Shown in pieces: positions 1 through 56,691 of a stretch of DNA of 56,691 nt. Position numbers and translations under genes: made by a program. Source of the DNA: Acidobacteriota bacterium (GTDB lineage: Bacteria > Acidobacteriota > UBA6911 > RPQK01 > JAJDTT01). The DNA lies in assembly GCA_028874215.1 (NCBI GenBank), contig JAPPLF010000024.1, positions 1 through 56,691 of the forward strand, written 5' to 3'. The number at the start of each line of letters is the position of its first letter. Within the stretch, counting starts at the first letter, position 1. Under the pieces are notes generated by a model, which worked only from the letters and a program-made list of their open reading frames with translations, was not told the DNA's origin and did not search any database.

Positions 1-1559
1 TGATGGAAGAATTATCGTGCAGAACGCTGACTCGACTTAATCAGACCTTCCTTAATCCCTGGTGCAACTCTTCCGGGAACTACTTAGCCGCCGTTGAGTG
101 GGGTGCCAAGACCCTTGACAGCCTTCAAGGGGAACTCGCTCCAACTGGCCAAGTGCAACCCGCAGACGCCACCGAACATCCGCTCCCCGACCAAACTGCG
201 GGAATCTGGTTCACCGACCCACCCTATTACTTCGCTGTGCCGTATGCAGATCTGTCTGATTTCTTCTTTGTGTGGCTGAAGCGAGTCCTGCCCGGCCACC
301 CTCTGTTTGGCAGTACCCTCTACGAGTCCCACGGTGGACTCACACCCAAGGAGCAGGAGCTTTGCGAGATGGCTCGTTGGGACTCTGTTCGATATGGACA
401 CAAGGATCATCAATTCTACGAAGACGGTATGGCCGAGGCGTTCGCCGAGGGGCGTCGCATACTGCGCGAGGACGGCGTGGGCTCGGTGGTCTTCGCCCAC
501 AAGACTACGGAGGGATGGGAGGCGCTGCTTTCGGGAATGATCCGCGGCGGCTGGACAGTCACCGGATCGTGGCCCATCGCCACCGAAATGGGGTCGCGCC
601 TGCGCGCCCGGGACTCCGCCGCCTTGGCCACGAGCGTTCACCTGATTTGCCGTCCTCGCCCGGATGATGCTCCCGTCGGCGACTGGGCTTCGGTCCTTCA
701 GGAGCTTCCTGTACGCGTGGCCGCATGGATGAAACGGCTTCAGCAGGAAGGCATCCGTGGGGCCGATCTGGTGTTCGCTTGTGTTGGGCCAGCGCTCGAG
801 GTGTTCAGCCGCTATCGCGCCGTCGAAACCGCCGAGGGGCGCGAGGTCGGCTTACCCGAGTACTTGGAGAGAGTCTGGCAGGTCGTGGGGCGCGCCGCGC
901 TCGAGCAGGTGCTCGGCACGGCCGACGCGGGCACGCTCGAAGAGGATGCGCGGCTCACCGCCCTGTTTCTGTGGACTCATCAGAGCACAGAAGTTGCTGA
1001 AGGGGCACCGACCAAGGAGGATCCGGCGGCCGTCAAGGCGGCGAAAGGACTCAGCCTTCCCTACGACGTGGTTCGCCGGTTCTCGCAACCCATGGGCATC
1101 GAACTCGACCGATGGACGGGTCGCATCATCGGCCAAAAGAAGGGTGTCGTGCGCCTGCTGCCCGTGTCGGAGCGGGCCGATGAGTTGTTCGGCCGGGACG
1201 GCGCGGACGCGGCGGCTGACTGGTTGGAGAGGGATCCGCGGGCGGACCTGCAACCGGCTCTTTTCCCCGATTGGGAGACGACGCCGACACCGATCGTACG
1301 CCGGCGGCTCGGGGCAAGATCGATCCTTGATCCCGACGACACGCTGCAGGGACCCGACGCGACGACGCTCGACCGCGTCCATGCGAGTATGCTCCTCCAG
1401 GCAAGCGGTCACGCGAACGTGCTCAGGAAGCTGATCGCGGCCGAACAGGAGCGGGGACCCGATTTCCTGCGACTGGCCAACGCGCTTTCTGCTCTCTACC
1501 CCCGCTGGAGCCGGGAGAAGCGCCTTCTGGATGCCATGATATTGGCCGTCCCGCGTTGA
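1..1559 (+). CDS. DUF1156-type adenine-specific DNA methylase, C-terminal part (5' end outside window)
   Basis: The visible 518 residues match the C-terminal half of the large DUF1156 'adenine-specific DNA methylase' family, proteins usually of about 900-1000 residues. The sequence just before the catalytic site (NPWCNSSGNYLAAVEWGAK) and the catalytic motif IV TDPPYY near residue 71, followed by YADLSDFFFVWLKR, are the readable family marks. DPPY is the catalytic loop of N6-adenine (amino) methyltransferases. The ATG at position 3 is probably internal, since the protein should start well upstream of the window. The gene is followed after about 125 bases by a DUF499 ATPase, the partner found with DUF1156 in Hma (helicase-methylase-ATPase) defence loci. 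The helicase would be expected upstream, out of view. Confidence 0.8.
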   Translation, partial: MEELSCRTLTRLNQTFLNPWCNSSGNYLAAVEWGAKTLDSLQGELAPTGQVQPADATEHPLPDQTAGIWFTDPPYYFAVPYADLSDFFFVWLKRVLPGHPLFGSTLYESHGGLTPKEQELCEMARWDSVRYGHKDHQFYEDGMAEAFAEGRRILREDGVGSVVFAHKTTEGWEALLSGMIRGGWTVTGSWPIATEMGSRLRARDSAALATSVHLICRPRPDDAPVGDWASVLQELPVRVAAWMKRLQQEGIRGADLVFACVGPALEVFSRYRAVETAEGREVGLPEYLERVWQVVGRAALEQVLGTADAGTLEEDARLTALFLWTHQSTEVAEGAPTKEDPAAVKAAKGLSLPYDVVRRFSQPMGIELDRWTGRIIGQKKGVVRLLPVSERADELFGRDGADAAADWLERDPRADLQPALFPDWETTPTPIVRRRLGARSILDPDDTLQGPDATTLDRVHASMLLQASGHANVLRKLIAAEQERGPDFLRLANALSALYPRWSREKRLLDAMILAVPR

Positions 1560-1685
1560 CATTCCGGAGACGGGTCGTCGAGCTTACTGGCAGGCCACCG
1601 GAAATGCTGTCGCCCGAACCGCAGCGCTGAAGCCGTCTGCCTGGGGTTGGGGTACGGACAAGCGCGAGCCATGAGGACAGTCGAC

Positions 1686-4487
1686 ATGGAACCTTGGTAC
1701 AGAGTGGCGACGTTGCGCTGGGAGGTACGGGAAGGCCGCTCCTTCAGTCCGGACCAATTCGCCATCGCGCTCGAACAGGTGGTCGCCGGAACCGCGCCAC
1801 CCGACTACAGCGACCCGGCGCAGTTCTTCGCGCGCACATGCTTCACGCGGGCGCTGAGGGAGCACGTTGGCATGGCGCTGCGCCGACTCTCGGGCAAGAC
1901 GGAGAACACGGCACCGGTCCTCACCCTCATCACTCAGTTCGGAGGCGGGAAGACTCACACCCTGACCTCCCTCTATCACCTCGCCAGCACGGGCGAGGCG
2001 GCCTCCGAGTTCCAAGGCGTGGGGAGTCTCCTCGAAGGGGAGGGGCTTGCAGCCGTGCCTTCGGCGCGGGTCGGCGTGTTCGTCGGCAACGCGTGGGACC
2101 CGGCCGAGGGCCGGGAGACGCCATGGATCGACTTGGCTCGCCAGGTGGCGGGCGAGCCCGGCGTCGCGGCGCTCGGGACCGCAACACGGACCACGCCCCC
2201 CGGGACCGCGACGCTGGGCAAGGTGTTCGCCGCCGCAGAAGCGCCCGTTCTGCTCCTGTTCGACGAGGTTCTCAACTTCGTGAACCGCCACCGCAGCATG
2301 GCCGATAGCTTTCACGCATTCATCCAGAACCTCACCGTCGCCGTCACCGGGACCACCCGCGCGGCCGCAGTCATCAGCCTGCCGCGCAGCCAAGTCGAAA
2401 TGACCGACTGGGACCAGCAATGGCAGGAAAAGATCCAGAAGGTCGTCGGCCGGGTCGCTCGCGACCTCATCGCGAACGACGAGGCGGAGATCAGCGAGGT
2501 CGTCCGGCGGCGGCTCTTCGAGGATCTCGGCGGAGCTCGGCTCCGCAGGAGGGTGGCCAACACCTATGCAAACTGGTGTTTCGAGCGCACTGCGCGACTC
2601 CCGCGCGAATGGCTGGCCGTGGACACGGCGACGACCGAGGCGAAGGCCCGGGAGTTCCTGCGCACCCGGTTCGAGGCCTGCTATCCATTTCACCCGGCGA
2701 CGCTCTCGGTGTTTCAGCGGAAATGGCGAGCGCTGCCGCAGTTTCAGCAGACTCGGGGCGCGCTCGCGATGCTCGCCCAGTGGGTATCGTGGGCCGCTCG
2801 CGAACACTTTCGAAAAGCGCGCACGGAGCCGTTGATCACGCTGGGATCCGCGCCGGTTCATGTGCCGGAGTTCCGCGCAGTGGTGCTGGGCCAGTTGGGG
2901 GAGCCGCGCCTCGACGCGGCCATCGAGGCCGACTTGGCCGGACAACAGGCTCACGCTCGCGCGCTGGACGCGGACGCCAGGGGTGCCCTGCGCGACATCC
3001 ATCGCCGCACCGGCACGGCCATCCTCTTCGAGTCGTCCGGCGGTCAGGTGGACAAGGTTGCGCACCTGCCCGAATTGCGGTTCGCGCTCGGCGAGCCCGA
3101 GATCGACACGACGACCGTCGACAACGCGGCGGCCGCCTTGGAGGCGGCCGGGTTCTTCGTCCGTAGCGTGGGGACGGACGGATACCGCATCCACCACCAA
3201 GCCACCCTGAGGAAGGTGGTCAGCGACCGCCGCGCCTCGCTGGACGAGGAGACCGAGGTCAAACCAGCCATCCGCAAGCTCGTCGAAGCGGAATTCGCGC
3301 GGGGAGCCACGCTGCCCCTCGTCCCTTTCCCCGCCACCACAATGGACATTCCGGACACGCCGCGCCTCTCGCTCGTGGTGTGCGATCCGGAGACGGAGTG
3401 GACGGTCGGCGGGATCGCGGCCGAGCGGATCGCCAAGTGGACCAGAAAGCGCGGCACGGATCGGCTCCATCCCGCTTCTCTCGTATGGTGCGTCAGAAAA
3501 CCCGGACGGCAGCTGCTCGACAAGGTCGAGCTTTGGCTGGCATGGCAGCGAGTCGCCGACGAAGTGGCGCAGGGTGTCCTGGGCGCGGACTTCGACCGCA
3601 CGGACCGTGCCGGGGTGAGTGCCCGGGTCAGGGATTCCGAGGGGGCCGCCAGAGACGAGGTCTGGGCGAGTTACCGCTTCGTCGTCCTGTCGGACAATAA
3701 CGCGGAGACCGGCCTCAAGGTCATCGACCTGGGCGCGGGCCATTCCAGCGGGAGCCAGACTCTTTGCGGCCGCATAACGAGCGCCATGAAGGCCGAGGCG
3801 CTTCTCAACGAGTCGGTGGGGGCCGGCTACATCGACCGGCACTGGCCGCCCGCGTTCGCCGACTCCGGGGCTTGGCCGCTCAGAAGTCTGCGCCAGAGCT
3901 TCCTTGACGGTTCGCTGACGCGGCTGAGCGATCCCGAGAAGGTCCTTCGACGGCAGATCGCCGCCCTCGTGGCCGCCGGCGAGTTCGGTTTGGCGTCCAG
4001 TGCCCGGCCCGATGGAGGTTACGGACGGTTCTGGTATGCGGAGCCGATCCGGCAGGAGGAAGTCGCGTTCGATCCGGAGGTCTTTCTCCTGACCAAGAGG
4101 AAGTCCGATGCCCTGAGAACCCCTCCCGAACCGGAGCCGTCTTCTCCCGAGCCGCCGACGTCCAGCCAGGCGGGGGCTGAACCCGAGCCGGATCCGGAAC
4201 CTCCGACCACCGGCGAGGAGTCGAGAGCGATCCTCCAGGTCCTCGGCACGATCCCCGCCGAAGTCTGGAATCGGCTCGGAGTCAGGATTCTGCCCAAGCT
4301 CCGGGCCTTGGACGACCTCCGTGTCGGCATTGAACTGTCGGCGACCGTCAACTCCAAGAGGGTCCAGAGTCTCGAGTCCGAACTGATTCAGGCCCTCCGG
4401 GATCTGGATCTGGGGGAGCGGGTTCGCATCGTCACGCGAGACGTCCGTTCTTTGCGCTCAACGTCCGCAGGCGATTCCTCAGGCTGA
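1686..4487 (+). CDS. DUF499-type AAA+ ATPase (Hma-like defence ATPase)
   Basis: A protein of about 933 residues. A Walker A motif (QFGGGKTH) is near residue 85 and a Walker B (LLLFDEV) near residue 190, both early in the protein as in the DUF499 family of ATPases encoded beside DUF1156 methylases. A proline/glutamate-rich linker lies at about residues 815-842, ahead of a short C-terminal domain. The reading frame is open further up to 1647. I chose ATG 1686 because AGGA lies about nine bases before it and because the protein then begins with the family-like MEPWYRVATL; ATG 1671 is also possible. It lies in the same direction as the methylase and is probably co-transcribed. Role in defence is inferred from the gene pair, not from the ATPase alone. 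Confidence 0.8.
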   Translation: MEPWYRVATLRWEVREGRSFSPDQFAIALEQVVAGTAPPDYSDPAQFFARTCFTRALREHVGMALRRLSGKTENTAPVLTLITQFGGGKTHTLTSLYHLASTGEAASEFQGVGSLLEGEGLAAVPSARVGVFVGNAWDPAEGRETPWIDLARQVAGEPGVAALGTATRTTPPGTATLGKVFAAAEAPVLLLFDEVLNFVNRHRSMADSFHAFIQNLTVAVTGTTRAAAVISLPRSQVEMTDWDQQWQEKIQKVVGRVARDLIANDEAEISEVVRRRLFEDLGGARLRRRVANTYANWCFERTARLPREWLAVDTATTEAKAREFLRTRFEACYPFHPATLSVFQRKWRALPQFQQTRGALAMLAQWVSWAAREHFRKARTEPLITLGSAPVHVPEFRAVVLGQLGEPRLDAAIEADLAGQQAHARALDADARGALRDIHRRTGTAILFESSGGQVDKVAHLPELRFALGEPEIDTTTVDNAAAALEAAGFFVRSVGTDGYRIHHQATLRKVVSDRRASLDEETEVKPAIRKLVEAEFARGATLPLVPFPATTMDIPDTPRLSLVVCDPETEWTVGGIAAERIAKWTRKRGTDRLHPASLVWCVRKPGRQLLDKVELWLAWQRVADEVAQGVLGADFDRTDRAGVSARVRDSEGAARDEVWASYRFVVLSDNNAETGLKVIDLGAGHSSGSQTLCGRITSAMKAEALLNESVGAGYIDRHWPPAFADSGAWPLRSLRQSFLDGSLTRLSDPEKVLRRQIAALVAAGEFGLASSARPDGGYGRFWYAEPIRQEEVAFDPEVFLLTKRKSDALRTPPEPEPSSPEPPTSSQAGAEPEPDPEPPTTGEESRAILQVLGTIPAEVWNRLGVRILPKLRALDDLRVGIELSATVNSKRVQSLESELIQALRDLDLGERVRIVTRDVRSLRSTSAGDSSG

Positions 4488-4554
4488 TTGGCAATCCAAG
4501 GCTTGGCCTGTCTCCACGGCGGTGTCTTCACGCAGGCGCTGGTGTACTCGAAGC

Positions 4555-4734
4555 TCAGGGTTTCCTTCTCCTGAACGGGAGGGGTTCGCACGGGTGGGCG
4601 CACCGGGGACAGGGTTTTCGGTGGCCCTGATAGCCGCAGTGCGCACAGCACCAGGTGCGCCGGCGTCGAGGCGCCTCGGCCGCTCGCTTTGCCGCCTGTC
4701 GCAGGTTACCGTTGTGCTCCCCCATGCGACGCAT
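4555..4734 (-). CDS. Small zinc-ribbon protein, intact ORF of the island repeat (copy F)
   Basis: A 59-residue ORF from ATG 4734. It is arginine-rich in its first half and then carries CAHCGY-x6-CPRC-x3-C, a treble-clef or zinc-ribbon-like cysteine pattern. The frame is open up to 4845. The segment just upstream on this strand (TCCCTGCGGGAAGGC, about 4787-4801) matches the segment that precedes the decayed zinc-ribbon ORFs of the other repeat copies at 6.5, 12.2, 14.3 and 15.6 kb. The upstream translation (RIPCGKAPAKIEE) also resembles copy B (IIPDGKAAAKNPE). I therefore read this as a sixth copy that lost the palindromic part but kept the ORF. Function unknown; nucleic-acid binding is a guess from cysteines and basic residues. 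Confidence 0.45.
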   Translation of the reverse strand: MRRMGEHNGNLRQAAKRAAEAPRRRRTWCCAHCGYQGHRKPCPRCAHPCEPLPFRRRKP

Positions 4735-4956
4735 TCTCTCACGACAGCCTGGAATTCTCCCTTCCTCAATCTTCGCAGGAGCCTTCCCGCAGGGAATCCT
4801 TGATTGAATCGGATACATCGTCCAGTTAAGTCCAGTATGGTTCATAAGTGTTTGTATTAGATTGACTTATCACTAGGTCAGACGTCCGAACTTGTCCCAT
4901 ACCGATCCGCTTCATCCCCTTGTATCCACCATATTGTGGTAGGTATAGTGGTATGT

Positions 4957-6156
4957 ATGACACTTACAAAACGAACTCCGAAACGCAAGCCGCGCGGCCG
5001 GCATCCCCTCAACGCCCTGACGCCGGCCCTTGTCCGAAACGTGAACCAGGCCGGACGCTATTGCGACGGCCACGGACTCTATCTCGACGTCCGGCCCACG
5101 GGCAGCCGTGGCTGGATTCAGCGCATCACCATCCGGGGCCGCCGAACCGAACTCGGGCTCGGCGGATTCCCCCTCGTCTCGCTCAAGGAAGCCCGTGAGA
5201 AGGCCTTCGCGAACCGGAAGCTGGCCCGAGAGGGGGGCGACCCCCGGGCCGAGAAGCGGCGGGCCGAGTCGATGCCCACTTTCGCCGACGCCGCCCGGAC
5301 GGTCTGGAAGCAGTTGCGGCCGGGCTGGCGCTCCCCCCTGCATGCGCAGCTCTGGCTGGGAAGCCTGGAGCGCCACGTCCTGCCTCATATCGGGAAGATG
5401 CCGATTGCGGAGGTGACGAGCGCCGACCTGATCGGCATCCTCGCTCCGATCTGGCACGAGAAGGCCTCCACCGCCCGCAAGCTGCGCCAGCGCATCCGCG
5501 CGGTCCTGGAGTGGGCCGTGGCGATGGATCTTCGGCCCGACAACCCCTGTGACCGGATCGGTCCGGTGCTCGGCTCGCAGGGAAACGCCGTGCGTCACAT
5601 GCGGGCATTGCCTCACGGTGAAGTAGCGTCCGCACTCCGGACGGTGCGGGCGTCGAAGGCGCGGCCGTTGTTGAAGCTGATGTTCGAGTTCCTGGTCCTG
5701 ACGGCGACACGCTCCGGCGAGGTCCGTGGGGCCGCGTGGAAGGAGATCGACCAGGAGGAAGGAGTGTGGACCATCCCGGCCGCACGGACGAAGGGGAATC
5801 GGGAGCATCGGGTCCCCTTGGCCCAACGAGCGTTGGAGATCCTGGAGGAGGCGCAGGCGCTCGGTGGCGGCCGCCCGCTCGTTTTTCCGAGGGTGGGTGG
5901 AAAGCCCATCGGGAATACGGCCATGTCGGAACTGCTGCGGGGGTTGAAGATCGCGGCGGTGCCGCACGGGTTCCGGTCGAGCTTTCGCGACTGGGTGGCG
6001 GAGGAGACGGATCATCCGCGCGAGGTGGCGGAGGCGGCGTTGGCGCACAAGGTCCGCAACCCGATCGAGGCGGCCTACCGGCGCACGGACCTGTTCGAGC
6101 GCCGGCGTCGCCTCATGGACGACTGGGCGAGCTATCTGGCCGGCGAGAGTCGGTAA
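4957..6156 (+). CDS. Tyrosine recombinase / P4-family integrase
   Basis: A 399-residue integrase. The N-terminus (DGHGLYLDVRPTGSRGWIQR, then the L-G-x-FPLVSLKEAREKA segment) is the arm-binding DUF4102 domain of prophage and island integrases. A SAM-like core-binding domain follows, then the catalytic domain with Arg in ATRSGE (about residue 252), Lys in TKGNREHRVPL, HGFR (about 337), His in LAHKV and Tyr in AAYRRTD (about 373): the full R-K-HxxR-H-Y set, so it is probably active. GTG 4936 is in frame, but ATG 4957 is preferred. It does not lie next to a recognisable tRNA, so its own attachment site was not identified. A structured repeat (copy A) begins 92 bases downstream. Confidence 0.9.
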   Translation: MTLTKRTPKRKPRGRHPLNALTPALVRNVNQAGRYCDGHGLYLDVRPTGSRGWIQRITIRGRRTELGLGGFPLVSLKEAREKAFANRKLAREGGDPRAEKRRAESMPTFADAARTVWKQLRPGWRSPLHAQLWLGSLERHVLPHIGKMPIAEVTSADLIGILAPIWHEKASTARKLRQRIRAVLEWAVAMDLRPDNPCDRIGPVLGSQGNAVRHMRALPHGEVASALRTVRASKARPLLKLMFEFLVLTATRSGEVRGAAWKEIDQEEGVWTIPAARTKGNREHRVPLAQRALEILEEAQALGGGRPLVFPRVGGKPIGNTAMSELLRGLKIAAVPHGFRSSFRDWVAEETDHPREVAEAALAHKVRNPIEAAYRRTDLFERRRRLMDDWASYLAGESR

Positions 6157-6248
6157 CCGGTATCTGATCGGCTCCGTTGATCCGCCGTGATCGTCCCACC
6201 GGCAGTTTTCGCGATCTGGCGTTCGAGCCGGCTTCCGGGAGGTCGATC

Positions 6249-6809
6249 TTGACCGCTGAAAAGTGGGGTTCGGTGTCGATCCGGGAGTGTAAGTGAGACA
6301 ACGGGGGCGACTTACATCAGGGGAGTGATTTCACTTACACGCGCGAGTTCCCCGATCTCCTTGCCCCTCTTGCGGTTACGGCCCCATTTCCGGCCACCGG
6401 GTGGCCGCACGGGGAAAGTGGAGGTGGACGGGAGCGACCCCCCCCTTTTTCCTGCCCGGTGCGGGCGCGGGGGTGTGGCGCAACTTACACTTGCGCAACA
6501 CCCCCTGGGGGGGTCGCTCCCTTCCAAAATATCCCTTGGCGGGAAGGCCAGAAATGACACCCGTGACGGGCCTGATGGGCCGCATGAAGTCTCCGGCATC
6601 CACGAGCAACGGCTGGAGGCCCTCAGGAAGCAGGCGGTGGAGAGGCTCCGCGCCCGCCGCGCTGACCGCTGTCCGGACTGCGGCTATCGGAACGTCCAGA
6701 GAGACTGTCCCCGCTGCGGTGAAGCCTGCGAGACTGCGACTCGGCCACCCTTATGAACTTCCGGCAAACCGATGCCGGATGACGGGAGTTCCTGGTCGGG
6801 CCGGGCGAG
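6249..6809 (+). repeat. Island repeat copy A (structured palindrome plus decayed zinc-ribbon ORF)
   Basis: The most complete copy. It opens with TTGACCGCTGAAAAGTGGGG. The variable word reads GTGTAAGTG at 6287, and its complement recurs at 6309 (GACTTACAT), 6332 (CACTTACAC) and 6483 (ACTTACAC). The nested palindrome has an outer 15-base perfect stem at 6430-6444/6507-6521 (GGGAGCGACCCCCCC and complement) and an inner 15-base stem at 6469-6483/6491-6505 with one mismatch and loop CTTACAC. Next comes TCCCTTGGCGGGAAGG, a Shine-Dalgarno-like stretch before ATG 6554. The small ORF has one base fewer than copies C and D after MGRM, so it is frameshifted, but its second part is intact: RLRARRADRCPDCGYRN followed by CPRCGEAC. 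Similarity to copy C continues to about 6809. Confidence 0.8.
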
Positions 6810-7117
6810 CAACATTGCGAGCGTGGCGGAGAGATCAACGAGAGCCTTTGGCGTTGGATGGAGTCGCGCCCTTGTACCTAGTGTGGACGTGACGCTGGTA
6901 TCGTGGCCCGCCTCAGTGACCGTTGCCAGCACGCATTGCGGACGCCGCGCCATCGGGAACAGACCGAAAAAAAGAATTGAGCCCGGGCCTCACAAGGCAC
7001 CGATACTTGCCCACAACCGAACCTCACCCGGAATAGGTGACCGAAGGTGATCTCGGCGAGAAGACTCCCGCCAAGCTGCTGAACTTTTGGAGAGGCTTGA
7101 CTCTGTAGCGCGTAACC
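6810..7117. other. Intergenic, nothing recognised
   Basis: Between repeat copy A and the end of the convergent endonuclease gene I see no ORF with protein-like composition, no RNA gene and no clear hairpin terminator. Confidence 0.4.
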
Positions 7118-8290
7118 TTAGCCAAGCTCGCCCTGTGTCAGCTCAAGCCAACGTGTCACTGCCTCCGGCGTGGCCTCGACGCCAATCAGCCGGTCACGGA
7201 TCGAGGTGACGGCTTCGTGTGCGGCAATCGGTTTGGGCGGCTGGCTCCAGAAGAGGACCTGCTCGACGAAGTCGGACCAACTCTCGAAAACGGTCAGGCC
7301 GACGCCAAGGTCATCGGCCCATTCTGTCAGCGTAGCCTGCTCCAACGACTCTTGGCGAATGCACACAATGACTAACGCCGCTTCCCGTGCGCCCATTTGG
7401 ATGCATTTTCGGACAAAGATACGGACATCGGACGCCGTCACCGGCTTGTCCCGGACCTCGATCGCCTTCTCGATGTCGGTAGTATCGGAATCCATTAGCA
7501 CGCAGACATCGCCCGGATGCTTCCGGCTGGGGTCGTTGACTCGACCGGTCTCTACCCGGTCGGGGCCAGCGAACAGATCCATCAGACCAGCGACTACGGC
7601 CTGGGCGCGTCGTCCACCCTCCGAATCTTGCTCGACGAATTCCCGGATTACTTCGGCCAACCGATCTGGAGTGATCTCGAACTCGCCCTCCTGCCACGTG
7701 TAATGAGGTTGGTAGCGGCGGCGCACAGCAACGAAGGCCCGGAGGGCGGCCCGCGCTTCCGCCTCGTCCTCGAGATCGTTCAGCTTCCGCACCAGCCGAA
7801 CCGTGTATTCGAACGCTGCACGGGCGCGCGGATGTACCGGCGTACCGTCATCCAGTCGCGACATTCGAAAGTACGGTTGGTTGTTTAGCGGCTCGCGGCC
7901 AGTCACGCCGATGTGGAAGCCCAGCTCCGCAGCTAGCGGAACGAGAACGCTATGGCAGAGGCTGCGTGCGGAAAACGCGTTCGGATTCCCAGGCGCATGG
8001 GTCGGCTTGATGGCGAACAAGTCGGCGCGACGATCAACCGCCTTCGCGAGCATGGCTGTTCCCAGAAAGGCGATGTGCGTGTTGGACTTGGCCTCCGCGC
8101 AGAGTTGCGAGAGGTGCTCGACTCGATCCGTCCACGCCGAGACGGCGTGAGCCGCATCAGGCTGATCCGCTACGTCATGGCGCGAAGACTGCGGGACGCC
8201 CAGTTGGGAAGCTCCAGAGGGGAGGACCTGACGCGGTGGAGCGACCGAGTCACGCAGCGCCTGGGCGGCGAGTTCTCTGTCAATCCGCAT
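7118..8290 (-). CDS. Putative type II restriction endonuclease (SacI-like)
   Basis: A 390-residue protein forming a module with the HTH controller and a C5 methyltransferase. The likely catalytic stretch in the C-terminal half is GDVCVLMDSDTTDIEKAIEVRDK, a D...E-x-R/K arrangement reminiscent of PD-(D/E)XK nucleases. Gene order (R, short controller, divergent m5C methylase) and sizes resemble the SacI system as I remember it. The family name is from memory and needs a profile search. I prefer ATG 8290, which has GAGGA upstream and overlaps the controller's stop by 11 bases, over ATG 8305. The overlap implies translational coupling to the controller, a normal way to delay endonuclease synthesis. 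The stop faces copy A. Confidence 0.55.
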   Translation of the reverse strand: MRIDRELAAQALRDSVAPPRQVLPSGASQLGVPQSSRHDVADQPDAAHAVSAWTDRVEHLSQLCAEAKSNTHIAFLGTAMLAKAVDRRADLFAIKPTHAPGNPNAFSARSLCHSVLVPLAAELGFHIGVTGREPLNNQPYFRMSRLDDGTPVHPRARAAFEYTVRLVRKLNDLEDEAEARAALRAFVAVRRRYQPHYTWQEGEFEITPDRLAEVIREFVEQDSEGGRRAQAVVAGLMDLFAGPDRVETGRVNDPSRKHPGDVCVLMDSDTTDIEKAIEVRDKPVTASDVRIFVRKCIQMGAREAALVIVCIRQESLEQATLTEWADDLGVGLTVFESWSDFVEQVLFWSQPPKPIAAHEAVTSIRDRLIGVEATPEAVTRWLELTQGELG

Positions 8291-8558
8291 CGTGGGTGTC
8301 CTCATCGGAGGCGCGCAGTTCGAGAAGATCGCCGGGCGCGCAGCCTAACGCGATGCAGAGTTTCTCGATCGTACTGAGGCGGGTGTTGTAGGTCCTGCGG
8401 GCGGCGATAGACTCGACCGTAGTCTTTGCGAGCCCGGTGCGAGCAGCAAGAAGCTCATAGGTCATGCGCTCGCCGGTCCGGCGCTGATGCTCCTCCATTG
8501 CCTTCCGAAGCCGTACCCGTAGCAAGAGACTCTCCGCAGCCCGTGGTTGTATTGACAA
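8280..8558 (-). CDS. HTH (XRE-like) controller protein of the restriction-modification module
   Basis: A protein of up to 92 residues. A helix-turn-helix domain of Cro/C1 type is readable: MTYELLAARTGLAKTTVESI, then RLSTIEKLCIALGCAPGDLL. It lies directly before and overlapping the endonuclease gene, the usual position of a C (controller) protein. The longest frame starts with TTG at 8558. That codon lies inside a perfect 17-base palindrome (8547-8563), and a GATACT box (8563-8568 on the other strand) ends only a few bases before it, so the message would be leaderless or nearly so. A shorter protein starting at a later codon is possible. Expected role: self-repression and timing of endonuclease expression. 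Confidence 0.75.
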   Translation of the reverse strand: MSIQPRAAESLLLRVRLRKAMEEHQRRTGERMTYELLAARTGLAKTTVESIAARRTYNTRLSTIEKLCIALGCAPGDLLELRASDEDTHDAD

Positions 8559-8563
8559 TACAA
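8547..8563. promoter_or_regulatory. Perfect 17-base palindrome, probable controller-protein operator
   Basis: TTGTATTG-A-CAATACAA is perfectly self-complementary about a central A/T. It overlaps the start codon and transcription start zone of the controller gene and lies in the 81-base divergent interval before the methyltransferase. Position and symmetry are as expected of a C-box or XRE-dimer operator. That the controller binds here is inference. Confidence 0.6.
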
Positions 8564-8568
8564 GTATC

Positions 8569-8600
8569 TTTGGATAGCTTTCACTCGTTCGTAATATACT
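8569..8600 (+). promoter_or_regulatory. Probable promoter of the C5 methyltransferase gene
   Basis: A good -10 box TATACT lies at 8595-8600, with a weak -35 candidate TTTGGA/TTGGAT at about 8569-8575. The start codon follows 39 bases downstream. The controller palindrome is centred just upstream of the -35 region, so the controller could also affect this promoter. Confidence 0.45.
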
Positions 8601-8639
8601 AGACCAACTCGCCAGAAAACACCGATAGGAGGCGGCCTC

Positions 8640-9830
8640 GTGGGACGGCGGCTAACAGCGATCAGCCTGTACACCGGTGCCGGCGGCCTTGATTTTGGTT
8701 TCGAGGCGGCCGGCTTCGACACGAGGGTGGCCGTGGAGATGGATCCAGCTTCCTGTCGCACGGTGCGGCTCAACAGACCGCAGTGGGGACTTCTCGAAGG
8801 AGACATCCACGGGATCGCATCGGCGGCGATTCTGGAAAAGGCCGATCTGGGGGCGGGAGAGGCAGATGTACTGATCGGTGGCCCCCCCTGCCAGCCCTTT
8901 TCGAAGTCGTCCTACTGGGTAAATGGAGACGCGGGCCGACTCGAAGATCCCCGTGCAGATACCCTTTCGGCGTACCTGCGGGTTCTGCGGGACACGCGAC
9001 CGAAGGCGTTTCTCCTAGAGAACGTGTACGGCTTGGTCTACAAAGGGAAGGACGAAGGGCTACGGCATCTGATCGAAGGCTTCGAGCGCATCAACCGCGA
9101 GACTGGGACTAACTACGTAGTTAGTTGGAGAATGCTCAACGCGGCGCACTATGGCGTACCGCAACGCCGCGAGCGAGTCTTCTTGATTGGGAGTCGCGAT
9201 GGGGTGGAGTTCCGTTTCCCGGAGCCCACTCACATGGAAGCGGGGGAGAATAGGCTATTCGACCACCGCGAGCCGTACCGGACCGCTTGGGATGCGATCG
9301 GGGACTTGATCGATCAGCCGGGCGAGCCTGCGCTTACGGTTGGCGGCAAGTGGGCGGACCTACTGCCCACCATTCCCGAGGGGAAGAACTATCTTTGGCA
9401 CACGAATCGAGGCGGCGGATCACAACTGTTCGGTTGGCGAACCCGTTACTGGAGCTTCCTCCTCAAGCTCGCCAAGAGTCTGCCGTCTTGGACGATTCAG
9501 GCACACCCGGGCTCGTCCATCGGTCCATTCCATTGGCGCAACCGCAAGCTCTCAGTCGAGGAAATGTGCCGTCTCCAGACCTTCCCCGCCTTGGAGTTTG
9601 AGTGCAGCCGCACGGTCGCGCAAAGGATGTTGGGCAACGCTGTCCCTTCACTCCTCGCCGAAGTGCTAGCTAGGGAGATCCGGCGTCAGCTACTGGGAGA
9701 CCAGAACGATCCCGGCCCCCTTCGGCTCATACCTCCGGTTCGGACGCCTGTACCCGACCCCGACCCGACTATGGAGTTGCCCCAGAAGTACCGCACGCTG
9801 ATCGGATCGTATCCGGATCATCCTGGCTAG
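8640..9830 (+). CDS. DNA (cytosine-5-)-methyltransferase of the R-M module
   Basis: A 396-residue m5C methyltransferase that protects host DNA from the neighbouring endonuclease. Motif I is SLYTGAGGLDFGFEAAGF at the N-terminus. Motif IV is GGPPCQPFS, with the catalytic Cys around residue 83. Motif VI contains ENV and motif VIII is QRRERVFLIG. The target-recognition region follows, and motifs IX-X end with QRMLGNAVPSLLAEVL. The start is GTG 8640, supported by AGGAGG eight bases upstream. It is divergent from the controller/endonuclease pair. All key residues are visible, so it should be active. The recognised sequence cannot be read from the protein. Confidence 0.93.
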   Translation: MGRRLTAISLYTGAGGLDFGFEAAGFDTRVAVEMDPASCRTVRLNRPQWGLLEGDIHGIASAAILEKADLGAGEADVLIGGPPCQPFSKSSYWVNGDAGRLEDPRADTLSAYLRVLRDTRPKAFLLENVYGLVYKGKDEGLRHLIEGFERINRETGTNYVVSWRMLNAAHYGVPQRRERVFLIGSRDGVEFRFPEPTHMEAGENRLFDHREPYRTAWDAIGDLIDQPGEPALTVGGKWADLLPTIPEGKNYLWHTNRGGGSQLFGWRTRYWSFLLKLAKSLPSWTIQAHPGSSIGPFHWRNRKLSVEEMCRLQTFPALEFECSRTVAQRMLGNAVPSLLAEVLAREIRRQLLGDQNDPGPLRLIPPVRTPVPDPDPTMELPQKYRTLIGSYPDHPG

Positions 9831-10169
9831 GGGGTTCGGAGGTAGGCCAATCCGGGACGGGTTGTTTGACAGCGCTGCCGACATCGAATCGAGCCCGGGC
9901 GGGCGATCCCCTGAGCAGCTCCGACCTGCCGGACTGATCCTACCGAAGTGTTGGTAGCACTGGCCGATCGGCCGCCGCAAGAAGATCAAGTGCCCCCGAC
10001 CAGAATCAGCGGCTTGGACCCTCGGAGGTATGAAATTGACAAGCTCACGAAGGATCAGGAGAATGGTCAGTAATTTGGCGTCGGGTTGCTGACTCCTCAA
10101 CGATTGCCATTCGTTGTCTTCCACAGGATCTTGTTCACGCATTAGGCTCTCATCCGACACAGGATGATT
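9831..10169. other. Intergenic, nothing recognised
   Basis: A stretch of about 340 bases between the convergent methyltransferase and unknown operon. Frames here are short or look like shadows. No clear U-tailed hairpin was found. Confidence 0.4.
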
Positions 10170-10775
10170 TCACGGTCCCCGCTGAAGCTTCACCCTAGTC
10201 GGGGTTGGCTTAAACTCATCGTTCGCTCTTAATGCGATTGACAGCAGGCGTGTCTTGACCGTTTCTTCGGCCCCCAATAAATCCGCGAGGTGGTCAAGCG
10301 CCAGACCATAGGCGCACCAGAGGCGGCCCCACCACACTGCGAATCTCAAGTAAACTCCCGGATTATCCTCTTCCTTATCCGAGAACCCTCCGTTGGAGAG
10401 CGGCATTAACAAACCGAGAGGGGTCGGGTGGTCGTACTCGGACAGCCCGTTCTTAGTCTCGACATCCCACCAGATGCGATCCGCGTCGAGTCGGAACTCG
10501 TCTGGTAGATCCCTCCAGATGGAATGCATCTGTCTGTAGGCTGCCTTGAGGTCAACCGCCATTAAGTGCAGACCCTCCGTGGCAACCGGGCACTTTGTGG
10601 CCGCCACTGTGTGGAGGCATACCTTCCGCAGCCGGAAGATCCAGTCGGGTTCGTCCGGATCGACCTTCCGTCCCGAGGGGTCGATTTCCATGTGGACCTG
10701 GACTAGTTCTCGGCATAGATCACGGTGCTCTTTGCACAGGCAGCGTTGTTCATTAGCAGGTTCAAGTGTTTCCAT
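10170..10775 (-). CDS. Hypothetical protein, second gene of a two-gene island operon
   Basis: A protein of about 201 residues that I do not recognise. I chose ATG 10775 (METLEPANEQ), which has GGAAAGCAGG just upstream and overlaps the preceding gene by 14 bases; the frame is open to 10808. Cysteines cluster near the N-terminus (CLCKEHRDLC) and another pair follows (VCLHTVAATKC). The C-terminal half is rich in Trp and Leu (WWGRLWCAYGLALDHLADLLGAE), suggesting a helical domain. No signal peptide is seen. The overlap with its neighbour implies the two products act together. Confidence 0.6.
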   Translation of the reverse strand: METLEPANEQRCLCKEHRDLCRELVQVHMEIDPSGRKVDPDEPDWIFRLRKVCLHTVAATKCPVATEGLHLMAVDLKAAYRQMHSIWRDLPDEFRLDADRIWWDVETKNGLSEYDHPTPLGLLMPLSNGGFSDKEEDNPGVYLRFAVWWGRLWCAYGLALDHLADLLGAEETVKTRLLSIALRANDEFKPTPTRVKLQRGP

Positions 10776-11643
10776 CCTGCTTTCCCGTCCTGGTGTCGCT
10801 GATAGCAACTTCGACCACCTTTGATGACTCGTGTATCTCCTTTAATTGAGTCTCCGACTGTTCTATCAACTGACTATTCTGTGCTCCCTCCACCGGGATA
10901 AAGGACGCAGCTGAGTTCATGACCGACACTTGTCTCGCCAAGTAGTCCATCATGCACAGGAACACAACCGCATCTTCCGTCCTATTGAAGGTCATGACGC
11001 CTCCCAGTCGTGACCTTCCCTTCAAATCCGCTTTCCTGCCGTGGGTGAAGTAGTCGCTCAAGTAACCATATGACTCCCGCCCGCCCATGAGAGAAGACAC
11101 CTTGTCCGATTGTGTCAGACGTTTCCCTTTCCGCCTCATTGGTTCGGGGGCGCCAACGGACGCGGCTGCGGATGCCTCCGCCTGCAGTTCGATTTCACGC
11201 AACTCTTGGGAGGCAATTTGGCCCCTGGTTACCCGACTGAGCGTCTGGAAATGGTCTGAATTGATCCGGTCCGCGACGTTCTCGGCGAACCTACGACCAC
11301 GGCGCGTTCGCAGGTCAGGTCTGGCGGTTCTGCTGTAAGCGTGGAATACGATTTGCCCCGCGCATTCGAGAACCGGTCTCATTTGAACCGCCAGCGAATG
11401 CAGATTCCCGGACTCTTTGGCCCGGAGGACTGCGGACGTGTGTATCCGGGCCTTGCGGAGTAACAGCGGGACCACGACCCGGTCCATCGCGGTCGGGTCG
11501 GCGGCTCGTGAACGGGCCTCGGACATACCTCCTGGGAAATTGAGATACCGTTCGAGGTCACGGGTTGTCACGATCGCCTTCCGAAGCCGTTCGGCCATGT
11601 CTATACGTGAACGGGAAATGCCGACACTCAAGGTCTCGTTCAT
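10762..11643 (-). CDS. Hypothetical protein, first gene of a two-gene island operon
   Basis: A 293-residue soluble, mostly helical protein. The segment KARIHTSAVLRAKESGNL followed by QMRPVLECAGQIVFHAY resembles the helical 'many small hits on R-x-x-x-E' pattern of DUF5677-like/HEPN-neighbour proteins, but I cannot assign a family with confidence. A basic stretch (EPMRRKGKRLTQSDK) occupies the middle. It overlaps the downstream gene by 14 bases. Being between an R-M module and mobile repeats, a defence or regulatory role is possible but unproven. Confidence 0.6.
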   Translation of the reverse strand: MNETLSVGISRSRIDMAERLRKAIVTTRDLERYLNFPGGMSEARSRAADPTAMDRVVVPLLLRKARIHTSAVLRAKESGNLHSLAVQMRPVLECAGQIVFHAYSRTARPDLRTRRGRRFAENVADRINSDHFQTLSRVTRGQIASQELREIELQAEASAAASVGAPEPMRRKGKRLTQSDKVSSLMGGRESYGYLSDYFTHGRKADLKGRSRLGGVMTFNRTEDAVVFLCMMDYLARQVSVMNSAASFIPVEGAQNSQLIEQSETQLKEIHESSKVVEVAISDTRTGKQDGNT

Positions 11644-11866
11644 GGCGTTGGACTAGGATCTTGTCTCTGAAACGAGGGAGAACCGGAATGGTGAGGATAG
11701 CAGATCCCGAAGACGGTGCCCAAGTCCTACGCAGAACACCATCAGACCCATTTGCAGTCCTCCGTTCGCCTTCGTGTCAGGCAATCTTCTTCCAGAAATG
11801 CGGAGTGTGCTGAAAGGGACGCGGGCCGATTCGACGGCTATGGCAGCGTCAGGGCCTCGCTGAGAC
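11644..11866. other. Intergenic, upstream region of the 10.2-11.6 kb operon
   Basis: No gene recognised. The promoter of the minus-strand operon should lie here, but I see no convincing -35/-10 pair. Confidence 0.3.
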
Positions 11867-12300
11867 CGGCCATCGAGTGGCGACCAGGGGCGGAAGATCG
11901 CGACGCTGGCGTGGAGATCGACGACGACATTCGCGACGCTCTCGTGGCGGGCGACACGCTTGCCGGGGAGCTCATTTTGACGGGTACAGAGCGCCCCACC
12001 GTGTCGATCCGGGAGTGTAAGGGAGACAACGGGGGCAACTTACATCATGGGAGTCTGCCAACTTACACACGCGATTTCCCCGATCTCTTTGTCGCTCATG
12101 CTGTTACGGCCATGTTTTCGGCTCCGCCGTGCCCGCACGGGGAAATCGGAGGTGGACGGTAGCGCCCCCCCTTTTTCCTGCCCGGTGCGGGCGCGGGGTT
12201 GTTGCGCCATTCACATTTGCGCCACACCCCCTGGGGGGGCGCTCCCGTCGAAATTATCCCTGACGGGAAGGCCGCTGCGAAGAATCCGGAAGACCTGTTA
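11867..12300 (+). repeat. Island repeat copy B
   Basis: From about 12001 it follows copy A: word site 1 GTGTAAG at 12015, site 2 CTTACA at 12039 and site 3 CTTACAC at 12062. Site 4, in the inner loop, reads ATTCACA at 12209, which is the word of copy C. Copy B therefore looks chimeric. Its outer stem lacks the A and the T that pair in other copies (GCGCCCCC with GGGGGCGC in place of GCGACCCC with GGGGTCGC), a paired change that keeps the stem. After the palindrome, TCCCTGACGGGAAGGC leads into IIPDGKAAAKNPE, then no zinc ribbon. Upstream, 11867-11985 is similar to the flank of copy E and looks like a relic of a protein's C-terminus (LVAGDTLAGELILT). Confidence 0.75.
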
Positions 12301-13224
12301 GGGCTCTGCAAGGCGTCCGTTCACGACACGTGGTGCGTGATCCAGGGATGACCACAGGCGACACGTGCCAATGGGGTCCGCTGGTGCAGGTGGATTTTCG
12401 GCGTCCTCTTGGACGAGGACCTGGCCCGAACCCCGGACGGCCTGAACTCGGAGCGTGAGGTGGAGGTCGGCGACGGGGTCCGCTCCAGGTCCTGAGCGGC
12501 GATGCGGCCGGTCCGGGTGGTGGTGGTCCGGCCGTCGAGAGCCGCCTCCACGTCGTGGCGGCACCGGAGCAGGCGCCGGACGAGGCGCGGGGCGCGGTTT
12601 CTCCGGCAACCCGGAACGGATGACGGACCGGGGGAACCGATCCCCCCAGACCCCCCAGTGGCGCGAGAACCCCGGGCGGTTCACCTTGCCGCCAGTGAAC
12701 CGGGCGCTCCTGTTCGTCGCGCGTCCCATGAGAATGGGACCCTCGCGCGGTCTCGTCGGGCTTCCAGCCGGAAGTGAGACGTCGGCTCGTTCCGAAAGTC
12801 CTGGCCATACGGACCCGGTCGGCTCCGAATGGATGCCTCCGATTTCCGGGGCGCGCAGGCTCTTGAAACCTGGGAGTCGAGGCGAGAAACTCGTTCCTGG
12901 AGTCCACGGACCTCCAATAGTCAAAGACTACCGAACGTTAACGTTTTCAATGGATTACCGGGTTCTTCGCCGAATCGGTAAAGTGGTTGACTCCCCATGT
13001 CTGACGTGCTGAACAGGCAACAAACAGGCAGCCGAGTAGGCTCCTGAAAGCGACGCGCCCTTTTCCCCTTCCGTTGCCTGGCTCAGAGATACCGTGAATT
13101 CAGTCTGTCGATCATTCGTCAATAGGGCGTGGATGGCTTTGGAGAACCTACTTGAAGACTTGTCCGAGGCCAACACTCGCCAAAACGTGGCCCGAACGCC
13201 ATCAGGCATACTAATGTGTCCTGA
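12301..13224. other. About 920 bases without a recognisable gene
   Basis: Several open frames of 80-217 codons exist on both strands, but they are proline/arginine/glycine-rich shadows typical of high-GC non-coding DNA and lack family motifs. Around 12936-12947 there is a doubled AACGTT. No RNA gene was recognised. The stretch probably consists of decayed insertion remnants. Confidence 0.4.
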
Positions 13225-13239
13225 TATACTTTTTTGATG
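13225..13239 (+). promoter_or_regulatory. Extended -10 element directly before truncated bamD
   Basis: TG-A-TATACT (13222-13230) is an extended -10 box ending six bases before ATG 13237. There is no Shine-Dalgarno sequence between, so the transcript would be nearly leaderless. Confidence 0.4.
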
Positions 13240-13794
13240 GGCATTCTGATCAGACGGTTTTTGTTGCCAATTTCCCTAACCATCCTTCTGATCTCCTGCA
13301 CGGACCACGAGGGAGTGGAACTCCAGGAGGAGCGCCGTGGCCCGGCTCAAACACTTTTTGAAAACGGAATGGAATTCCTAGCCAAGAAGCACTTCATCAA
13401 GGCGCGCCTTTCCTTCCAGACGCTCATCAGCACCCATCCAGAGAGCGAATACACTCCGGCCTCGTTCCTTTCCATCGCCGACTCCTATTACGAGGAAGGG
13501 GGCAAGGAGAACCTGCTGCAAGCGGGTGCTCAATACAAGGACTTCATCATATTCTATCCCACCCACGAAAGCGCCGACCACGCCCAGATGCGGATCGCCG
13601 CCATCAACTACCGGCTCGGGAAACCTTATGAGCGGGACCCCACCTACATCCGCAAGGCGGAGGTCGAACTGAAGAAGTTTCTGGACGAGTTCCCGGACAG
13701 CGAGTTGGCGCCGACAGCGGAAGAGTTTCTCAGGCAAATTCGTGAGAATCTCTCCAAGTGCCCAGGTCCGCAAGAAGGGACAAATACCCAATAA
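13237..13794 (+). CDS. BamD-like outer-membrane assembly lipoprotein, C-terminally truncated
   Basis: A 185-residue protein. A lipoprotein signal (MGILIRRFLLPISLTILL, then IS-C) is followed by TPR-like units of the BamD/ComL type: QTLFENGMEFLAKKHFIKAR, SEYTPASFLSIADSYYEEG and KFLDEFPDSELAPTAEEFLRQ. BamD anchors the BAM complex that inserts beta-barrel proteins in the outer membrane. Family members run some 60 or more residues further. Here the family match stops near residue 172 (RQIRENL), and the last 13 residues (SKCPGPQEGTNTQ) do not fit. The break therefore falls at about 13,755, some 300 bases before repeat copy C. It is probably a displaced or disrupted gene; another bamD copy is expected elsewhere. 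Confidence 0.7.
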   Translation: MGILIRRFLLPISLTILLISCTDHEGVELQEERRGPAQTLFENGMEFLAKKHFIKARLSFQTLISTHPESEYTPASFLSIADSYYEEGGKENLLQAGAQYKDFIIFYPTHESADHAQMRIAAINYRLGKPYERDPTYIRKAEVELKKFLDEFPDSELAPTAEEFLRQIRENLSKCPGPQEGTNTQ

Positions 13795-14039
13795 AGTTCT
13801 TTGGCAAGAAAGTGCCGAACTCCGAGCCCCCCTGTGCCCCAGACCTGTAGCCACGTTCACGGGGAAAGCAAGGGCTCTCGACTCCTACGGCGGGGTGACG
13901 GCCGCCTTGAAGCGGACGGTCGAATTGAAACCAACGGCAGAAGGTCGCTCCTTCCAGGTCGTGATCGACGGTGAACGCACTTAGCAATCGCGAGGGCCGA
14001 TGGAGGCTCGTTTCGGCGGTGCGAAAAGGGGGTCTCGCG

Positions 14040-14571
14040 CCCGATCCGGGATGTGAATGGGAAAAAGGGGGTGGATTCACAAAAAGTGGTCCCGATGACT
14101 CACAAAACCGCTTTCCCCGATCTTTTTTCCTTTCAGGCAGTTACGGACCCATTTCCGGCCACAGGGTGGCCGCACGGGGAAAACGGAGGTGGACGGGAGC
14201 GACCCCCCCTTTTTGCTGCCCGGTGCGGGCGCGGGGGTGTTGCGCCATTCACATTTGCGCAACACCCCCTGGGGGGTCGCTCCCGTCGCAATTATCCTGG
14301 CGGAAGGCCATGAAAAGACACCCGTGACGGGCAAGATGGGTCGCATGAGCGCCCCTGATATCCACATGGAACGGCTGGAGACTCTCAGGAGACAGGCAGT
14401 CGGGAGGCTGCGCGCCCGCCGCGCTTAACTCTGTCCGGGCTGTGGCTATCGGAGCTTCCAGAGAGGTTTTCCCCGCTACGGTGAAACCTGCGAGACTGCG
14501 ACTCGGCCACCCTCATGAAATCCGGGCGAACCGGTGCCGGATGCCGGGTGTTCCGAGTTGGGCCGGGCGAG
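14040..14571 (+). repeat. Island repeat copy C
   Basis: Same layout as copy A but with a different word: TGTGAAT at 14052, ATTCACA at 14075, ACTCACA at 14098 (one difference) and ATTCACA at 14247 in the inner loop. The outer palindrome stems are 14195-14208 and 14271-14284. The ORF after the palindrome keeps frame through KTPVTGKMGRMSAPDIHMER and RLRARRA, then hits an in-frame TAA (14426-14428) before the ribbon. Two ribbon cysteines are also changed (FPRYGETC instead of CPRCGEAC). Similarity to copy A continues past the ORF to about 14571. Confidence 0.8.
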
Positions 14572-14830
14572 AGATGTTGCCCCTGCTGCGAATGTTGCGG
14601 TCCGGCTGTGCACCAGATCCTGTCCCGCTGACGGATTCCCCCCTGAGGGTTTGTATCCCGCCGGATAGGTTCTGCCGGGAGTGGTTCCCGGCAGAAAATC
14701 ACTCATGGTAGTGATCGAGGAAGGGGCGCCGGGTGATCCGGTTCCCCTTCCTCGTCTCCGACCGGTCCTCCCGGAAAAGTCCACTTCCGACTCCAGATTG
14801 ACTTCTCACTTGCGGAGCCGGAACCGAACC
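14572..14830. other. Intergenic between repeat copy C and the HU promoter
   Basis: No coding frame or RNA gene recognised. Together with 13795-14039, which is also empty, this is unassigned island DNA. Confidence 0.3.
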
Positions 14831-14860
14831 TTGACATCCCGAACCGATGCCCAATATAAG
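14831..14860 (+). promoter_or_regulatory. Strong sigma-70 promoter of the HU gene
   Basis: TTGACA (14831-14836), an 18-base spacer and TATAAG (14855-14860), placed 35 bases before the GTG start. This is close to consensus and is the best housekeeping-type promoter in the island. Confidence 0.65.
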
Positions 14861-14895
14861 ACAACGGCTAGTACCTCAGGGGGAACTTCCAAGCT

Positions 14896-15162
14896 GTGAT
14901 CAAACAGGACATTGTGTCACGCGTCTCCGAAAAGGTGGGATTGACCAAGGCGAGGTCCGAAGAGGCCGTCGAGACCGTGCTGGAGGTGTTGAAGCGCGCC
15001 CTGAAGCATGGGGAACGCATTGAGTTGCGGGGCTTCGGAGTCTTTCTGGTCAAGCCGCGGAAGAGTGGCATCGGCCGCAACCCCAGGACGGGAGCCGTGG
15101 TCCCCATTCCTCCCGGCAAGACCGTTCGCTTCAAACCCGGGAAAGAAATCCGCTCCGGCTGA
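14896..15162 (+). CDS. HU/IHF-family DNA-binding protein
   Basis: An 88-residue nucleoid-associated protein of the HU superfamily. The N-terminal helices read MIKQDIVSRVSEKVGLTKAR. The family signature follows in IELRGFGVFLVKPRKSGIGRN with the beta-arm NPRTGAVVPIPPGKTVRFKPGK, where the arm-tip Pro and basic residues needed for DNA bending are intact. Start GTG 14896 has AGGGGGA upstream. Usual family length is 90-100, so it is complete. It could be a chromosomal HU carried on the island or an island-encoded architectural protein assisting integrase. Confidence 0.93.
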   Translation: MIKQDIVSRVSEKVGLTKARSEEAVETVLEVLKRALKHGERIELRGFGVFLVKPRKSGIGRNPRTGAVVPIPPGKTVRFKPGKEIRSG

Positions 15163-15192
15163 CCTCCCTGCCTCCGGACGAGTCCTCCGTCA

Positions 15193-15345
15193 GTGACGGA
15201 TGCGGACAAACCTCCCCAGTGGGTGTCCATCCGAATCACCTGCCCGAATTCCTGCTCGCTTAAGTACGACGAGCGGGATCTGAAGCTGCGCAAAATGCTG
15301 GAAGGTGCCGGTATCGAACTCAAGGAATCGTTCGGGAACAGCTAA
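15193..15345 (+). CDS. Small hypothetical ORF downstream of HU
   Basis: A 50-codon frame from GTG 15193, in the same frame as HU and 30 bases after its stop. The product (TDADKPPQWVSIRI, C-P-N-S-C, then a charged helix DERDLKLRKMLEGAG) has balanced composition and a CxxxC pair. It ends ten bases before repeat copy D begins, so it may be a fragment of a longer gene cut by the repeat. No function assigned. Confidence 0.3.
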   Translation: MTDADKPPQWVSIRITCPNSCSLKYDERDLKLRKMLEGAGIELKESFGNS

Positions 15346-15354
15346 GAAATGAGG

Positions 15355-15775
15355 CTGGGCTCGACCGCTGAAAGAAGGCATTTCGTGGCGGTCGGGGGGC
15401 GCACATGAGACAACGGGGGGCATGTGCACCATGAGGGCTCTTCGACGTGCACGGCGACTTTTCTCTAACCTGCTGTCCCCGTTCGGGTTACGCATCGCCT
15501 CGCGGCTCGGCGGTGCCACAAGGGGAAAGTGGAGGTGGACGGGAGCGACCCCCCCTTTTTGCCTCCCGGATCGGCAATGCGGGGCAGGCTGATGTGCATG
15601 GCCGTGCCATCGCCTGGAGGGTCGCTCCCGTCTCATCTATCCCTGTCGGGAAGGCCACGAATGACACCCGTGACCGGCAAGATGGGACGCATGAACGTCC
15701 CCGACATCCACGAAGAACGGCTGGAGACCCTCAGGAGATGGACTCTGGACCGGCTCCGGAGGTGGAGCGCCTAAA
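15355..15775 (+). repeat. Island repeat copy D, with short ORF
   Basis: This copy carries a third word: GCACATG at 15401, CATGTGC at 15421, ACGTGCA at 15445 (one difference) and ATGTGCA at 15592 inside the palindrome. The loop GAGACAACGGGGGG between the first two is as in copies A and B. The outer stem is 15541-15551/15619-15629; the inner stem is different from copies A-C. The ORF begins at ATG 15661 behind GGGAAGG and reads MTPVTGKMGRMNVPDIHEER onward. It stops at 15774, before where the zinc ribbon would be. Confidence 0.75.
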
Positions 15776-15836
15776 CCGGCTCCACCTTTGTACTCCCAAG
15801 CTTGACCAGTGAGCGGATTAGAGCTAGTAGGTACTT

Positions 15837-16607
15837 ATGCTCTTGGTAGACCAAGTCGAGATACTGCGGAAGAATCTTGTGAAACTCCAGAAACAAGAAT
15901 TTGCGTTGCCGCTGATGGGGAGTACGGTAGCCACGCGGCAGACCTACTACGTCAAGTACCTTGTACTCCCGGCCCGAGATATTGCGACGACTATCGCGAA
16001 AGCCGACCCCGGTGGCAACAAACTCCCCACACGTCTGCGTGGGTGGAGCGTGGAAGTGACCGACGAGTGGCGTAATCGTCAGAGAATACATTTGAAGAAG
16101 CTACTCGGTATGGTTATTCACACCTACTATTTGAGCATCGGAAATGGTGACCTGGATGTTTCCAATGATCTAGGGCGTAGGGTGATTGTTCCCTACAGCG
16201 ATTTTCTCCATTCAGTCGAACGTCTCGTGTTGCCCCCTGAAGATATCTGGTTGGTAGTTTGTGGCTTGGCCGAAGAACAGATCAAGACTCGCAATTCAAG
16301 AACGGCTCTGCAGGCATCCACGCCCGGGGCAGGGGATCTATCGCATTGCCTGTACACAATCAAGAATTGGCCGACCCTCCAAGAGATTATCTGGAACACA
16401 TTTTTCGCCGGTCAGAGCACGACTGTGGGACCTGATTGCCAGACGGCGAACGAATCACCCTTTATCCAACGCGGGTCTCTTGTGGGTAACACCGTGATGT
16501 GGCGTGTCGGCTGGCGAAGAAATGATACCTACTCCGCGTCATGGATAGATGTCTCAAGACTGATACGGCAAATCCAAGATTATTTTATGCACAGACCTCG
16601 TGTTTAG
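15837..16607 (+). CDS. Hypothetical island protein
   Basis: A 256-residue protein with visibly lower GC than its neighbours, a sign of separate acquisition. No family recognised. The N-terminal third (ILRKNLVKLQKQEFALPLMG) is helical. A central part contains HLKKLLGMVIHTYYLSIGNGDLDVSNDLGRRVIVPYSDF, and the C-terminal part is Trp-rich and ends in a helix (SRLIRQIQDYFMHRPRV). There is no signal peptide or membrane segment. It begins about 60 bases after repeat copy D. The stop is followed by a short AGGGC/GCCCT hairpin (16619-16632) without a strong U tract. Confidence 0.55.
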   Translation: MLLVDQVEILRKNLVKLQKQEFALPLMGSTVATRQTYYVKYLVLPARDIATTIAKADPGGNKLPTRLRGWSVEVTDEWRNRQRIHLKKLLGMVIHTYYLSIGNGDLDVSNDLGRRVIVPYSDFLHSVERLVLPPEDIWLVVCGLAEEQIKTRNSRTALQASTPGAGDLSHCLYTIKNWPTLQEIIWNTFFAGQSTTVGPDCQTANESPFIQRGSLVGNTVMWRVGWRRNDTYSASWIDVSRLIRQIQDYFMHRPRV

Positions 16608-17189
16608 TTCGAGTCCAAGGGCAATCGCCCTACCTTCCAGTTCAAACCCACTTTCTCATTGGCGCCTCCTCTTCCTCAAATTTCCAGACTGAGACTTTGG
16701 TCGCGGGGTCCTGAGTTCGAAACGCTTGACGGCCGATCGGACGATCTCCTTGATGTCGTCGGCTTTGCGAAGGGTGGAGGGTTTAAGCTGGATCTGCGCG
16801 GTACTGTCGGGATGAACCCGGGGGTGCTCGGAGAACCGTATGGGCACCCAATCGCCCGTGTCTAGAGAGAGTCTGTCATGATGAGTCCGATCCCGGCTCG
16901 CTGCCCCGTGGAGGGAGCGGAGCGACCGGAATGGGGTCGCGATCAGACCCTGACATTTTCGATGCCCATTGACAGGCGCTTCGTCAGGTGTTCGTCCCCC
17001 ATAGAGCGCGAGGCCGCAGGCCCGGCTCAGGAAGTCAACCCACACGGCTTGACCGAACGGTTACGTCCATTCACGTCCACGAAAGGCCGCGGACATCCGT
17101 TTCATATCGGTGGAAAGAATGGGGGGAAGACCGGATCCGGACAATACATAACTCGTTTATGGTGAGTGGTTTACGGAAATTAGAGAAAC
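16608..17189. other. About 580 bases without a confident gene
   Basis: A minus-strand frame of 129 codons (16656-17045) has a partly protein-like middle (GDWVPIRFSEHPRVHPD, ADDIKEIVRSAVKRF) but no start signal and a shadow-like N-terminus. I leave it as a possible decayed gene. Confidence 0.3.
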
Positions 17190-17583
17190 AGTCCGCAGGG
17201 ATCAATGAGAAGGGAGCGACCCCCCCAGGGGGTGTGGCGCAGATGTAAGTTGCGCCACGCCCCCGCGCCCGCACCGGGCAGGAAAAAGGGGGGGTCGCTC
17301 CCTTCCACCTCCGCTTTCCCCGTGCGGGCGTGGTGAAACCGGGAATGTGGCCGTAACGGCATGAGCGCCAAAGAGATCGGGGAAATCGGAGGTGTAAGTC
17401 AAAAGGCTTCCGGGATGGAACTCGGGTCCATTGTCTCCCTTACACTCCCGGATCGGCACCGTACCCCACTTTTCAGCGGTCAAGATCAGCCTCCAGCGAA
17501 CGCGTTGCCCGCCACGAGGAATAGCCGTCGCTGACCACGCCGAACGAGCGATCCTTCGCCCCTGGTGGCAACTCCATTGGCCG
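17190..17583 (-). repeat. Island repeat copy E (reverse orientation)
   Basis: Read on the minus strand it starts with GATCTTGACCGCTGAAAAGTGGGG (ending near 17487), identical to copy A. Word sites on that strand: GTGTAAG (17439-17445), GACTTACAC (17392-17400) and ACTTACAT (17243-17250) in the inner loop. Site 2 is degraded. The outer stem 17212-17226/17288-17302 is a perfect 15 base pairs, the same as copy A. The zinc-ribbon part is absent. The flank at 17488-17583 matches the flank of copy B and looks like the same decayed coding relic (LVAGNAFAGG). Confidence 0.75.
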
Positions 17584-17945
17584 ATTCAGCGTGGATGTTA
17601 TGCTGCCAGAGGAGTCGAGTTGGCCCGCGTTCCGTATCCGCACCCTGCATCTCAAGAGGATGGATGTCTGACAAGAAGATCAACGGAGGTATGGATCGAG
17701 TGGCCTTGGCCGTCCGACAGGTCTAAGAGGAGGGTGTGGCCCTGCTCCGGGAAGCCCACGTTCTTCATGTTGCCACTGGTACAACAGGTGATCCCACTCG
17801 TCTCCGTTATCGATCCGGATCGCACCGGGAAGGTCAGTTGCCGGGTTGGGTTGGCGTCAGAAATTCTGCCAAGTCAATCTGGATCAGATTCACGGACAGC
17901 GTTCGTCCGGCGGCCAGTTTTATTCTTCCACCGCTCTGGGCTCCT
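17584..17945. other. Intergenic, nothing recognised
   Basis: No convincing gene between repeat copy E and the end of the integrase. Frames present are short and of shadow type. Confidence 0.3.
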
Positions 17946-19121
17946 TTAGCCAGTGATTTTCTGCTCAAGACGTTCTCCCCACCGCTGCAACGCTCGGCTC
18001 ATTTCCGGTAGCTTTTCCCACCGGTTGTACACGGCTGTCATGTGCCGGAACGGCCACGAGTGGTTCAGAATCCGGGCGATTGTGACATCGTCGGTGCCGA
18101 GCTTGCTCAAATTGGTTGCACAGGTCCGCCGCAAGTCGTGGGGTCGAAAATGGAATCCTGTTTTTTTCTGAATGCGTTGGCTCATCTTTTGGAGCCAGCG
18201 GATGTGTCCACCTCTGGGGGACGCGAAGACAAATTCCGAGTCACCAGTCAAGGGGTGTAGGCCCTGGATGATGGCCAGAGCCTGAGACGATAAGGGCACC
18301 TTGTGTTCGCGCTTGTTCTTGGTTTCTGTGGCTGGAATGGTCCAGATGTTCTCGTCGTCCAAGTCCCGCCACCGCATCGCTTTCGTTTCCCCGGGTCTCT
18401 GCCCCATCAACAAGATGAGCCGATAGATGGAGGCGGTCGGTTCCATTCGGTTCTCCAGATCTTTCCAAAGCGCCCGGATTTCATGGTCGCTCAGAACACG
18501 GTCACGACTCCTTTCCCTGGCCGGCAACGCGACGTGGGTGCAGGGATTGGCAAATGTCTCCGGAACCAGCGCCTTCCTCAACGCGAAATTGAAGATCGTG
18601 GAGGTCAGTGCCTTGACCCGGTTGGCCATGACCGGAGCCTGACGATTGAATTGGATGTCGTCCAGAAGACGAATGACATCGGAGCGTGTGATGGTTCGAA
18701 ACTTCCTTCGGCCCCAAACCGGCAGCAGGTAGGTGTTCAAGATGCGCGTGTCTTCCTTGATGCTGGCCGGTTTCTTGTTGGGTCGGGCGTGCCTCTCCAG
18801 ATACAACTCGGCCAACTCCTCGAATGTACCGGCTTGGCGTTCTTGCCGGCGTTCTTCCGCCGGGTCTTCTCCTCGCTGGACCGCACCCAGCAATTTGAAG
18901 GCCTGGGACCTGGCCTGTGCCAGAGAAAGTGCCGGGTAGACACCAAGCTTCATCCGTCTTCGTCGGCCGTCGGTTCGATAGAGAAACGTGAAGGTTTTTC
19001 GCCCGCTCTTCATGACCCGCACTCCGAAAGAGCCGGGGAAGGACTGATCCCAGAATTCCTGGACGGTTTGTTCCGTCTTCAGGTTCTTCAGCAGCCTGTC
19101 GGTCAGTCTTGCGGTGGGCAT
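17946..19121 (-). CDS. P4-type tyrosine integrase at the island's tRNA-Lys edge
   Basis: A 391-residue integrase. The N-terminal DUF4102 arm-binding domain (FGVRVMKSGRKTFTFLYR, then KLGVYPALSLAQARSQA) is followed by a core-binding domain and a catalytic domain with Arg in GQRPGE (about 240), Lys in ETKNKREHKVPL, HDLRR (about 327), His in ILNHS and Tyr in AVYNRW (about 365). All catalytic residues are present. The ATG at 19121 has AAAGGA upstream. It is transcribed away from the tRNA-Lys fragment, the usual arrangement of integrases that use a tRNA 3' end as attachment site. It differs from the 4957-6156 integrase in sequence throughout, so the two are not duplicates. Confidence 0.93.
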   Translation of the reverse strand: MPTARLTDRLLKNLKTEQTVQEFWDQSFPGSFGVRVMKSGRKTFTFLYRTDGRRRRMKLGVYPALSLAQARSQAFKLLGAVQRGEDPAEERRQERQAGTFEELAELYLERHARPNKKPASIKEDTRILNTYLLPVWGRRKFRTITRSDVIRLLDDIQFNRQAPVMANRVKALTSTIFNFALRKALVPETFANPCTHVALPARERSRDRVLSDHEIRALWKDLENRMEPTASIYRLILLMGQRPGETKAMRWRDLDDENIWTIPATETKNKREHKVPLSSQALAIIQGLHPLTGDSEFVFASPRGGHIRWLQKMSQRIQKKTGFHFRPHDLRRTCATNLSKLGTDDVTIARILNHSWPFRHMTAVYNRWEKLPEMSRALQRWGERLEQKITG

Positions 19122-19300
19122 TTCGCCGTCCTTTCTTTGGAACCCGTCTCATTTTGGTTCCATATGGGTTCCACCCCGCTCAGGATTTAGCGGGATGTCC
19201 TTAGACGGAATGATACAACGTTAGACTGAAAAGTTCAATGATATCAGTTATTTGATAGACTACCTGAGATCCGATTAGATCCTGTGGAACGATGAAAATA

Positions 19301-19350
19301 ACTGTCTCTTAATCAGTAGGTTCGGGGTTCGATTCCCTGGCGGCTCACCA
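19301..19350 (+). other. 3' half of tRNA-Lys(CTT): island attachment site
   Basis: The stretch contains an anticodon loop CTCTTAA (19306-19312, anticodon CTT), a 3' anticodon stem, a variable loop, a T-arm with TTCGATTC, and the acceptor 3' strand GCGGCTC-A-CCA. The bases before 19301 do not form a D-arm or a 5' acceptor strand, and the anticodon stem has a T-T mismatch at its loop end. The tRNA is therefore not functional here. This is the duplicated tRNA end left by integration; the intact gene should lie at the other end of the island. Confidence 0.8.
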
Positions 19351-19428
19351 CTTTTCCGGTTGCCGACTCTTGCGAACCCCGGCTGTGCATGAGCAGTCAA
19401 TCTCGATAGCAGCGTCAAGGGCCGTCTC

Positions 19429-20697
19429 ATGCCTGAGCCAGATACAACTCTGACACGGCGCGACCTGCTCCGATCCGCCGCCCCCGCCCTGTTGGCGCTT
19501 GCCTCCTCCCCTCGGCCCGAATTGGCGGGTGCCGGACGCAAACTGCCCCCGGTGAGAGCCATCACGCGCGGTCCCAGGCATCACTGGTTCGGGTACTACG
19601 ACAAACTGGAGTTCGACCCCGCCGGACGCTTCGTGCTGGGGATGGAAGTCGATTTCGAACACCGCTCGCCCACGCCCGCCGACGTGATCCGGATCGGCAT
19701 GGTCGACCTTCAGGACGGCGATCGGTGGATCGAGCTGGGAGAGAGCCGCGCCTGGTGCTGGCAGCAGGGCTGCATGCTCCAGTGGCGGCCCGGCTCCAGG
19801 ACCGAAGTCCTCTGGAACGATCGCCAGCGGGACCGCTTCGTGTGCCGCATCCTGGATATCGAGACGCGCCAACTGCGAACCGTTCCTCATCCGGTCTATA
19901 CGGTCAGCCCGGACGGGCGCTGGGCCGTGACACCCGACTTTCGCCGCGTCAGCGACATGCGGCCCGCCTATGGCTATCCCGGTCCGGAGGACCCCTACCG
20001 CAATGTCGGGGCGCCCGAGGACTCAGGTATCTTCCGTGTCGACCTGGACACCGGACGCCGGGAACTGCTGGTCTCGGTGGATCAAGTCGTCAGGATCCCG
20101 ATGCCGGGCGTCGATCTGGCCAGGGCCAAGAGCTACTTCAACCACCTTTTGATCAGTCCCGACGGCGCCCGTTTCATATTTCTTCACCGCTGGGGATTCC
20201 CCAAGTTCGTCGGCGCCACGAGAATGTTCACCGCCGGCCGCGACGGCTCGGATCTCCGGATCGTCGACGCCTCCGGCCTGACGTCGCACTTCATCTGGAG
20301 GGACCCGGAGTCGATCCTTGCCTGGACCCGGCCCGAATCAAGGCCGTGGGGGTTCTATCTTTTCGAAGACGCGACGGGAGGCGCGGTCGAGACGGTGGGA
20401 GAGGGCGTCATGACCGGCAACGGGCACTGCACCTATCTGCCGGGAGGCGAGTGGATCCTGAACGACACCTATCCGGACGCGCAAAGGATGCAGCACGTGT
20501 ATCTGTACCACGTGGCCACGCGCAGGCGGGTCCCGCTGGGCCGGTTCTATTCGCCGCCGGAGTACGTCCGCGAGGGACGAGTGGACACGCATCCGCGTTT
20601 CAGCCCCGACGGGAGCAAGATCGTCATCGACTCGCCTCATACCGGCGAGGGCCGGCAGATGCACCTGATCGACGTCGGAGAGATCGTCAACGGCTAG
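19429..20697 (+). CDS. Tat-exported beta-propeller (PD40/oligogalacturonate-lyase-like) protein
   Basis: A 422-residue protein. It starts with a twin-arginine signal (LTRRDLLRSAAPALLALASS). WD40-like beta-propeller repeats follow, recognisable as YTVSPDGRWAVT, LLISPDGARFIFL and RFSPDGSKIVIDS. The HYWFGYYDK-like opening (HHWFGYYDKLEF) and the closing H-P-R-F-S-P-D-G segment recall oligogalacturonate-lyase-like propellers. Substrate is unknown and it may bind rather than cleave. It is the first gene right of the island edge, beginning 79 bases after the tRNA fragment. Confidence 0.7.
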   Translation: MPEPDTTLTRRDLLRSAAPALLALASSPRPELAGAGRKLPPVRAITRGPRHHWFGYYDKLEFDPAGRFVLGMEVDFEHRSPTPADVIRIGMVDLQDGDRWIELGESRAWCWQQGCMLQWRPGSRTEVLWNDRQRDRFVCRILDIETRQLRTVPHPVYTVSPDGRWAVTPDFRRVSDMRPAYGYPGPEDPYRNVGAPEDSGIFRVDLDTGRRELLVSVDQVVRIPMPGVDLARAKSYFNHLLISPDGARFIFLHRWGFPKFVGATRMFTAGRDGSDLRIVDASGLTSHFIWRDPESILAWTRPESRPWGFYLFEDATGGAVETVGEGVMTGNGHCTYLPGGEWILNDTYPDAQRMQHVYLYHVATRRRVPLGRFYSPPEYVREGRVDTHPRFSPDGSKIVIDSPHTGEGRQMHLIDVGEIVNG

Positions 20698-20709
20698 GCG
20701 GCCGGGTCT

Positions 20710-20889
20710 TCATTCGTCGCCCGCTTCAGCCTGGGCGAGCCGGTCGGCTTCCTCCTCCATCAACTCGGCCAGCTCGACCCAGTTGCGGCTGTAGAAGGCC
20801 GAGTGCTGCAGCTCCAGGTAGAGGTTCAGGATGCGGTCCAGCGCCTGGGCCTTCTTTTCCAGGAGTTCTCTTTCACGATCGGCGGCCAT
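20710..20889 (-). CDS. Small helical protein of 59 residues
   Basis: The frame from ATG 20889 reads MAADRERELLEKKAQALDRI and ends EEADRLAQAEAGDE. Composition is that of an amphipathic, probably coiled-coil protein rich in Glu, Leu and Ala, with one aromatic cluster (HSAFYSRNW). It sits between the propeller protein and the trigger factor gene and is transcribed divergently from tig. It has no shadow character and good codon choice for this genome. Function unknown. Confidence 0.55.
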   Translation of the reverse strand: MAADRERELLEKKAQALDRILNLYLELQHSAFYSRNWVELAELMEEEADRLAQAEAGDE

Positions 20890-21011
20890 AGCGTCGGGGC
20901 TCCTTGCGGGTGCCCCTTCATTGTTTCACGATCGCCACGGCGTTTGCCGAGGGCTGTTAGAATGTGTGCCGCCTTGGCAGCCCGTCTTGAACGGGGCGTC
21001 GGCATTGGATC

Positions 21012-22301
21012 ATGAACGTCCGCACGGAACTGGAAGAGATCAGCCCGGTCAAGAAGAAGTTGCGGGTCGAAGTGCCGGTGGAAACGGTGCTCGCCGAGTT
21101 CAACCGGGTGGCCACGACCTATCGGAGGCACTCCAGGATCGCCGGGTTCCGTCCCGGAAAGGCTCCGGTGGCGCTGGTCAAACGGCGGTATCGGAAGGAC
21201 ATCCGCCAGGAGGTCCTGCGAAAGTTGATCCCCGAGTCCTACGACCAGTCCATCCGGGAAAGGAAAATCCGGCCCCTCGGCCAGTTGCAACTGGAACAAG
21301 TGGAGCTGAACGAGGGGGAGCCTCTGGTGTACGAGGCTTTGGTGGAGACCCTGCCCGAATTCCGGATTCCGGATTACAGGGGGTTGGAAGTTCGTCTGGA
21401 GAAGAAGGCTCCGGACGAGGAATCGGTGCACCAGGAGTTGGAGCAGCTCCGGGACCGGCATGCGCCCCTGATTTCGGCGCCGGACCGGGACACGGTCCGC
21501 GATGGGGACTACGCCGTGGTGGATCTATTGGGCAGGTACGTTCCCGGCGAAGATGAGGCCATTCGGCAGGAGAACACGACCATTCGCGTGGGAGACGAGC
21601 GCACCCAGCGCGATTTCAATCAGGCCCTGCTGGGAATGGAAGCCGGTGAGGAGAAGACCTTCGTCGTGGACTACCCCCAAGACTATCCGGAGGAGAAGCT
21701 GGCCGGCCGCCGGGTCCGCTTCAACCTGCAACTCAACGACATCAAGGTCAAGGACCTGCCGGACCTGAACGACGAATTCGCCAAGGATCTGGGAGACTTC
21801 GACGATCTGGATCAACTCAAGGAGCAGATTCGGCAAGGACTCGCGAGCCAATGGCAACAGGCACGAAATTCCAGCATCCGGCGCCAACTGGTTCAGAGAC
21901 TTTCCGAAGTCTGCCCCTTTCAGGTGCCGGATGTCCTGGTGGAAGACCGGATCGACAACAAGATTCGCGACGTGGCCTACAATTTGGCCCGGCAGGGAGT
22001 GGATCCCTCCAAGTCGAATCTGGACTGGAATCGCATCCGCGACGACCTTCGCCACGACGCCGAGCAGGAGGCCCGGGCGGCCTTGATCCTTTCGGAGATC
22101 GCGGCGAATGAGAATCTGGAGGTCGAGCCGGCAGAGTTCGAGGCGGAACTCAGGGAGACGGCGGATGCCCTGAACCAGCCGCTGGAGAAGATTCGGCAGA
22201 GGTTCCACGACCGGGAGTCGAAAGCGGATCTGGAGACTCGAATCCTCCGCCGCAAGGCACTGGAGCTGCTGGTTGAGCACTCGGCGGTCAGCGAAGCATG
22301 A
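21012..22301 (+). CDS. tig: Trigger factor (ribosome-associated chaperone, peptidyl-prolyl isomerase)
   Basis: A 429-residue protein, the normal length. The N-terminal ribosome-docking domain has the signature GFRPGKAP near residue 44. The FKBP-like PPIase domain begins around residue 150 (DGDYAVVDLLGRY) and carries the acidic, poorly conserved active site common outside Proteobacteria. The C-terminal helical arms (FDDLDQLKEQIRQGL and onward) complete the cradle. It binds nascent chains at the ribosome exit. It opens the tig-clpP-clpX-lon row, a frequent bacterial order. Confidence 0.95.
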   Translation: MNVRTELEEISPVKKKLRVEVPVETVLAEFNRVATTYRRHSRIAGFRPGKAPVALVKRRYRKDIRQEVLRKLIPESYDQSIRERKIRPLGQLQLEQVELNEGEPLVYEALVETLPEFRIPDYRGLEVRLEKKAPDEESVHQELEQLRDRHAPLISAPDRDTVRDGDYAVVDLLGRYVPGEDEAIRQENTTIRVGDERTQRDFNQALLGMEAGEEKTFVVDYPQDYPEEKLAGRRVRFNLQLNDIKVKDLPDLNDEFAKDLGDFDDLDQLKEQIRQGLASQWQQARNSSIRRQLVQRLSEVCPFQVPDVLVEDRIDNKIRDVAYNLARQGVDPSKSNLDWNRIRDDLRHDAEQEARAALILSEIAANENLEVEPAEFEAELRETADALNQPLEKIRQRFHDRESKADLETRILRRKALELLVEHSAVSEA

Positions 22302-22424
22302 GGAGCGCAGAGCGAACAATTGCGGTTTCCCCCGCGGGGCGGGTCCGGACGGACGTCCTGACCGCTTTTCTCACGAGGTGACGCGACGGCCCCGGACGCG
22401 GGCAGCGACGAGAGGAGATCCAGG

Positions 22425-23012
22425 ATGCCTTTGATCCCCATGGTGGTCGAGCAGAGCAATCGCGGCGAGCGCGCCTACGACATCTATTCCCGTCTCTTGA
22501 AGGACAACATCATCTTCGTCGGCACGCCCATCGATGACAACGTGGCCAACCTGGTCACCGCCCAACTGCTCTTCCTGGAAGCCGAGGGACCCGACAAGGA
22601 TATCTCCCTCTACATCAATTCCCCGGGAGGCTCGATTACTGCGGGTCTGGCCATTTACGACACCATGCAGTTCGTCAAGAACGATGTGACCACCATCTGC
22701 ATCGGGCAGGCGGCGTCCATGGCGGCGTTGCTGCTGGCCGCCGGCGCCCCGGGCAAGCGGTTCGCTCTGCCGCACAGCCGGATCCTGATCCACCAGCCCA
22801 CCATGTCGGGGCTGTCGGGTCAGGCGACCGACATCGACATCCATGCCCGGGAGATCCTGAGAATGCGGGATACCACCAACCGGATCCTGGCCAAGCACAC
22901 CAAACAGACCCTGCGCCGGATCGCCAAGGACGTGGACCGGGACTTCATCATGGCGACTCCGGAAGCCAAGGAGTATGGTATTATCGACATGACCATCGAG
23001 AAGCACACTTGA
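22425..23012 (+). CDS. clpP: ATP-dependent Clp protease proteolytic subunit
   Basis: A 195-residue serine protease subunit. The catalytic Ser lies in [10 protein letters not shown], the His in [11 protein letters not shown], and an Asp follows in the DVDRDFIM segment, so the triad is complete. The oligomer interface ([10 protein letters not shown]) is readable. AGGAGATCCAGG precedes the ATG. It forms two heptameric rings capped by ClpX, encoded next. The 122 bases after tig contain no clear terminator, so read-through from tig is likely. Confidence 0.97.
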
Positions 23013-23110
23013 CGGACATCGGTCATCCCAGACAGCTTTGACAATCGTTCGCCGGGACCCACCCCTCCGGCCGGTGTTCCCGGGTGCTCGTGGTCAACAG
23101 GGGAGTTCAA

Positions 23111-24352
23111 GTGAAGAAGAATGTGGAAAACATTTTCCAGTGCTCGTTCTGTAACAAGAGCCAAAAACACGTCAAGAAGCTGATCGCAGGTCCGTCAGTC
23201 TTCATTTGCGACGAGTGTGTCGACATCTGCAACGAGATCATCGCCGATGAACTGACCGCAGAGGCGGCATCGATCAAGGAGAACCTGCCCAAGCCGGTGG
23301 AGATCAAGGAGTTCCTGGACCAGTACGTCGTAGGTCAGGAGATCCCCAAGAAGAAGTTGGCCGTGGCCGTCTACAATCATTACAAGCGGATCAAATTGGG
23401 CAGGCGGCGGCGCCAGAACGTGGAGCTTTCCAAGAGCAACGTGCTGCTCATCGGTCCCACCGGGACCGGCAAGACGCTCCTGGCGCAGACGCTGGCCCGC
23501 ATGCTTTCGGTTCCCTTCGCCATTGTCGACGCCACCACGCTCACCGAGGCCGGCTACGTGGGGGAGGATGTGGAGAACATCCTTCTTCGCCTGCTGCAGG
23601 CCGCCGGGGGAGACCGGGAGCGTTGCATGCAGGGGATCATCTACATCGACGAGATCGACAAGATCTCCCGCAAGGATGAGAACCCCTCCATTACGCGGGA
23701 CGTGTCGGGCGAGGGAGTCCAACAGGCCCTGCTCAAGATATTGGAAGGGACCGTGGCCAACGTTCCTCCTCAGGGAGGCCGCAAACACCCTCACCAGGAA
23801 TTCGTTCAGGTGGACACCACGAACATTCTGTTTCTCTGCGGAGGCGCCTTCGTCGGTCTCGAGAAGTTGATTCGAAGCCGTCTGGGCCGGAGCGGCATGG
23901 GGTTCCGGTCCTCGCTCGGCGACAATCGGTGGAAGAAGGAAGGCGCTGCTGAAGTCCTGAACCAGAATCTGCCTGAGGACCTGATCAAATTCGGCCTGAT
24001 TCCCGAGTTCGTGGGACGCCTCCCCATCGTCTGTACGCTGCACGATCTGGACCGCGACGCGTTGGTCGAGATCCTGACCCGGCCCAGCAACGCCCTGGTG
24101 AAGCAATATCAGAGAATGTTCGAGTTCGAGGGCGTCTCTCTGAGGTTCACCGAAGGCTCGCTGCGGGCCATTGCGGGCCTGGCATTGAAGAGCAAGATCG
24201 GAGCCCGCGGCTTGCGGTTGGTAGTAGAGGATCTTATGTTGGACCTCATGTACGAACTCCCCTCCAACAAGACGACGGAGGAGTTGGTGGTGACCAAGGA
24301 GATGGTGGAGAATCGCGAAATGGTGTTTCGGGTTCTCGAGAAGGCGGGATAG
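23111..24352 (+). CDS. clpX: ATP-dependent Clp protease ATP-binding subunit ClpX
   Basis: A 413-residue unfoldase. The N-terminal C4 zinc-binding domain has CSFC at 11-14 and CDEC at about 33-36. Walker A GPTGTGKT is near residue 115 and Walker [10 protein letters not shown] near 176. The sensor-2 region reads KIGARGLR. I chose GTG 23111, which has AGGGGAG six bases before it and gives the family-typical [14 protein letters not shown] start, over GTG 23084. It unfolds substrates and feeds them to ClpP. Confidence 0.96.
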
Positions 24353-24487
24353 TGGATTGGAAAAGGATTTCTTTCGCCGGCCCTGCCGGTTCGGCCGGCC
24401 GCAAGCCGGCTGTTGAAACGAATCCTGCAGTGCTGCATCTTACAATGAGAAGCGGCCGTACCTTTTAGCTTGCGACACGATACGAAT

Positions 24488-26920
24488 ATGGCGGAAATCC
24501 AAGACAGGCGCACCGCGAGTTACCCCATGGTTCCCATTCGCGACGTCGTCGTCTTCCCGGCGATGATGGTCCCATTCGTGATCGGGCGGGATTCCTCGGT
24601 GAAGGCGTTGGAAGTGGCGTTGAAGGCGGACAAGAAGATCTACCTGGCCACCCAGAAGGACGCGTCCCAGGACAGTCCGTCCTCCGCGGACATCTACGAG
24701 GTCGGAACCGTTTCCAACATCGTCCAGAGCCTCAAGCTTCCCGACGGAAACATCAAAGTGCTGGTGGAAGGGGTCCAGCGCGCACGGACCGTTCGCGTGT
24801 CCGGCGCCTCGGGTTATTTTCGGGCCGAGGTCGAAGTGGAGCCGGTTCCGGTGGTCTCCCGCGCCAAGATGAGCCTGCTCACAAAGCGCCTGAACCTGCT
24901 GTTCGAGGAATTCGCCAAGCTGAATCCCAACGTCAGCTACGAGACCATCGTGCAGTCGACTCGGAAGACCACGCCCGAGCGGCTCGCGGACACGGTCGCC
25001 GCCAACCTTCCCATCGTGGTCGAGGACAAGCAGGTTCTGCTGGAGATCGTGGACCCGGCGGAACGGATGACGAAGATCTGCGAGTCCATCGAGATCGAGA
25101 TCGAGAAGATCAAGATGGACCGGTCGGTACAGGGCCGCGTGCGCCGGCAGATGGAGAAGGCGCAGCGGGAGTACTACCTGAACGAGAAGGTCAAGGCCAT
25201 TCAGGAGGAGTTGGGGCGCGGGGACAAGGACGAGCTGGAGGAACTGAAGAAGAAGATCGAAGAAGCCTCCATGCCCAAGGACGCCAAAGAGAAGGCGATG
25301 AACGAGATCCGGCGGCTTCAGCACATGCCGCCCATGAGCGCCGAGAGCACGGTCAGCCGGACCTATGTCGAGTGGCTCGTCGCCATGCCGTGGAAGAAGC
25401 GGAGCCGTGAGATCCGCGAGATCTCGCGGGCCGAGAAAGTGCTCGAAGCGGACCATTACGGTCTGGAAAAGGTCAAGCAGCGGATCCTGGAATATCTCGC
25501 CGTCCGGCAGCTCTCCCGCAAGAGATCCAACGGGTCGATACTCTGTTTCATCGGCCCGCCCGGCGTGGGAAAGACCTCCTTGGGCCGGTCCATCGCGCGG
25601 GCGACGGGAAGGAAATTCGTCCGCCTCTCGCTGGGCGGAGTCCGTGACGAAGCGGAGATTCGCGGGCACCGGCGAACCTACATCGGAGCTCTGCCCGGAC
25701 AGATCATCCAGATGATGAAGAAGGCGGGCACCCGGAATCCCCTGTTGCTTCTGGACGAGATCGACAAGATGAGCATGGACTTCCGGGGCGACCCGTCAGC
25801 CGCCCTCATGGAGGTCCTGGACCCGGAGCACAACAACAGCTTCGTGGACCACTACCTGGATACGGAATACGATCTCTCCGACGTCCTCTTCATCTGCACC
25901 GGAAACGTTCGTCACAGCATTCCCAGACCGTTGCAGGATCGCATGGAGATCATCGAGATTTCCGGTTACACGGAATGGGAGAAGCTCAAGATCGGCCGCC
26001 AGTACCTGTTGCCCAAGCAGTTGGATCGGAACGGCCTGAAAAGGAGGCCGCTCCGGTTTGAAGATGACGCGATCCTGGAGCTGATTCGCTTCTACACTCG
26101 CGAATCCGGGGTTCGCAACCTGGAACGGGAGATCGGAAGCATCTGCCGCAAGGTGGCGCACAAGGTGGTTTTATCCCGGAAGAAGATCAAACTGGAGGAT
26201 CAGGTCTTCGACATTTCTCCCGGCACGGTCCGGAATTACCTGGGTCCTCACAAATACCGCAACCAACTGGCGGCGGAATCGAATGAAGTCGGACTGGCCA
26301 CAGGTCTCGCCTGGACCGAAGTGGGTGGCGAAGTGCTCCTGACCGAGGCCACCACCATGCAGGGCAAGGGCGATCTGCTCTTGACCGGAAAGCTGGGCGA
26401 GGTCATGCAGGAATCGGCGAAAGCGGCCCTTTCCTTTATTCGTTCCCGAAGTTCGGACTACAGCCTGCTCAAGGATTTTCACAAGATTCTGGACATGCAT
26501 GTCCATGTGCCTGAAGGAGCCATCCCCAAGGACGGCCCTTCGGCCGGCATCACCATGGCCACCACCATCGTCTCCGCCCTGACGGGAATCGCGGTGCGCC
26601 GCGACGTGGCCATGACCGGGGAGATCACCCTGCGGGGCAAGGTGCTTCCCATCGGCGGCGTCAAGGAGAAGATTCTTGCGGCTCACCGGGCCGGGATCGA
26701 AACCGTCATTCTGGCCAAAGACAATAAGAAGGATCTGAAGGAGATCCCTGACACTGTTCTGGACAAGGTTAAGATTGTCCTCGTCGATACCATGGACGAG
26801 GTTCTTGACATCGCACTTGAAACGCCCATCAATCGAAAGAGCCGGCAGCAGCGGGACGAATACATGAACGAACCGCAGCCGCCTCAATTGGAGGGGGGAA
26901 ACCAAGCCGGCGTCCACTGA
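24488..26920 (+). CDS. lon: ATP-dependent protease Lon
   Basis: About 810 residues in three parts. The N-terminal substrate domain opens with [19 protein letters not shown]. The AAA+ module has Walker A GPPGVGKT near residue 357 and Walker B LLLDEIDK. The C-terminal peptidase domain has its catalytic Ser in PKDGPSAG (about 684) and Lys in GGVKEK (about 726). The frame extends up to TTG 24470, but ATG 24488 gives the family start MAEIQ. The last 30 residues are a hydrophilic tail. It degrades misfolded and regulatory proteins in the cytoplasm. Confidence 0.95.
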
Positions 26921-27081
26921 GAGGACGTGCTTGTTCCAGCGAGTCCATCCGGAAGACTACCATCAGGTTTGAGATTTTCAGTCTCTGGGGAGTGATCACC
27001 CTCTGAGACTGCCGGCCATCCCGCCACAGACGGCTGGTGTGAAAGATTCCGTGGCGATCAATTTGGAAAGGCCATCGAAAA

Positions 27082-28377
27082 ATGTCTGAAGCAAGTACGT
27101 CCACCTTTCGGGAGACCGGCAAGCCCCTCAATATTCAGGAATTGAAGGAGCTGACCATCAACGCTCTCAATCAGATCGCCAAGCGCCTGGCCATTTCCGG
27201 AGCCGCCGGGATGCGCAAGCAGGAGTTGATCTTCCAGATTCTGAAGGCCCAAACGGAGCGCAGCGGACTGATTTTCTCGGAAGGAGTTCTGGAGACGCTT
27301 CCCGACGGGTTCGGTTTCCTGCGGGCGCCCGAGTACAACTATCTGCCCGGTCCCGACGACATTTACGTCTCCCCGTCGCAGATCCGGCGCTTCGACCTCC
27401 GCACCGGCGATACCGTCTCCGGACAGGTCCGGCCGCCCAAGGAGGGAGAACGCTACTTCGCCCTGATCAAGGTGGAGGCCATCAATTTCGAGCACCCGGA
27501 CGTGGCTCGCGACCGAACCTTCTTCGAGAATCTGACACCCATCTATCCTGACGAGCGCGTCAATCAGGAAACGAACCAAGGCAACCTGACGGGACGGGTC
27601 ATGGACCTGCTCACACCCATCGGCAAGGGTCAGCGGGGTTTGATCGTTTCTCCGCCCCGGGCCGGCAAGACCATGATCCTGCAGAGCATCGCGCATTCCA
27701 TCGCCCTCAACCACACGGAGATCATCCTGATCGTCCTCCTCATCGACGAGCGCCCGGAAGAAGTGACCGACATGCAGCGCTCGGTGCGAGGCGAGGTGAT
27801 CAGCTCCACCTTCGACGAGCCGGCCTCCCGCCACATCCAGGTTGCCGAAATGGTTTTGGAGAAGGCCAAGAGGCTGGTGGAGCATGGCAAGGACGTGGTG
27901 ATCCTGCTGGATTCCATCACCCGTCTGGCCCGGGCCTACAATTCCGTGGTCCCGCCCTCCGGCAAGGTCCTGTCGGGTGGCGTGGACTCCAACGCGCTGC
28001 AGCGGCCCAAGCGTTTCTTCGGGGCGGCCAGGAACATCGAGGAAGGCGGGAGCCTCACCATTATCGCCACTGCCCTGATCGATACCGGCAGCCGGATGGA
28101 CGACGTCATCTTCGAGGAATTCAAGGGAACCGGAAACATGGAGCTGGGATTGGACCGGCGCCTGGTCGACAAGCGGATCTTCCCCTCCATAGACATCAAC
28201 CGGTCCGGCACCCGCAAGGAAGAGCTCCTGCTGAAGCGCGAAGATCTGAATCGAGTCTGGATCTTGCGCAAGGTCCTCAATCCCCTCTCCGTCACCGAGT
28301 CCATGGAACTCCTGCTGGACAAGCTGAGCAAGACTCGCGACAACGCCACCTTCCTCCGCTCCATGTCGGGAGGGTAG
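27082..28377 (+). CDS. rho: Transcription termination factor Rho
   Basis: A 431-residue RNA-dependent ATPase. The N-terminal Rho-type helical domain (MSEAS to about residue 60) is followed by the RNA-binding OSB fold with the RNP-like DGFGFLR near residue 75. The RecA-type core has PPRAGKT near 191, Walker [11 protein letters not shown], and the Q- and R-loop segments toward the C-terminus. GGAAAGG precedes the ATG. Length is typical; the long insertion seen in some Actinobacteria and Bacteroidetes is absent. It lies directly upstream of the trp leader. Confidence 0.96.
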
Positions 28378-28431
28378 GGGCTCCCCTGCGAAGCGGCAGC
28401 GGAAAACGGGGAGCGCCCAGCCAATTTCGAG

Positions 28432-28460
28432 TTGACTGCCGGGCGCCGACTCTGTATCTT
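28432..28460 (+). promoter_or_regulatory. Promoter of the trp operon
   Basis: TTGACT (28432-28437), a 17-base spacer and TATCTT (28455-28460). A start near 28467 would place the leader-peptide ATG about 13 bases into the transcript. Confidence 0.6.
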
Positions 28461-28479
28461 CACTGTAGGCAATTTGGAC

Positions 28480-28521
28480 ATGGCGATTTTCAGTTTTCTC
28501 CGATACGGCTGGCGCTTCTAG
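28480..28521 (+). CDS. trp operon leader peptide ([13 protein letters not shown])
   Basis: A 13-residue ORF with Phe at 4, 6 and 13, Tyr at 9 and Trp at 11, ending in TAG at 28519-28521. The Trp codon (28510-28512) lies just after one arm of the first attenuator hairpin, so a ribosome waiting for charged tRNA-Trp would cover that arm. Only a weak GGA lies before the ATG. Five aromatic residues out of thirteen, with only one Trp, suggest sensing of aromatic amino acids generally. The reading as leader peptide rests on its position between promoter and attenuator. Confidence 0.65.
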
Positions 28522-28620
28522 CACAAATCGTTATCGGAGAACTGTCCATCGTCAAAGGGCCAAGATAGAGATCAGAAGAGAGGCCGTGGAGATAGTTCTC
28601 CACGGCCTCTCTTTTTTTGG
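28491..28620 (+). promoter_or_regulatory. Ribosome-mediated transcription attenuator upstream of trpE
   Basis: Three mutually exclusive pairings can be read. Arm 1 (28496-28505, TTCTCCGATA) pairs perfectly with arm 2 (28532-28541, TATCGGAGAA). Arm 2 (28536-28543, GGAGAACT) also pairs with AGTTCTCC at 28595-28602, which covers the loop and part of the 3' arm of the terminator. The terminator stem is 28578-28593/28598-28613, followed by T8. If translation stalls at the aromatic codons, arm 1 is masked, arm 2 takes the terminator's loop, and trpE is transcribed. Otherwise the terminator forms 17 bases before the trpE ATG. Confidence 0.75.
28578..28620 (+). terminator. Intrinsic terminator (attenuator) before trpE
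   Basis: A 16-base-pair perfect stem, AGAGAGGCCGTGGAGA with TCTCCACGGCCTCTCT, a four-base loop TAGT and a run of T. It is one of the strongest hairpins in the window. Confidence 0.85.
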
Positions 28621-28636
28621 ACGAAGTCTCTGAACC

Positions 28637-30013
28637 ATGCTTTACACCAAGGCCTTTTGGGCCGACCTTCTGAACCCCGTCACTGCCTTTCTCAACCTGG
28701 GGTCCTCTGCCCGGAGAGGGTTTCTCCTGGAGTCCGTCGAGGGAGGGGAGAACATCGGACGGTACTCCTTCCTGGGAGTGGACCCCTACCAGGTCTTCGA
28801 AGGGAAATTCGAGGGATTCCGCCGCCAGTTTCCTTCGCTGAGGGAGACGGCCGATCCGGACCTGCCTCCCTTCACCGGAGGCGCCATCGGGATCTTCGCC
28901 TACGAGATGGTCCGGGAGCTGGAGCGTCTGCCCAACCTGATCCGGCAGGGTGGGCACCTGGACCCGGCCACCACGGTGCTCATGGATTTCTACGCCACGG
29001 TCGTGGCTTTCGACCACGTCAAGCACCAGATCATCATCATGTCCCACGAGAGCCGGGACCGGGTCCGGGAGCTGGAGCACCGGCTTCGACGCACTCCGCC
29101 CGCAGTTTCACTCATCGATCCCGACCAGGCGCTCCCTGCGCTGACCTGCGCCCGCTCCAACTTCCGGAAAGAGGATTTCTGCGCGGCGGTGGAAACCTCC
29201 AAGGAGTACATTCGGGCCGGCGACATCTTCCAGGTGGTCCTGTCCCAGCGCTTCGAGGCGGACTATCCGGGAGACCCCTTCAACGTCTACCGGGCTCTTC
29301 GCTACGTCAATCCCTCGCCGTACCTGTTCTACCTCAGGATGGGAGACCTGCATCTGGCCGGTTCCTCTCCCGAGATGCTGGTCCGGGTGCAGGGACGGGA
29401 CCTGGAATACCGTCCCATTGCCGGCACCCGGCGCCGGGGCCGGAACCCGGAGGAGGAGAAGTTCTTCGAAGAGGAGCTGCTGGGGGACGAGAAGGAACGG
29501 GCGGAGCACCTGATGCTGGTGGACCTGGGCCGGAACGATCTGGGACGGGTCAGCACCTACGGATCTGTCCATGTGTCCGACCTGATGTTCCTGGAGAAGT
29601 ACTCCCACGTGATGCACATCACCAGTTCGCTCCGGGGCCGGCTGCGCCCCGAGCTGGACCGCTTCGACGCCCTGGCCGCCTGTTTTCCCGCGGGAACCGT
29701 GACCGGGGCTCCCAAGGTCAGGGCCATGGAGATCATCGAGGAGCTGGAGCCGTGCCGGCGAGGGGTCTACGCCGGAGCCGTCGGCTATCTGGACTTCGCG
29801 GGAAATCTGGACTCCTGCATCGGAATCAGAACCATCGCCATCAAGAACGGCAAGGCCTATCTTCAGGCAGGCGCCGGCATCGTCGCCGATTCGGTCCCGG
29901 AACTCGAGCACAAGGAGTGCCGCAACAAGGCGCGTGCCCTGTTTCGGGCTCTGGAATTGGCCTCGGCTCTGGAACCGCGAACCTCCGCCCACTCGACAGG
30001 TGTCCAATCATGA
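28637..30013 (+). CDS. trpE: Anthranilate synthase component I
   Basis: A 458-residue chorismate-using enzyme; with TrpG it makes anthranilate. The N-terminal Trp-feedback element LLESVEGGENIGRYSFLG is present. The chorismate-binding domain shows QVVLSQRFE, PIAGTRRRGRNPEEE, the DLGRNDLGRVS segment and GTVTGAPKVRAMEII. It is slightly shorter than average at the N-terminus but all core motifs are complete. It starts the trpEGDCFBA operon, and its TGA overlaps the trpG ATG (ATGA). Confidence 0.96.
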   Translation: MLYTKAFWADLLNPVTAFLNLGSSARRGFLLESVEGGENIGRYSFLGVDPYQVFEGKFEGFRRQFPSLRETADPDLPPFTGGAIGIFAYEMVRELERLPNLIRQGGHLDPATTVLMDFYATVVAFDHVKHQIIIMSHESRDRVRELEHRLRRTPPAVSLIDPDQALPALTCARSNFRKEDFCAAVETSKEYIRAGDIFQVVLSQRFEADYPGDPFNVYRALRYVNPSPYLFYLRMGDLHLAGSSPEMLVRVQGRDLEYRPIAGTRRRGRNPEEEKFFEEELLGDEKERAEHLMLVDLGRNDLGRVSTYGSVHVSDLMFLEKYSHVMHITSSLRGRLRPELDRFDALAACFPAGTVTGAPKVRAMEIIEELEPCRRGVYAGAVGYLDFAGNLDSCIGIRTIAIKNGKAYLQAGAGIVADSVPELEHKECRNKARALFRALELASALEPRTSAHSTGVQS

Positions 30014-30582
30014 ACGTCTTCATGATCGACAATTACGACAGCTTCACCTACAACCTGGTCCAGTACCTGGGAGAGTTGGGGTGCGACCTGGAGGTCTACC
30101 GCAACGACCGGATCACGACGGACGAGATTCTGGACCGGGCGCCCCAGCGGCTGGTGATCTCACCGGGTCCGGGAACGCCCGAAGACGCCGGAATCTCCAT
30201 CGAGGCGATCCGCCGGTTGGCGGGCCGGGTGCCGGTTCTGGGAGTCTGCCTCGGACACCAGGCCATCGCATCGGCCTATGGAGGCCTGGTGATCCGGGCG
30301 CCGGAGCTGATGCACGGGAAAACCTCCACGATCCATCATCAGGGGGACAGCATCCTCTCCGGCATTCCCAATCCCTTCGAAGCCACCCGGTATCATTCCC
30401 TGGTGGTCAGCCCGGACCATCTTCCCGAATGCCTGGTCGTGAACGCCTGGACCGAGAACGGGCTCATCATGGGATTGAGGCATCGGGAACATGATATCTT
30501 CGGCGTTCAATTCCATCCCGAATCGGTGCTGACCGACCCGGGCAAGGCCATCCTGGAGAACTTCCTATGTTGCAAGAGCTGA
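30010..30582 (+). CDS. trpG: Anthranilate synthase component II (glutamine amidotransferase)
   Basis: A 190-residue class I glutamine amidotransferase. It begins MNVFMIDNYDSFTYNLVQYL, carries the oxyanion element SPGPGTPEDAG, the catalytic Cys in GVCLGHQ, and His/Glu in QFHPES. It supplies ammonia from glutamine to TrpE. The start codon overlaps the trpE stop, and its end overlaps trpD by 16 bases, so translation is coupled. Confidence 0.95.
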   Translation: MNVFMIDNYDSFTYNLVQYLGELGCDLEVYRNDRITTDEILDRAPQRLVISPGPGTPEDAGISIEAIRRLAGRVPVLGVCLGHQAIASAYGGLVIRAPELMHGKTSTIHHQGDSILSGIPNPFEATRYHSLVVSPDHLPECLVVNAWTENGLIMGLRHREHDIFGVQFHPESVLTDPGKAILENFLCCKS

Positions 30583-31574
30583 CCCGAGAGTTGGAGGCGT
30601 CCCGGGACCTCCCGCAGGAGTCGGCCGCCCAAGCCCTGGAGCTGATCCTGGCGGAAGGAACGCCGGACCGGGAGATCATGGCTTTCCTGAGCGCGTTGTA
30701 TTCCAAGGGAGAGACCCCCGCGGAGATCGCCGGCTTCGCCCGGATCATGAGGCGGCACGCCGTGAGGCTGCAGTGCCGGCACGACAGATTCATCGACACG
30801 GCCGGAACCGGAGGAGGAGCCGACACCTTCAACGTCTCCACCGCCGCGGCGTTCGTCATCGCCGGGGCCGGGCTTGCAGTGGCCAAGCACGGCAACCGCG
30901 CCGCCACTTCCCGGAGCGGCAGCGCGGACGCCCTTCAGGCGCTGGGGGTTCAGGTCGCCCGCTCCGCCGAGGTTGCCCGGCAGAGCCTCGACGAGGTGGG
31001 GATCGCCTTTCTCTTCGCTCCCCTGTTCCATCCGTCCATGAAGAGAGTGGTGGAGGTCCGGCGGCAGTTGCCGCATCGCACCATCTTCAACCTGTTGGGT
31101 CCCCTCACGAATCCGGCGGGCGCCCCGTACCAGATCATCGGCGTCTGGGCGCCGGAACTGACTCGGAAACTGGGACAGGCCCTGGCCGCGCTGGGCTGCA
31201 GGCGGGCCTGGGTGGTCCACAGCCGCGACGGGTTGGACGAGCTCTCCACTGCGGCTCCGAGTTGGGTGACCGAGGTGGAGGGGAACCGGGACCGCAGCTT
31301 CGAATTCGACCCGGCGGAATACGGGTTCGCCCCTTGGGATCCTCGGGCCGTCGCCGGCGGCAGTCCGGAAGACAACGCCCGGCTGATCCGGAGAATCCTC
31401 GAAGGGGAGCGCCAGGGCCCGGCGCGGGACCTGGTGGTCTTGAACGCGGCGGCGGCCCTTCGCCTGGCGGGAGAGGCGGATTTCCGAGTCGCCTTGGATC
31501 GCGCGGGCGAATCCATCGACTCGGGAAGGGCGGTCCGGAAACTGGACCGGTTGGTCGAAGCCTATGCTGGATAG
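30567..31574 (+). CDS. trpD: Anthranilate phosphoribosyltransferase
   Basis: A 335-residue enzyme transferring phosphoribose from PRPP to anthranilate. The PRPP-binding loop DTAGTGGGADTFNVST, then KHGNRAATSRSGSADALQALG and the glycine-rich FNLLGPLTNPA are intact. The family fold is complete from MLQELTRELE to the C-terminus. It overlaps trpG (16 bases) and trpC (11 bases). Confidence 0.95.
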   Translation: MLQELTRELEASRDLPQESAAQALELILAEGTPDREIMAFLSALYSKGETPAEIAGFARIMRRHAVRLQCRHDRFIDTAGTGGGADTFNVSTAAAFVIAGAGLAVAKHGNRAATSRSGSADALQALGVQVARSAEVARQSLDEVGIAFLFAPLFHPSMKRVVEVRRQLPHRTIFNLLGPLTNPAGAPYQIIGVWAPELTRKLGQALAALGCRRAWVVHSRDGLDELSTAAPSWVTEVEGNRDRSFEFDPAEYGFAPWDPRAVAGGSPEDNARLIRRILEGERQGPARDLVVLNAAAALRLAGEADFRVALDRAGESIDSGRAVRKLDRLVEAYAG

Positions 31575-32388
31575 GATCCTGGCCCGGAAGAAACAGGATC
31601 TGGAGGAGGCTCAGGCCAGGGTTCCCCTGGCCGGGTTGCTGGAGGCCGATCCGGGTCCGGCCGCCCCTTCCTTCGAGGCGGCGCTGACCCGGCCTCAAGT
31701 CAACGTCATCGCCGAGATCAAGTACCAGAGTCCCAGCCGGGGGGCTTTCACCTGCCGGCGGCCTCCCCAAGAGATCGGACAGCTTTACCGGGACAACGGA
31801 GCGGCGGCCATCTCGGTCCTGACGGAAAGGCATTACTTCCACGGCGACCTGGAATTCATCCGCACCGTCCGGGATCAGGAGACGGGATTGCCCCTGTTGC
31901 GGAAGGACTTCATCTTCGACGCCTACCAACTGGCGGAAGCGCGGGCGCACGGCGCGTCGGCCTATCTGTTGATCGCCGCGTGCCTCTTGCCGGAACGGCT
32001 CAAGGAACTGATTCGGGACGGGCACGACTTCCGGCTCGACGCGCTGGTGGAGGTCCACGATGCGTTCGAGCTGGAGACGGCGGTGGAGAGCGGGGCCCGC
32101 ATCATCGGGGTCAACAACCGGGACCTGAGGACCTTCAACGTGGACCTGAACACCTCCTTCCAACTGGCCCGGCTGCTGGAGGGGGAGACCGGGTTCGTGC
32201 TGGTGTCCGAGTCGGGAATCCGGGAACATGTCCAACTGCTCGAGCTGCGCGATGCCGGATTCCATGCCTTCCTGGTCGGCTCGCTGCTGATGGACTCCGA
32301 CGACCCCGGGGCCGGACTGAGGGAATTGCTGCAAACCGGCGCGGCCCGGGAGCCGGAGGAAGAGCTGCGCGGGAGCCTCCGGAGATGA
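31564..32388 (+). CDS. trpC: Indole-3-glycerol phosphate synthase
   Basis: A 274-residue TIM barrel. It shows the family signature IAEIKYQSPSRG with the catalytic Lys, LRKDFIFDAYQ, VEVHDAFELE, IIGVNNRDLRTF and VSESGI. It is stand-alone, not fused to TrpF. Its last codons overlap the trpF start (ATGA at 32385-32388). Confidence 0.95.
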   Translation: MLDRILARKKQDLEEAQARVPLAGLLEADPGPAAPSFEAALTRPQVNVIAEIKYQSPSRGAFTCRRPPQEIGQLYRDNGAAAISVLTERHYFHGDLEFIRTVRDQETGLPLLRKDFIFDAYQLAEARAHGASAYLLIAACLLPERLKELIRDGHDFRLDALVEVHDAFELETAVESGARIIGVNNRDLRTFNVDLNTSFQLARLLEGETGFVLVSESGIREHVQLLELRDAGFHAFLVGSLLMDSDDPGAGLRELLQTGAAREPEEELRGSLRR

Positions 32389-32972
32389 TCATCAAGGTGT
32401 GTGGAATCACCCGCCGCCGCGACGCGTTGGATTCGGTCCGGTACGGGGCCAATGCCCTGGGTTTCAACTTCTACCCGCCGAGCCCGCGCTACCTGGAGCC
32501 GGACCAGGCTCAAGCCCTGGCCGATGAGCTTCCGCCGGAGGTTTTTCCGGTGGCCATCGCAGTGGCAAGGCACGGCGAGGACTCGTGGATGCGGCTTCCC
32601 TTCGACGTCATCCAGTTGCACGGGGTCGAGGACCCCTGCCAGGTTCCCGATACGGACAAGCGCGTCTGGATCGCCACCAGTCCCGCCGGCGCCCGGCGCT
32701 TCCCCGGGCACGAAGTCATCATCGACACTTCCTGGGGCACCGGAACGCTCGCCGACTGGAACGCGCTGGAATCGCTGAATCGTCCGTTTCTTCTCTCCGG
32801 CGGCCTGACGCCTCAGAATCTGGGTGAAGCCCTGGTTCGTCTCGAGCCACTGGGTGTGGACGTCTGTTCCGGCGTGGAGAGTGCTCCGGGAATCAAGGAC
32901 CGGGACAAATTGAGGGCCTTTCTGAAGGTGGCTCGGGAGCACGCCGCCCAAATCGGAGACGACAAGCAATGA
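32385..32972 (+). CDS. trpF: Phosphoribosylanthranilate isomerase
   Basis: A 195-residue TIM barrel. The N-terminal [14 protein letters not shown] holds the catalytic Cys; [27 protein letters not shown] and [14 protein letters not shown] are all present. Slightly shorter than many homologues but with complete catalytic and phosphate-binding motifs. Start ATG 32385 overlaps the trpC stop; its end overlaps trpB by four bases. Confidence 0.94.
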
Positions 32973-34168
32973 GTCTGCAAAACGCATCAGCTTTCAACGA
33001 ACGGTGGCCGGATGAGGGAGGGCACTTCGGCGCCTACGGCGGGAAGTTCGTTCCCGAGACCCTCATGTCCCCCCTGGAGGAACTGGACCGGGCCTACGAG
33101 GAGGCCCTGGCCGATCCCGGGTTCGGCCGGGAGCTGGAACGGCTGGCCAGCCACTACGTGGGACGGCCCACGCCCCTGACCCTGGCTCCGCGCCTCTCCG
33201 AGCGGGTGGGAGCCCGCGTCTACCTGAAGCGGGAGGACCTCTGCCACACCGGGGCCCACAAGATCAACAATGCCCTGGGACAGGCACTGCTGGCCCGGCG
33301 CATGGGCAAGAGCCGCATCATCGCCGAAACCGGCGCCGGCCAGCATGGCGTGGCCACGGCCACGGTCTGCGCCCTGATGGGGATGGAATGCGAGATCTAC
33401 ATGGGCACCGAAGACATGCGCCGGCAGGCGCTCAACGTCTTTCGCATGGAGCTTCTGGGCGCCAAGGTCACGCCGGTGGATGCCGGGAGCCGGACCCTGA
33501 AGGATGCCATCAACGAGGCCATGCGCGACTGGGTCACCCAGGTGGAGCACACCCACTATCTCCTGGGATCGGTGTTGGGAGCCCATCCCTATCCGGCCAT
33601 GGTCCGGGATTTCCAGTCGGTCATCGGACGCGAGGCGAGGCGCCAGGTTCTGGAGTTGGAAGGGAGGCTCCCCGACCTGCTGATTGCGTGCGTCGGCGGA
33701 GGCAGCAACTCCATCGGACTTTTCTACGAGTTTCTGGGCGAGCCGAATGTGCGGATGATCGGGGTCGAAGCCGGGGGCCGGAGCTACCGGCTGGGAGATC
33801 ATGCGGCGCGTTTCCAGGGCGGATCCAAGGGGGTGCTTCATGGCACCTTCAGCTACGTCCTGCAAGACGACAACGGTCAGGTCTCCCACACCCACAGCGT
33901 CTCCGCGGGTCTCGACTACCCTTCGGTGGGACCGGAGCATGCCCTGCTGCGCGACTCGGGAAGAGTCGAGTACACGTCGGCGGATGACAACGAGGCCCTG
34001 GAAGCGTTTCACCTCCTGAGCCGGCTGGAAGGGATCATGCCGGCATTGGAATCGTCGCACGCTGTGGCGGAGTGCCTCCGGCACCAGGGCAGCGGTGAGC
34101 TGATCGTCGTCAATCTTTCCGGCCGTGGAGACAAGGATGTCGAGACTGTCCGAGATCTTCTCGAATAA
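32969..34168 (+). CDS. trpB: Tryptophan synthase beta chain
   Basis: A 399-residue PLP enzyme. It opens with [16 protein letters not shown]. The PLP Lys lies in [13 protein letters not shown], the phosphate cup in GGGSNSIG, and the substrate loop in AETGAGQHG. This is the standard TrpB1 type. It condenses indole with serine, receiving indole through the tunnel from TrpA. Confidence 0.96.
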
Positions 34169-34928
34169 CCCGAAGTGCTTCGTCCCCTTCGTGACGGCGG
34201 GGCACCCGGATCTGGAAGCAACCGAGCGGATCGTTGTCGAACTGGTGGAGGCCGGTTCCCATATCGTGGAGATCGGAATCCCGTTCTCCGACCCCATCGC
34301 GGACGGGCCGGTGATCCAGACCTCCTCTTTCCGTGCTCTCAGGCACGGTTACGGCATTGCAGACTACATCGAGCTGGTTCGGAGGCTGCGGGCCAGGGTG
34401 GACGCCGGCCTGGTATTCATGACCTACATGAACCCGGTCTGGAGCTACGGCCCGGGACGGTTGGCGCGCGAAGCCGTCGAGGCCGGCCTGGACGGCATCA
34501 TCATCTCGGACCTGACCCCCGAGGAGCACAACCGGTTCCGGAAGCTGGGCGACCCCGGGAACTGCGTCCGGGGACTCGACATCATCTTCCTGGCGGCGCC
34601 GACGTCGTCGGACGAGCGGCTCGAGAAGGTGAGCCGGGCCAGCGGGGGCTTCGTCTATCTCGTTGCCCGAACCGGCGTCACCGGAAAGAGGTCCGACGTC
34701 GAGTCGCAGGTGCCGGCGACCATCCGCCGGCTGCGCAAGTACTCCTCCCTTCCCATCGCCGTGGGATTCGGGATCACTTCGGCGCAGGACGTCCGGCGGG
34801 TCTGGCGGTACGCCGACGCCGCGGTGATCGGAACCGCCCTGGTCCGGTTCGTGGACGAGCACCGGCATACGGCCGACCTGCCCCGGCAAGTCGGCCGCTT
34901 CGCCCGGGATCACTTGATTCCGGGATAA
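34137..34928 (+). CDS. trpA: Tryptophan synthase alpha chain
   Basis: A 263-residue TIM barrel. Catalytic Glu and Asp are in [15 protein letters not shown]; the phosphate site reads [11 protein letters not shown]. The frame is open to GTG 34125, but ATG 34137 with GGAG upstream seems better; both overlap the end of trpB. It ends the trp operon. The next promoter begins inside its last codons. Confidence 0.94.
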
Positions 34929-34942
34929 TTCTGGGGTATTGT
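34914..34942 (+). promoter_or_regulatory. Promoter of the aroQ-aroF unit
   Basis: TTGATT (34914-34919), a 17-base spacer and TATTGT (34937-34942), overlapping the 3' end of trpA. A start near 34949 gives a short 5' leader before the leader-peptide ATG at 34968. Confidence 0.6.
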
Positions 34943-34967
34943 GTCCGTCTACGTTCAAAGGACGGCT

Positions 34968-35012
34968 ATGGCGAGTCTGCGGAGCTTCTATTACTTTTTT
35001 AGAAACGGCTGA
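34968..35012 (+). CDS. Aromatic leader peptide (MASLRSFYYFFRNG)
   Basis: A 14-residue ORF with five consecutive aromatic codons, Phe-Tyr-Tyr-Phe-Phe at 34986-35000. AAAGGA lies shortly before the ATG. It is followed by competing hairpins and a terminator, so it should sense charged tRNA-Phe and tRNA-Tyr, end products of the pathway that the downstream genes feed. It closely parallels pheA-type leaders of Proteobacteria but stands before chorismate mutase and DAHP synthase. Confidence 0.75.
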   Translation: MASLRSFYYFFRNG

Positions 35013-35077
35013 GGTCGGCCTGCCATTGCAGGCGACCTTGAAGCCGTGGGCAACCCAGAAGCCCACGGTTTTTTTTT
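35005..35077 (+). promoter_or_regulatory. Phe/Tyr transcription attenuator
   Basis: An antiterminator-like hairpin at 35005-35047 is built from ACGGCT/AGCCGT (35005-35010/35042-35047) plus AGGTC-GCCTGC/GCAGGC-GACCT inside. It takes up the first bases of the terminator stem at 35044-35051/35061-35068 (CCGTGGGC/GCCCACGG), which is followed by nine T. A ribosome that reaches the leader stop at 35010-35012 would block the first hairpin and allow termination. One delayed at the Phe/Tyr codons would leave it free and allow read-through. Confidence 0.7.
35043..35077 (+). terminator. Intrinsic terminator (attenuator) before the chorismate mutase gene
   Basis: An eight-base-pair GC-rich stem, CCGTGGGC and GCCCACGG, with a nine-base loop and nine consecutive T, 31 bases before the GTG start of the next gene. 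Confidence 0.85.
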
Positions 35078-35107
35078 GCCCGGTGAATCCGAAAAGGGGC
35101 ATCGAGA

Positions 35108-35383
35108 GTGACTGACATCGACCACTGGCGCAGCGAAATCGACCGGATCGATCTCCAATTGGTGGAGCTGCTCGACCGCCGCAGCCGGTGCGCGATCGAA
35201 ATCGTCAAGCTCAAGCACAAGTCGAACTTGGGTGTCTATGACCCGGAACGCGAGAAAGAGGTCATTCGGCTGGTTCAGGAGGCCGCGCGCGGGCCCTTGT
35301 CCAAAGCCGCCATCAAGCGTCTGTTCGAAAGGATCATCGACGAATCCCGACGGGTGGAGCGGGAGCACCGCAACAGCGGTTAG
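35108..35383 (+). CDS. Chorismate mutase (AroQ class)
   Basis: A 91-residue all-helical enzyme converting chorismate to prephenate for Phe and Tyr synthesis. The pattern R-x-x-I-D-x-I-D-x-Q-L-V-E-LLDRRSRCA, then the Lys in VKLKHK, VYDPEREKEVI, and the C-terminal RLFERIIDESRRVE are of the monofunctional AroQ type. The start GTG at 35108 lies right after the attenuator. Its product is the branch point that the aromatic leader would sense. Confidence 0.92.
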   Translation: MTDIDHWRSEIDRIDLQLVELLDRRSRCAIEIVKLKHKSNLGVYDPEREKEVIRLVQEAARGPLSKAAIKRLFERIIDESRRVEREHRNSG

Positions 35384-35415
35384 GTCCGAGGTGAACCGAG
35401 AGAAAGGAATCCATC

Positions 35416-36444
35416 ATGGTCATCGTCATGGAACACAACGCAACTTCGGAACAGGTGGAACACGTGATCGACAAGCTCGTCGCTAACGGTTTCGACGTGC
35501 ATCGGTCGACAGGCGTGGACTATACGGTGCTGGGAGCCGTCGGAGCCAAGAACGTGAACACGCGGGACTACGAGGGCATGGACGGCGTCCGGGAGGTCCA
35601 CCGCATCAGCGAGCCCTACAAGCTGGCCTCCAGGGCGTTCCACCCGAAGGGCAGCCGGGTCCGGATCGGGGACGTCGAGTTCGGCGGGGAAGAGGTGGTG
35701 ATCATGGCCGGGCCGTGCACCATCGAAAGCGAGGCCCAGTGCGAAGAGGTCGCGGCCGGGGTCGCGGAAGCCGGGGCCCGGGTCATGCGGGGCGGCGCCT
35801 TCAAGCCCAGGACCTCCCCCTACTCCTTCCAGGGGCACGGAGAAAAGGGACTGCAGATCATCCGCAAGGCGGCGGACCGTCACGGCATGCTGGTGATCTC
35901 GGAAGTCATGGAATCGGCCCAGATTCCCCTGGCCCACGACTACATCGACATCATTCAGATCGGAACCCGGAACATGCAGAACTACAATCTGTTGCGGGAC
36001 ATCGGGAAGAGCGGCATTCCGGCGCTTCTGAAGCGCGGCATGAGCGCCACCATCACCGATCTGCTGCTGGCGGCCGAATACATCATGGCCGAGGGAAACC
36101 ACAACGTCCTCCTCTGCGAGAGAGGGATCCGGACCTTCGAGAACCTGACCCGGAACACGCTGGATCTCTCCGCCGTTCCGGTGGTCAAGCAGATCAGCCA
36201 TCTGCCCATCGTGGTGGACCCGAGCCATGCCGTGGCAATCCGGAACCGGGTGGGTCCGCTGTCCCGGGCCGCCGTGGCGGTCGGTGCGGACGGCCTCCTC
36301 ATCGAGGTGCACCAGGATCCGGAAAACGCGCTTTGCGACGGAGCCCAGTCGTTGTTCGTGAGCCAGTTCGCCAACCTCATGGACGAAATGCGCCGCATCG
36401 CCCGGGCCGTGGGCAAGAATATCGCCGAACCGACGCTGGCTTGA
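35416..36444 (+). CDS. aroF: 3-deoxy-7-phosphoheptulonate (DAHP) synthase, AroA-beta type
   Basis: A 342-residue enzyme for the first step of the shikimate pathway. An N-terminal ferredoxin-like regulatory domain (MVIVMEHNATSEQVEHVIDK, about residues 1-70) precedes the catalytic barrel with MAGPCTIES, GGAFKPRTSPYSFQGHG, LCERGIRTFE and VVDPSHAVA. The N-terminal domain is the type found in Thermotoga-like enzymes inhibited by Tyr/Phe, so both enzyme feedback and the leader attenuator may act. Co-transcribed with chorismate mutase, 32 bases apart. Confidence 0.95.
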   Translation: MVIVMEHNATSEQVEHVIDKLVANGFDVHRSTGVDYTVLGAVGAKNVNTRDYEGMDGVREVHRISEPYKLASRAFHPKGSRVRIGDVEFGGEEVVIMAGPCTIESEAQCEEVAAGVAEAGARVMRGGAFKPRTSPYSFQGHGEKGLQIIRKAADRHGMLVISEVMESAQIPLAHDYIDIIQIGTRNMQNYNLLRDIGKSGIPALLKRGMSATITDLLLAAEYIMAEGNHNVLLCERGIRTFENLTRNTLDLSAVPVVKQISHLPIVVDPSHAVAIRNRVGPLSRAAVAVGADGLLIEVHQDPENALCDGAQSLFVSQFANLMDEMRRIARAVGKNIAEPTLA

Positions 36445-36449
36445 GCCGC

Positions 36450-36465
36450 TGACGGCTTGGAGCCG

Positions 36466-36468
<3 letters not shown>
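36450..36468. terminator. Hairpin between convergent aroF and guaB
   Basis: TGACGGCT-TGG-AGCCGTCA forms a perfect eight-base-pair stem in the 21 bases between two convergent stops and includes the guaB stop. There is no long T run on either side, so its strength as a terminator is uncertain. Confidence 0.4.
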
Positions 36469-37926
<1,458 letters not shown>

Positions 37927-38006
37927 CGAAGAATGATATGAGATCGGTCCGCGGGCGGTCAACGCCGACGACCGGTGAGAAACGAGAGGAGCATCGAGGG
38001 TGAAGA

Positions 38007-39125
38007 TCAGATCCGGACGCGGATCCGGTGGGTGCGGATCCTTCCCTGTCCCTCTTCGATGGCCCAGTGGGTCACGAGCACCTCGCCGTCCCCCAGGCCG
38101 AGCAGCGAGGCTTGGCCGAACTTCAGGTCCCGGCCCATGTCGGAGTAGACGGCGATCCTCATGGAGGGGGCGTTGCCCCAGACCTTGGCCGTTTCGACCG
38201 TCCGCCAGCGGTCGCGCGAGAAATCCACGACCCTCACGAACACGCCGATGTCCTCTCCTTCGCGATGGCAGTGAACCGTCAGCAGGAGGTCGCCGCCCCA
38301 GTGCATCAGGTTCGACGCCTGTCCCCGGATACCGGTGTCGATGGGGTTCGACCAGGACGCTCCGCCATCGTGCGACACCGTGACGTGATTGGTGGTGTTG
38401 GTGCCCTGGATATGGTCCATCATCCAGTTCAGGGAGACGATCCGGCCCTCCTGCATCTCGCACAGTCTCGGTTCCGAAGGCGCATAGCGTCCGGCCGGGT
38501 CCCGGAAGAAATCGGTTCGGTCATCCCAGGTTTCGCCTCCGTCGCCGCTGCGCAGCAGGGCTCCCACGCAGCCGCTGGGATTGCTCCCGTCCCACCTGGG
38601 GAAGAGCGATCCGGCGCCCAGAATCACTCCGTTGCGGAGTTGGATCGCCGGGCCGGACTGTTCGATCAGTTCCGGGCGCGACCGCGGGACGATCCTGGGA
38701 TGCGACCAGGTGAGGCCGTCGTCTTCGGAGAAGGAAACCAGGTTGTCGCCTCCCCGGATCCCGTCCACGGCGGGGTCGGGGTTGGCGATGGTCTGATCCG
38801 GATCGGTGCGGTGGAAACGATAGCCCAGGGCCATCAGCCTGCCGTCGTCCAGGAGGGTCGGCTTCAGATAGTCGGAGTTGTGGCGATACGCCTCTTCCCT
38901 GCGGTGCAGCGGACCCTGGAGGCTCCACGTGCGCCCCTGGTCCCGGGAACGGGTCACGAACGTCGTCACGTCGGTCGCTTCGAAGGCCTCGCCCAGGACG
39001 AAGAGTCCCAGGAGCTCACCCGAGGCCAGTTTCACCAGGCCGGGAAAGTACCCGTGGCGGGATCGATTGAAGGGTTGTGGATTCTCGTAGACGACGTGGT
39101 GGTCAAGGATTTCGATGGTGGTCAT
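38007..39125 (-). CDS. BNR/Asp-box sialidase-like protein
   Basis: A 372-residue six-bladed propeller candidate. Four Asp-box motifs (S-x-D-x-G-x-T/S-W) are readable: [27 protein letters not shown] and SHDGGASWS. The start ATG 39125 ([15 protein letters not shown]) is preferred over the longer frame to 39260. No signal peptide is evident. Family proteins include exo-sialidases, but many environmental members have other or unknown glycan substrates. Its neighbours (Gfo/Idh/MocA and cytochrome-tailed propeller proteins) suggest a carbohydrate-related role. Confidence 0.8.
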
Positions 39126-39338
39126 GTTCGGCTCCGTTGGAGAACGTTTCCGAGCCGTCGATATTCTTCGGCTTTCGTTCGGACGCTCACCCCCGAAACT
39201 ACCAGCCGCCGGACCCGAGCGCCATTTCCACGGACACCCCATTTTCGGGCGGGCAACCACCGGGCAGGCGCCAGTGTAGAATCCTGTTGATTCGGTTTCA
39301 TTCCTTCGGGGACGGGAAAGCGAACGGAGGAGCGCGCC

Positions 39339-40451
39339 ATGGACGTCGTCCGGTTAGGCATCGTGGGATCGGGGTATATGGGCCGGACCTATGCCCACTG
39401 TGTGAGGGACCACAATGAGGGGGTCGAGTTGGCGGGGGTCACTCAGGGAAGCCGGGCGCCCCGGCTGGCGGCGGATTTCGGCGTCGAGCATTTCCCCGGA
39501 TACGAGGACATGCTTCGCAGCGAGCAGGTCGACGCCGTGCTCCTGGCCACGATCCACAAGCTGCACGCGGAGCAGACACTGGCCGCCGCCGGCTACGGCA
39601 AGCACGTCCTGGTGGAGAAGCCGATGATGACCAACGTGGCCGACTGCGACGCCATGATTGCCGCCTGCCGGGAGGCCGGAGTGACCCTCAGCGTCATTCA
39701 CACGTTGCGTTATCGCGGCGTCTTCGCCCGCGCCCGAAAGCTGATCGAAGGGGGCCGCATCGGCGAAGTGCGGATGGTGCAGATGAACACGCTGTGGCCG
39801 CTGCGCGATCCCGGCAAGCCCTGGCTCCGGGACTTCGACAACGGAGGGGACATTCTGGACCGCTGTTCCCACAGCTTCGACATGCTTCGCTTCCTCATCG
39901 GCGACGAACCGGTCCGGCTCTTCGGCACGGTGAACGCCTATTCGGCCCCGAACTGGCAGGCCCGGAACGCCATGGCGCAGATCCGTTTCTCCCGTGGCGC
40001 CAGCGCCCAGGTCTGGATGAGCCATGAGCTGCCCGAGCCCGGATTCCCGCGCATGAAGGACTTCGTCCGGGTCTGGGGCGAGAAGGGAATGATCGAAGCC
40101 GAGCACTTCGGAAAGCTCCGGCTGGCGTCGGAAGGAGATTGGCGGGACATCTGGGAGATGCCGGAGATCGATTTTCTCGGCGATCCCTTCGAGCCCAAGC
40201 GCCTGGAGGCCTTCTTCGTGCAAACCCAGGATTTTGTCGACTCCTTGCGCTACGGCCGCCCGCCCGCAGTGTCGGGTGAAGACGGCCGCGCCGCCATCCA
40301 GATGATCGAGGCCACCCACCTTTCTCACCGGACCGGCGCCGCGGTGGAGTTGCCGTTGCCCCGCTCCGCCGAAGGGCACCATTTTGACGGCGCGACGGTG
40401 GAGCGGAAAAAGGTTCCGGGGTCGGCATTGGGGCCGGAGGACCCGGCGTAA
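39339..40451 (+). CDS. Gfo/Idh/MocA-family oxidoreductase
   Basis: A 370-residue NAD(P)-dependent sugar or cyclitol dehydrogenase family member. The Rossmann loop is LGIVGSGYMGRTYAHCV; the family Lys lies in LVEKPMMTNV; the C-terminal alpha/beta domain follows, with DRCSHSFDMLRFLIGD in the active site. Strong GGAGG precedes the ATG. It is cytoplasmic (no signal). It lies divergent from the sialidase-like gene and 15 bases before the large dehydrogenase. Confidence 0.9.
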   Translation: MDVVRLGIVGSGYMGRTYAHCVRDHNEGVELAGVTQGSRAPRLAADFGVEHFPGYEDMLRSEQVDAVLLATIHKLHAEQTLAAAGYGKHVLVEKPMMTNVADCDAMIAACREAGVTLSVIHTLRYRGVFARARKLIEGGRIGEVRMVQMNTLWPLRDPGKPWLRDFDNGGDILDRCSHSFDMLRFLIGDEPVRLFGTVNAYSAPNWQARNAMAQIRFSRGASAQVWMSHELPEPGFPRMKDFVRVWGEKGMIEAEHFGKLRLASEGDWRDIWEMPEIDFLGDPFEPKRLEAFFVQTQDFVDSLRYGRPPAVSGEDGRAAIQMIEATHLSHRTGAAVELPLPRSAEGHHFDGATVERKKVPGSALGPEDPA

Positions 40452-40466
40452 AGCGGTTTTTTCAAC

Positions 40467-43400
40467 ATGATCCGATTCCTCAACTCCAGGGCTCCCGGAA
40501 TCGTCAGGCGAGCGCTCCTGAGCGCCTCGGTTTCCGTTCTCCTCGGGAGCTGCGGGAGCCGCGAAACGCCGCCGTTTCCGGCGCGGCAGGCGCTGGAAAC
40601 CTTCCGATTGCCGCCGGGGTTCGAGATCGAGCTGGTGGCGGCCGAGCCCCTGGTCGCGGATCCGGTGGCCGCCGCCTTCGACGGCCGCGGGCGCCTCTTC
40701 GTCCTGGAGATGGGCGACTATCCCATGCAATCGGAACCCCAGGGCCGGGTCGTGGTCCTGGAGGACTCCGGCGGCGGAAAGTTCGACCGCAGCCACGTCT
40801 TTGCCGAAAAGCTGCCCTTTCCCACCGGACTGATGCCGTGGAAGGAGGGGGTGCTGGTGGCCGCCGCTCCGGACATCCTCTATCTTCCCGACCGGGACGG
40901 CGACCTGCGGGCCGACGAGAGGCGAGTGATCCTCACCGGATTCAACCGCTACAATCCCCAGCTTCGAGTCAACGGACTCCTGTACGGCATCGACAACTGG
41001 ATCTACGGAGCCTACCCCAAGGTGGGTCCCTCCCGGCGCAACCCCGAACAGTTCGGGCTGACGGGAGGACCCTTGCATTTTCCCGGCCATCCGGAAGCCG
41101 GGTCCGTCGACGTCTCGGCTCTGGGCACCGACTTCCGCTTCCGTCCGGACCGGTTGCAACTGGAGCCGGTGGCCGGGAACTCCCAATACGGCAACGCCTT
41201 CGACGCCGCCGGCAACCGCTTCGGCCTGTGGAACAACAACCACATCCGCCATCCCGTCATCGCACACCGCTACCTGTCGCGGAATCCCTACCTGCAGGTC
41301 TCCTCCTCCATGGAGTTCCCCTCCGATCACGAAAACCAGTCCACCGTCTATCCCGTTACGCGAACTCCCATCTACATCCACGAATCCCAGGTGGGCGTAT
41401 TCACCTCCAGTTGCGGGAACTCCGTCTACACCGCCGGCCGGTTTCCCGAGAGGTTCAGGGGCGCGTATTTCGTCTGCGACCCGTTGCACAACCTGGTGCA
41501 CTGCGACCTGCTCTCGCCTTCGGGGGCGACCTTCTCCGCCCGCCGGGCCTTCGAGGAGCGGGAGTTCCTGGCCTCCACCGATGCTTGGTTCAAGCCGGTG
41601 TTCACCACCGTCGGTCCCGACGGAGCGCTCTACGTGGTCGACTACTACCGGAAGTACGTCGAGCATCCGGACTACGTCCCGGAAGATCTGGAAGGGGAGT
41701 TCGACCTGCGGGCCGGCGCACGTCTGGGGCGCATCTACAGAGTGGTCCACAAGGACGGCGGCGCAGACGGGTCGCCCGGCCTTCAGGACGCCGGCACCGG
41801 CCGCCTGGTGGAGGCGCTGTCCCACGCCAACATGTGGTGGCGCATCACGGCCCAGCGTCTGCTGGTCGAGCGGCAGGAGCGGCCGGCCGTTCCCGCCCTT
41901 CGGGAGCTGGCGGTTTCCGCCGGCCGGCCGGAATCCCGAATTCATGCGCTCTGGACGCTGGACGGGTTGGGAGGTCTCGATTCGGATCTGATCTCGGAGG
42001 CGCTCGGCGACCCGGACGCGAGGGTTCGGGAACATGCGATCCGGCTCTCCGAGCAGTTCGATTCGCCGCGCCTGGTGAAGAGGCTGTTGGCCCTGGTCCG
42101 GGATCCCGACCATCGCGTCCAGTTTCAGCTTGCCTGCACCTTGGGATTGCTGCCCGAATCGCAGTCCTTCGGTCCTCTGAGCCGGCTCCTGAAGCGGCGC
42201 CCGGAAGACCGCTGGCTACAGATCGCCGTCCTGACTTCGGCGTCGGAAAACGCCGTCCGGTGGCTCCGGACCGTCACCGGCAACGGCGCCTTTCTCGCTT
42301 CGAAAACCCAGGGGAAGGAGGAGTTCCTGGAGAGGATCGCCTCGATCCTGGGCGCTCGCCAGGTCGGATCCGGGATTTCGGAAGTGCTCCGCCTGGCGGC
42401 GGGCGGTGCGAATGCCGGAGGCGAATGGTGGAAGCGTGCCCTGCTGTCCGGATTGGGCCGGGGTCTGAGCCAGGGCGCCGAAGCCCGGGTCCGCGTGAAT
42501 CGAAGCGGCGAGCGCCTTCTGTTCCGGCTGATGCGCTCGCCGTCGCCGGCGGTGGCGGCGGCCGCCCTGGATCTCGCAGACCGCGTCATGCTCTCGGATT
42601 CTCCCCGGTTGCGCCGGTTCGTCGAGAAGGCTCTGGACAACGCGAGGGGCCGGACGGACGAGGCGGCCCGGGTGATCGCGGTCCGGATCCTGGGACTGGA
42701 CCCGGCCGGAGCGGCGACTCGCGCGCTGGAGGAATTGATGACGCCGCGGGAGGCTCCCCAGGTCCAGGTCACGGCCGCCCGTTCCCTCCTCAGGGCGGGG
42801 AGCACGGAGGTCGTGCCGTTCCTGCTCCTCAATTGGGGAAGCTTCACCGAGCCGGTCCGCAGGGCGGCCTGGGACGGCCTCCTGGCGCGCAAGGAACTCG
42901 TGAACGCACTCCTGGACGGCATCCGCGAAATGGAAGCCGAGGCCTGGACCCTGGGCCGGACGCGGATCAATCAGCTCCTGGAATCGCCGGATGAGGAGGT
43001 TCGCCGGCAGGCCGAGGGGTTGTTCGGCGATCTGTCCCAGGGCCGCGAGGACCTGATCGAACGGTACCGGTCCGCCCTTTCGGCCGGAGGGAAGGTTGCC
43101 AGGGGGAAAGAGATCTTCCGCGAGACCTGCAGCCGGTGCCACGTTCTGGACGGCATGGGAAGCCAAGTCGGTCCCGATCTCATGGACGCGGTCCGGCGGC
43201 CCAAGAAGTTCTTCCTGGCCAAGATCCTGGATCCCAACCTCAATATTGCGCCGGGCTACGAAACCTATGTCATCGAGACTCGAAGCGGCGCCACGGTGAC
43301 CGGGGTCATCGCCCGGGAGAGTCCCACCTCCATCACGCTGCGGCGCGAGGAAGGTGAGGAGGAGACGCTGCTCCGGAGCAATATCGCGGCGCTGCGGGTT

Positions 43401-43508
43401 TCCGGCGTCTCCACCATGCCCGAGGGACTGGAGGATGAAATTGATCCCGCCGCCATGGCCGACCTGCTGGAATATCTTCAGCGGTTGAGCACGCCGGGTC
43501 CGATGTGA
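40467..43508 (+). CDS. PVC-type membrane-bound dehydrogenase: beta-propeller, HEAT repeats, cytochrome c
   Basis: A 1013-residue lipoprotein (signal with lipobox LLGSC, Cys near residue 30). An N-terminal PQQ-like six-bladed propeller (FEIELVAAEPLVADPVAAAFDGRGRL and onward; YVVDYYRKYVEHPDY at its end) is followed by a HEAT-repeat region from about residue 440 to 860. A cytochrome c domain with haem motif CSRCH near residue 888 and a C-terminal beta-sandwich close the protein. This architecture is known from Planctomycetes/Verrucomicrobia and Acidobacteria. It is thought to oxidise a sugar or sugar acid outside the cytoplasmic membrane and pass electrons to haem. Confidence 0.85.
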   Translation: MIRFLNSRAPGIVRRALLSASVSVLLGSCGSRETPPFPARQALETFRLPPGFEIELVAAEPLVADPVAAAFDGRGRLFVLEMGDYPMQSEPQGRVVVLEDSGGGKFDRSHVFAEKLPFPTGLMPWKEGVLVAAAPDILYLPDRDGDLRADERRVILTGFNRYNPQLRVNGLLYGIDNWIYGAYPKVGPSRRNPEQFGLTGGPLHFPGHPEAGSVDVSALGTDFRFRPDRLQLEPVAGNSQYGNAFDAAGNRFGLWNNNHIRHPVIAHRYLSRNPYLQVSSSMEFPSDHENQSTVYPVTRTPIYIHESQVGVFTSSCGNSVYTAGRFPERFRGAYFVCDPLHNLVHCDLLSPSGATFSARRAFEEREFLASTDAWFKPVFTTVGPDGALYVVDYYRKYVEHPDYVPEDLEGEFDLRAGARLGRIYRVVHKDGGADGSPGLQDAGTGRLVEALSHANMWWRITAQRLLVERQERPAVPALRELAVSAGRPESRIHALWTLDGLGGLDSDLISEALGDPDARVREHAIRLSEQFDSPRLVKRLLALVRDPDHRVQFQLACTLGLLPESQSFGPLSRLLKRRPEDRWLQIAVLTSASENAVRWLRTVTGNGAFLASKTQGKEEFLERIASILGARQVGSGISEVLRLAAGGANAGGEWWKRALLSGLGRGLSQGAEARVRVNRSGERLLFRLMRSPSPAVAAAALDLADRVMLSDSPRLRRFVEKALDNARGRTDEAARVIAVRILGLDPAGAATRALEELMTPREAPQVQVTAARSLLRAGSTEVVPFLLLNWGSFTEPVRRAAWDGLLARKELVNALLDGIREMEAEAWTLGRTRINQLLESPDEEVRRQAEGLFGDLSQGREDLIERYRSALSAGGKVARGKEIFRETCSRCHVLDGMGSQVGPDLMDAVRRPKKFFLAKILDPNLNIAPGYETYVIETRSGATVTGVIARESPTSITLRREEGEEETLLRSNIAALRVSGVSTMPEGLEDEIDPAAMADLLEYLQRLSTPGPM

Positions 43509-43579
43509 CAGATTCGTGAGGAGGAAGCGATGCCGGCCGTGGGGAACGGCGGGTTCATTGCAATGATTGGAGGTGTCCG

Positions 43580-44905
43580 ATGCAATCGCTAGACCGTAGA
43601 AAATTCATGACCGGCTCACTGGGAGCCGCCTCCCTGGCCATGGCGTCCAGGGGCCCGGTTCGCGGGGCCAACGAACGTGTCGTGGTGGGAATCATGGGCT
43701 TGGGTGGACGCGGGACGCGGCTGGCCGAGAACTTCGCCCAGCGCCCGGACGTGGAGGTCGCCTACCTTTGCGACGTCGACACCCGGCGATTCGGCCGGGC
43801 CCGCAAGGCGGTGGAAGCGGCCCAACGCTCCCGCCCCAAGTTGGTGCAGGACTTCCGGAAGATCCTGGACGACGGCAGCGTGGACGCCCTGGTCAACGCC
43901 ACGCCGGACCACTGGCACGCCCTGGGGAGCATCCTCGCCTGCCAGGCGGGAAAGGACGTCTTCGTGGAGAAGCCCATGGTCCACTCCATCTGGGAGGGCC
44001 GGAAAATGGTGGAGGCGGAGAGCAAGTACGGCCGGGTCGTCCAGGTGGGGATGCAGTCGCGCAGCGCCCCCTACGTCCGCCGGGCCCGGGAATACATCCG
44101 CGCTGGCAACCTGGGAGACGTGCACCTGGTCCGGGTTTACAACATGATGCAGCATCCCAAACGGGAACCGGTGCCCGACGGCCCGGTGCCCGACGGCCTG
44201 GATTGGGATCTCTGGTGCGGTCCCGCGGCCAAGCGGCCGTACAATCCGGGCCTGTACTGGTTGAACTACTGGGAGTACAGTTGCGGTCCCATCGCCGGCG
44301 ACCTGGTTCACCAACTGGATCTGGCCCGCTACCTGATCGGCGATCCACCCGCTCCCATGGCGGCCTCCCACCAGGGAGCCATCTACTCCTTGAAGGACGG
44401 GCGCGACACCCCCGATACCCAGATGGCCCTGTACGAATACGATGGGCTCACCATGACCATGCAGTCGACCCTCTGGACGCCCTACATGAAAAAGACGCCC
44501 GGGATCGTCCGCAACACCGACCGCTTCCCCGACTGGCCCTTCAGCAGCACCAAGGTGGAGATCCTGGGCACGGACGGGTACATGTATTTCGGCCGTCACG
44601 GCGGCGGCTGGCAGGCTTACGACGCCGACGGGGAACTGGTGCGGTCCGAATACGGGCGCCAGGGGAACCGGGAACACCAGGACGATTTCGTGGACTGCAT
44701 CCGGACCCGGCGCAAGCCCGTTGCCGACGCCGAGACCGGCCATCAGTCCGCCCTGCTCTGCCACCTGGCCAACATCTCCTTCCGGGTGGGCAACCGGCGC
44801 CTGGTCCTGGACCCCGAGACCGAGTCCTTCACCGGTTTTCCGGAGGCCGACGCCTATCTCAAGCGCACCTACCGGAAGCCGTGGGTGATTCCGGAGAAAA
44901 TCTAA
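43580..44905 (+). CDS. Tat-exported Gfo/Idh/MocA-family oxidoreductase
   Basis: A 441-residue protein. A twin-arginine signal (LDRRKFMTGSLGAASLAMAS) precedes the Rossmann domain (VVGIMGLGGRGTRLAEN) and the Lys motif FVEKPMVHS. The C-terminal domain carries GPIAGDLVHQLDLARYLIGD. Periplasmic Gfo/Idh proteins keep their cofactor after folding in the cytoplasm, hence the Tat route. GGAGG lies before the ATG. It follows the cytochrome-tailed dehydrogenase by 71 bases and probably belongs to the same unit. Confidence 0.9.
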   Translation: MQSLDRRKFMTGSLGAASLAMASRGPVRGANERVVVGIMGLGGRGTRLAENFAQRPDVEVAYLCDVDTRRFGRARKAVEAAQRSRPKLVQDFRKILDDGSVDALVNATPDHWHALGSILACQAGKDVFVEKPMVHSIWEGRKMVEAESKYGRVVQVGMQSRSAPYVRRAREYIRAGNLGDVHLVRVYNMMQHPKREPVPDGPVPDGLDWDLWCGPAAKRPYNPGLYWLNYWEYSCGPIAGDLVHQLDLARYLIGDPPAPMAASHQGAIYSLKDGRDTPDTQMALYEYDGLTMTMQSTLWTPYMKKTPGIVRNTDRFPDWPFSSTKVEILGTDGYMYFGRHGGGWQAYDADGELVRSEYGRQGNREHQDDFVDCIRTRRKPVADAETGHQSALLCHLANISFRVGNRRLVLDPETESFTGFPEADAYLKRTYRKPWVIPEKI

Positions 44906-44975
44906 GGGGGGGGGGCGGCGGTTTCCCAACCGCCGATCTCCCAACCGCCGATCTCCCAACCGCCGATCCCCCCCC
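44906..44975. repeat. Triple 15-base tandem repeat flanked by G and C runs
   Basis: Three exact copies of TCCCAACCGCCGATC at 44924-44938, 44939-44953 and 44954-44968. A G10 run (44906-44915) precedes and a C9 run (44967-44975) follows, so the array can fold back on itself (GGCGGTT with AACCGCC). It occupies nearly the whole gap between two genes. Confidence 0.85.
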
Positions 44976-44989
44976 CGAGGTCCGCGCCG

Positions 44990-45859
44990 ATGCCAACCTC
45001 GAATGTCCCGAACGGCCGTCCCTTGCGTTTGTGGGCGCTGTCCGACCTGCACCTTTCCCATCCGGAAAACCGGCGAGCGCTGGGAAGTCTTCCGGCCTTT
45101 CCCGGCGACTGGCTGATCCTGGCGGGGGACGTGACCCACGGAGCGCGGCGGCTCGACTGGTGCTTTCGGCGTCTGACTCACAAGTTCCGGCAGATCGTCT
45201 GGGTTCCCGGAAACCACGAACTCTGGACCCTTCCAAACGCGCTTCCCCGGCTTGGCGGCGTCGCGCTCTACGACCGGATGGTCCGGATTGCCCGCCGCCA
45301 CGGAGTTCTCACCCCGGAAGATCCTTACCCGGTGGTTGAACTTGGGGACGGTCCGGTTCTCATCGCGCCGCTGTTCCTGCTCTACGACTACAGCTTTCGG
45401 CCCCCGCACATCCGCCGCGACCAGGTGGTTCGGTGGGCCCGGGAAACCGGCTCCGCCTGCGCCGACGAAATGATGCTGCGTCCGGACCCGTATCCGGATC
45501 GGGAGTCGTGGTGCGCCGCCCGCTGCGAGGACGCCGCCTCCCGGCTTGCGGCGTATCCTGCGAATCTTCGCAAGGTCCTGATCAATCACTTTCCGCTTGA
45601 AGAAGAGCACGCCGTGCTGCCGCGGGTGCCCCGATTCACTCCCTGGTGCGGAACCCGCCGGACCCGGGGTTGGCACCGCCGTTTCAACGCCTGCGCCGTG
45701 GTGTACGGCCATCTCCACATCCGGGGCACACAGTGGCTTGACGGCGTGCCATTCCGGGAGGTGTCCCTGGGGTATCCGCGGCAGTGGAACCGGCGCCGGG
45801 GAATCGGCGCCTACCTGCGGGAGGTGACCCTGGCTCCCCGGAAAGCGGCCGTCCCATGA
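44990..45859 (+). CDS. Metallophosphoesterase
   Basis: A 289-residue calcineurin-like phosphoesterase. Metal ligands appear in order as SDLHLSHPENRR, LAGDVTHG, VPGNHELW, INHFPLEE and VYGHLHIRG, the full D-x-H, GD, GNH[E/D], H, GHxH set. The substrate cannot be inferred. Its TGA overlaps the ATG of the phosphopantetheinyl transferase, so the two are translationally coupled. Confidence 0.88.
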   Translation: MPTSNVPNGRPLRLWALSDLHLSHPENRRALGSLPAFPGDWLILAGDVTHGARRLDWCFRRLTHKFRQIVWVPGNHELWTLPNALPRLGGVALYDRMVRIARRHGVLTPEDPYPVVELGDGPVLIAPLFLLYDYSFRPPHIRRDQVVRWARETGSACADEMMLRPDPYPDRESWCAARCEDAASRLAAYPANLRKVLINHFPLEEEHAVLPRVPRFTPWCGTRRTRGWHRRFNACAVVYGHLHIRGTQWLDGVPFREVSLGYPRQWNRRRGIGAYLREVTLAPRKAAVP

Positions 45860-46557
45860 CCGCCTCCGGCGCCTGGTGGACTCCGTGGCGCGAGGACCAA
45901 GGGTCCGTCATCCTTCACGTCGACCTCCAGCCCGATGCCGATCGCGAAGCACGGGCCTTCGCGGTGCTCGACGAAGGCGAGCAGGCGCGGTGGAACCGGT
46001 TCGTGGTCACGGGCGCCCGGCGCCAGTATGCGCTCTGCCGGGCGGCGCTCCGGATCAACCTCTGCCATCGGCTGGGGTGTTCCAACCGGGAACTGTCCTT
46101 CGGCTATCTCGAGCACGGCAAGCCGTTCGCGAAGGTGAACGGGGTGGCGTCGGAGTCCAACTTCAATGTGAGCCACAGCGGACGGCACGGATTGATCGGG
46201 TTCGCGAATCGGGAAGGACTCGGGGTGGATCTGGAGGTGCGCACACCCGGCAGGGATTTCGACGGGATCGGGGGCAGGGTCTACAGTCCCCGGGAACGAC
46301 TCGCGCTGTCCGCGGCCGCCGGGCGCGGGAAGGCGGATCTTTTCTACCGGCTCTGGAGCCTGAAGGAGGCGCTGATCAAGGCCTTGGGAACCGGATTCTC
46401 GCTGAGTCCATCCCGTTTCGAGGTGCCGCGCACGATGATCGAGGGCGAGCGGTCGGCGGTGTTTCGCTTCCCGCACCTTCCGTCCGAACCGTTCTGGCTG
46501 GAGGATCTGGGCGAACCCCGTTTTGCCGCCGCCTGCGCCTACCGGCTGATGGGCTGA
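45856..46557 (+). CDS. 4'-phosphopantetheinyl transferase, Sfp type
   Basis: A 233-residue enzyme transferring phosphopantetheine from CoA to carrier proteins. Motifs: KPFAKVN, then FNVSHSGRHGLIGFA, the Mg-binding GVDLEVR, and FYRLWSLKEALIKALGTGFS (W-x-x-KEA-x-x-K). Chosen start is ATG 45856 (MTASGAWW), overlapping the preceding stop; the frame is open further up. Sfp-type enzymes usually serve polyketide or peptide synthases; none is visible in this window. Its 3' end overlaps the convergent gene by 19 bases. Confidence 0.9.
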   Translation: MTASGAWWTPWREDQGSVILHVDLQPDADREARAFAVLDEGEQARWNRFVVTGARRQYALCRAALRINLCHRLGCSNRELSFGYLEHGKPFAKVNGVASESNFNVSHSGRHGLIGFANREGLGVDLEVRTPGRDFDGIGGRVYSPRERLALSAAAGRGKADLFYRLWSLKEALIKALGTGFSLSPSRFEVPRTMIEGERSAVFRFPHLPSEPFWLEDLGEPRFAAACAYRLMG

Positions 46558-49500
46558 GAGATTCTCAGGTAGGCGAAGAAATCCCGGAGTTCCTGGTCGC
46601 TCAGTCCTTCCAGCAGCCGGGCGGGCATGAAGCTGCGTCCCATGGGTTCGATGGACTCGACCTGCCGGCGCTCGACTCGAATGTCCTCTCCCGACATTCC
46701 CCGCAAGACGACGACCTGCGTGTCCTGGTCGGTCAGGAAGCCGCTCAAGGTTCGTCCTTCCCGGGTGACCAGCGTCACGTACTCGAAGCCCTCGCGAATC
46801 TCCGCGTCGGGATCGACGATGCCGATGAGCAGCGCCCCCAGGTCGCCCCGCTGGTAAGCGGTCAAATCGGGTCCACTGTCGCCCCCCTTGTGAAACAGCT
46901 TGTGGCAGGAGCCGCACCGCCGCGAGTAGGCGGCCTCGCCGGCGTACGGATTCCCGGTCCCGTCCGCCAGAATCGACCGGAGTCCGGCGATCCGTCGCCG
47001 GAAGTCCTCCCGGCCCAGGTCCTCCCCGCCGCCCAGGTGTTCCCGGGCCAGGCCGGCGATCTCCCGGTCCCGATCCCGTCTCAGCCGCTCGGCGACGCCG
47101 TCCGGCACCAGCTCCGGCGCCAACCCGCCCCCGGAGACGGCCTGGATCAACTGCCGCGTCCAGACCGGCCGGCTCAGCATCAGGTCGAAGAAGGCCGGTC
47201 TGGCTTCCTCCGGGTATTGCGAGAACCGCGCCAGCGCCTGGTTGCCGATCTCAGGATCGTTGAAGGACGAGAGGGCCGCCAGCGCCGCCCGCTGGAGCGG
47301 CGGCTCGGGTGCGGTCGCGACCCGGATCAGCGGCTCGACACTGTCTTCGGACCTCACCTCGCCCAGCGTCCGGGCCACCGCCGTCCGTTCCTCGAGGGGG
47401 GCTTCAGGATTCAGGAGCAGCTCGACTGCGGCCCGGGACGCATCGGCGGCCCCCAACCGAACCCGCAGCTCCAGGGAGGAACGGCCGCTTGCCACCAGAC
47501 CCCGGACCAGGCGGTCCGGCAAGCCGCCGATCCGCCGGCCGGCGTAGGCCAGCTCGAACCCTTTGAGCAACGAGTCTTCTTCCTCTCCATCTGCCGCCAG
47601 TTCCAGCAGCCGCGCGCAGTCTTCCAGGTCGCCGCTCTTCCCCTTCAGGGCCAGGGCCCGCATCACCCGTTCCAGAATGTGCCGTCTCACCATCGGCTGG
47701 CGGCGGAACTCCGAACTTTCGAACAGCTCCAGGACGGCTTCCCGCTGGGGATCCAGATTGGTTTCCAGGACCCACCACGTGAGCAGCGGCAGGTACGGGT
47801 CGTCGACGTCCTCGCCGTGCCGCAGCAGGGCCGTCACGAGGGGAAGGGCCTGATCCACGGGCAGCCGCCGGGCCGACGCGGCCATCTGGGACCGCACCTC
47901 GGCGTCCCTCTCGCCGGCTGCGCCCTCCAGGATGGCCTGGAAGAGCCGGCGGGGAACCCGCGTGGGTCCATCCTTCAATTCCCCCAGGCTGTCGGCGAGA
48001 CCCACGGTGGTGCGCCGATTGGCGAAGCCCACGTCGTCGCAGATCAGGCGGACGGCCCAGTAGCGGACCATGGGGTGTCCGTGCCGCAGTGCGGCCAGGG
48101 CCGTCGCCTGATCCAAGCCGAAGGCCTGGTACAGGGCCCAGAGCGCGGAGAGCGACTGGAGGTCCGAGCCGCTTCCCACCAGTTGCCGCAACCGGACGGC
48201 CGAGCCGGGGTCCTTGCGCTCGCCCAGCAGCCGGACGGCGGTGTGCCGGTGCCAGCGGTTGGGGTGGCCCAGCAGCTCCAACAGTCGATCGGTGGACTTG
48301 GCCTGCAGGTTCAGGTCCCGCTCCAGCGGTTCCCGCTTGCCCCGGAGCCGGAAGATCCGCCCCGTGCCGGGATCGATCTGGCTCTGGTAGTGCTGACCAT
48401 GGGCGATGTAGTGGTTGTAAAAGTCGGCGATCAGGATCGAGCCTTCGGGTGCATTGCCGATGAACACCGGGCGGAAGGCGAAGTCCCCGGAGGTCAGCAC
48501 CTTGTCCAGATCGCTGGTCCTGAAGGTGGCGCCGTTGCGAATCCGCCGGCTGGCCACGACGAAGTTGTGAAGCGGGTCCACGCTGAAGAGCGAGTCCTGG
48601 TACTTGCCGGGAATGGCCGTGGCCTCCACCACGGCGCCGAAGTGGGTGAAACGGCGGATGTCCTGTTCGCTGACCATCTTGGGCAGGTCCCCGAAGCTGA
48701 AGGGATTGCGGGGCGGACCGAACTTGTTGGGGGTCGTGCCCTGCATCAGGTGCATGCCGCCCTGCAGGAAGTGCCAGCCTCGGGTCTGGCCGCCGTTGTG
48801 TCCGGTGAAGAGCCGGCCGTCGCCGTCCACCTCCAGCCCGAAGTTGTTGCCGCCGCCCTGGGAGAAGAGTTCGAAGCGCCGGGTCTCGGGGTGATAGCGC
48901 CAGACCATGCAACCCTGGTAGTAGACCGCGGGAGCGTCCGGCGCGTCGATTCCGGGACGGGTCACGTGGCAGGCCGTGGTGCTGCCCTGGGTTCCATAGA
49001 GCCACCCGTCCATTCCCCAGACCAGTCCGTTGGCGATGGCGTGGGTGTCCTCCAGGCCGAATCCCTGGAGATGGACCTCCGGCGGCCCGTCGGGGACGTC
49101 GTCGAAGTCCCGGTCGGGATAGAAGAGCAGGTACGGGGTGTGCATCACCCACACTCCGCCGCGGCCGCGCAGGGCCGCGTTGGCCATGTTCAAGCCGTCC
49201 CGGAAGACCTTGTGGCGGTCGTACCTGCCGTCGCCGGTGGTGTCCTCGTGAATGGAGATCACGTCGCGCCCGCGGTCGTGGAGCGGAGGCGCCGGGGGCA
49301 CCTTGTCGTAGTGCGAGCGGTAGTAGCGGTCCCGGCTGATCATCTCGAGTCCCGCGGGAAACGGATACTGCCGGAACTGGGAGACCCAGAGGCGCCCGCG
49401 GGAATCGAAGCTGAAGTGGGTCGGCTGCGCCACCAGCGGTTCCGCCAGCATCAGGTCCACCACGAGATCGTCCGCCGCCTTCATCGTTCGAAACGATTCC

Positions 49501-50102
49501 AGCGGCGGAAGCTTTTGGCCGGGGACGAACCGGTCCGCCTCCGCCAGCACCCGGTTGGACTCGCGAAACCGGTCGAAGGCCGAGCCTTCGGGCCGCCGGT
49601 CGAGCACGCCGCCGAAGTCGGCGCCCGCATCGCCGGGTTGGAACTCCCAAGGACCCGCGAAGACGCATTCCAGAAAGTAGTTCATGAGGAAGGGAGCTTC
49701 GCCCAGAAAGCCGCCTTCGCCGCCGGGGGAGTAGACCCGGACCGCGAGCTGGTTCCAGGCCTCGGGCACCAGGCTGCCGGACGGGACCTTGTGCTGGTGA
49801 TTGCCCTTCCGTCCGTCCTCGAATCCGGGGGGAAAGCTTCCGCCGCCGCCGATGCGTTTTCCGTTGACGTAGACCTCGTGCGCGCCGGCCAGGCCCCGGA
49901 CGTTGAAGATCACCGATTCGCCCCACAGGTCCCGGTCGTGCTTGGCGAAGAACCGTTGGGGCGGTTTGAACCAGGTGCGGTACCAGCCGAAGCCCTTGAA
50001 GCCGTGCGTTCCCGGGACCGGCAACGTGACCCAGCCGGCGGAACCGGATTGAGCCAGGAAGGAAAACAGGACGGCGATCCATCCCACGGTGAATTTCGTC
50101 AT
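46539..50102 (-). CDS. Very large PVC-type dehydrogenase with N-terminal jelly-roll, propeller, HEAT and cytochrome c domains
   Basis: A 1187-residue exported protein. A signal peptide (GWIAVLFSFLAQSGSA) is followed by a beta-sandwich resembling the sugar-binding domain of glycoside hydrolase family 2 (TWFKPPQRFF, VIFNVRGLAGAHEVYVNGKR). The propeller dehydrogenase starts near residue 205 (DDLVVDLMLAEPLVAQPTHF). A long HEAT-repeat part runs from about 570 to 1040, then a cytochrome c haem motif CGSCH near 1060 and the C-terminal sandwich. ATG 50102 is preferred over TTG 50111. The sugar-binding front suggests a polysaccharide or glycoside substrate; this is inference. Confidence 0.82.
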   Translation of the reverse strand: MTKFTVGWIAVLFSFLAQSGSAGWVTLPVPGTHGFKGFGWYRTWFKPPQRFFAKHDRDLWGESVIFNVRGLAGAHEVYVNGKRIGGGGSFPPGFEDGRKGNHQHKVPSGSLVPEAWNQLAVRVYSPGGEGGFLGEAPFLMNYFLECVFAGPWEFQPGDAGADFGGVLDRRPEGSAFDRFRESNRVLAEADRFVPGQKLPPLESFRTMKAADDLVVDLMLAEPLVAQPTHFSFDSRGRLWVSQFRQYPFPAGLEMISRDRYYRSHYDKVPPAPPLHDRGRDVISIHEDTTGDGRYDRHKVFRDGLNMANAALRGRGGVWVMHTPYLLFYPDRDFDDVPDGPPEVHLQGFGLEDTHAIANGLVWGMDGWLYGTQGSTTACHVTRPGIDAPDAPAVYYQGCMVWRYHPETRRFELFSQGGGNNFGLEVDGDGRLFTGHNGGQTRGWHFLQGGMHLMQGTTPNKFGPPRNPFSFGDLPKMVSEQDIRRFTHFGAVVEATAIPGKYQDSLFSVDPLHNFVVASRRIRNGATFRTSDLDKVLTSGDFAFRPVFIGNAPEGSILIADFYNHYIAHGQHYQSQIDPGTGRIFRLRGKREPLERDLNLQAKSTDRLLELLGHPNRWHRHTAVRLLGERKDPGSAVRLRQLVGSGSDLQSLSALWALYQAFGLDQATALAALRHGHPMVRYWAVRLICDDVGFANRRTTVGLADSLGELKDGPTRVPRRLFQAILEGAAGERDAEVRSQMAASARRLPVDQALPLVTALLRHGEDVDDPYLPLLTWWVLETNLDPQREAVLELFESSEFRRQPMVRRHILERVMRALALKGKSGDLEDCARLLELAADGEEEDSLLKGFELAYAGRRIGGLPDRLVRGLVASGRSSLELRVRLGAADASRAAVELLLNPEAPLEERTAVARTLGEVRSEDSVEPLIRVATAPEPPLQRAALAALSSFNDPEIGNQALARFSQYPEEARPAFFDLMLSRPVWTRQLIQAVSGGGLAPELVPDGVAERLRRDRDREIAGLAREHLGGGEDLGREDFRRRIAGLRSILADGTGNPYAGEAAYSRRCGSCHKLFHKGGDSGPDLTAYQRGDLGALLIGIVDPDAEIREGFEYVTLVTREGRTLSGFLTDQDTQVVVLRGMSGEDIRVERRQVESIEPMGRSFMPARLLEGLSDQELRDFFAYLRISQPISR

Positions 50103-50121
50103 GATGGCCAACCCCCCGGCT

Positions 50122-51141
50122 TCACCGCTCGAAACCGCCCTGGTCCAAATGGACGACCTGTCCGGTCCTGGCGGACTCTTCGGCCGCCAGGCAGGCGCGA
50201 ACCGCCTCCAGAGACTCCTGGGGCGTGATCACCTCGATCGGGGTATCGTCGATGATGCTGCGGACGAAGTAGTTCAACTCTTCCCGCAGGGCTCCGGTGC
50301 AGGCCCCGTGAATATCCGGCCAATAGGTGGTGTCCGGACAGCGGACCCCCTCCCCGTCGACGATGGTCAGGTTGGGATGGGTGTCATGGACCTGAATCGA
50401 TCCTTCGGTGCCGATGACCTCCATCCGCTCGTCGATCTGGAAAGGGGTCTTCTCCGGCAGGCACCAGACGTCTTCGATCACTCCGGTGGCTCCATTGTCG
50501 AACCGGTACATGGCGTGTCCCGCGTCGGGGTACCTGTGCCCGTGGACCGCCACCGTCTGGCCATAGGCGCTGACGATCCGGGCGCCGGTGAACCAGAGCA
50601 TGAGGTCGGTGTCGTGAACGCCGTCTCCGATGATGGGGCCGATCTTGTCCAGCACCTGGGACCCGATCCAGGCCGGGAGGTTGCGCCGGGCGTAGAGCGC
50701 CACGATCCTTCCCAGCCGGCCTTCGTCCACCGCCTGCTTGGCCGCGGCGTAGCGGGGATTGAAGCGGCAGATGTGACCCACCATGAACTTGCCCGGCGAA
50801 GCCGCCGCCGCGTCCACGATGGCTTGGCAGTCTTCCACGGTGGATGCCATGGGCTTCTCCAGAAAGACGTGCTTTCCGGCCTCCAGCGCCGCCAGGGTGG
50901 GGTCCCGATGCTGGTCCCACATGGTGGTGATGCTGACGCTGTCCAGCCCCGGATCGGCCAGCATCTCGCGATAGTCGGTGTAGGTCCTCCGGACCTGGAA
51001 GCGTTCGGCGACCTGGGCCAGCCGTTCCGGGGTCCGGGTGCACAGGGCATGGATCTCGACGCCCGGGTTGCCGGTGAGCGCTTCCAGGTGCTTCTCTCCG
51101 AACCAGCCCAGCCCGATGACTCCGTATCTCGTCTTGTCCAT
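50122..51141 (-). CDS. Gfo/Idh/MocA-family oxidoreductase
   Basis: A 339-residue cytoplasmic dehydrogenase. Rossmann loop YGVIGLGWFGEKHLEAL, the Lys in VFLEKPMASTV, the active-site stretch GDGVHDTDLMLWFTG, and a C-terminal alpha/beta domain. It lies 19 bases upstream of the large cytochrome-tailed protein on the same strand and is probably co-transcribed with it. Confidence 0.9.
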   Translation of the reverse strand: MDKTRYGVIGLGWFGEKHLEALTGNPGVEIHALCTRTPERLAQVAERFQVRRTYTDYREMLADPGLDSVSITTMWDQHRDPTLAALEAGKHVFLEKPMASTVEDCQAIVDAAAASPGKFMVGHICRFNPRYAAAKQAVDEGRLGRIVALYARRNLPAWIGSQVLDKIGPIIGDGVHDTDLMLWFTGARIVSAYGQTVAVHGHRYPDAGHAMYRFDNGATGVIEDVWCLPEKTPFQIDERMEVIGTEGSIQVHDTHPNLTIVDGEGVRCPDTTYWPDIHGACTGALREELNYFVRSIIDDTPIEVITPQESLEAVRACLAAEESARTGQVVHLDQGGFER

Positions 51142-51294
51142 GTTCCTGCTCCCGGAAGGATACGCCGGGTACCGCCTGGCGCCGGACGAAGCGGGGGGGG
51201 ATCTTCGGATCTCCCCGGATATAGTGTTGTGGCAGAATAGGTTGGCGCGTCACGGCGAGTCAAGCCGGCCCCCCGGCGCGAAGGGAGCGACAGC

Positions 51295-52230
51295 GTGCGC
51301 ATCGGTCTCATCTCGGCGGCCACCTATCGCTACGGGAAGGAACCCCGAAGGCCCGGCTCCCATCACGGGACCGCCTTCGCCTCCACCTTCAACGGGTTCG
51401 ACGAATCGGAAGTCCGCAAGTACGACTGGACCTTCGTCCGGTCCCGGAAACGGATCAAGGGCGCCCGGGTGGTCAAGGTGTGGGACCAGGAGCGGGTCTG
51501 GGCCCGACGTCTGGCCGCCGCCTGCAACATTCCCACCGTCTGCCGGACGCCGGAAGCATGCGCCGCCGGCGTCGACCTGGCGATCCTCGTCGACGACGGG
51601 TCGGGCGAGCATTCCAGGTATGCGATCCATCCCTTGAGAACTGGAATCCCCACGTTCTGCGACAAACCGCTGGCCATGAGCGCCCGCGGCGCCAAAGCGG
51701 TGGCGGACGTGGCTCGCGAGACCGGGACTCCGTTCATGTCGGCCAGTTCTCTGAGGTTCGTTCCGGATATCCTGCGGCTGAGAGCGCAACTGCCGGAACT
51801 GGGCCCCGTCTATCTGGCCCAGGCCGTCTGCGCCAACGAACTGATCTACTACGGCATCCACGCCCTTTCCATGATCTATGCCGTGCTGGGAGGGGGCGCC
51901 GTTTCGGCCGTGAACGTGGGCCAGCCCGGCCTGAACGTGGTCCGGATCCGGTTCGCCGACCACCGCGACGTGGTGTTGATGGTGGGGGAGCGGCAGTGGA
52001 TGCGTTCCGGGTATCAGATCAGCCTCTTCGGCAAGAAGGGTTGGCGCACGGTGAAGCCCGATCTGAGCGACCTCTACTGGCACCTGCTGAATGCGGTCCT
52101 GGAATACGTCCGGACCGGTGAGGAATCGGTGCCCATCGAGGAGGAAGTCGAAGTCATCGCGGCGCTGGAAGCGGGAAAGCGCTCACTGGGCCGACAGGAA
52201 GAGGTCACGCTGGAGAGCCTGTTCTCCTGA
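51295..52230 (+). CDS. Gfo/Idh/MocA-like protein with atypical nucleotide loop
   Basis: A 311-residue protein. The family-type Lys motif is present (TFCDKPLAMSARGAKAV, with D in place of the usual E), as is a C-terminal domain resembling the family (GRQEEVTLESLFS tail). The N-terminus reads IGLISAATYRYGKEPR and lacks the usual GxGxxG nucleotide loop. It carries an insertion-like HHGTAFASTFNGFDESEVRK. Start GTG 51295 has AGGGAG before it. It may bind NAD differently or have lost dehydrogenase function. Confidence 0.75.
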   Translation: MRIGLISAATYRYGKEPRRPGSHHGTAFASTFNGFDESEVRKYDWTFVRSRKRIKGARVVKVWDQERVWARRLAAACNIPTVCRTPEACAAGVDLAILVDDGSGEHSRYAIHPLRTGIPTFCDKPLAMSARGAKAVADVARETGTPFMSASSLRFVPDILRLRAQLPELGPVYLAQAVCANELIYYGIHALSMIYAVLGGGAVSAVNVGQPGLNVVRIRFADHRDVVLMVGERQWMRSGYQISLFGKKGWRTVKPDLSDLYWHLLNAVLEYVRTGEESVPIEEEVEVIAALEAGKRSLGRQEEVTLESLFS

Positions 52231-52250
52231 TTGGGCGATGCGGCCCGTCC

Positions 52251-52730
52251 TCAATTCAGATCGTCGAACTCGGTGGCGCCCCCTTCAAACTGCATGTACT
52301 CGATCACGACCCCGTCCTCCTCGAAGAAGGCGACGCTGAGGCCGGGCATGGGGGTGAAGGGCTCCAGGAGCAGATCCTTGCCTTCGAGCGCCGTCTTGAG
52401 TTCTTCGACGCGATAGGCCACGTGAGCCTTTTCCCGCAAGGGGCCGGTGACGGGCGAGTCGGCCTCGTAACGGAGATACTCGACGCGGAACGGATGATCG
52501 GCCGGATCGGTCACCCAGACCTTGGTTTCTTCCACATAGGTTTCGTCAGGCTGGGGATCTTCGGTGGGAAGCCCGATGTGGTGGAACGCCCGGAACATCC
52601 GCCCATCCCGGTTCGAATCCTCTTGCTCAACGGCAACGGGCTCCGGCGTCCCGGGAGGCGCTTTGCAAGCGGCCAGGATCAGCAGGCAGACCGTGATGAC
52701 GGGCAACTTCAGGGAACGTCGTGCCGACAT
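52251..52730 (-). CDS. VOC-family (glyoxalase/bleomycin-resistance fold) lipoprotein
   Basis: A 159-residue protein. It has a lipoprotein signal with lipobox (VITVCLLILAAC). The VOC fold opens with FRAFHHIGLPTED and closes with VVIEYMQFEGG, His and Glu positions that bind metal in this superfamily. Export as a lipoprotein is unusual for VOC enzymes. Substrate unknown. Confidence 0.7.
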   Translation of the reverse strand: MSARRSLKLPVITVCLLILAACKAPPGTPEPVAVEQEDSNRDGRMFRAFHHIGLPTEDPQPDETYVEETKVWVTDPADHPFRVEYLRYEADSPVTGPLREKAHVAYRVEELKTALEGKDLLLEPFTPMPGLSVAFFEEDGVVIEYMQFEGGATEFDDLN

Positions 52731-52787
52731 GGAACTTGACGGTATTATCTCTCCAACTTGCAGAGGAGGGAAGCGGTTGGCCGGAAA

Positions 52788-55142
52788 TCAACGTGCCGGC
52801 CAGCGCAGGTGCCGGTGGAGGAACTCGAAGGTGCCTTTGCCGTGGATCTCGTGGCCTCCGTCGAAGTACTCGATCCGGGTCCGGTCCCCGATTCCCAGAT
52901 TCACATAGAGGCGGCGCACTTTGGCGTATTCAAAGGCCACCCACTCGTCCTCCCCCACGCCGTCTCGATGCCCCCGCTCCACCATGAAGGGCCGGGGTGC
53001 GATCAGGCCGGCGATCTCGGCGTAATTGAACTTCTCGCCGAAATCGAACTCGCTGTGCTCATGCTGCTTGGTCAACATGAAGCTGTAGGGGAGATCGATG
53101 CTCACATGTTTCCAGACCTCCTCATTGAAGTCGCCGGAACAGATGGAAAGCGCATAGTTCTCCAGCACCGCCGGGATCAGCATGGCCGACTTGCCGCCGT
53201 AGGAGAGCCCGTAGAAACCGATGCGATCGGCGTCGACGAAGGGGAGCGTGGCGAGCCACTCCAAGACCCGCTGGTGTTGGCGCACCATGGGGGCGAAGAA
53301 GGTCAGCTTGAGAGGATTCGCCTTCCGTTGCAATGCGCGGTACTTCTCCTCGCCGATGTAGAGGTTCTGAGGGGCGTAGACGACGAACCCCCGGTCCGCC
53401 AGCTTTGCGCCGAAGGCATGGTAGGGCGCCTCGTCTTTCGCCGGGTCGCAGACGTCCTGCGGTCTCCCGGCCCGGCCATGCTGGGCGACCACGACGGGGC
53501 GCCGTTCTCCCGGTTTCAGATCCCCGGGCACCAGGATCACGCCGTAGCTGAAGACGCCGGGCCAAGTGTCGAGCACCACCTCGTAACCCTTCCAGAGGTC
53601 CGTTTCGTAGATCTGGCGCGTCCGCGGATTGGGCTTGACGCTGGCCGGGGGAAGCCATCCGATGATTTCATGCCACAGGTGCGCCCGGTATTGGCGCGAG
53701 GTTCGAGCCCATCGGTCCAGGGACGAGGCGTCCGCCCCGGACCAGAACTGTCGGCGCCGAAAGGAACCGAGTCTCATCAGTTGCTGGCAATGCTCCACCA
53801 ACTGCCGGTACTGGCGCTCCATCCGCGTCGCGGGGTCGAAATCGGCACGCCGATCCCGCAGTGGCTCCGTCCGGGTGATCTCACCGGGAAGGGTGAGTCC
53901 GCCGTCCAGGGCTGAGAGCAGTTCCTCAAGTGCTTCGGGGGAGAACGGGGGGCCCTTTCCGGAGCCGCTGACGACCAGCCGGAGGCGGTCCGGAAAGCCG
54001 AGCCGTTTGAAATGCTCGCGGGCCCGCCGGAACTCGGCCCGGACACCGTCCAGGGGCGGAGTCTCCAGCTTGCCGGACGACGCGTCCATGCGGCCGTTTC
54101 GAGGCGGCGGAGGGCCGGGAACCTCCGGACCGCGGGAGGCCTCCACCGTCAGTGCGCGGGGCGCGATCAGGCTCGCGATCTCGGCGTCCCCGAATTCCTG
54201 GAGCAGGCCCCAGACGTTGCGGTAGACGGGCTCCTGCCAGACGCGCTCCCGCGGTTGGAAGTAGCCGCTCACCAAAGTGGCCCGCGCCCTTGGATCCAAT
54301 GCGGCGGCATAGAGGGCGACCAGGCCGCCCTCCCCGTGGCCGGCGATCCCCAGAGGAGTGTCGAAGCCCGCCGCGCCGGACACGTTGCGGGCGAAGTAGT
54401 CCAGGGCCGCCAGGACCTTCTGTACCTCGTAACCGAGCAGATGGCGCCCCATGAAGTAGGCCTGCCGGTAGATGAATTCCCGGTGCGTCTGGTTGCTCAT
54501 CCGGACCCTGGGGTTTCCCGACCAGGTGTTCCTGCGGTCGATCAGCACCGGCACCAGGACCCGGCAACCCGCCTCCGCCAGAATCCGGGCGGCCTGAAGC
54601 CGGGGCGGGGTCTGCGGGTCCAGGCCCGCCAACATCTCGGGTGTCCAGTCGGCGTCGGGGATGACCACGACCTGGGCGCTGGCTTTCCCGGCAGGCTCCA
54701 ACAGCAACCCTTCCGCGTCCACGCCGTCCAAGACCGGCCAGCGGACGGCGTACACTCGGAGTCGCCTGTTCTCGGCCACCAGGGACGGACTCGTGAGAGT
54801 CGCCACGAGCTCCAGGTCCCGCACCGGAAGTCTGTCGTCCACCGCGCCGATGCGGCGTCGAAATCGATTCCGGTTCCGCTCGATCGATTCCAGGTACGCC
54901 TGGGGGGAGGAGTAGTCCCGGCTCCAGAATCTCTCTCTTGACTTCGGCGACTCGGAAATCTGCCGCAACAGGAACCGGTCGACCGCCTCCACGAGTTGAA
55001 GGGACAGGTCCCCATCCATGCGCAGGGGACGGGTCCCGGGCAGTCGGCTGTCGCGTCCCGCTGCAAGGCTCACCGACAGAAACGCGGCGGCCAGAATCAG
55101 GCAAACCACCCGGATCACCCTCAGCCTCCCTTCCGAGTCCAC
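52788..55142 (-). CDS. Exported two-domain alpha/beta hydrolase (acetyl-xylan-esterase/dienelactone-hydrolase-like)
   Basis: A 784-residue protein with a signal peptide (VVCLILAAAFLSVSLAA). Two alpha/beta-hydrolase-like halves can be seen. In the first, the nucleophile elbow reads AGHGEGG, without Ser, so it should be inactive. In the second, it reads YGLSYGG with the Ser, and the catalytic His lies in DGGHEIHG near the end. The start is GTG 55142 with GATGAGAGG upstream. Typical relatives act as acetyl- or glucuronoyl-type esterases on plant or algal polysaccharides; the substrate here is inferred only from neighbours. Confidence 0.75.
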   Translation of the reverse strand: MDSEGRLRVIRVVCLILAAAFLSVSLAAGRDSRLPGTRPLRMDGDLSLQLVEAVDRFLLRQISESPKSRERFWSRDYSSPQAYLESIERNRNRFRRRIGAVDDRLPVRDLELVATLTSPSLVAENRRLRVYAVRWPVLDGVDAEGLLLEPAGKASAQVVVIPDADWTPEMLAGLDPQTPPRLQAARILAEAGCRVLVPVLIDRRNTWSGNPRVRMSNQTHREFIYRQAYFMGRHLLGYEVQKVLAALDYFARNVSGAAGFDTPLGIAGHGEGGLVALYAAALDPRARATLVSGYFQPRERVWQEPVYRNVWGLLQEFGDAEIASLIAPRALTVEASRGPEVPGPPPPRNGRMDASSGKLETPPLDGVRAEFRRAREHFKRLGFPDRLRLVVSGSGKGPPFSPEALEELLSALDGGLTLPGEITRTEPLRDRRADFDPATRMERQYRQLVEHCQQLMRLGSFRRRQFWSGADASSLDRWARTSRQYRAHLWHEIIGWLPPASVKPNPRTRQIYETDLWKGYEVVLDTWPGVFSYGVILVPGDLKPGERRPVVVAQHGRAGRPQDVCDPAKDEAPYHAFGAKLADRGFVVYAPQNLYIGEEKYRALQRKANPLKLTFFAPMVRQHQRVLEWLATLPFVDADRIGFYGLSYGGKSAMLIPAVLENYALSICSGDFNEEVWKHVSIDLPYSFMLTKQHEHSEFDFGEKFNYAEIAGLIAPRPFMVERGHRDGVGEDEWVAFEYAKVRRLYVNLGIGDRTRIEYFDGGHEIHGKGTFEFLHRHLRWPAR

Positions 55143-55160
55143 CCTCTCATCTCCGGACCT

Positions 55161-56261
55161 TCACTCCGTCTTTTCCCTCACCGGCACCCGTTCCGTCAAC
55201 CGCCACCGATTCCGGTCCACCTGGAGACCGCGGTGACCGGCGTAGCGGTCGTAGACCCGGTGCATCTCCTTGATATTGTCAAAGTAGCCGACGATGTAAG
55301 CGGCGCCGAAGGACTCTCCGGCCCGGACCGGCTTGCCGCCCAGTTCCTGGATCATGCAGACATAGCCCCGCTGGTGGCACCAGGCCTCGTACACGGTGTC
55401 CGGGTCCAGGGTCATGCCGGCGAGCCACGGTCCCTTCCGCCCCGTGTCCGGATCCCTCAACCGATAGGCTCGAATGAACCTGGGCGGGAGTTCGTTCCGG
55501 TCTGCACGATAGTTGAAGCGCCCGTCGGGGCCGAAATCGGTGAGGAACCGGTCCGCCGGAATCTTGCCGAAGTAGCTCAGATAGACCTCGCTGAAGACGT
55601 CACCCTCCCGGTGCTTGATGTGGCCGGGCATGTCGATGCGGAGCAACAAGGAGTCGCTGTCGTTGACCGTGTCGATCCGGTCGCTGGACACGAAATAGCG
55701 TTTGCCTGCCGGAAACACGATGGTCTGGGTCCACTTCGATCCCGGCTGCTTTCCCGGCGCCGCCACGGTGTACGTGAAGTCCATGGTGACCGCCACGAAG
55801 TCCGGCCCTTCGACCAGCCGGGGCGAGAGGCGCCGCGCCCGGGTGCAGATCTGGGGACCCTCCACGATCCGCTTGGGGCGCAATCCATGGATGAGAGGGT
55901 CATCCAGGTAGCGCAACTCCTCGGGGAGCCGGCGACCATGGGATTCGGCGCGGCCCGGCTCCAGCAGGAAGTCGGCGATATGGAGACCGTGTCCGGCGTC
56001 GCGAAAGCCTGTCTTCCGGTCCAGGAACGAGCCTCCGGCGACGCCGCTGACGTAGCCCTGCTTCCGGATCCGGGCCTCCAGGGCCGGTCCCGAGATGACG
56101 ATTTCCTCTCCGCTCTCGGCGATGCTGAAGCCGCTGTCCGGGGACTCCGCCTCCGGAGCCAGGGCGCAACCGGCCAACCACCCCATGGCCAGCAGCACCG
56201 TACCCGGACGGCGTGGTTCTCGCCGCTTGCCGGCATCGCGTCCGGACATCACTCTCTTCAT
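55161..56261 (-). CDS. Hypothetical lipoprotein with beta-sandwich character
   Basis: A 366-residue protein that I do not assign to a family. A lipoprotein signal (VLLAMGWLAGC, Cys near residue 28) is followed by a beta-rich domain (FSIAESGEEIVISGPALEAR, MDFTYTVAAPGKQPGSKW, IVFPAGKRYFVSSDRIDT). Composition resembles exported galactose-mutarotase/polysaccharide-lyase-like beta-sandwich proteins of similar clusters. ATG 56261 is preferred. The frame is open to 56513, but that extension only translates the GGGGACAGTC repeats (TVPIS units). It lies 18 bases upstream of the hydrolase gene on the same strand. Confidence 0.6.
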   Translation of the reverse strand: MKRVMSGRDAGKRREPRRPGTVLLAMGWLAGCALAPEAESPDSGFSIAESGEEIVISGPALEARIRKQGYVSGVAGGSFLDRKTGFRDAGHGLHIADFLLEPGRAESHGRRLPEELRYLDDPLIHGLRPKRIVEGPQICTRARRLSPRLVEGPDFVAVTMDFTYTVAAPGKQPGSKWTQTIVFPAGKRYFVSSDRIDTVNDSDSLLLRIDMPGHIKHREGDVFSEVYLSYFGKIPADRFLTDFGPDGRFNYRADRNELPPRFIRAYRLRDPDTGRKGPWLAGMTLDPDTVYEAWCHQRGYVCMIQELGGKPVRAGESFGAAYIVGYFDNIKEMHRVYDRYAGHRGLQVDRNRWRLTERVPVREKTE

Positions 56262-56335
56262 TCCACGACCCAGGTTTCCATCAAGACTACCTGTCGAGGC
56301 CGTCCGCTCCAAGCCGGGAGCCGGGTCCCTGGAAA

Positions 56336-56691
56336 TGGGGACAGTCTGGATCTCACGGGGGTCCCTGGAAATGGGGACAGTCCCGATCTCGGGGGGAATG
56401 GGGACAGTCCGGAAATGGGGGAGACTCACGGGGGAATGGGGACAGTCTGGATCTGGGGGAAACTCAAACAGGGACAGTCTGGAGTTGGGAAATGGGGACA
56501 GTCTGGATCTCACGGAATGGGGACAGTCCCGATCTCGTGGAAATGGGGACAGTCCGGAAAAGTGGAAAGGGAAATGGGGACAGTCTGGATCTCGGGAAAT
56601 TGGATCTCAGTGGAAATGGGGACAGTCCCGATCTCGGGGGGAATGGGGACAGTCTGGATCTGGGGGAAACTCAAACAGGGACAGTCTGGAG
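56336..56691. repeat. Array of GGGGACAGTC-centred repeats (at least 12 units, continuing past the window)
   Basis: The core (A)AATGGGGACAGTC followed by TGGATCT, CCGATCTC or CGG recurs at least twelve times in about 355 bases, all in the same orientation, with short variable spacers. A larger unit is also duplicated: GGAAATGGGGACAGTCCCGATCTC through AACTCAAACAGGGACAGTC occurs once near 56376 and again near 56612. Some units contain the palindrome GGGAC-A-GTCCC. Similar motifs often surround REP-associated Y1 transposase genes in environmental bacteria (from memory); such a gene may lie just outside. Confidence 0.85.

Follow-up and report, generated by a model that had tools for sequence, protein, structure and literature searches.

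A probable oriT-like site with variable sequence words, and an adjacent zinc-ribbon gene family, in Acidobacteriota genomes

The locus

The window analysed here is a continuous stretch of 56,691 nucleotides from the genome of an Acidobacteriota bacterium. Near its left end, the minus strand carries a small zinc-ribbon open reading frame (ORF; rib2, 4555..4734), which encodes 59 amino acids from its ATG in a frame that is open to 4845, with the pattern CxxCGY-x6-CPRC-x3-C. The ribbon lies on the lower-coordinate side of a core sequence (TTCCCTGCGGGAAGG, 4782..4796, minus strand) and an integrase on the higher-coordinate side. The upstream region of this integrase (4797..4935, plus strand) is conserved in six type-II integrase copies, where it is bounded by a core or a decayed core, and is likely the att arm of the type-II integrase. 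The gene itself (4936..6156, plus strand) encodes an Arm-DNA-bind_3 tyrosine recombinase of type II according to Pfam and has 16 matches in the genome.

To the right of the integrase lie copies A to E of a repeat, which consists of a structured part of ~290 bp (S) and a terminal core of the form ATCCCTG(N)CGGGAAGG. Within each S, an 8-bp word appears about four times: M1 is forward, M2–M4 are reversed, and M4 sits in a hairpin loop. The words fall into the classes GTGTAAG (1a), GTGAATG (1b), GTGCAC (2) and GTGTTCCAC (3). Copy A (6257..6530, plus strand) is a structured site with a covariance-model match at 6421-6550 (E 5.7e-28); its words lie at 6287-6294 (M1, GTGTAAGT), 6310-6317 (M2), 6333-6340 (M3) and, in the hairpin loop, 6483-6490 (M4), and its core is ATCCCTTGGCGGGAAGG (6531..6547, plus strand). 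Copy B with its core (11995..12271, plus strand) is a mosaic of word class 1a and loop class 1b and has a right half of type Q. Left of copy C is a remnant of the C-terminus of a gene that we call X (13877..13984, plus strand; tblastn 50% to X of locus L208, E 2.6e-7). Copy C with its core (14030..14308, plus strand) has word class 1b, as in a block of X, S and coupling-protein gene on contig C96 of the same genome, and copy D with its core (15360..15654, plus strand) has class 2, GTGCAC. Copy E, with a partial core, lies on the minus strand (17185..17494).

Remnants of the ribbon gene follow three of these copies on the plus strand, and here the sequence-only reading proved accurate in its details. 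Remnant A (6554..6757) has a one-base deletion (ATGAA-GTC versus ATGAGCGTC) and retains its cysteines in a second frame. Remnant C (14312..14520) has an in-frame TAA and has lost cysteines, remnant D (15661..15771) is truncated, with an early stop where the family sequence runs out after 37 codons, and copies B and E have no ribbon.

The window has further features outside the repeat copies. An HmaB-like methylase C-terminus and an HmaC-like ATPase (PADLOC) occupy 3-4487, ending beside the rib2-core junction, and are likely a Hma defence system. Between S copies A and B (7118-9830) are a SacI-like restriction endonuclease (PF09566), an ORF like an XRE regulator, and a C5 methylase (PF00145). 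An HU/IHF gene (PF00216) at 14896-15163 recurs ~96% identical behind ribbons on contigs C48 and C40; such an architectural protein beside the sites may be meaningful. A second, distantly related Arm-DNA-bind_3 integrase (17946-19121) adjoins a tRNA remnant (19284-19339), and the two together are probably the outer boundary of the island. Tandem AATGGGGACAGTC(TGGATCTC) repeats occur at 56323-56673; comparable GGGACAGTC runs are present close to integrases on G000:C93 (L107) and close to a ribbon on G002:C5 (L026).

A family of small zinc ribbons

The translation of the 4555-4734 ORF reads MRRMGEHNGNLRQAAKRAAEAPRRRRTWCCAHCGYQGHRKPCPRCAHPCEP... and has the motif CAHCGY-x6-CPRC-x3-C. A 67-aa ribbon from another genome of the same genus, used as a single query, retrieves this ORF in the window's genome with E 1.3e-6 and also the decayed ribbons at 6571, 14318 and 15661. 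An alignment profile matches it with E 7.6e-27, a value to be read with the ORF itself among the profile rows. Judged from these comparisons, the ORF is a divergent yet genuine member of a family of 59-67-residue zinc ribbons, which bears out the initial claim that it keeps a ribbon of the same pattern as the decayed copies. It had also been placed behind the same segment as those copies; it does stand behind the core, but without the palindrome, and the far side of its core is the 140-bp integrase upstream region.

The search for intact homologues that the sequence-only reading had proposed was successful. Intact 67-aa ribbons stand behind the palindrome on G000:C40, G001:C3, G001:C53 and G003:C598, and intact ribbons in this position occur in the window's genome, in sister genomes and in another order. 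Relatives are present in a Gemmatimonadota MAG (L163) and a Bryobacterales MAG (L164); rib2 of the window and the intact rib2 of L164 have 84-86% nucleotide identity, with homology beginning exactly at the core. The proposed dN/dS check gave a divided answer. In one example among intact copies, 16/148 nonsynonymous and 19/44 synonymous sites have changed, with nonsynonymous changes the rarer (Fisher p 6e-6), whereas the ratio is near 1 for rib2 of the window versus L164. On these counts, purifying selection is acting on intact ribbon copies, although not visibly in the rib2 pair, and most copies are decayed.

The ribbon has four-cysteine CxxC..CxxC knuckles. Its predicted model has a helix at residues 13-35 followed by the ribbon (pLDDT 72), and the nearest folds are the Nop10, LapB and aIF2-gamma ribbons, all with E>0.08. 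It passes no curated Pfam cut-off (best PolC_DP2_central, 19.0 versus 24.3 bits; DZR, 16.5 versus 27.3 bits), and IMG/VR contains no relatives. Matches in Nitrospirae and Thermococcus were rejected as homologues; from their sequences and general knowledge, we take them to be a RadA zinc finger and DNA polymerase II, respectively. The predicted helix and four-cysteine ribbon would fit a small nucleic-acid-binding protein; any more specific role is a guess from position.

The structured site and its words

The palindrome had been thought to multiply within the island. It also lies outside the island, with 42 DNA matches across the 5.7-Mb genome. This and other copy counts come from fragments; the genomes are MAGs in which many contigs end at the repeats, and the S regions of contigs C40 and C96 contain poor sequence. 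About 40 S-core copies are dispersed through the genome, often beside defence genes. The repeat also has matches in all three sister genomes and in none of the 56 further genomes searched.

S forms a much more stable fold than shuffled sequences do (z -4.1 as RNA, -5.9 as DNA), and its pairs are preserved by double changes (e.g., U-A 20/C-G 11; C-G 24/A-U 4/U-A 1). In all copies, the long hairpin stops shortly before the conserved core, so that an inverted repeat lies 5' of a nick-like sequence. No Rfam family reaches gathering score near S in 4400-19500. The core is itself an inverted repeat (ATCCCTGnCGGGAAGG) and terminates nearly every S copy, with or without a following ribbon. The GGGAAGG that had been read as a Shine-Dalgarno-like element is shared as claimed but is not specific to ribbons: it is the right arm of ATCCCTGnCGGGAAGG and may double as a Shine-Dalgarno sequence.

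The word varies hugely between copies and agrees within a copy. M1–M3 share one class, and M4 sometimes has another (window copy B, L021, L030, L033 and L048). Permutation tests in the genus, in which M1 is compared with M2, M3 and M4 of its own and of other copies, give p 2e-4 each.

Complete sites between conjugation genes

A covariance model of the hairpin and core detects the site in three further families of the phylum, with eight genomes in all. In the best-represented of these families, the complete order is integrase, X, S-core, a TraG/VirD4-type coupling protein (PF12696, PF10412) and VirB11 (PF00437), with VirB4-, VirB6- and VirB8-type genes nearby, a neighbourhood such as an oriT is expected to have. 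The coupling-protein gene begins close behind the core in the other-family loci. In G189, the site lies in the middle of a tra block that is flanked by S-adenosylmethionine synthetase (metK) and sigma-54 (rpoN) genes on a 145-kb contig; with this internal position it does not, in this one clear case, mark the end of an integrated element. A single block of this kind is present in the window's own genome: on C96, VirB4-like and TrbI genes are followed by X, S (class 1b), the core, the coupling-protein gene and VirB11. A Cas1 gene with a DEAD/ResIII helicase follows this block (L208/L232).

X is a protein of ~325 aa with an HTH-like variable segment. It has no family or match in Pfam, NCBIfam, PHROGs or the PDB, no relatives in IMG/VR and none in PLSDB plasmids, where the coupling protein has one remote match (29%). 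A single-sequence fold of X has pLDDT 38 and was used for secondary structure only; it has a helical, HTH-like N-terminus. A PF03432 relaxase domain is present in G136, G229 and G182, and in the window's genome on a different contig from the C96 block; none was found in G189. On G136:C3, a 71-kb contig with the PF03432 relaxase at 47.3 kb, matching ORFs indicate that the opening ~2.7 kb is repeated 29.4 kb further along (L219/L220). On G160:C10 (1167-1693, L186), two S-like sites face each other ~280 bp apart, with words that resemble window-genus classes 2 and 1b.

In the other families, the word differs in almost every S (TGCCACAA, TGGAAGAA, CTTGAAAT, CTGAAAAA, etc.), while its positions stay constant within a frame that is conserved. 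Within a copy, M1 agrees with M2, M3 and M4 more closely than it does with the M2, M3 and M4 of different copies (permutation p 5e-5, 1e-4 and 2e-3 in the other family). The most variable stretch of the other-family X proteins, alignment columns 48-63, is a putative HTH recognition helix, and the low-confidence model also has helices at these columns. The X pair L184/L191 has the same helix and shares the word TTGTGCCG, while X proteins with CRRNRALRF from different taxa (L164, L209) have the common word GTGTTCCAC. This agreement between helix and word in the sequences compared is to some extent confounded by relatedness.

Such a neighbourhood could be read as regulatory, with S a cis-regulatory region. 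X would then control its own expression through the words as operators, and the hairpin would act in the mRNA, as a leader or attenuator, on the coupling-protein gene (or the ribbon). The HTH-like variable segment in X, the genes that begin close after the core, the RNA fold (z -4.1) and a GGGAAGG well placed as a ribbon Shine-Dalgarno sequence are consistent with this idea. Dozens of copies nevertheless persist without X or a coupling protein and with unrelated right halves, left and right halves are exchanged at the core, and Rfam gives no match. We regard a regulatory region as quite improbable; the presence of S inside tra genes demotes both this RNA-leader reading and one in which S is an attP arm.

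Exchange of halves at the core

The sequence-only reading had treated the repeat as a structured leader that multiplies together with its gene. What stands is that a tiny ribbon gene repeatedly follows the structured repeat directly, has multiplied and is mostly decayed; the single unit does not. Among 39 S copies, the right half is a ribbon in 18, type Q in 5 and type R in 4, with the remainder mostly single. Ribbon, Q and coupling-protein-type right halves each occur behind S classes 1a, 1b and 2, with no association (chi-square p 0.80). Sequence distances in two blocks of S correlate with r 0.83, whereas S and ribbon distances correlate with r 0.03-0.12. In a Mantel control, the 5' and 3' halves of the ribbon have r -0.14 and odd versus even columns r 0.65; since the ribbon halves are also uncorrelated, the S-ribbon distance test has limited power, and more weight falls on the finding that right-half families combine freely with S classes. 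A small mobile element that carries leader and ribbon gene as a single unit would explain the 18 direct successions and the purifying selection on intact ribbons, but it is very hard to reconcile with uncorrelated ancestries, with about half of the copies having no ribbon, and with S in other families standing without a ribbon between X and a conjugative coupling-protein gene; we give it almost no credence. Overall, the initial observations were partly confirmed and their interpretation partly supported.

The junction in the dispersed copies is the core: on its left stands an integrase or an X tail, and on its right a ribbon, a coupling-protein start or other cargo. Several dispersed copies of the genus have the tail of X to the left of S or the start of the coupling-protein gene to the right of the core, and L020 and L027 have both. 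Left of the core, rib2 of the window has the integrase upstream region and rib2 of L164 has a class-3 S, in the order X, S, core, rib2. The two are alike only from the core onward, which indicates exchange at the core that is common to different lineages.

These exchanges bear on a further alternative, in which the Arm-DNA-bind_3 integrase uses S-core for attachment. On this view, crossover would take place in the core, the words would be arm-type sites, and tandem accretion would have left the copies behind as attL/attR scars in an integron-like cassette island. Swapping of right halves at the core is as expected, as are the constant spacing of 390-393 nt from integrase stop to core in several copies, the inverted repeat in the core, and type-II integrases that directly adjoin the core with the ribbon on the far side (window, L120, L122). 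Complete sites, by contrast, lie between T4SS genes, and the G189 site is internal to the block flanked by metK and rpoN rather than at an element end, in that one clear case. The upstream region of type-I integrases has a conserved boundary of its own, ~200 nt ahead of the start codon, and many S copies adjoin X and not an integrase gene. An attachment site is thus an unlikely account of S as a whole, although part of the shuffling may be integrase work because type-II integrase elements are joined at the core.

Comparison with known systems

MOBP relaxases cut (C/T)ATCCTG(C/T) next to an inverted repeat (PMC3772185). The MOBP oriT nick regions of RP4, Ti and tfs4 VirD2 (PMC3772185) resemble the sites described here in their position next to coupling-protein and T4SS genes and in an inverted repeat that precedes ATCC(C)TG-C by no more than ~10 nt. 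The core here (ATCCCTGC, ATCCCTG(C/G)) differs in one extra C, and its neighbour X is no recognisable relaxase. Because the core is one C longer than the consensus, we claim resemblance to MOBP sites and not membership.

The closest precedent is the staphylococcal pWBG749 family, in which SmpO decides the oriT subtype and mobilizable plasmids carry oriT mimics (PMC8136818). This family (SmpO/ossA-ossB) shares a conserved oriT frame, short subtype-specific sites, specificity set by an adjacent DNA-binding protein, and mimics on non-conjugative elements (PMC8136818). One specificity site of its oriT lies within an arm of an inverted repeat; another, which can have either orientation, is some 65 bp distant (PMC8136818). 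The words described here likewise co-vary within a copy and go with an adjacent putative DNA-binding protein, X (permutation p 5e-5 to 2e-3). Unlike staphylococcal plasmids, these Acidobacteriota genomes carry words ~4 times per site and ~40 copies per genome, and X, with ~325 aa and an HTH-like segment, differs from the small ribbon-helix-helix protein of pWBG749.

Mobilizable elements are known that have an oriT and no relaxase (iOriT; PMC11389934), as are IMEs that integrate in oriT (IME_oriTs; PMC7563843). Both share with the elements here the combination of integrase, oriT-like site and cargo, and insertion in oriT (PMC7563843) recalls the type-II integrase elements joined at the core. 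Here, however, the integrase is an Arm-DNA-bind_3 tyrosine recombinase, no own relaxase gene was seen in the elements, and mobilisation is putative. Relaxase-mediated integration into oriT is known for TrwC (PMC3264647). Integrons, with their attC cassettes, are comparable in having arrays of structured sites between cargo genes, in one orientation in the window except for copy E, with right halves exchanged at the site. They differ in that the window integrase is Arm-DNA-bind_3/Phage_int_M, with PRK09692.1 as its best NCBIfam match and not IntI, S is ~290 bp with variable words, and its complete form lies in a tra operon.

A probable transfer site and its implications

We consider it probable, on balance, that S and the core are an oriT-like site of integrative conjugative elements and that the many copies are oriT copies or mimics on integrative mobilizable elements. 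This reading of the sequences rests on a structured intergenic site by coupling-protein and T4SS genes, words matched to a putative DNA-binding neighbour, and a nick-like core beside an inverted repeat. X would bind the word through its variable HTH and recruit the transfer machinery, and a candidate relaxase, either X itself or another protein, would nick at ATCCCTG/CGGG. Elements of integrase, S and cargo without their own X could be moved in trans by co-resident elements, e.g., by the X-S-coupling protein block on C96. DNA to the right of the core would enter the recipient first, and the ribbon is the commonest gene on that side; it may belong to the leading region and encode a small, basic protein that binds nucleic acid and acts soon after transfer. 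New combinations of left and right halves would arise by recombination at the core, through the relaxase or through a core-inserting type-II integrase, with decaying ribbons left behind.

A broader proposal is possible, and we offer it tentatively: these sites may belong to an undescribed Acidobacteriota conjugation module in which X, perhaps a new relaxase or relaxosome specificity factor, and its oriT diversify together. The helix and the ~4-fold 8-bp word would change in step and produce many mutually exclusive specificities, and dozens of oriT copies would be integron-like joints through which defence cargo is put together and exchanged among sponge-associated bacteria, with the zinc ribbon entering first. 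The sponge origin of the MAGs is our assumption from general knowledge.

If the oriT-like reading is true, defence genes in uncultured Acidobacteriota, such as Hma and the SacI-like restriction system in the window and Cas1 on C96, would gather and move through many oriT-like sites with exchangeable specificity words. X is a candidate relaxase or specificity family without a match in the family libraries tried. A computable code that relates the recognition helix of X to the 8-bp word could then predict which element mobilises which island.
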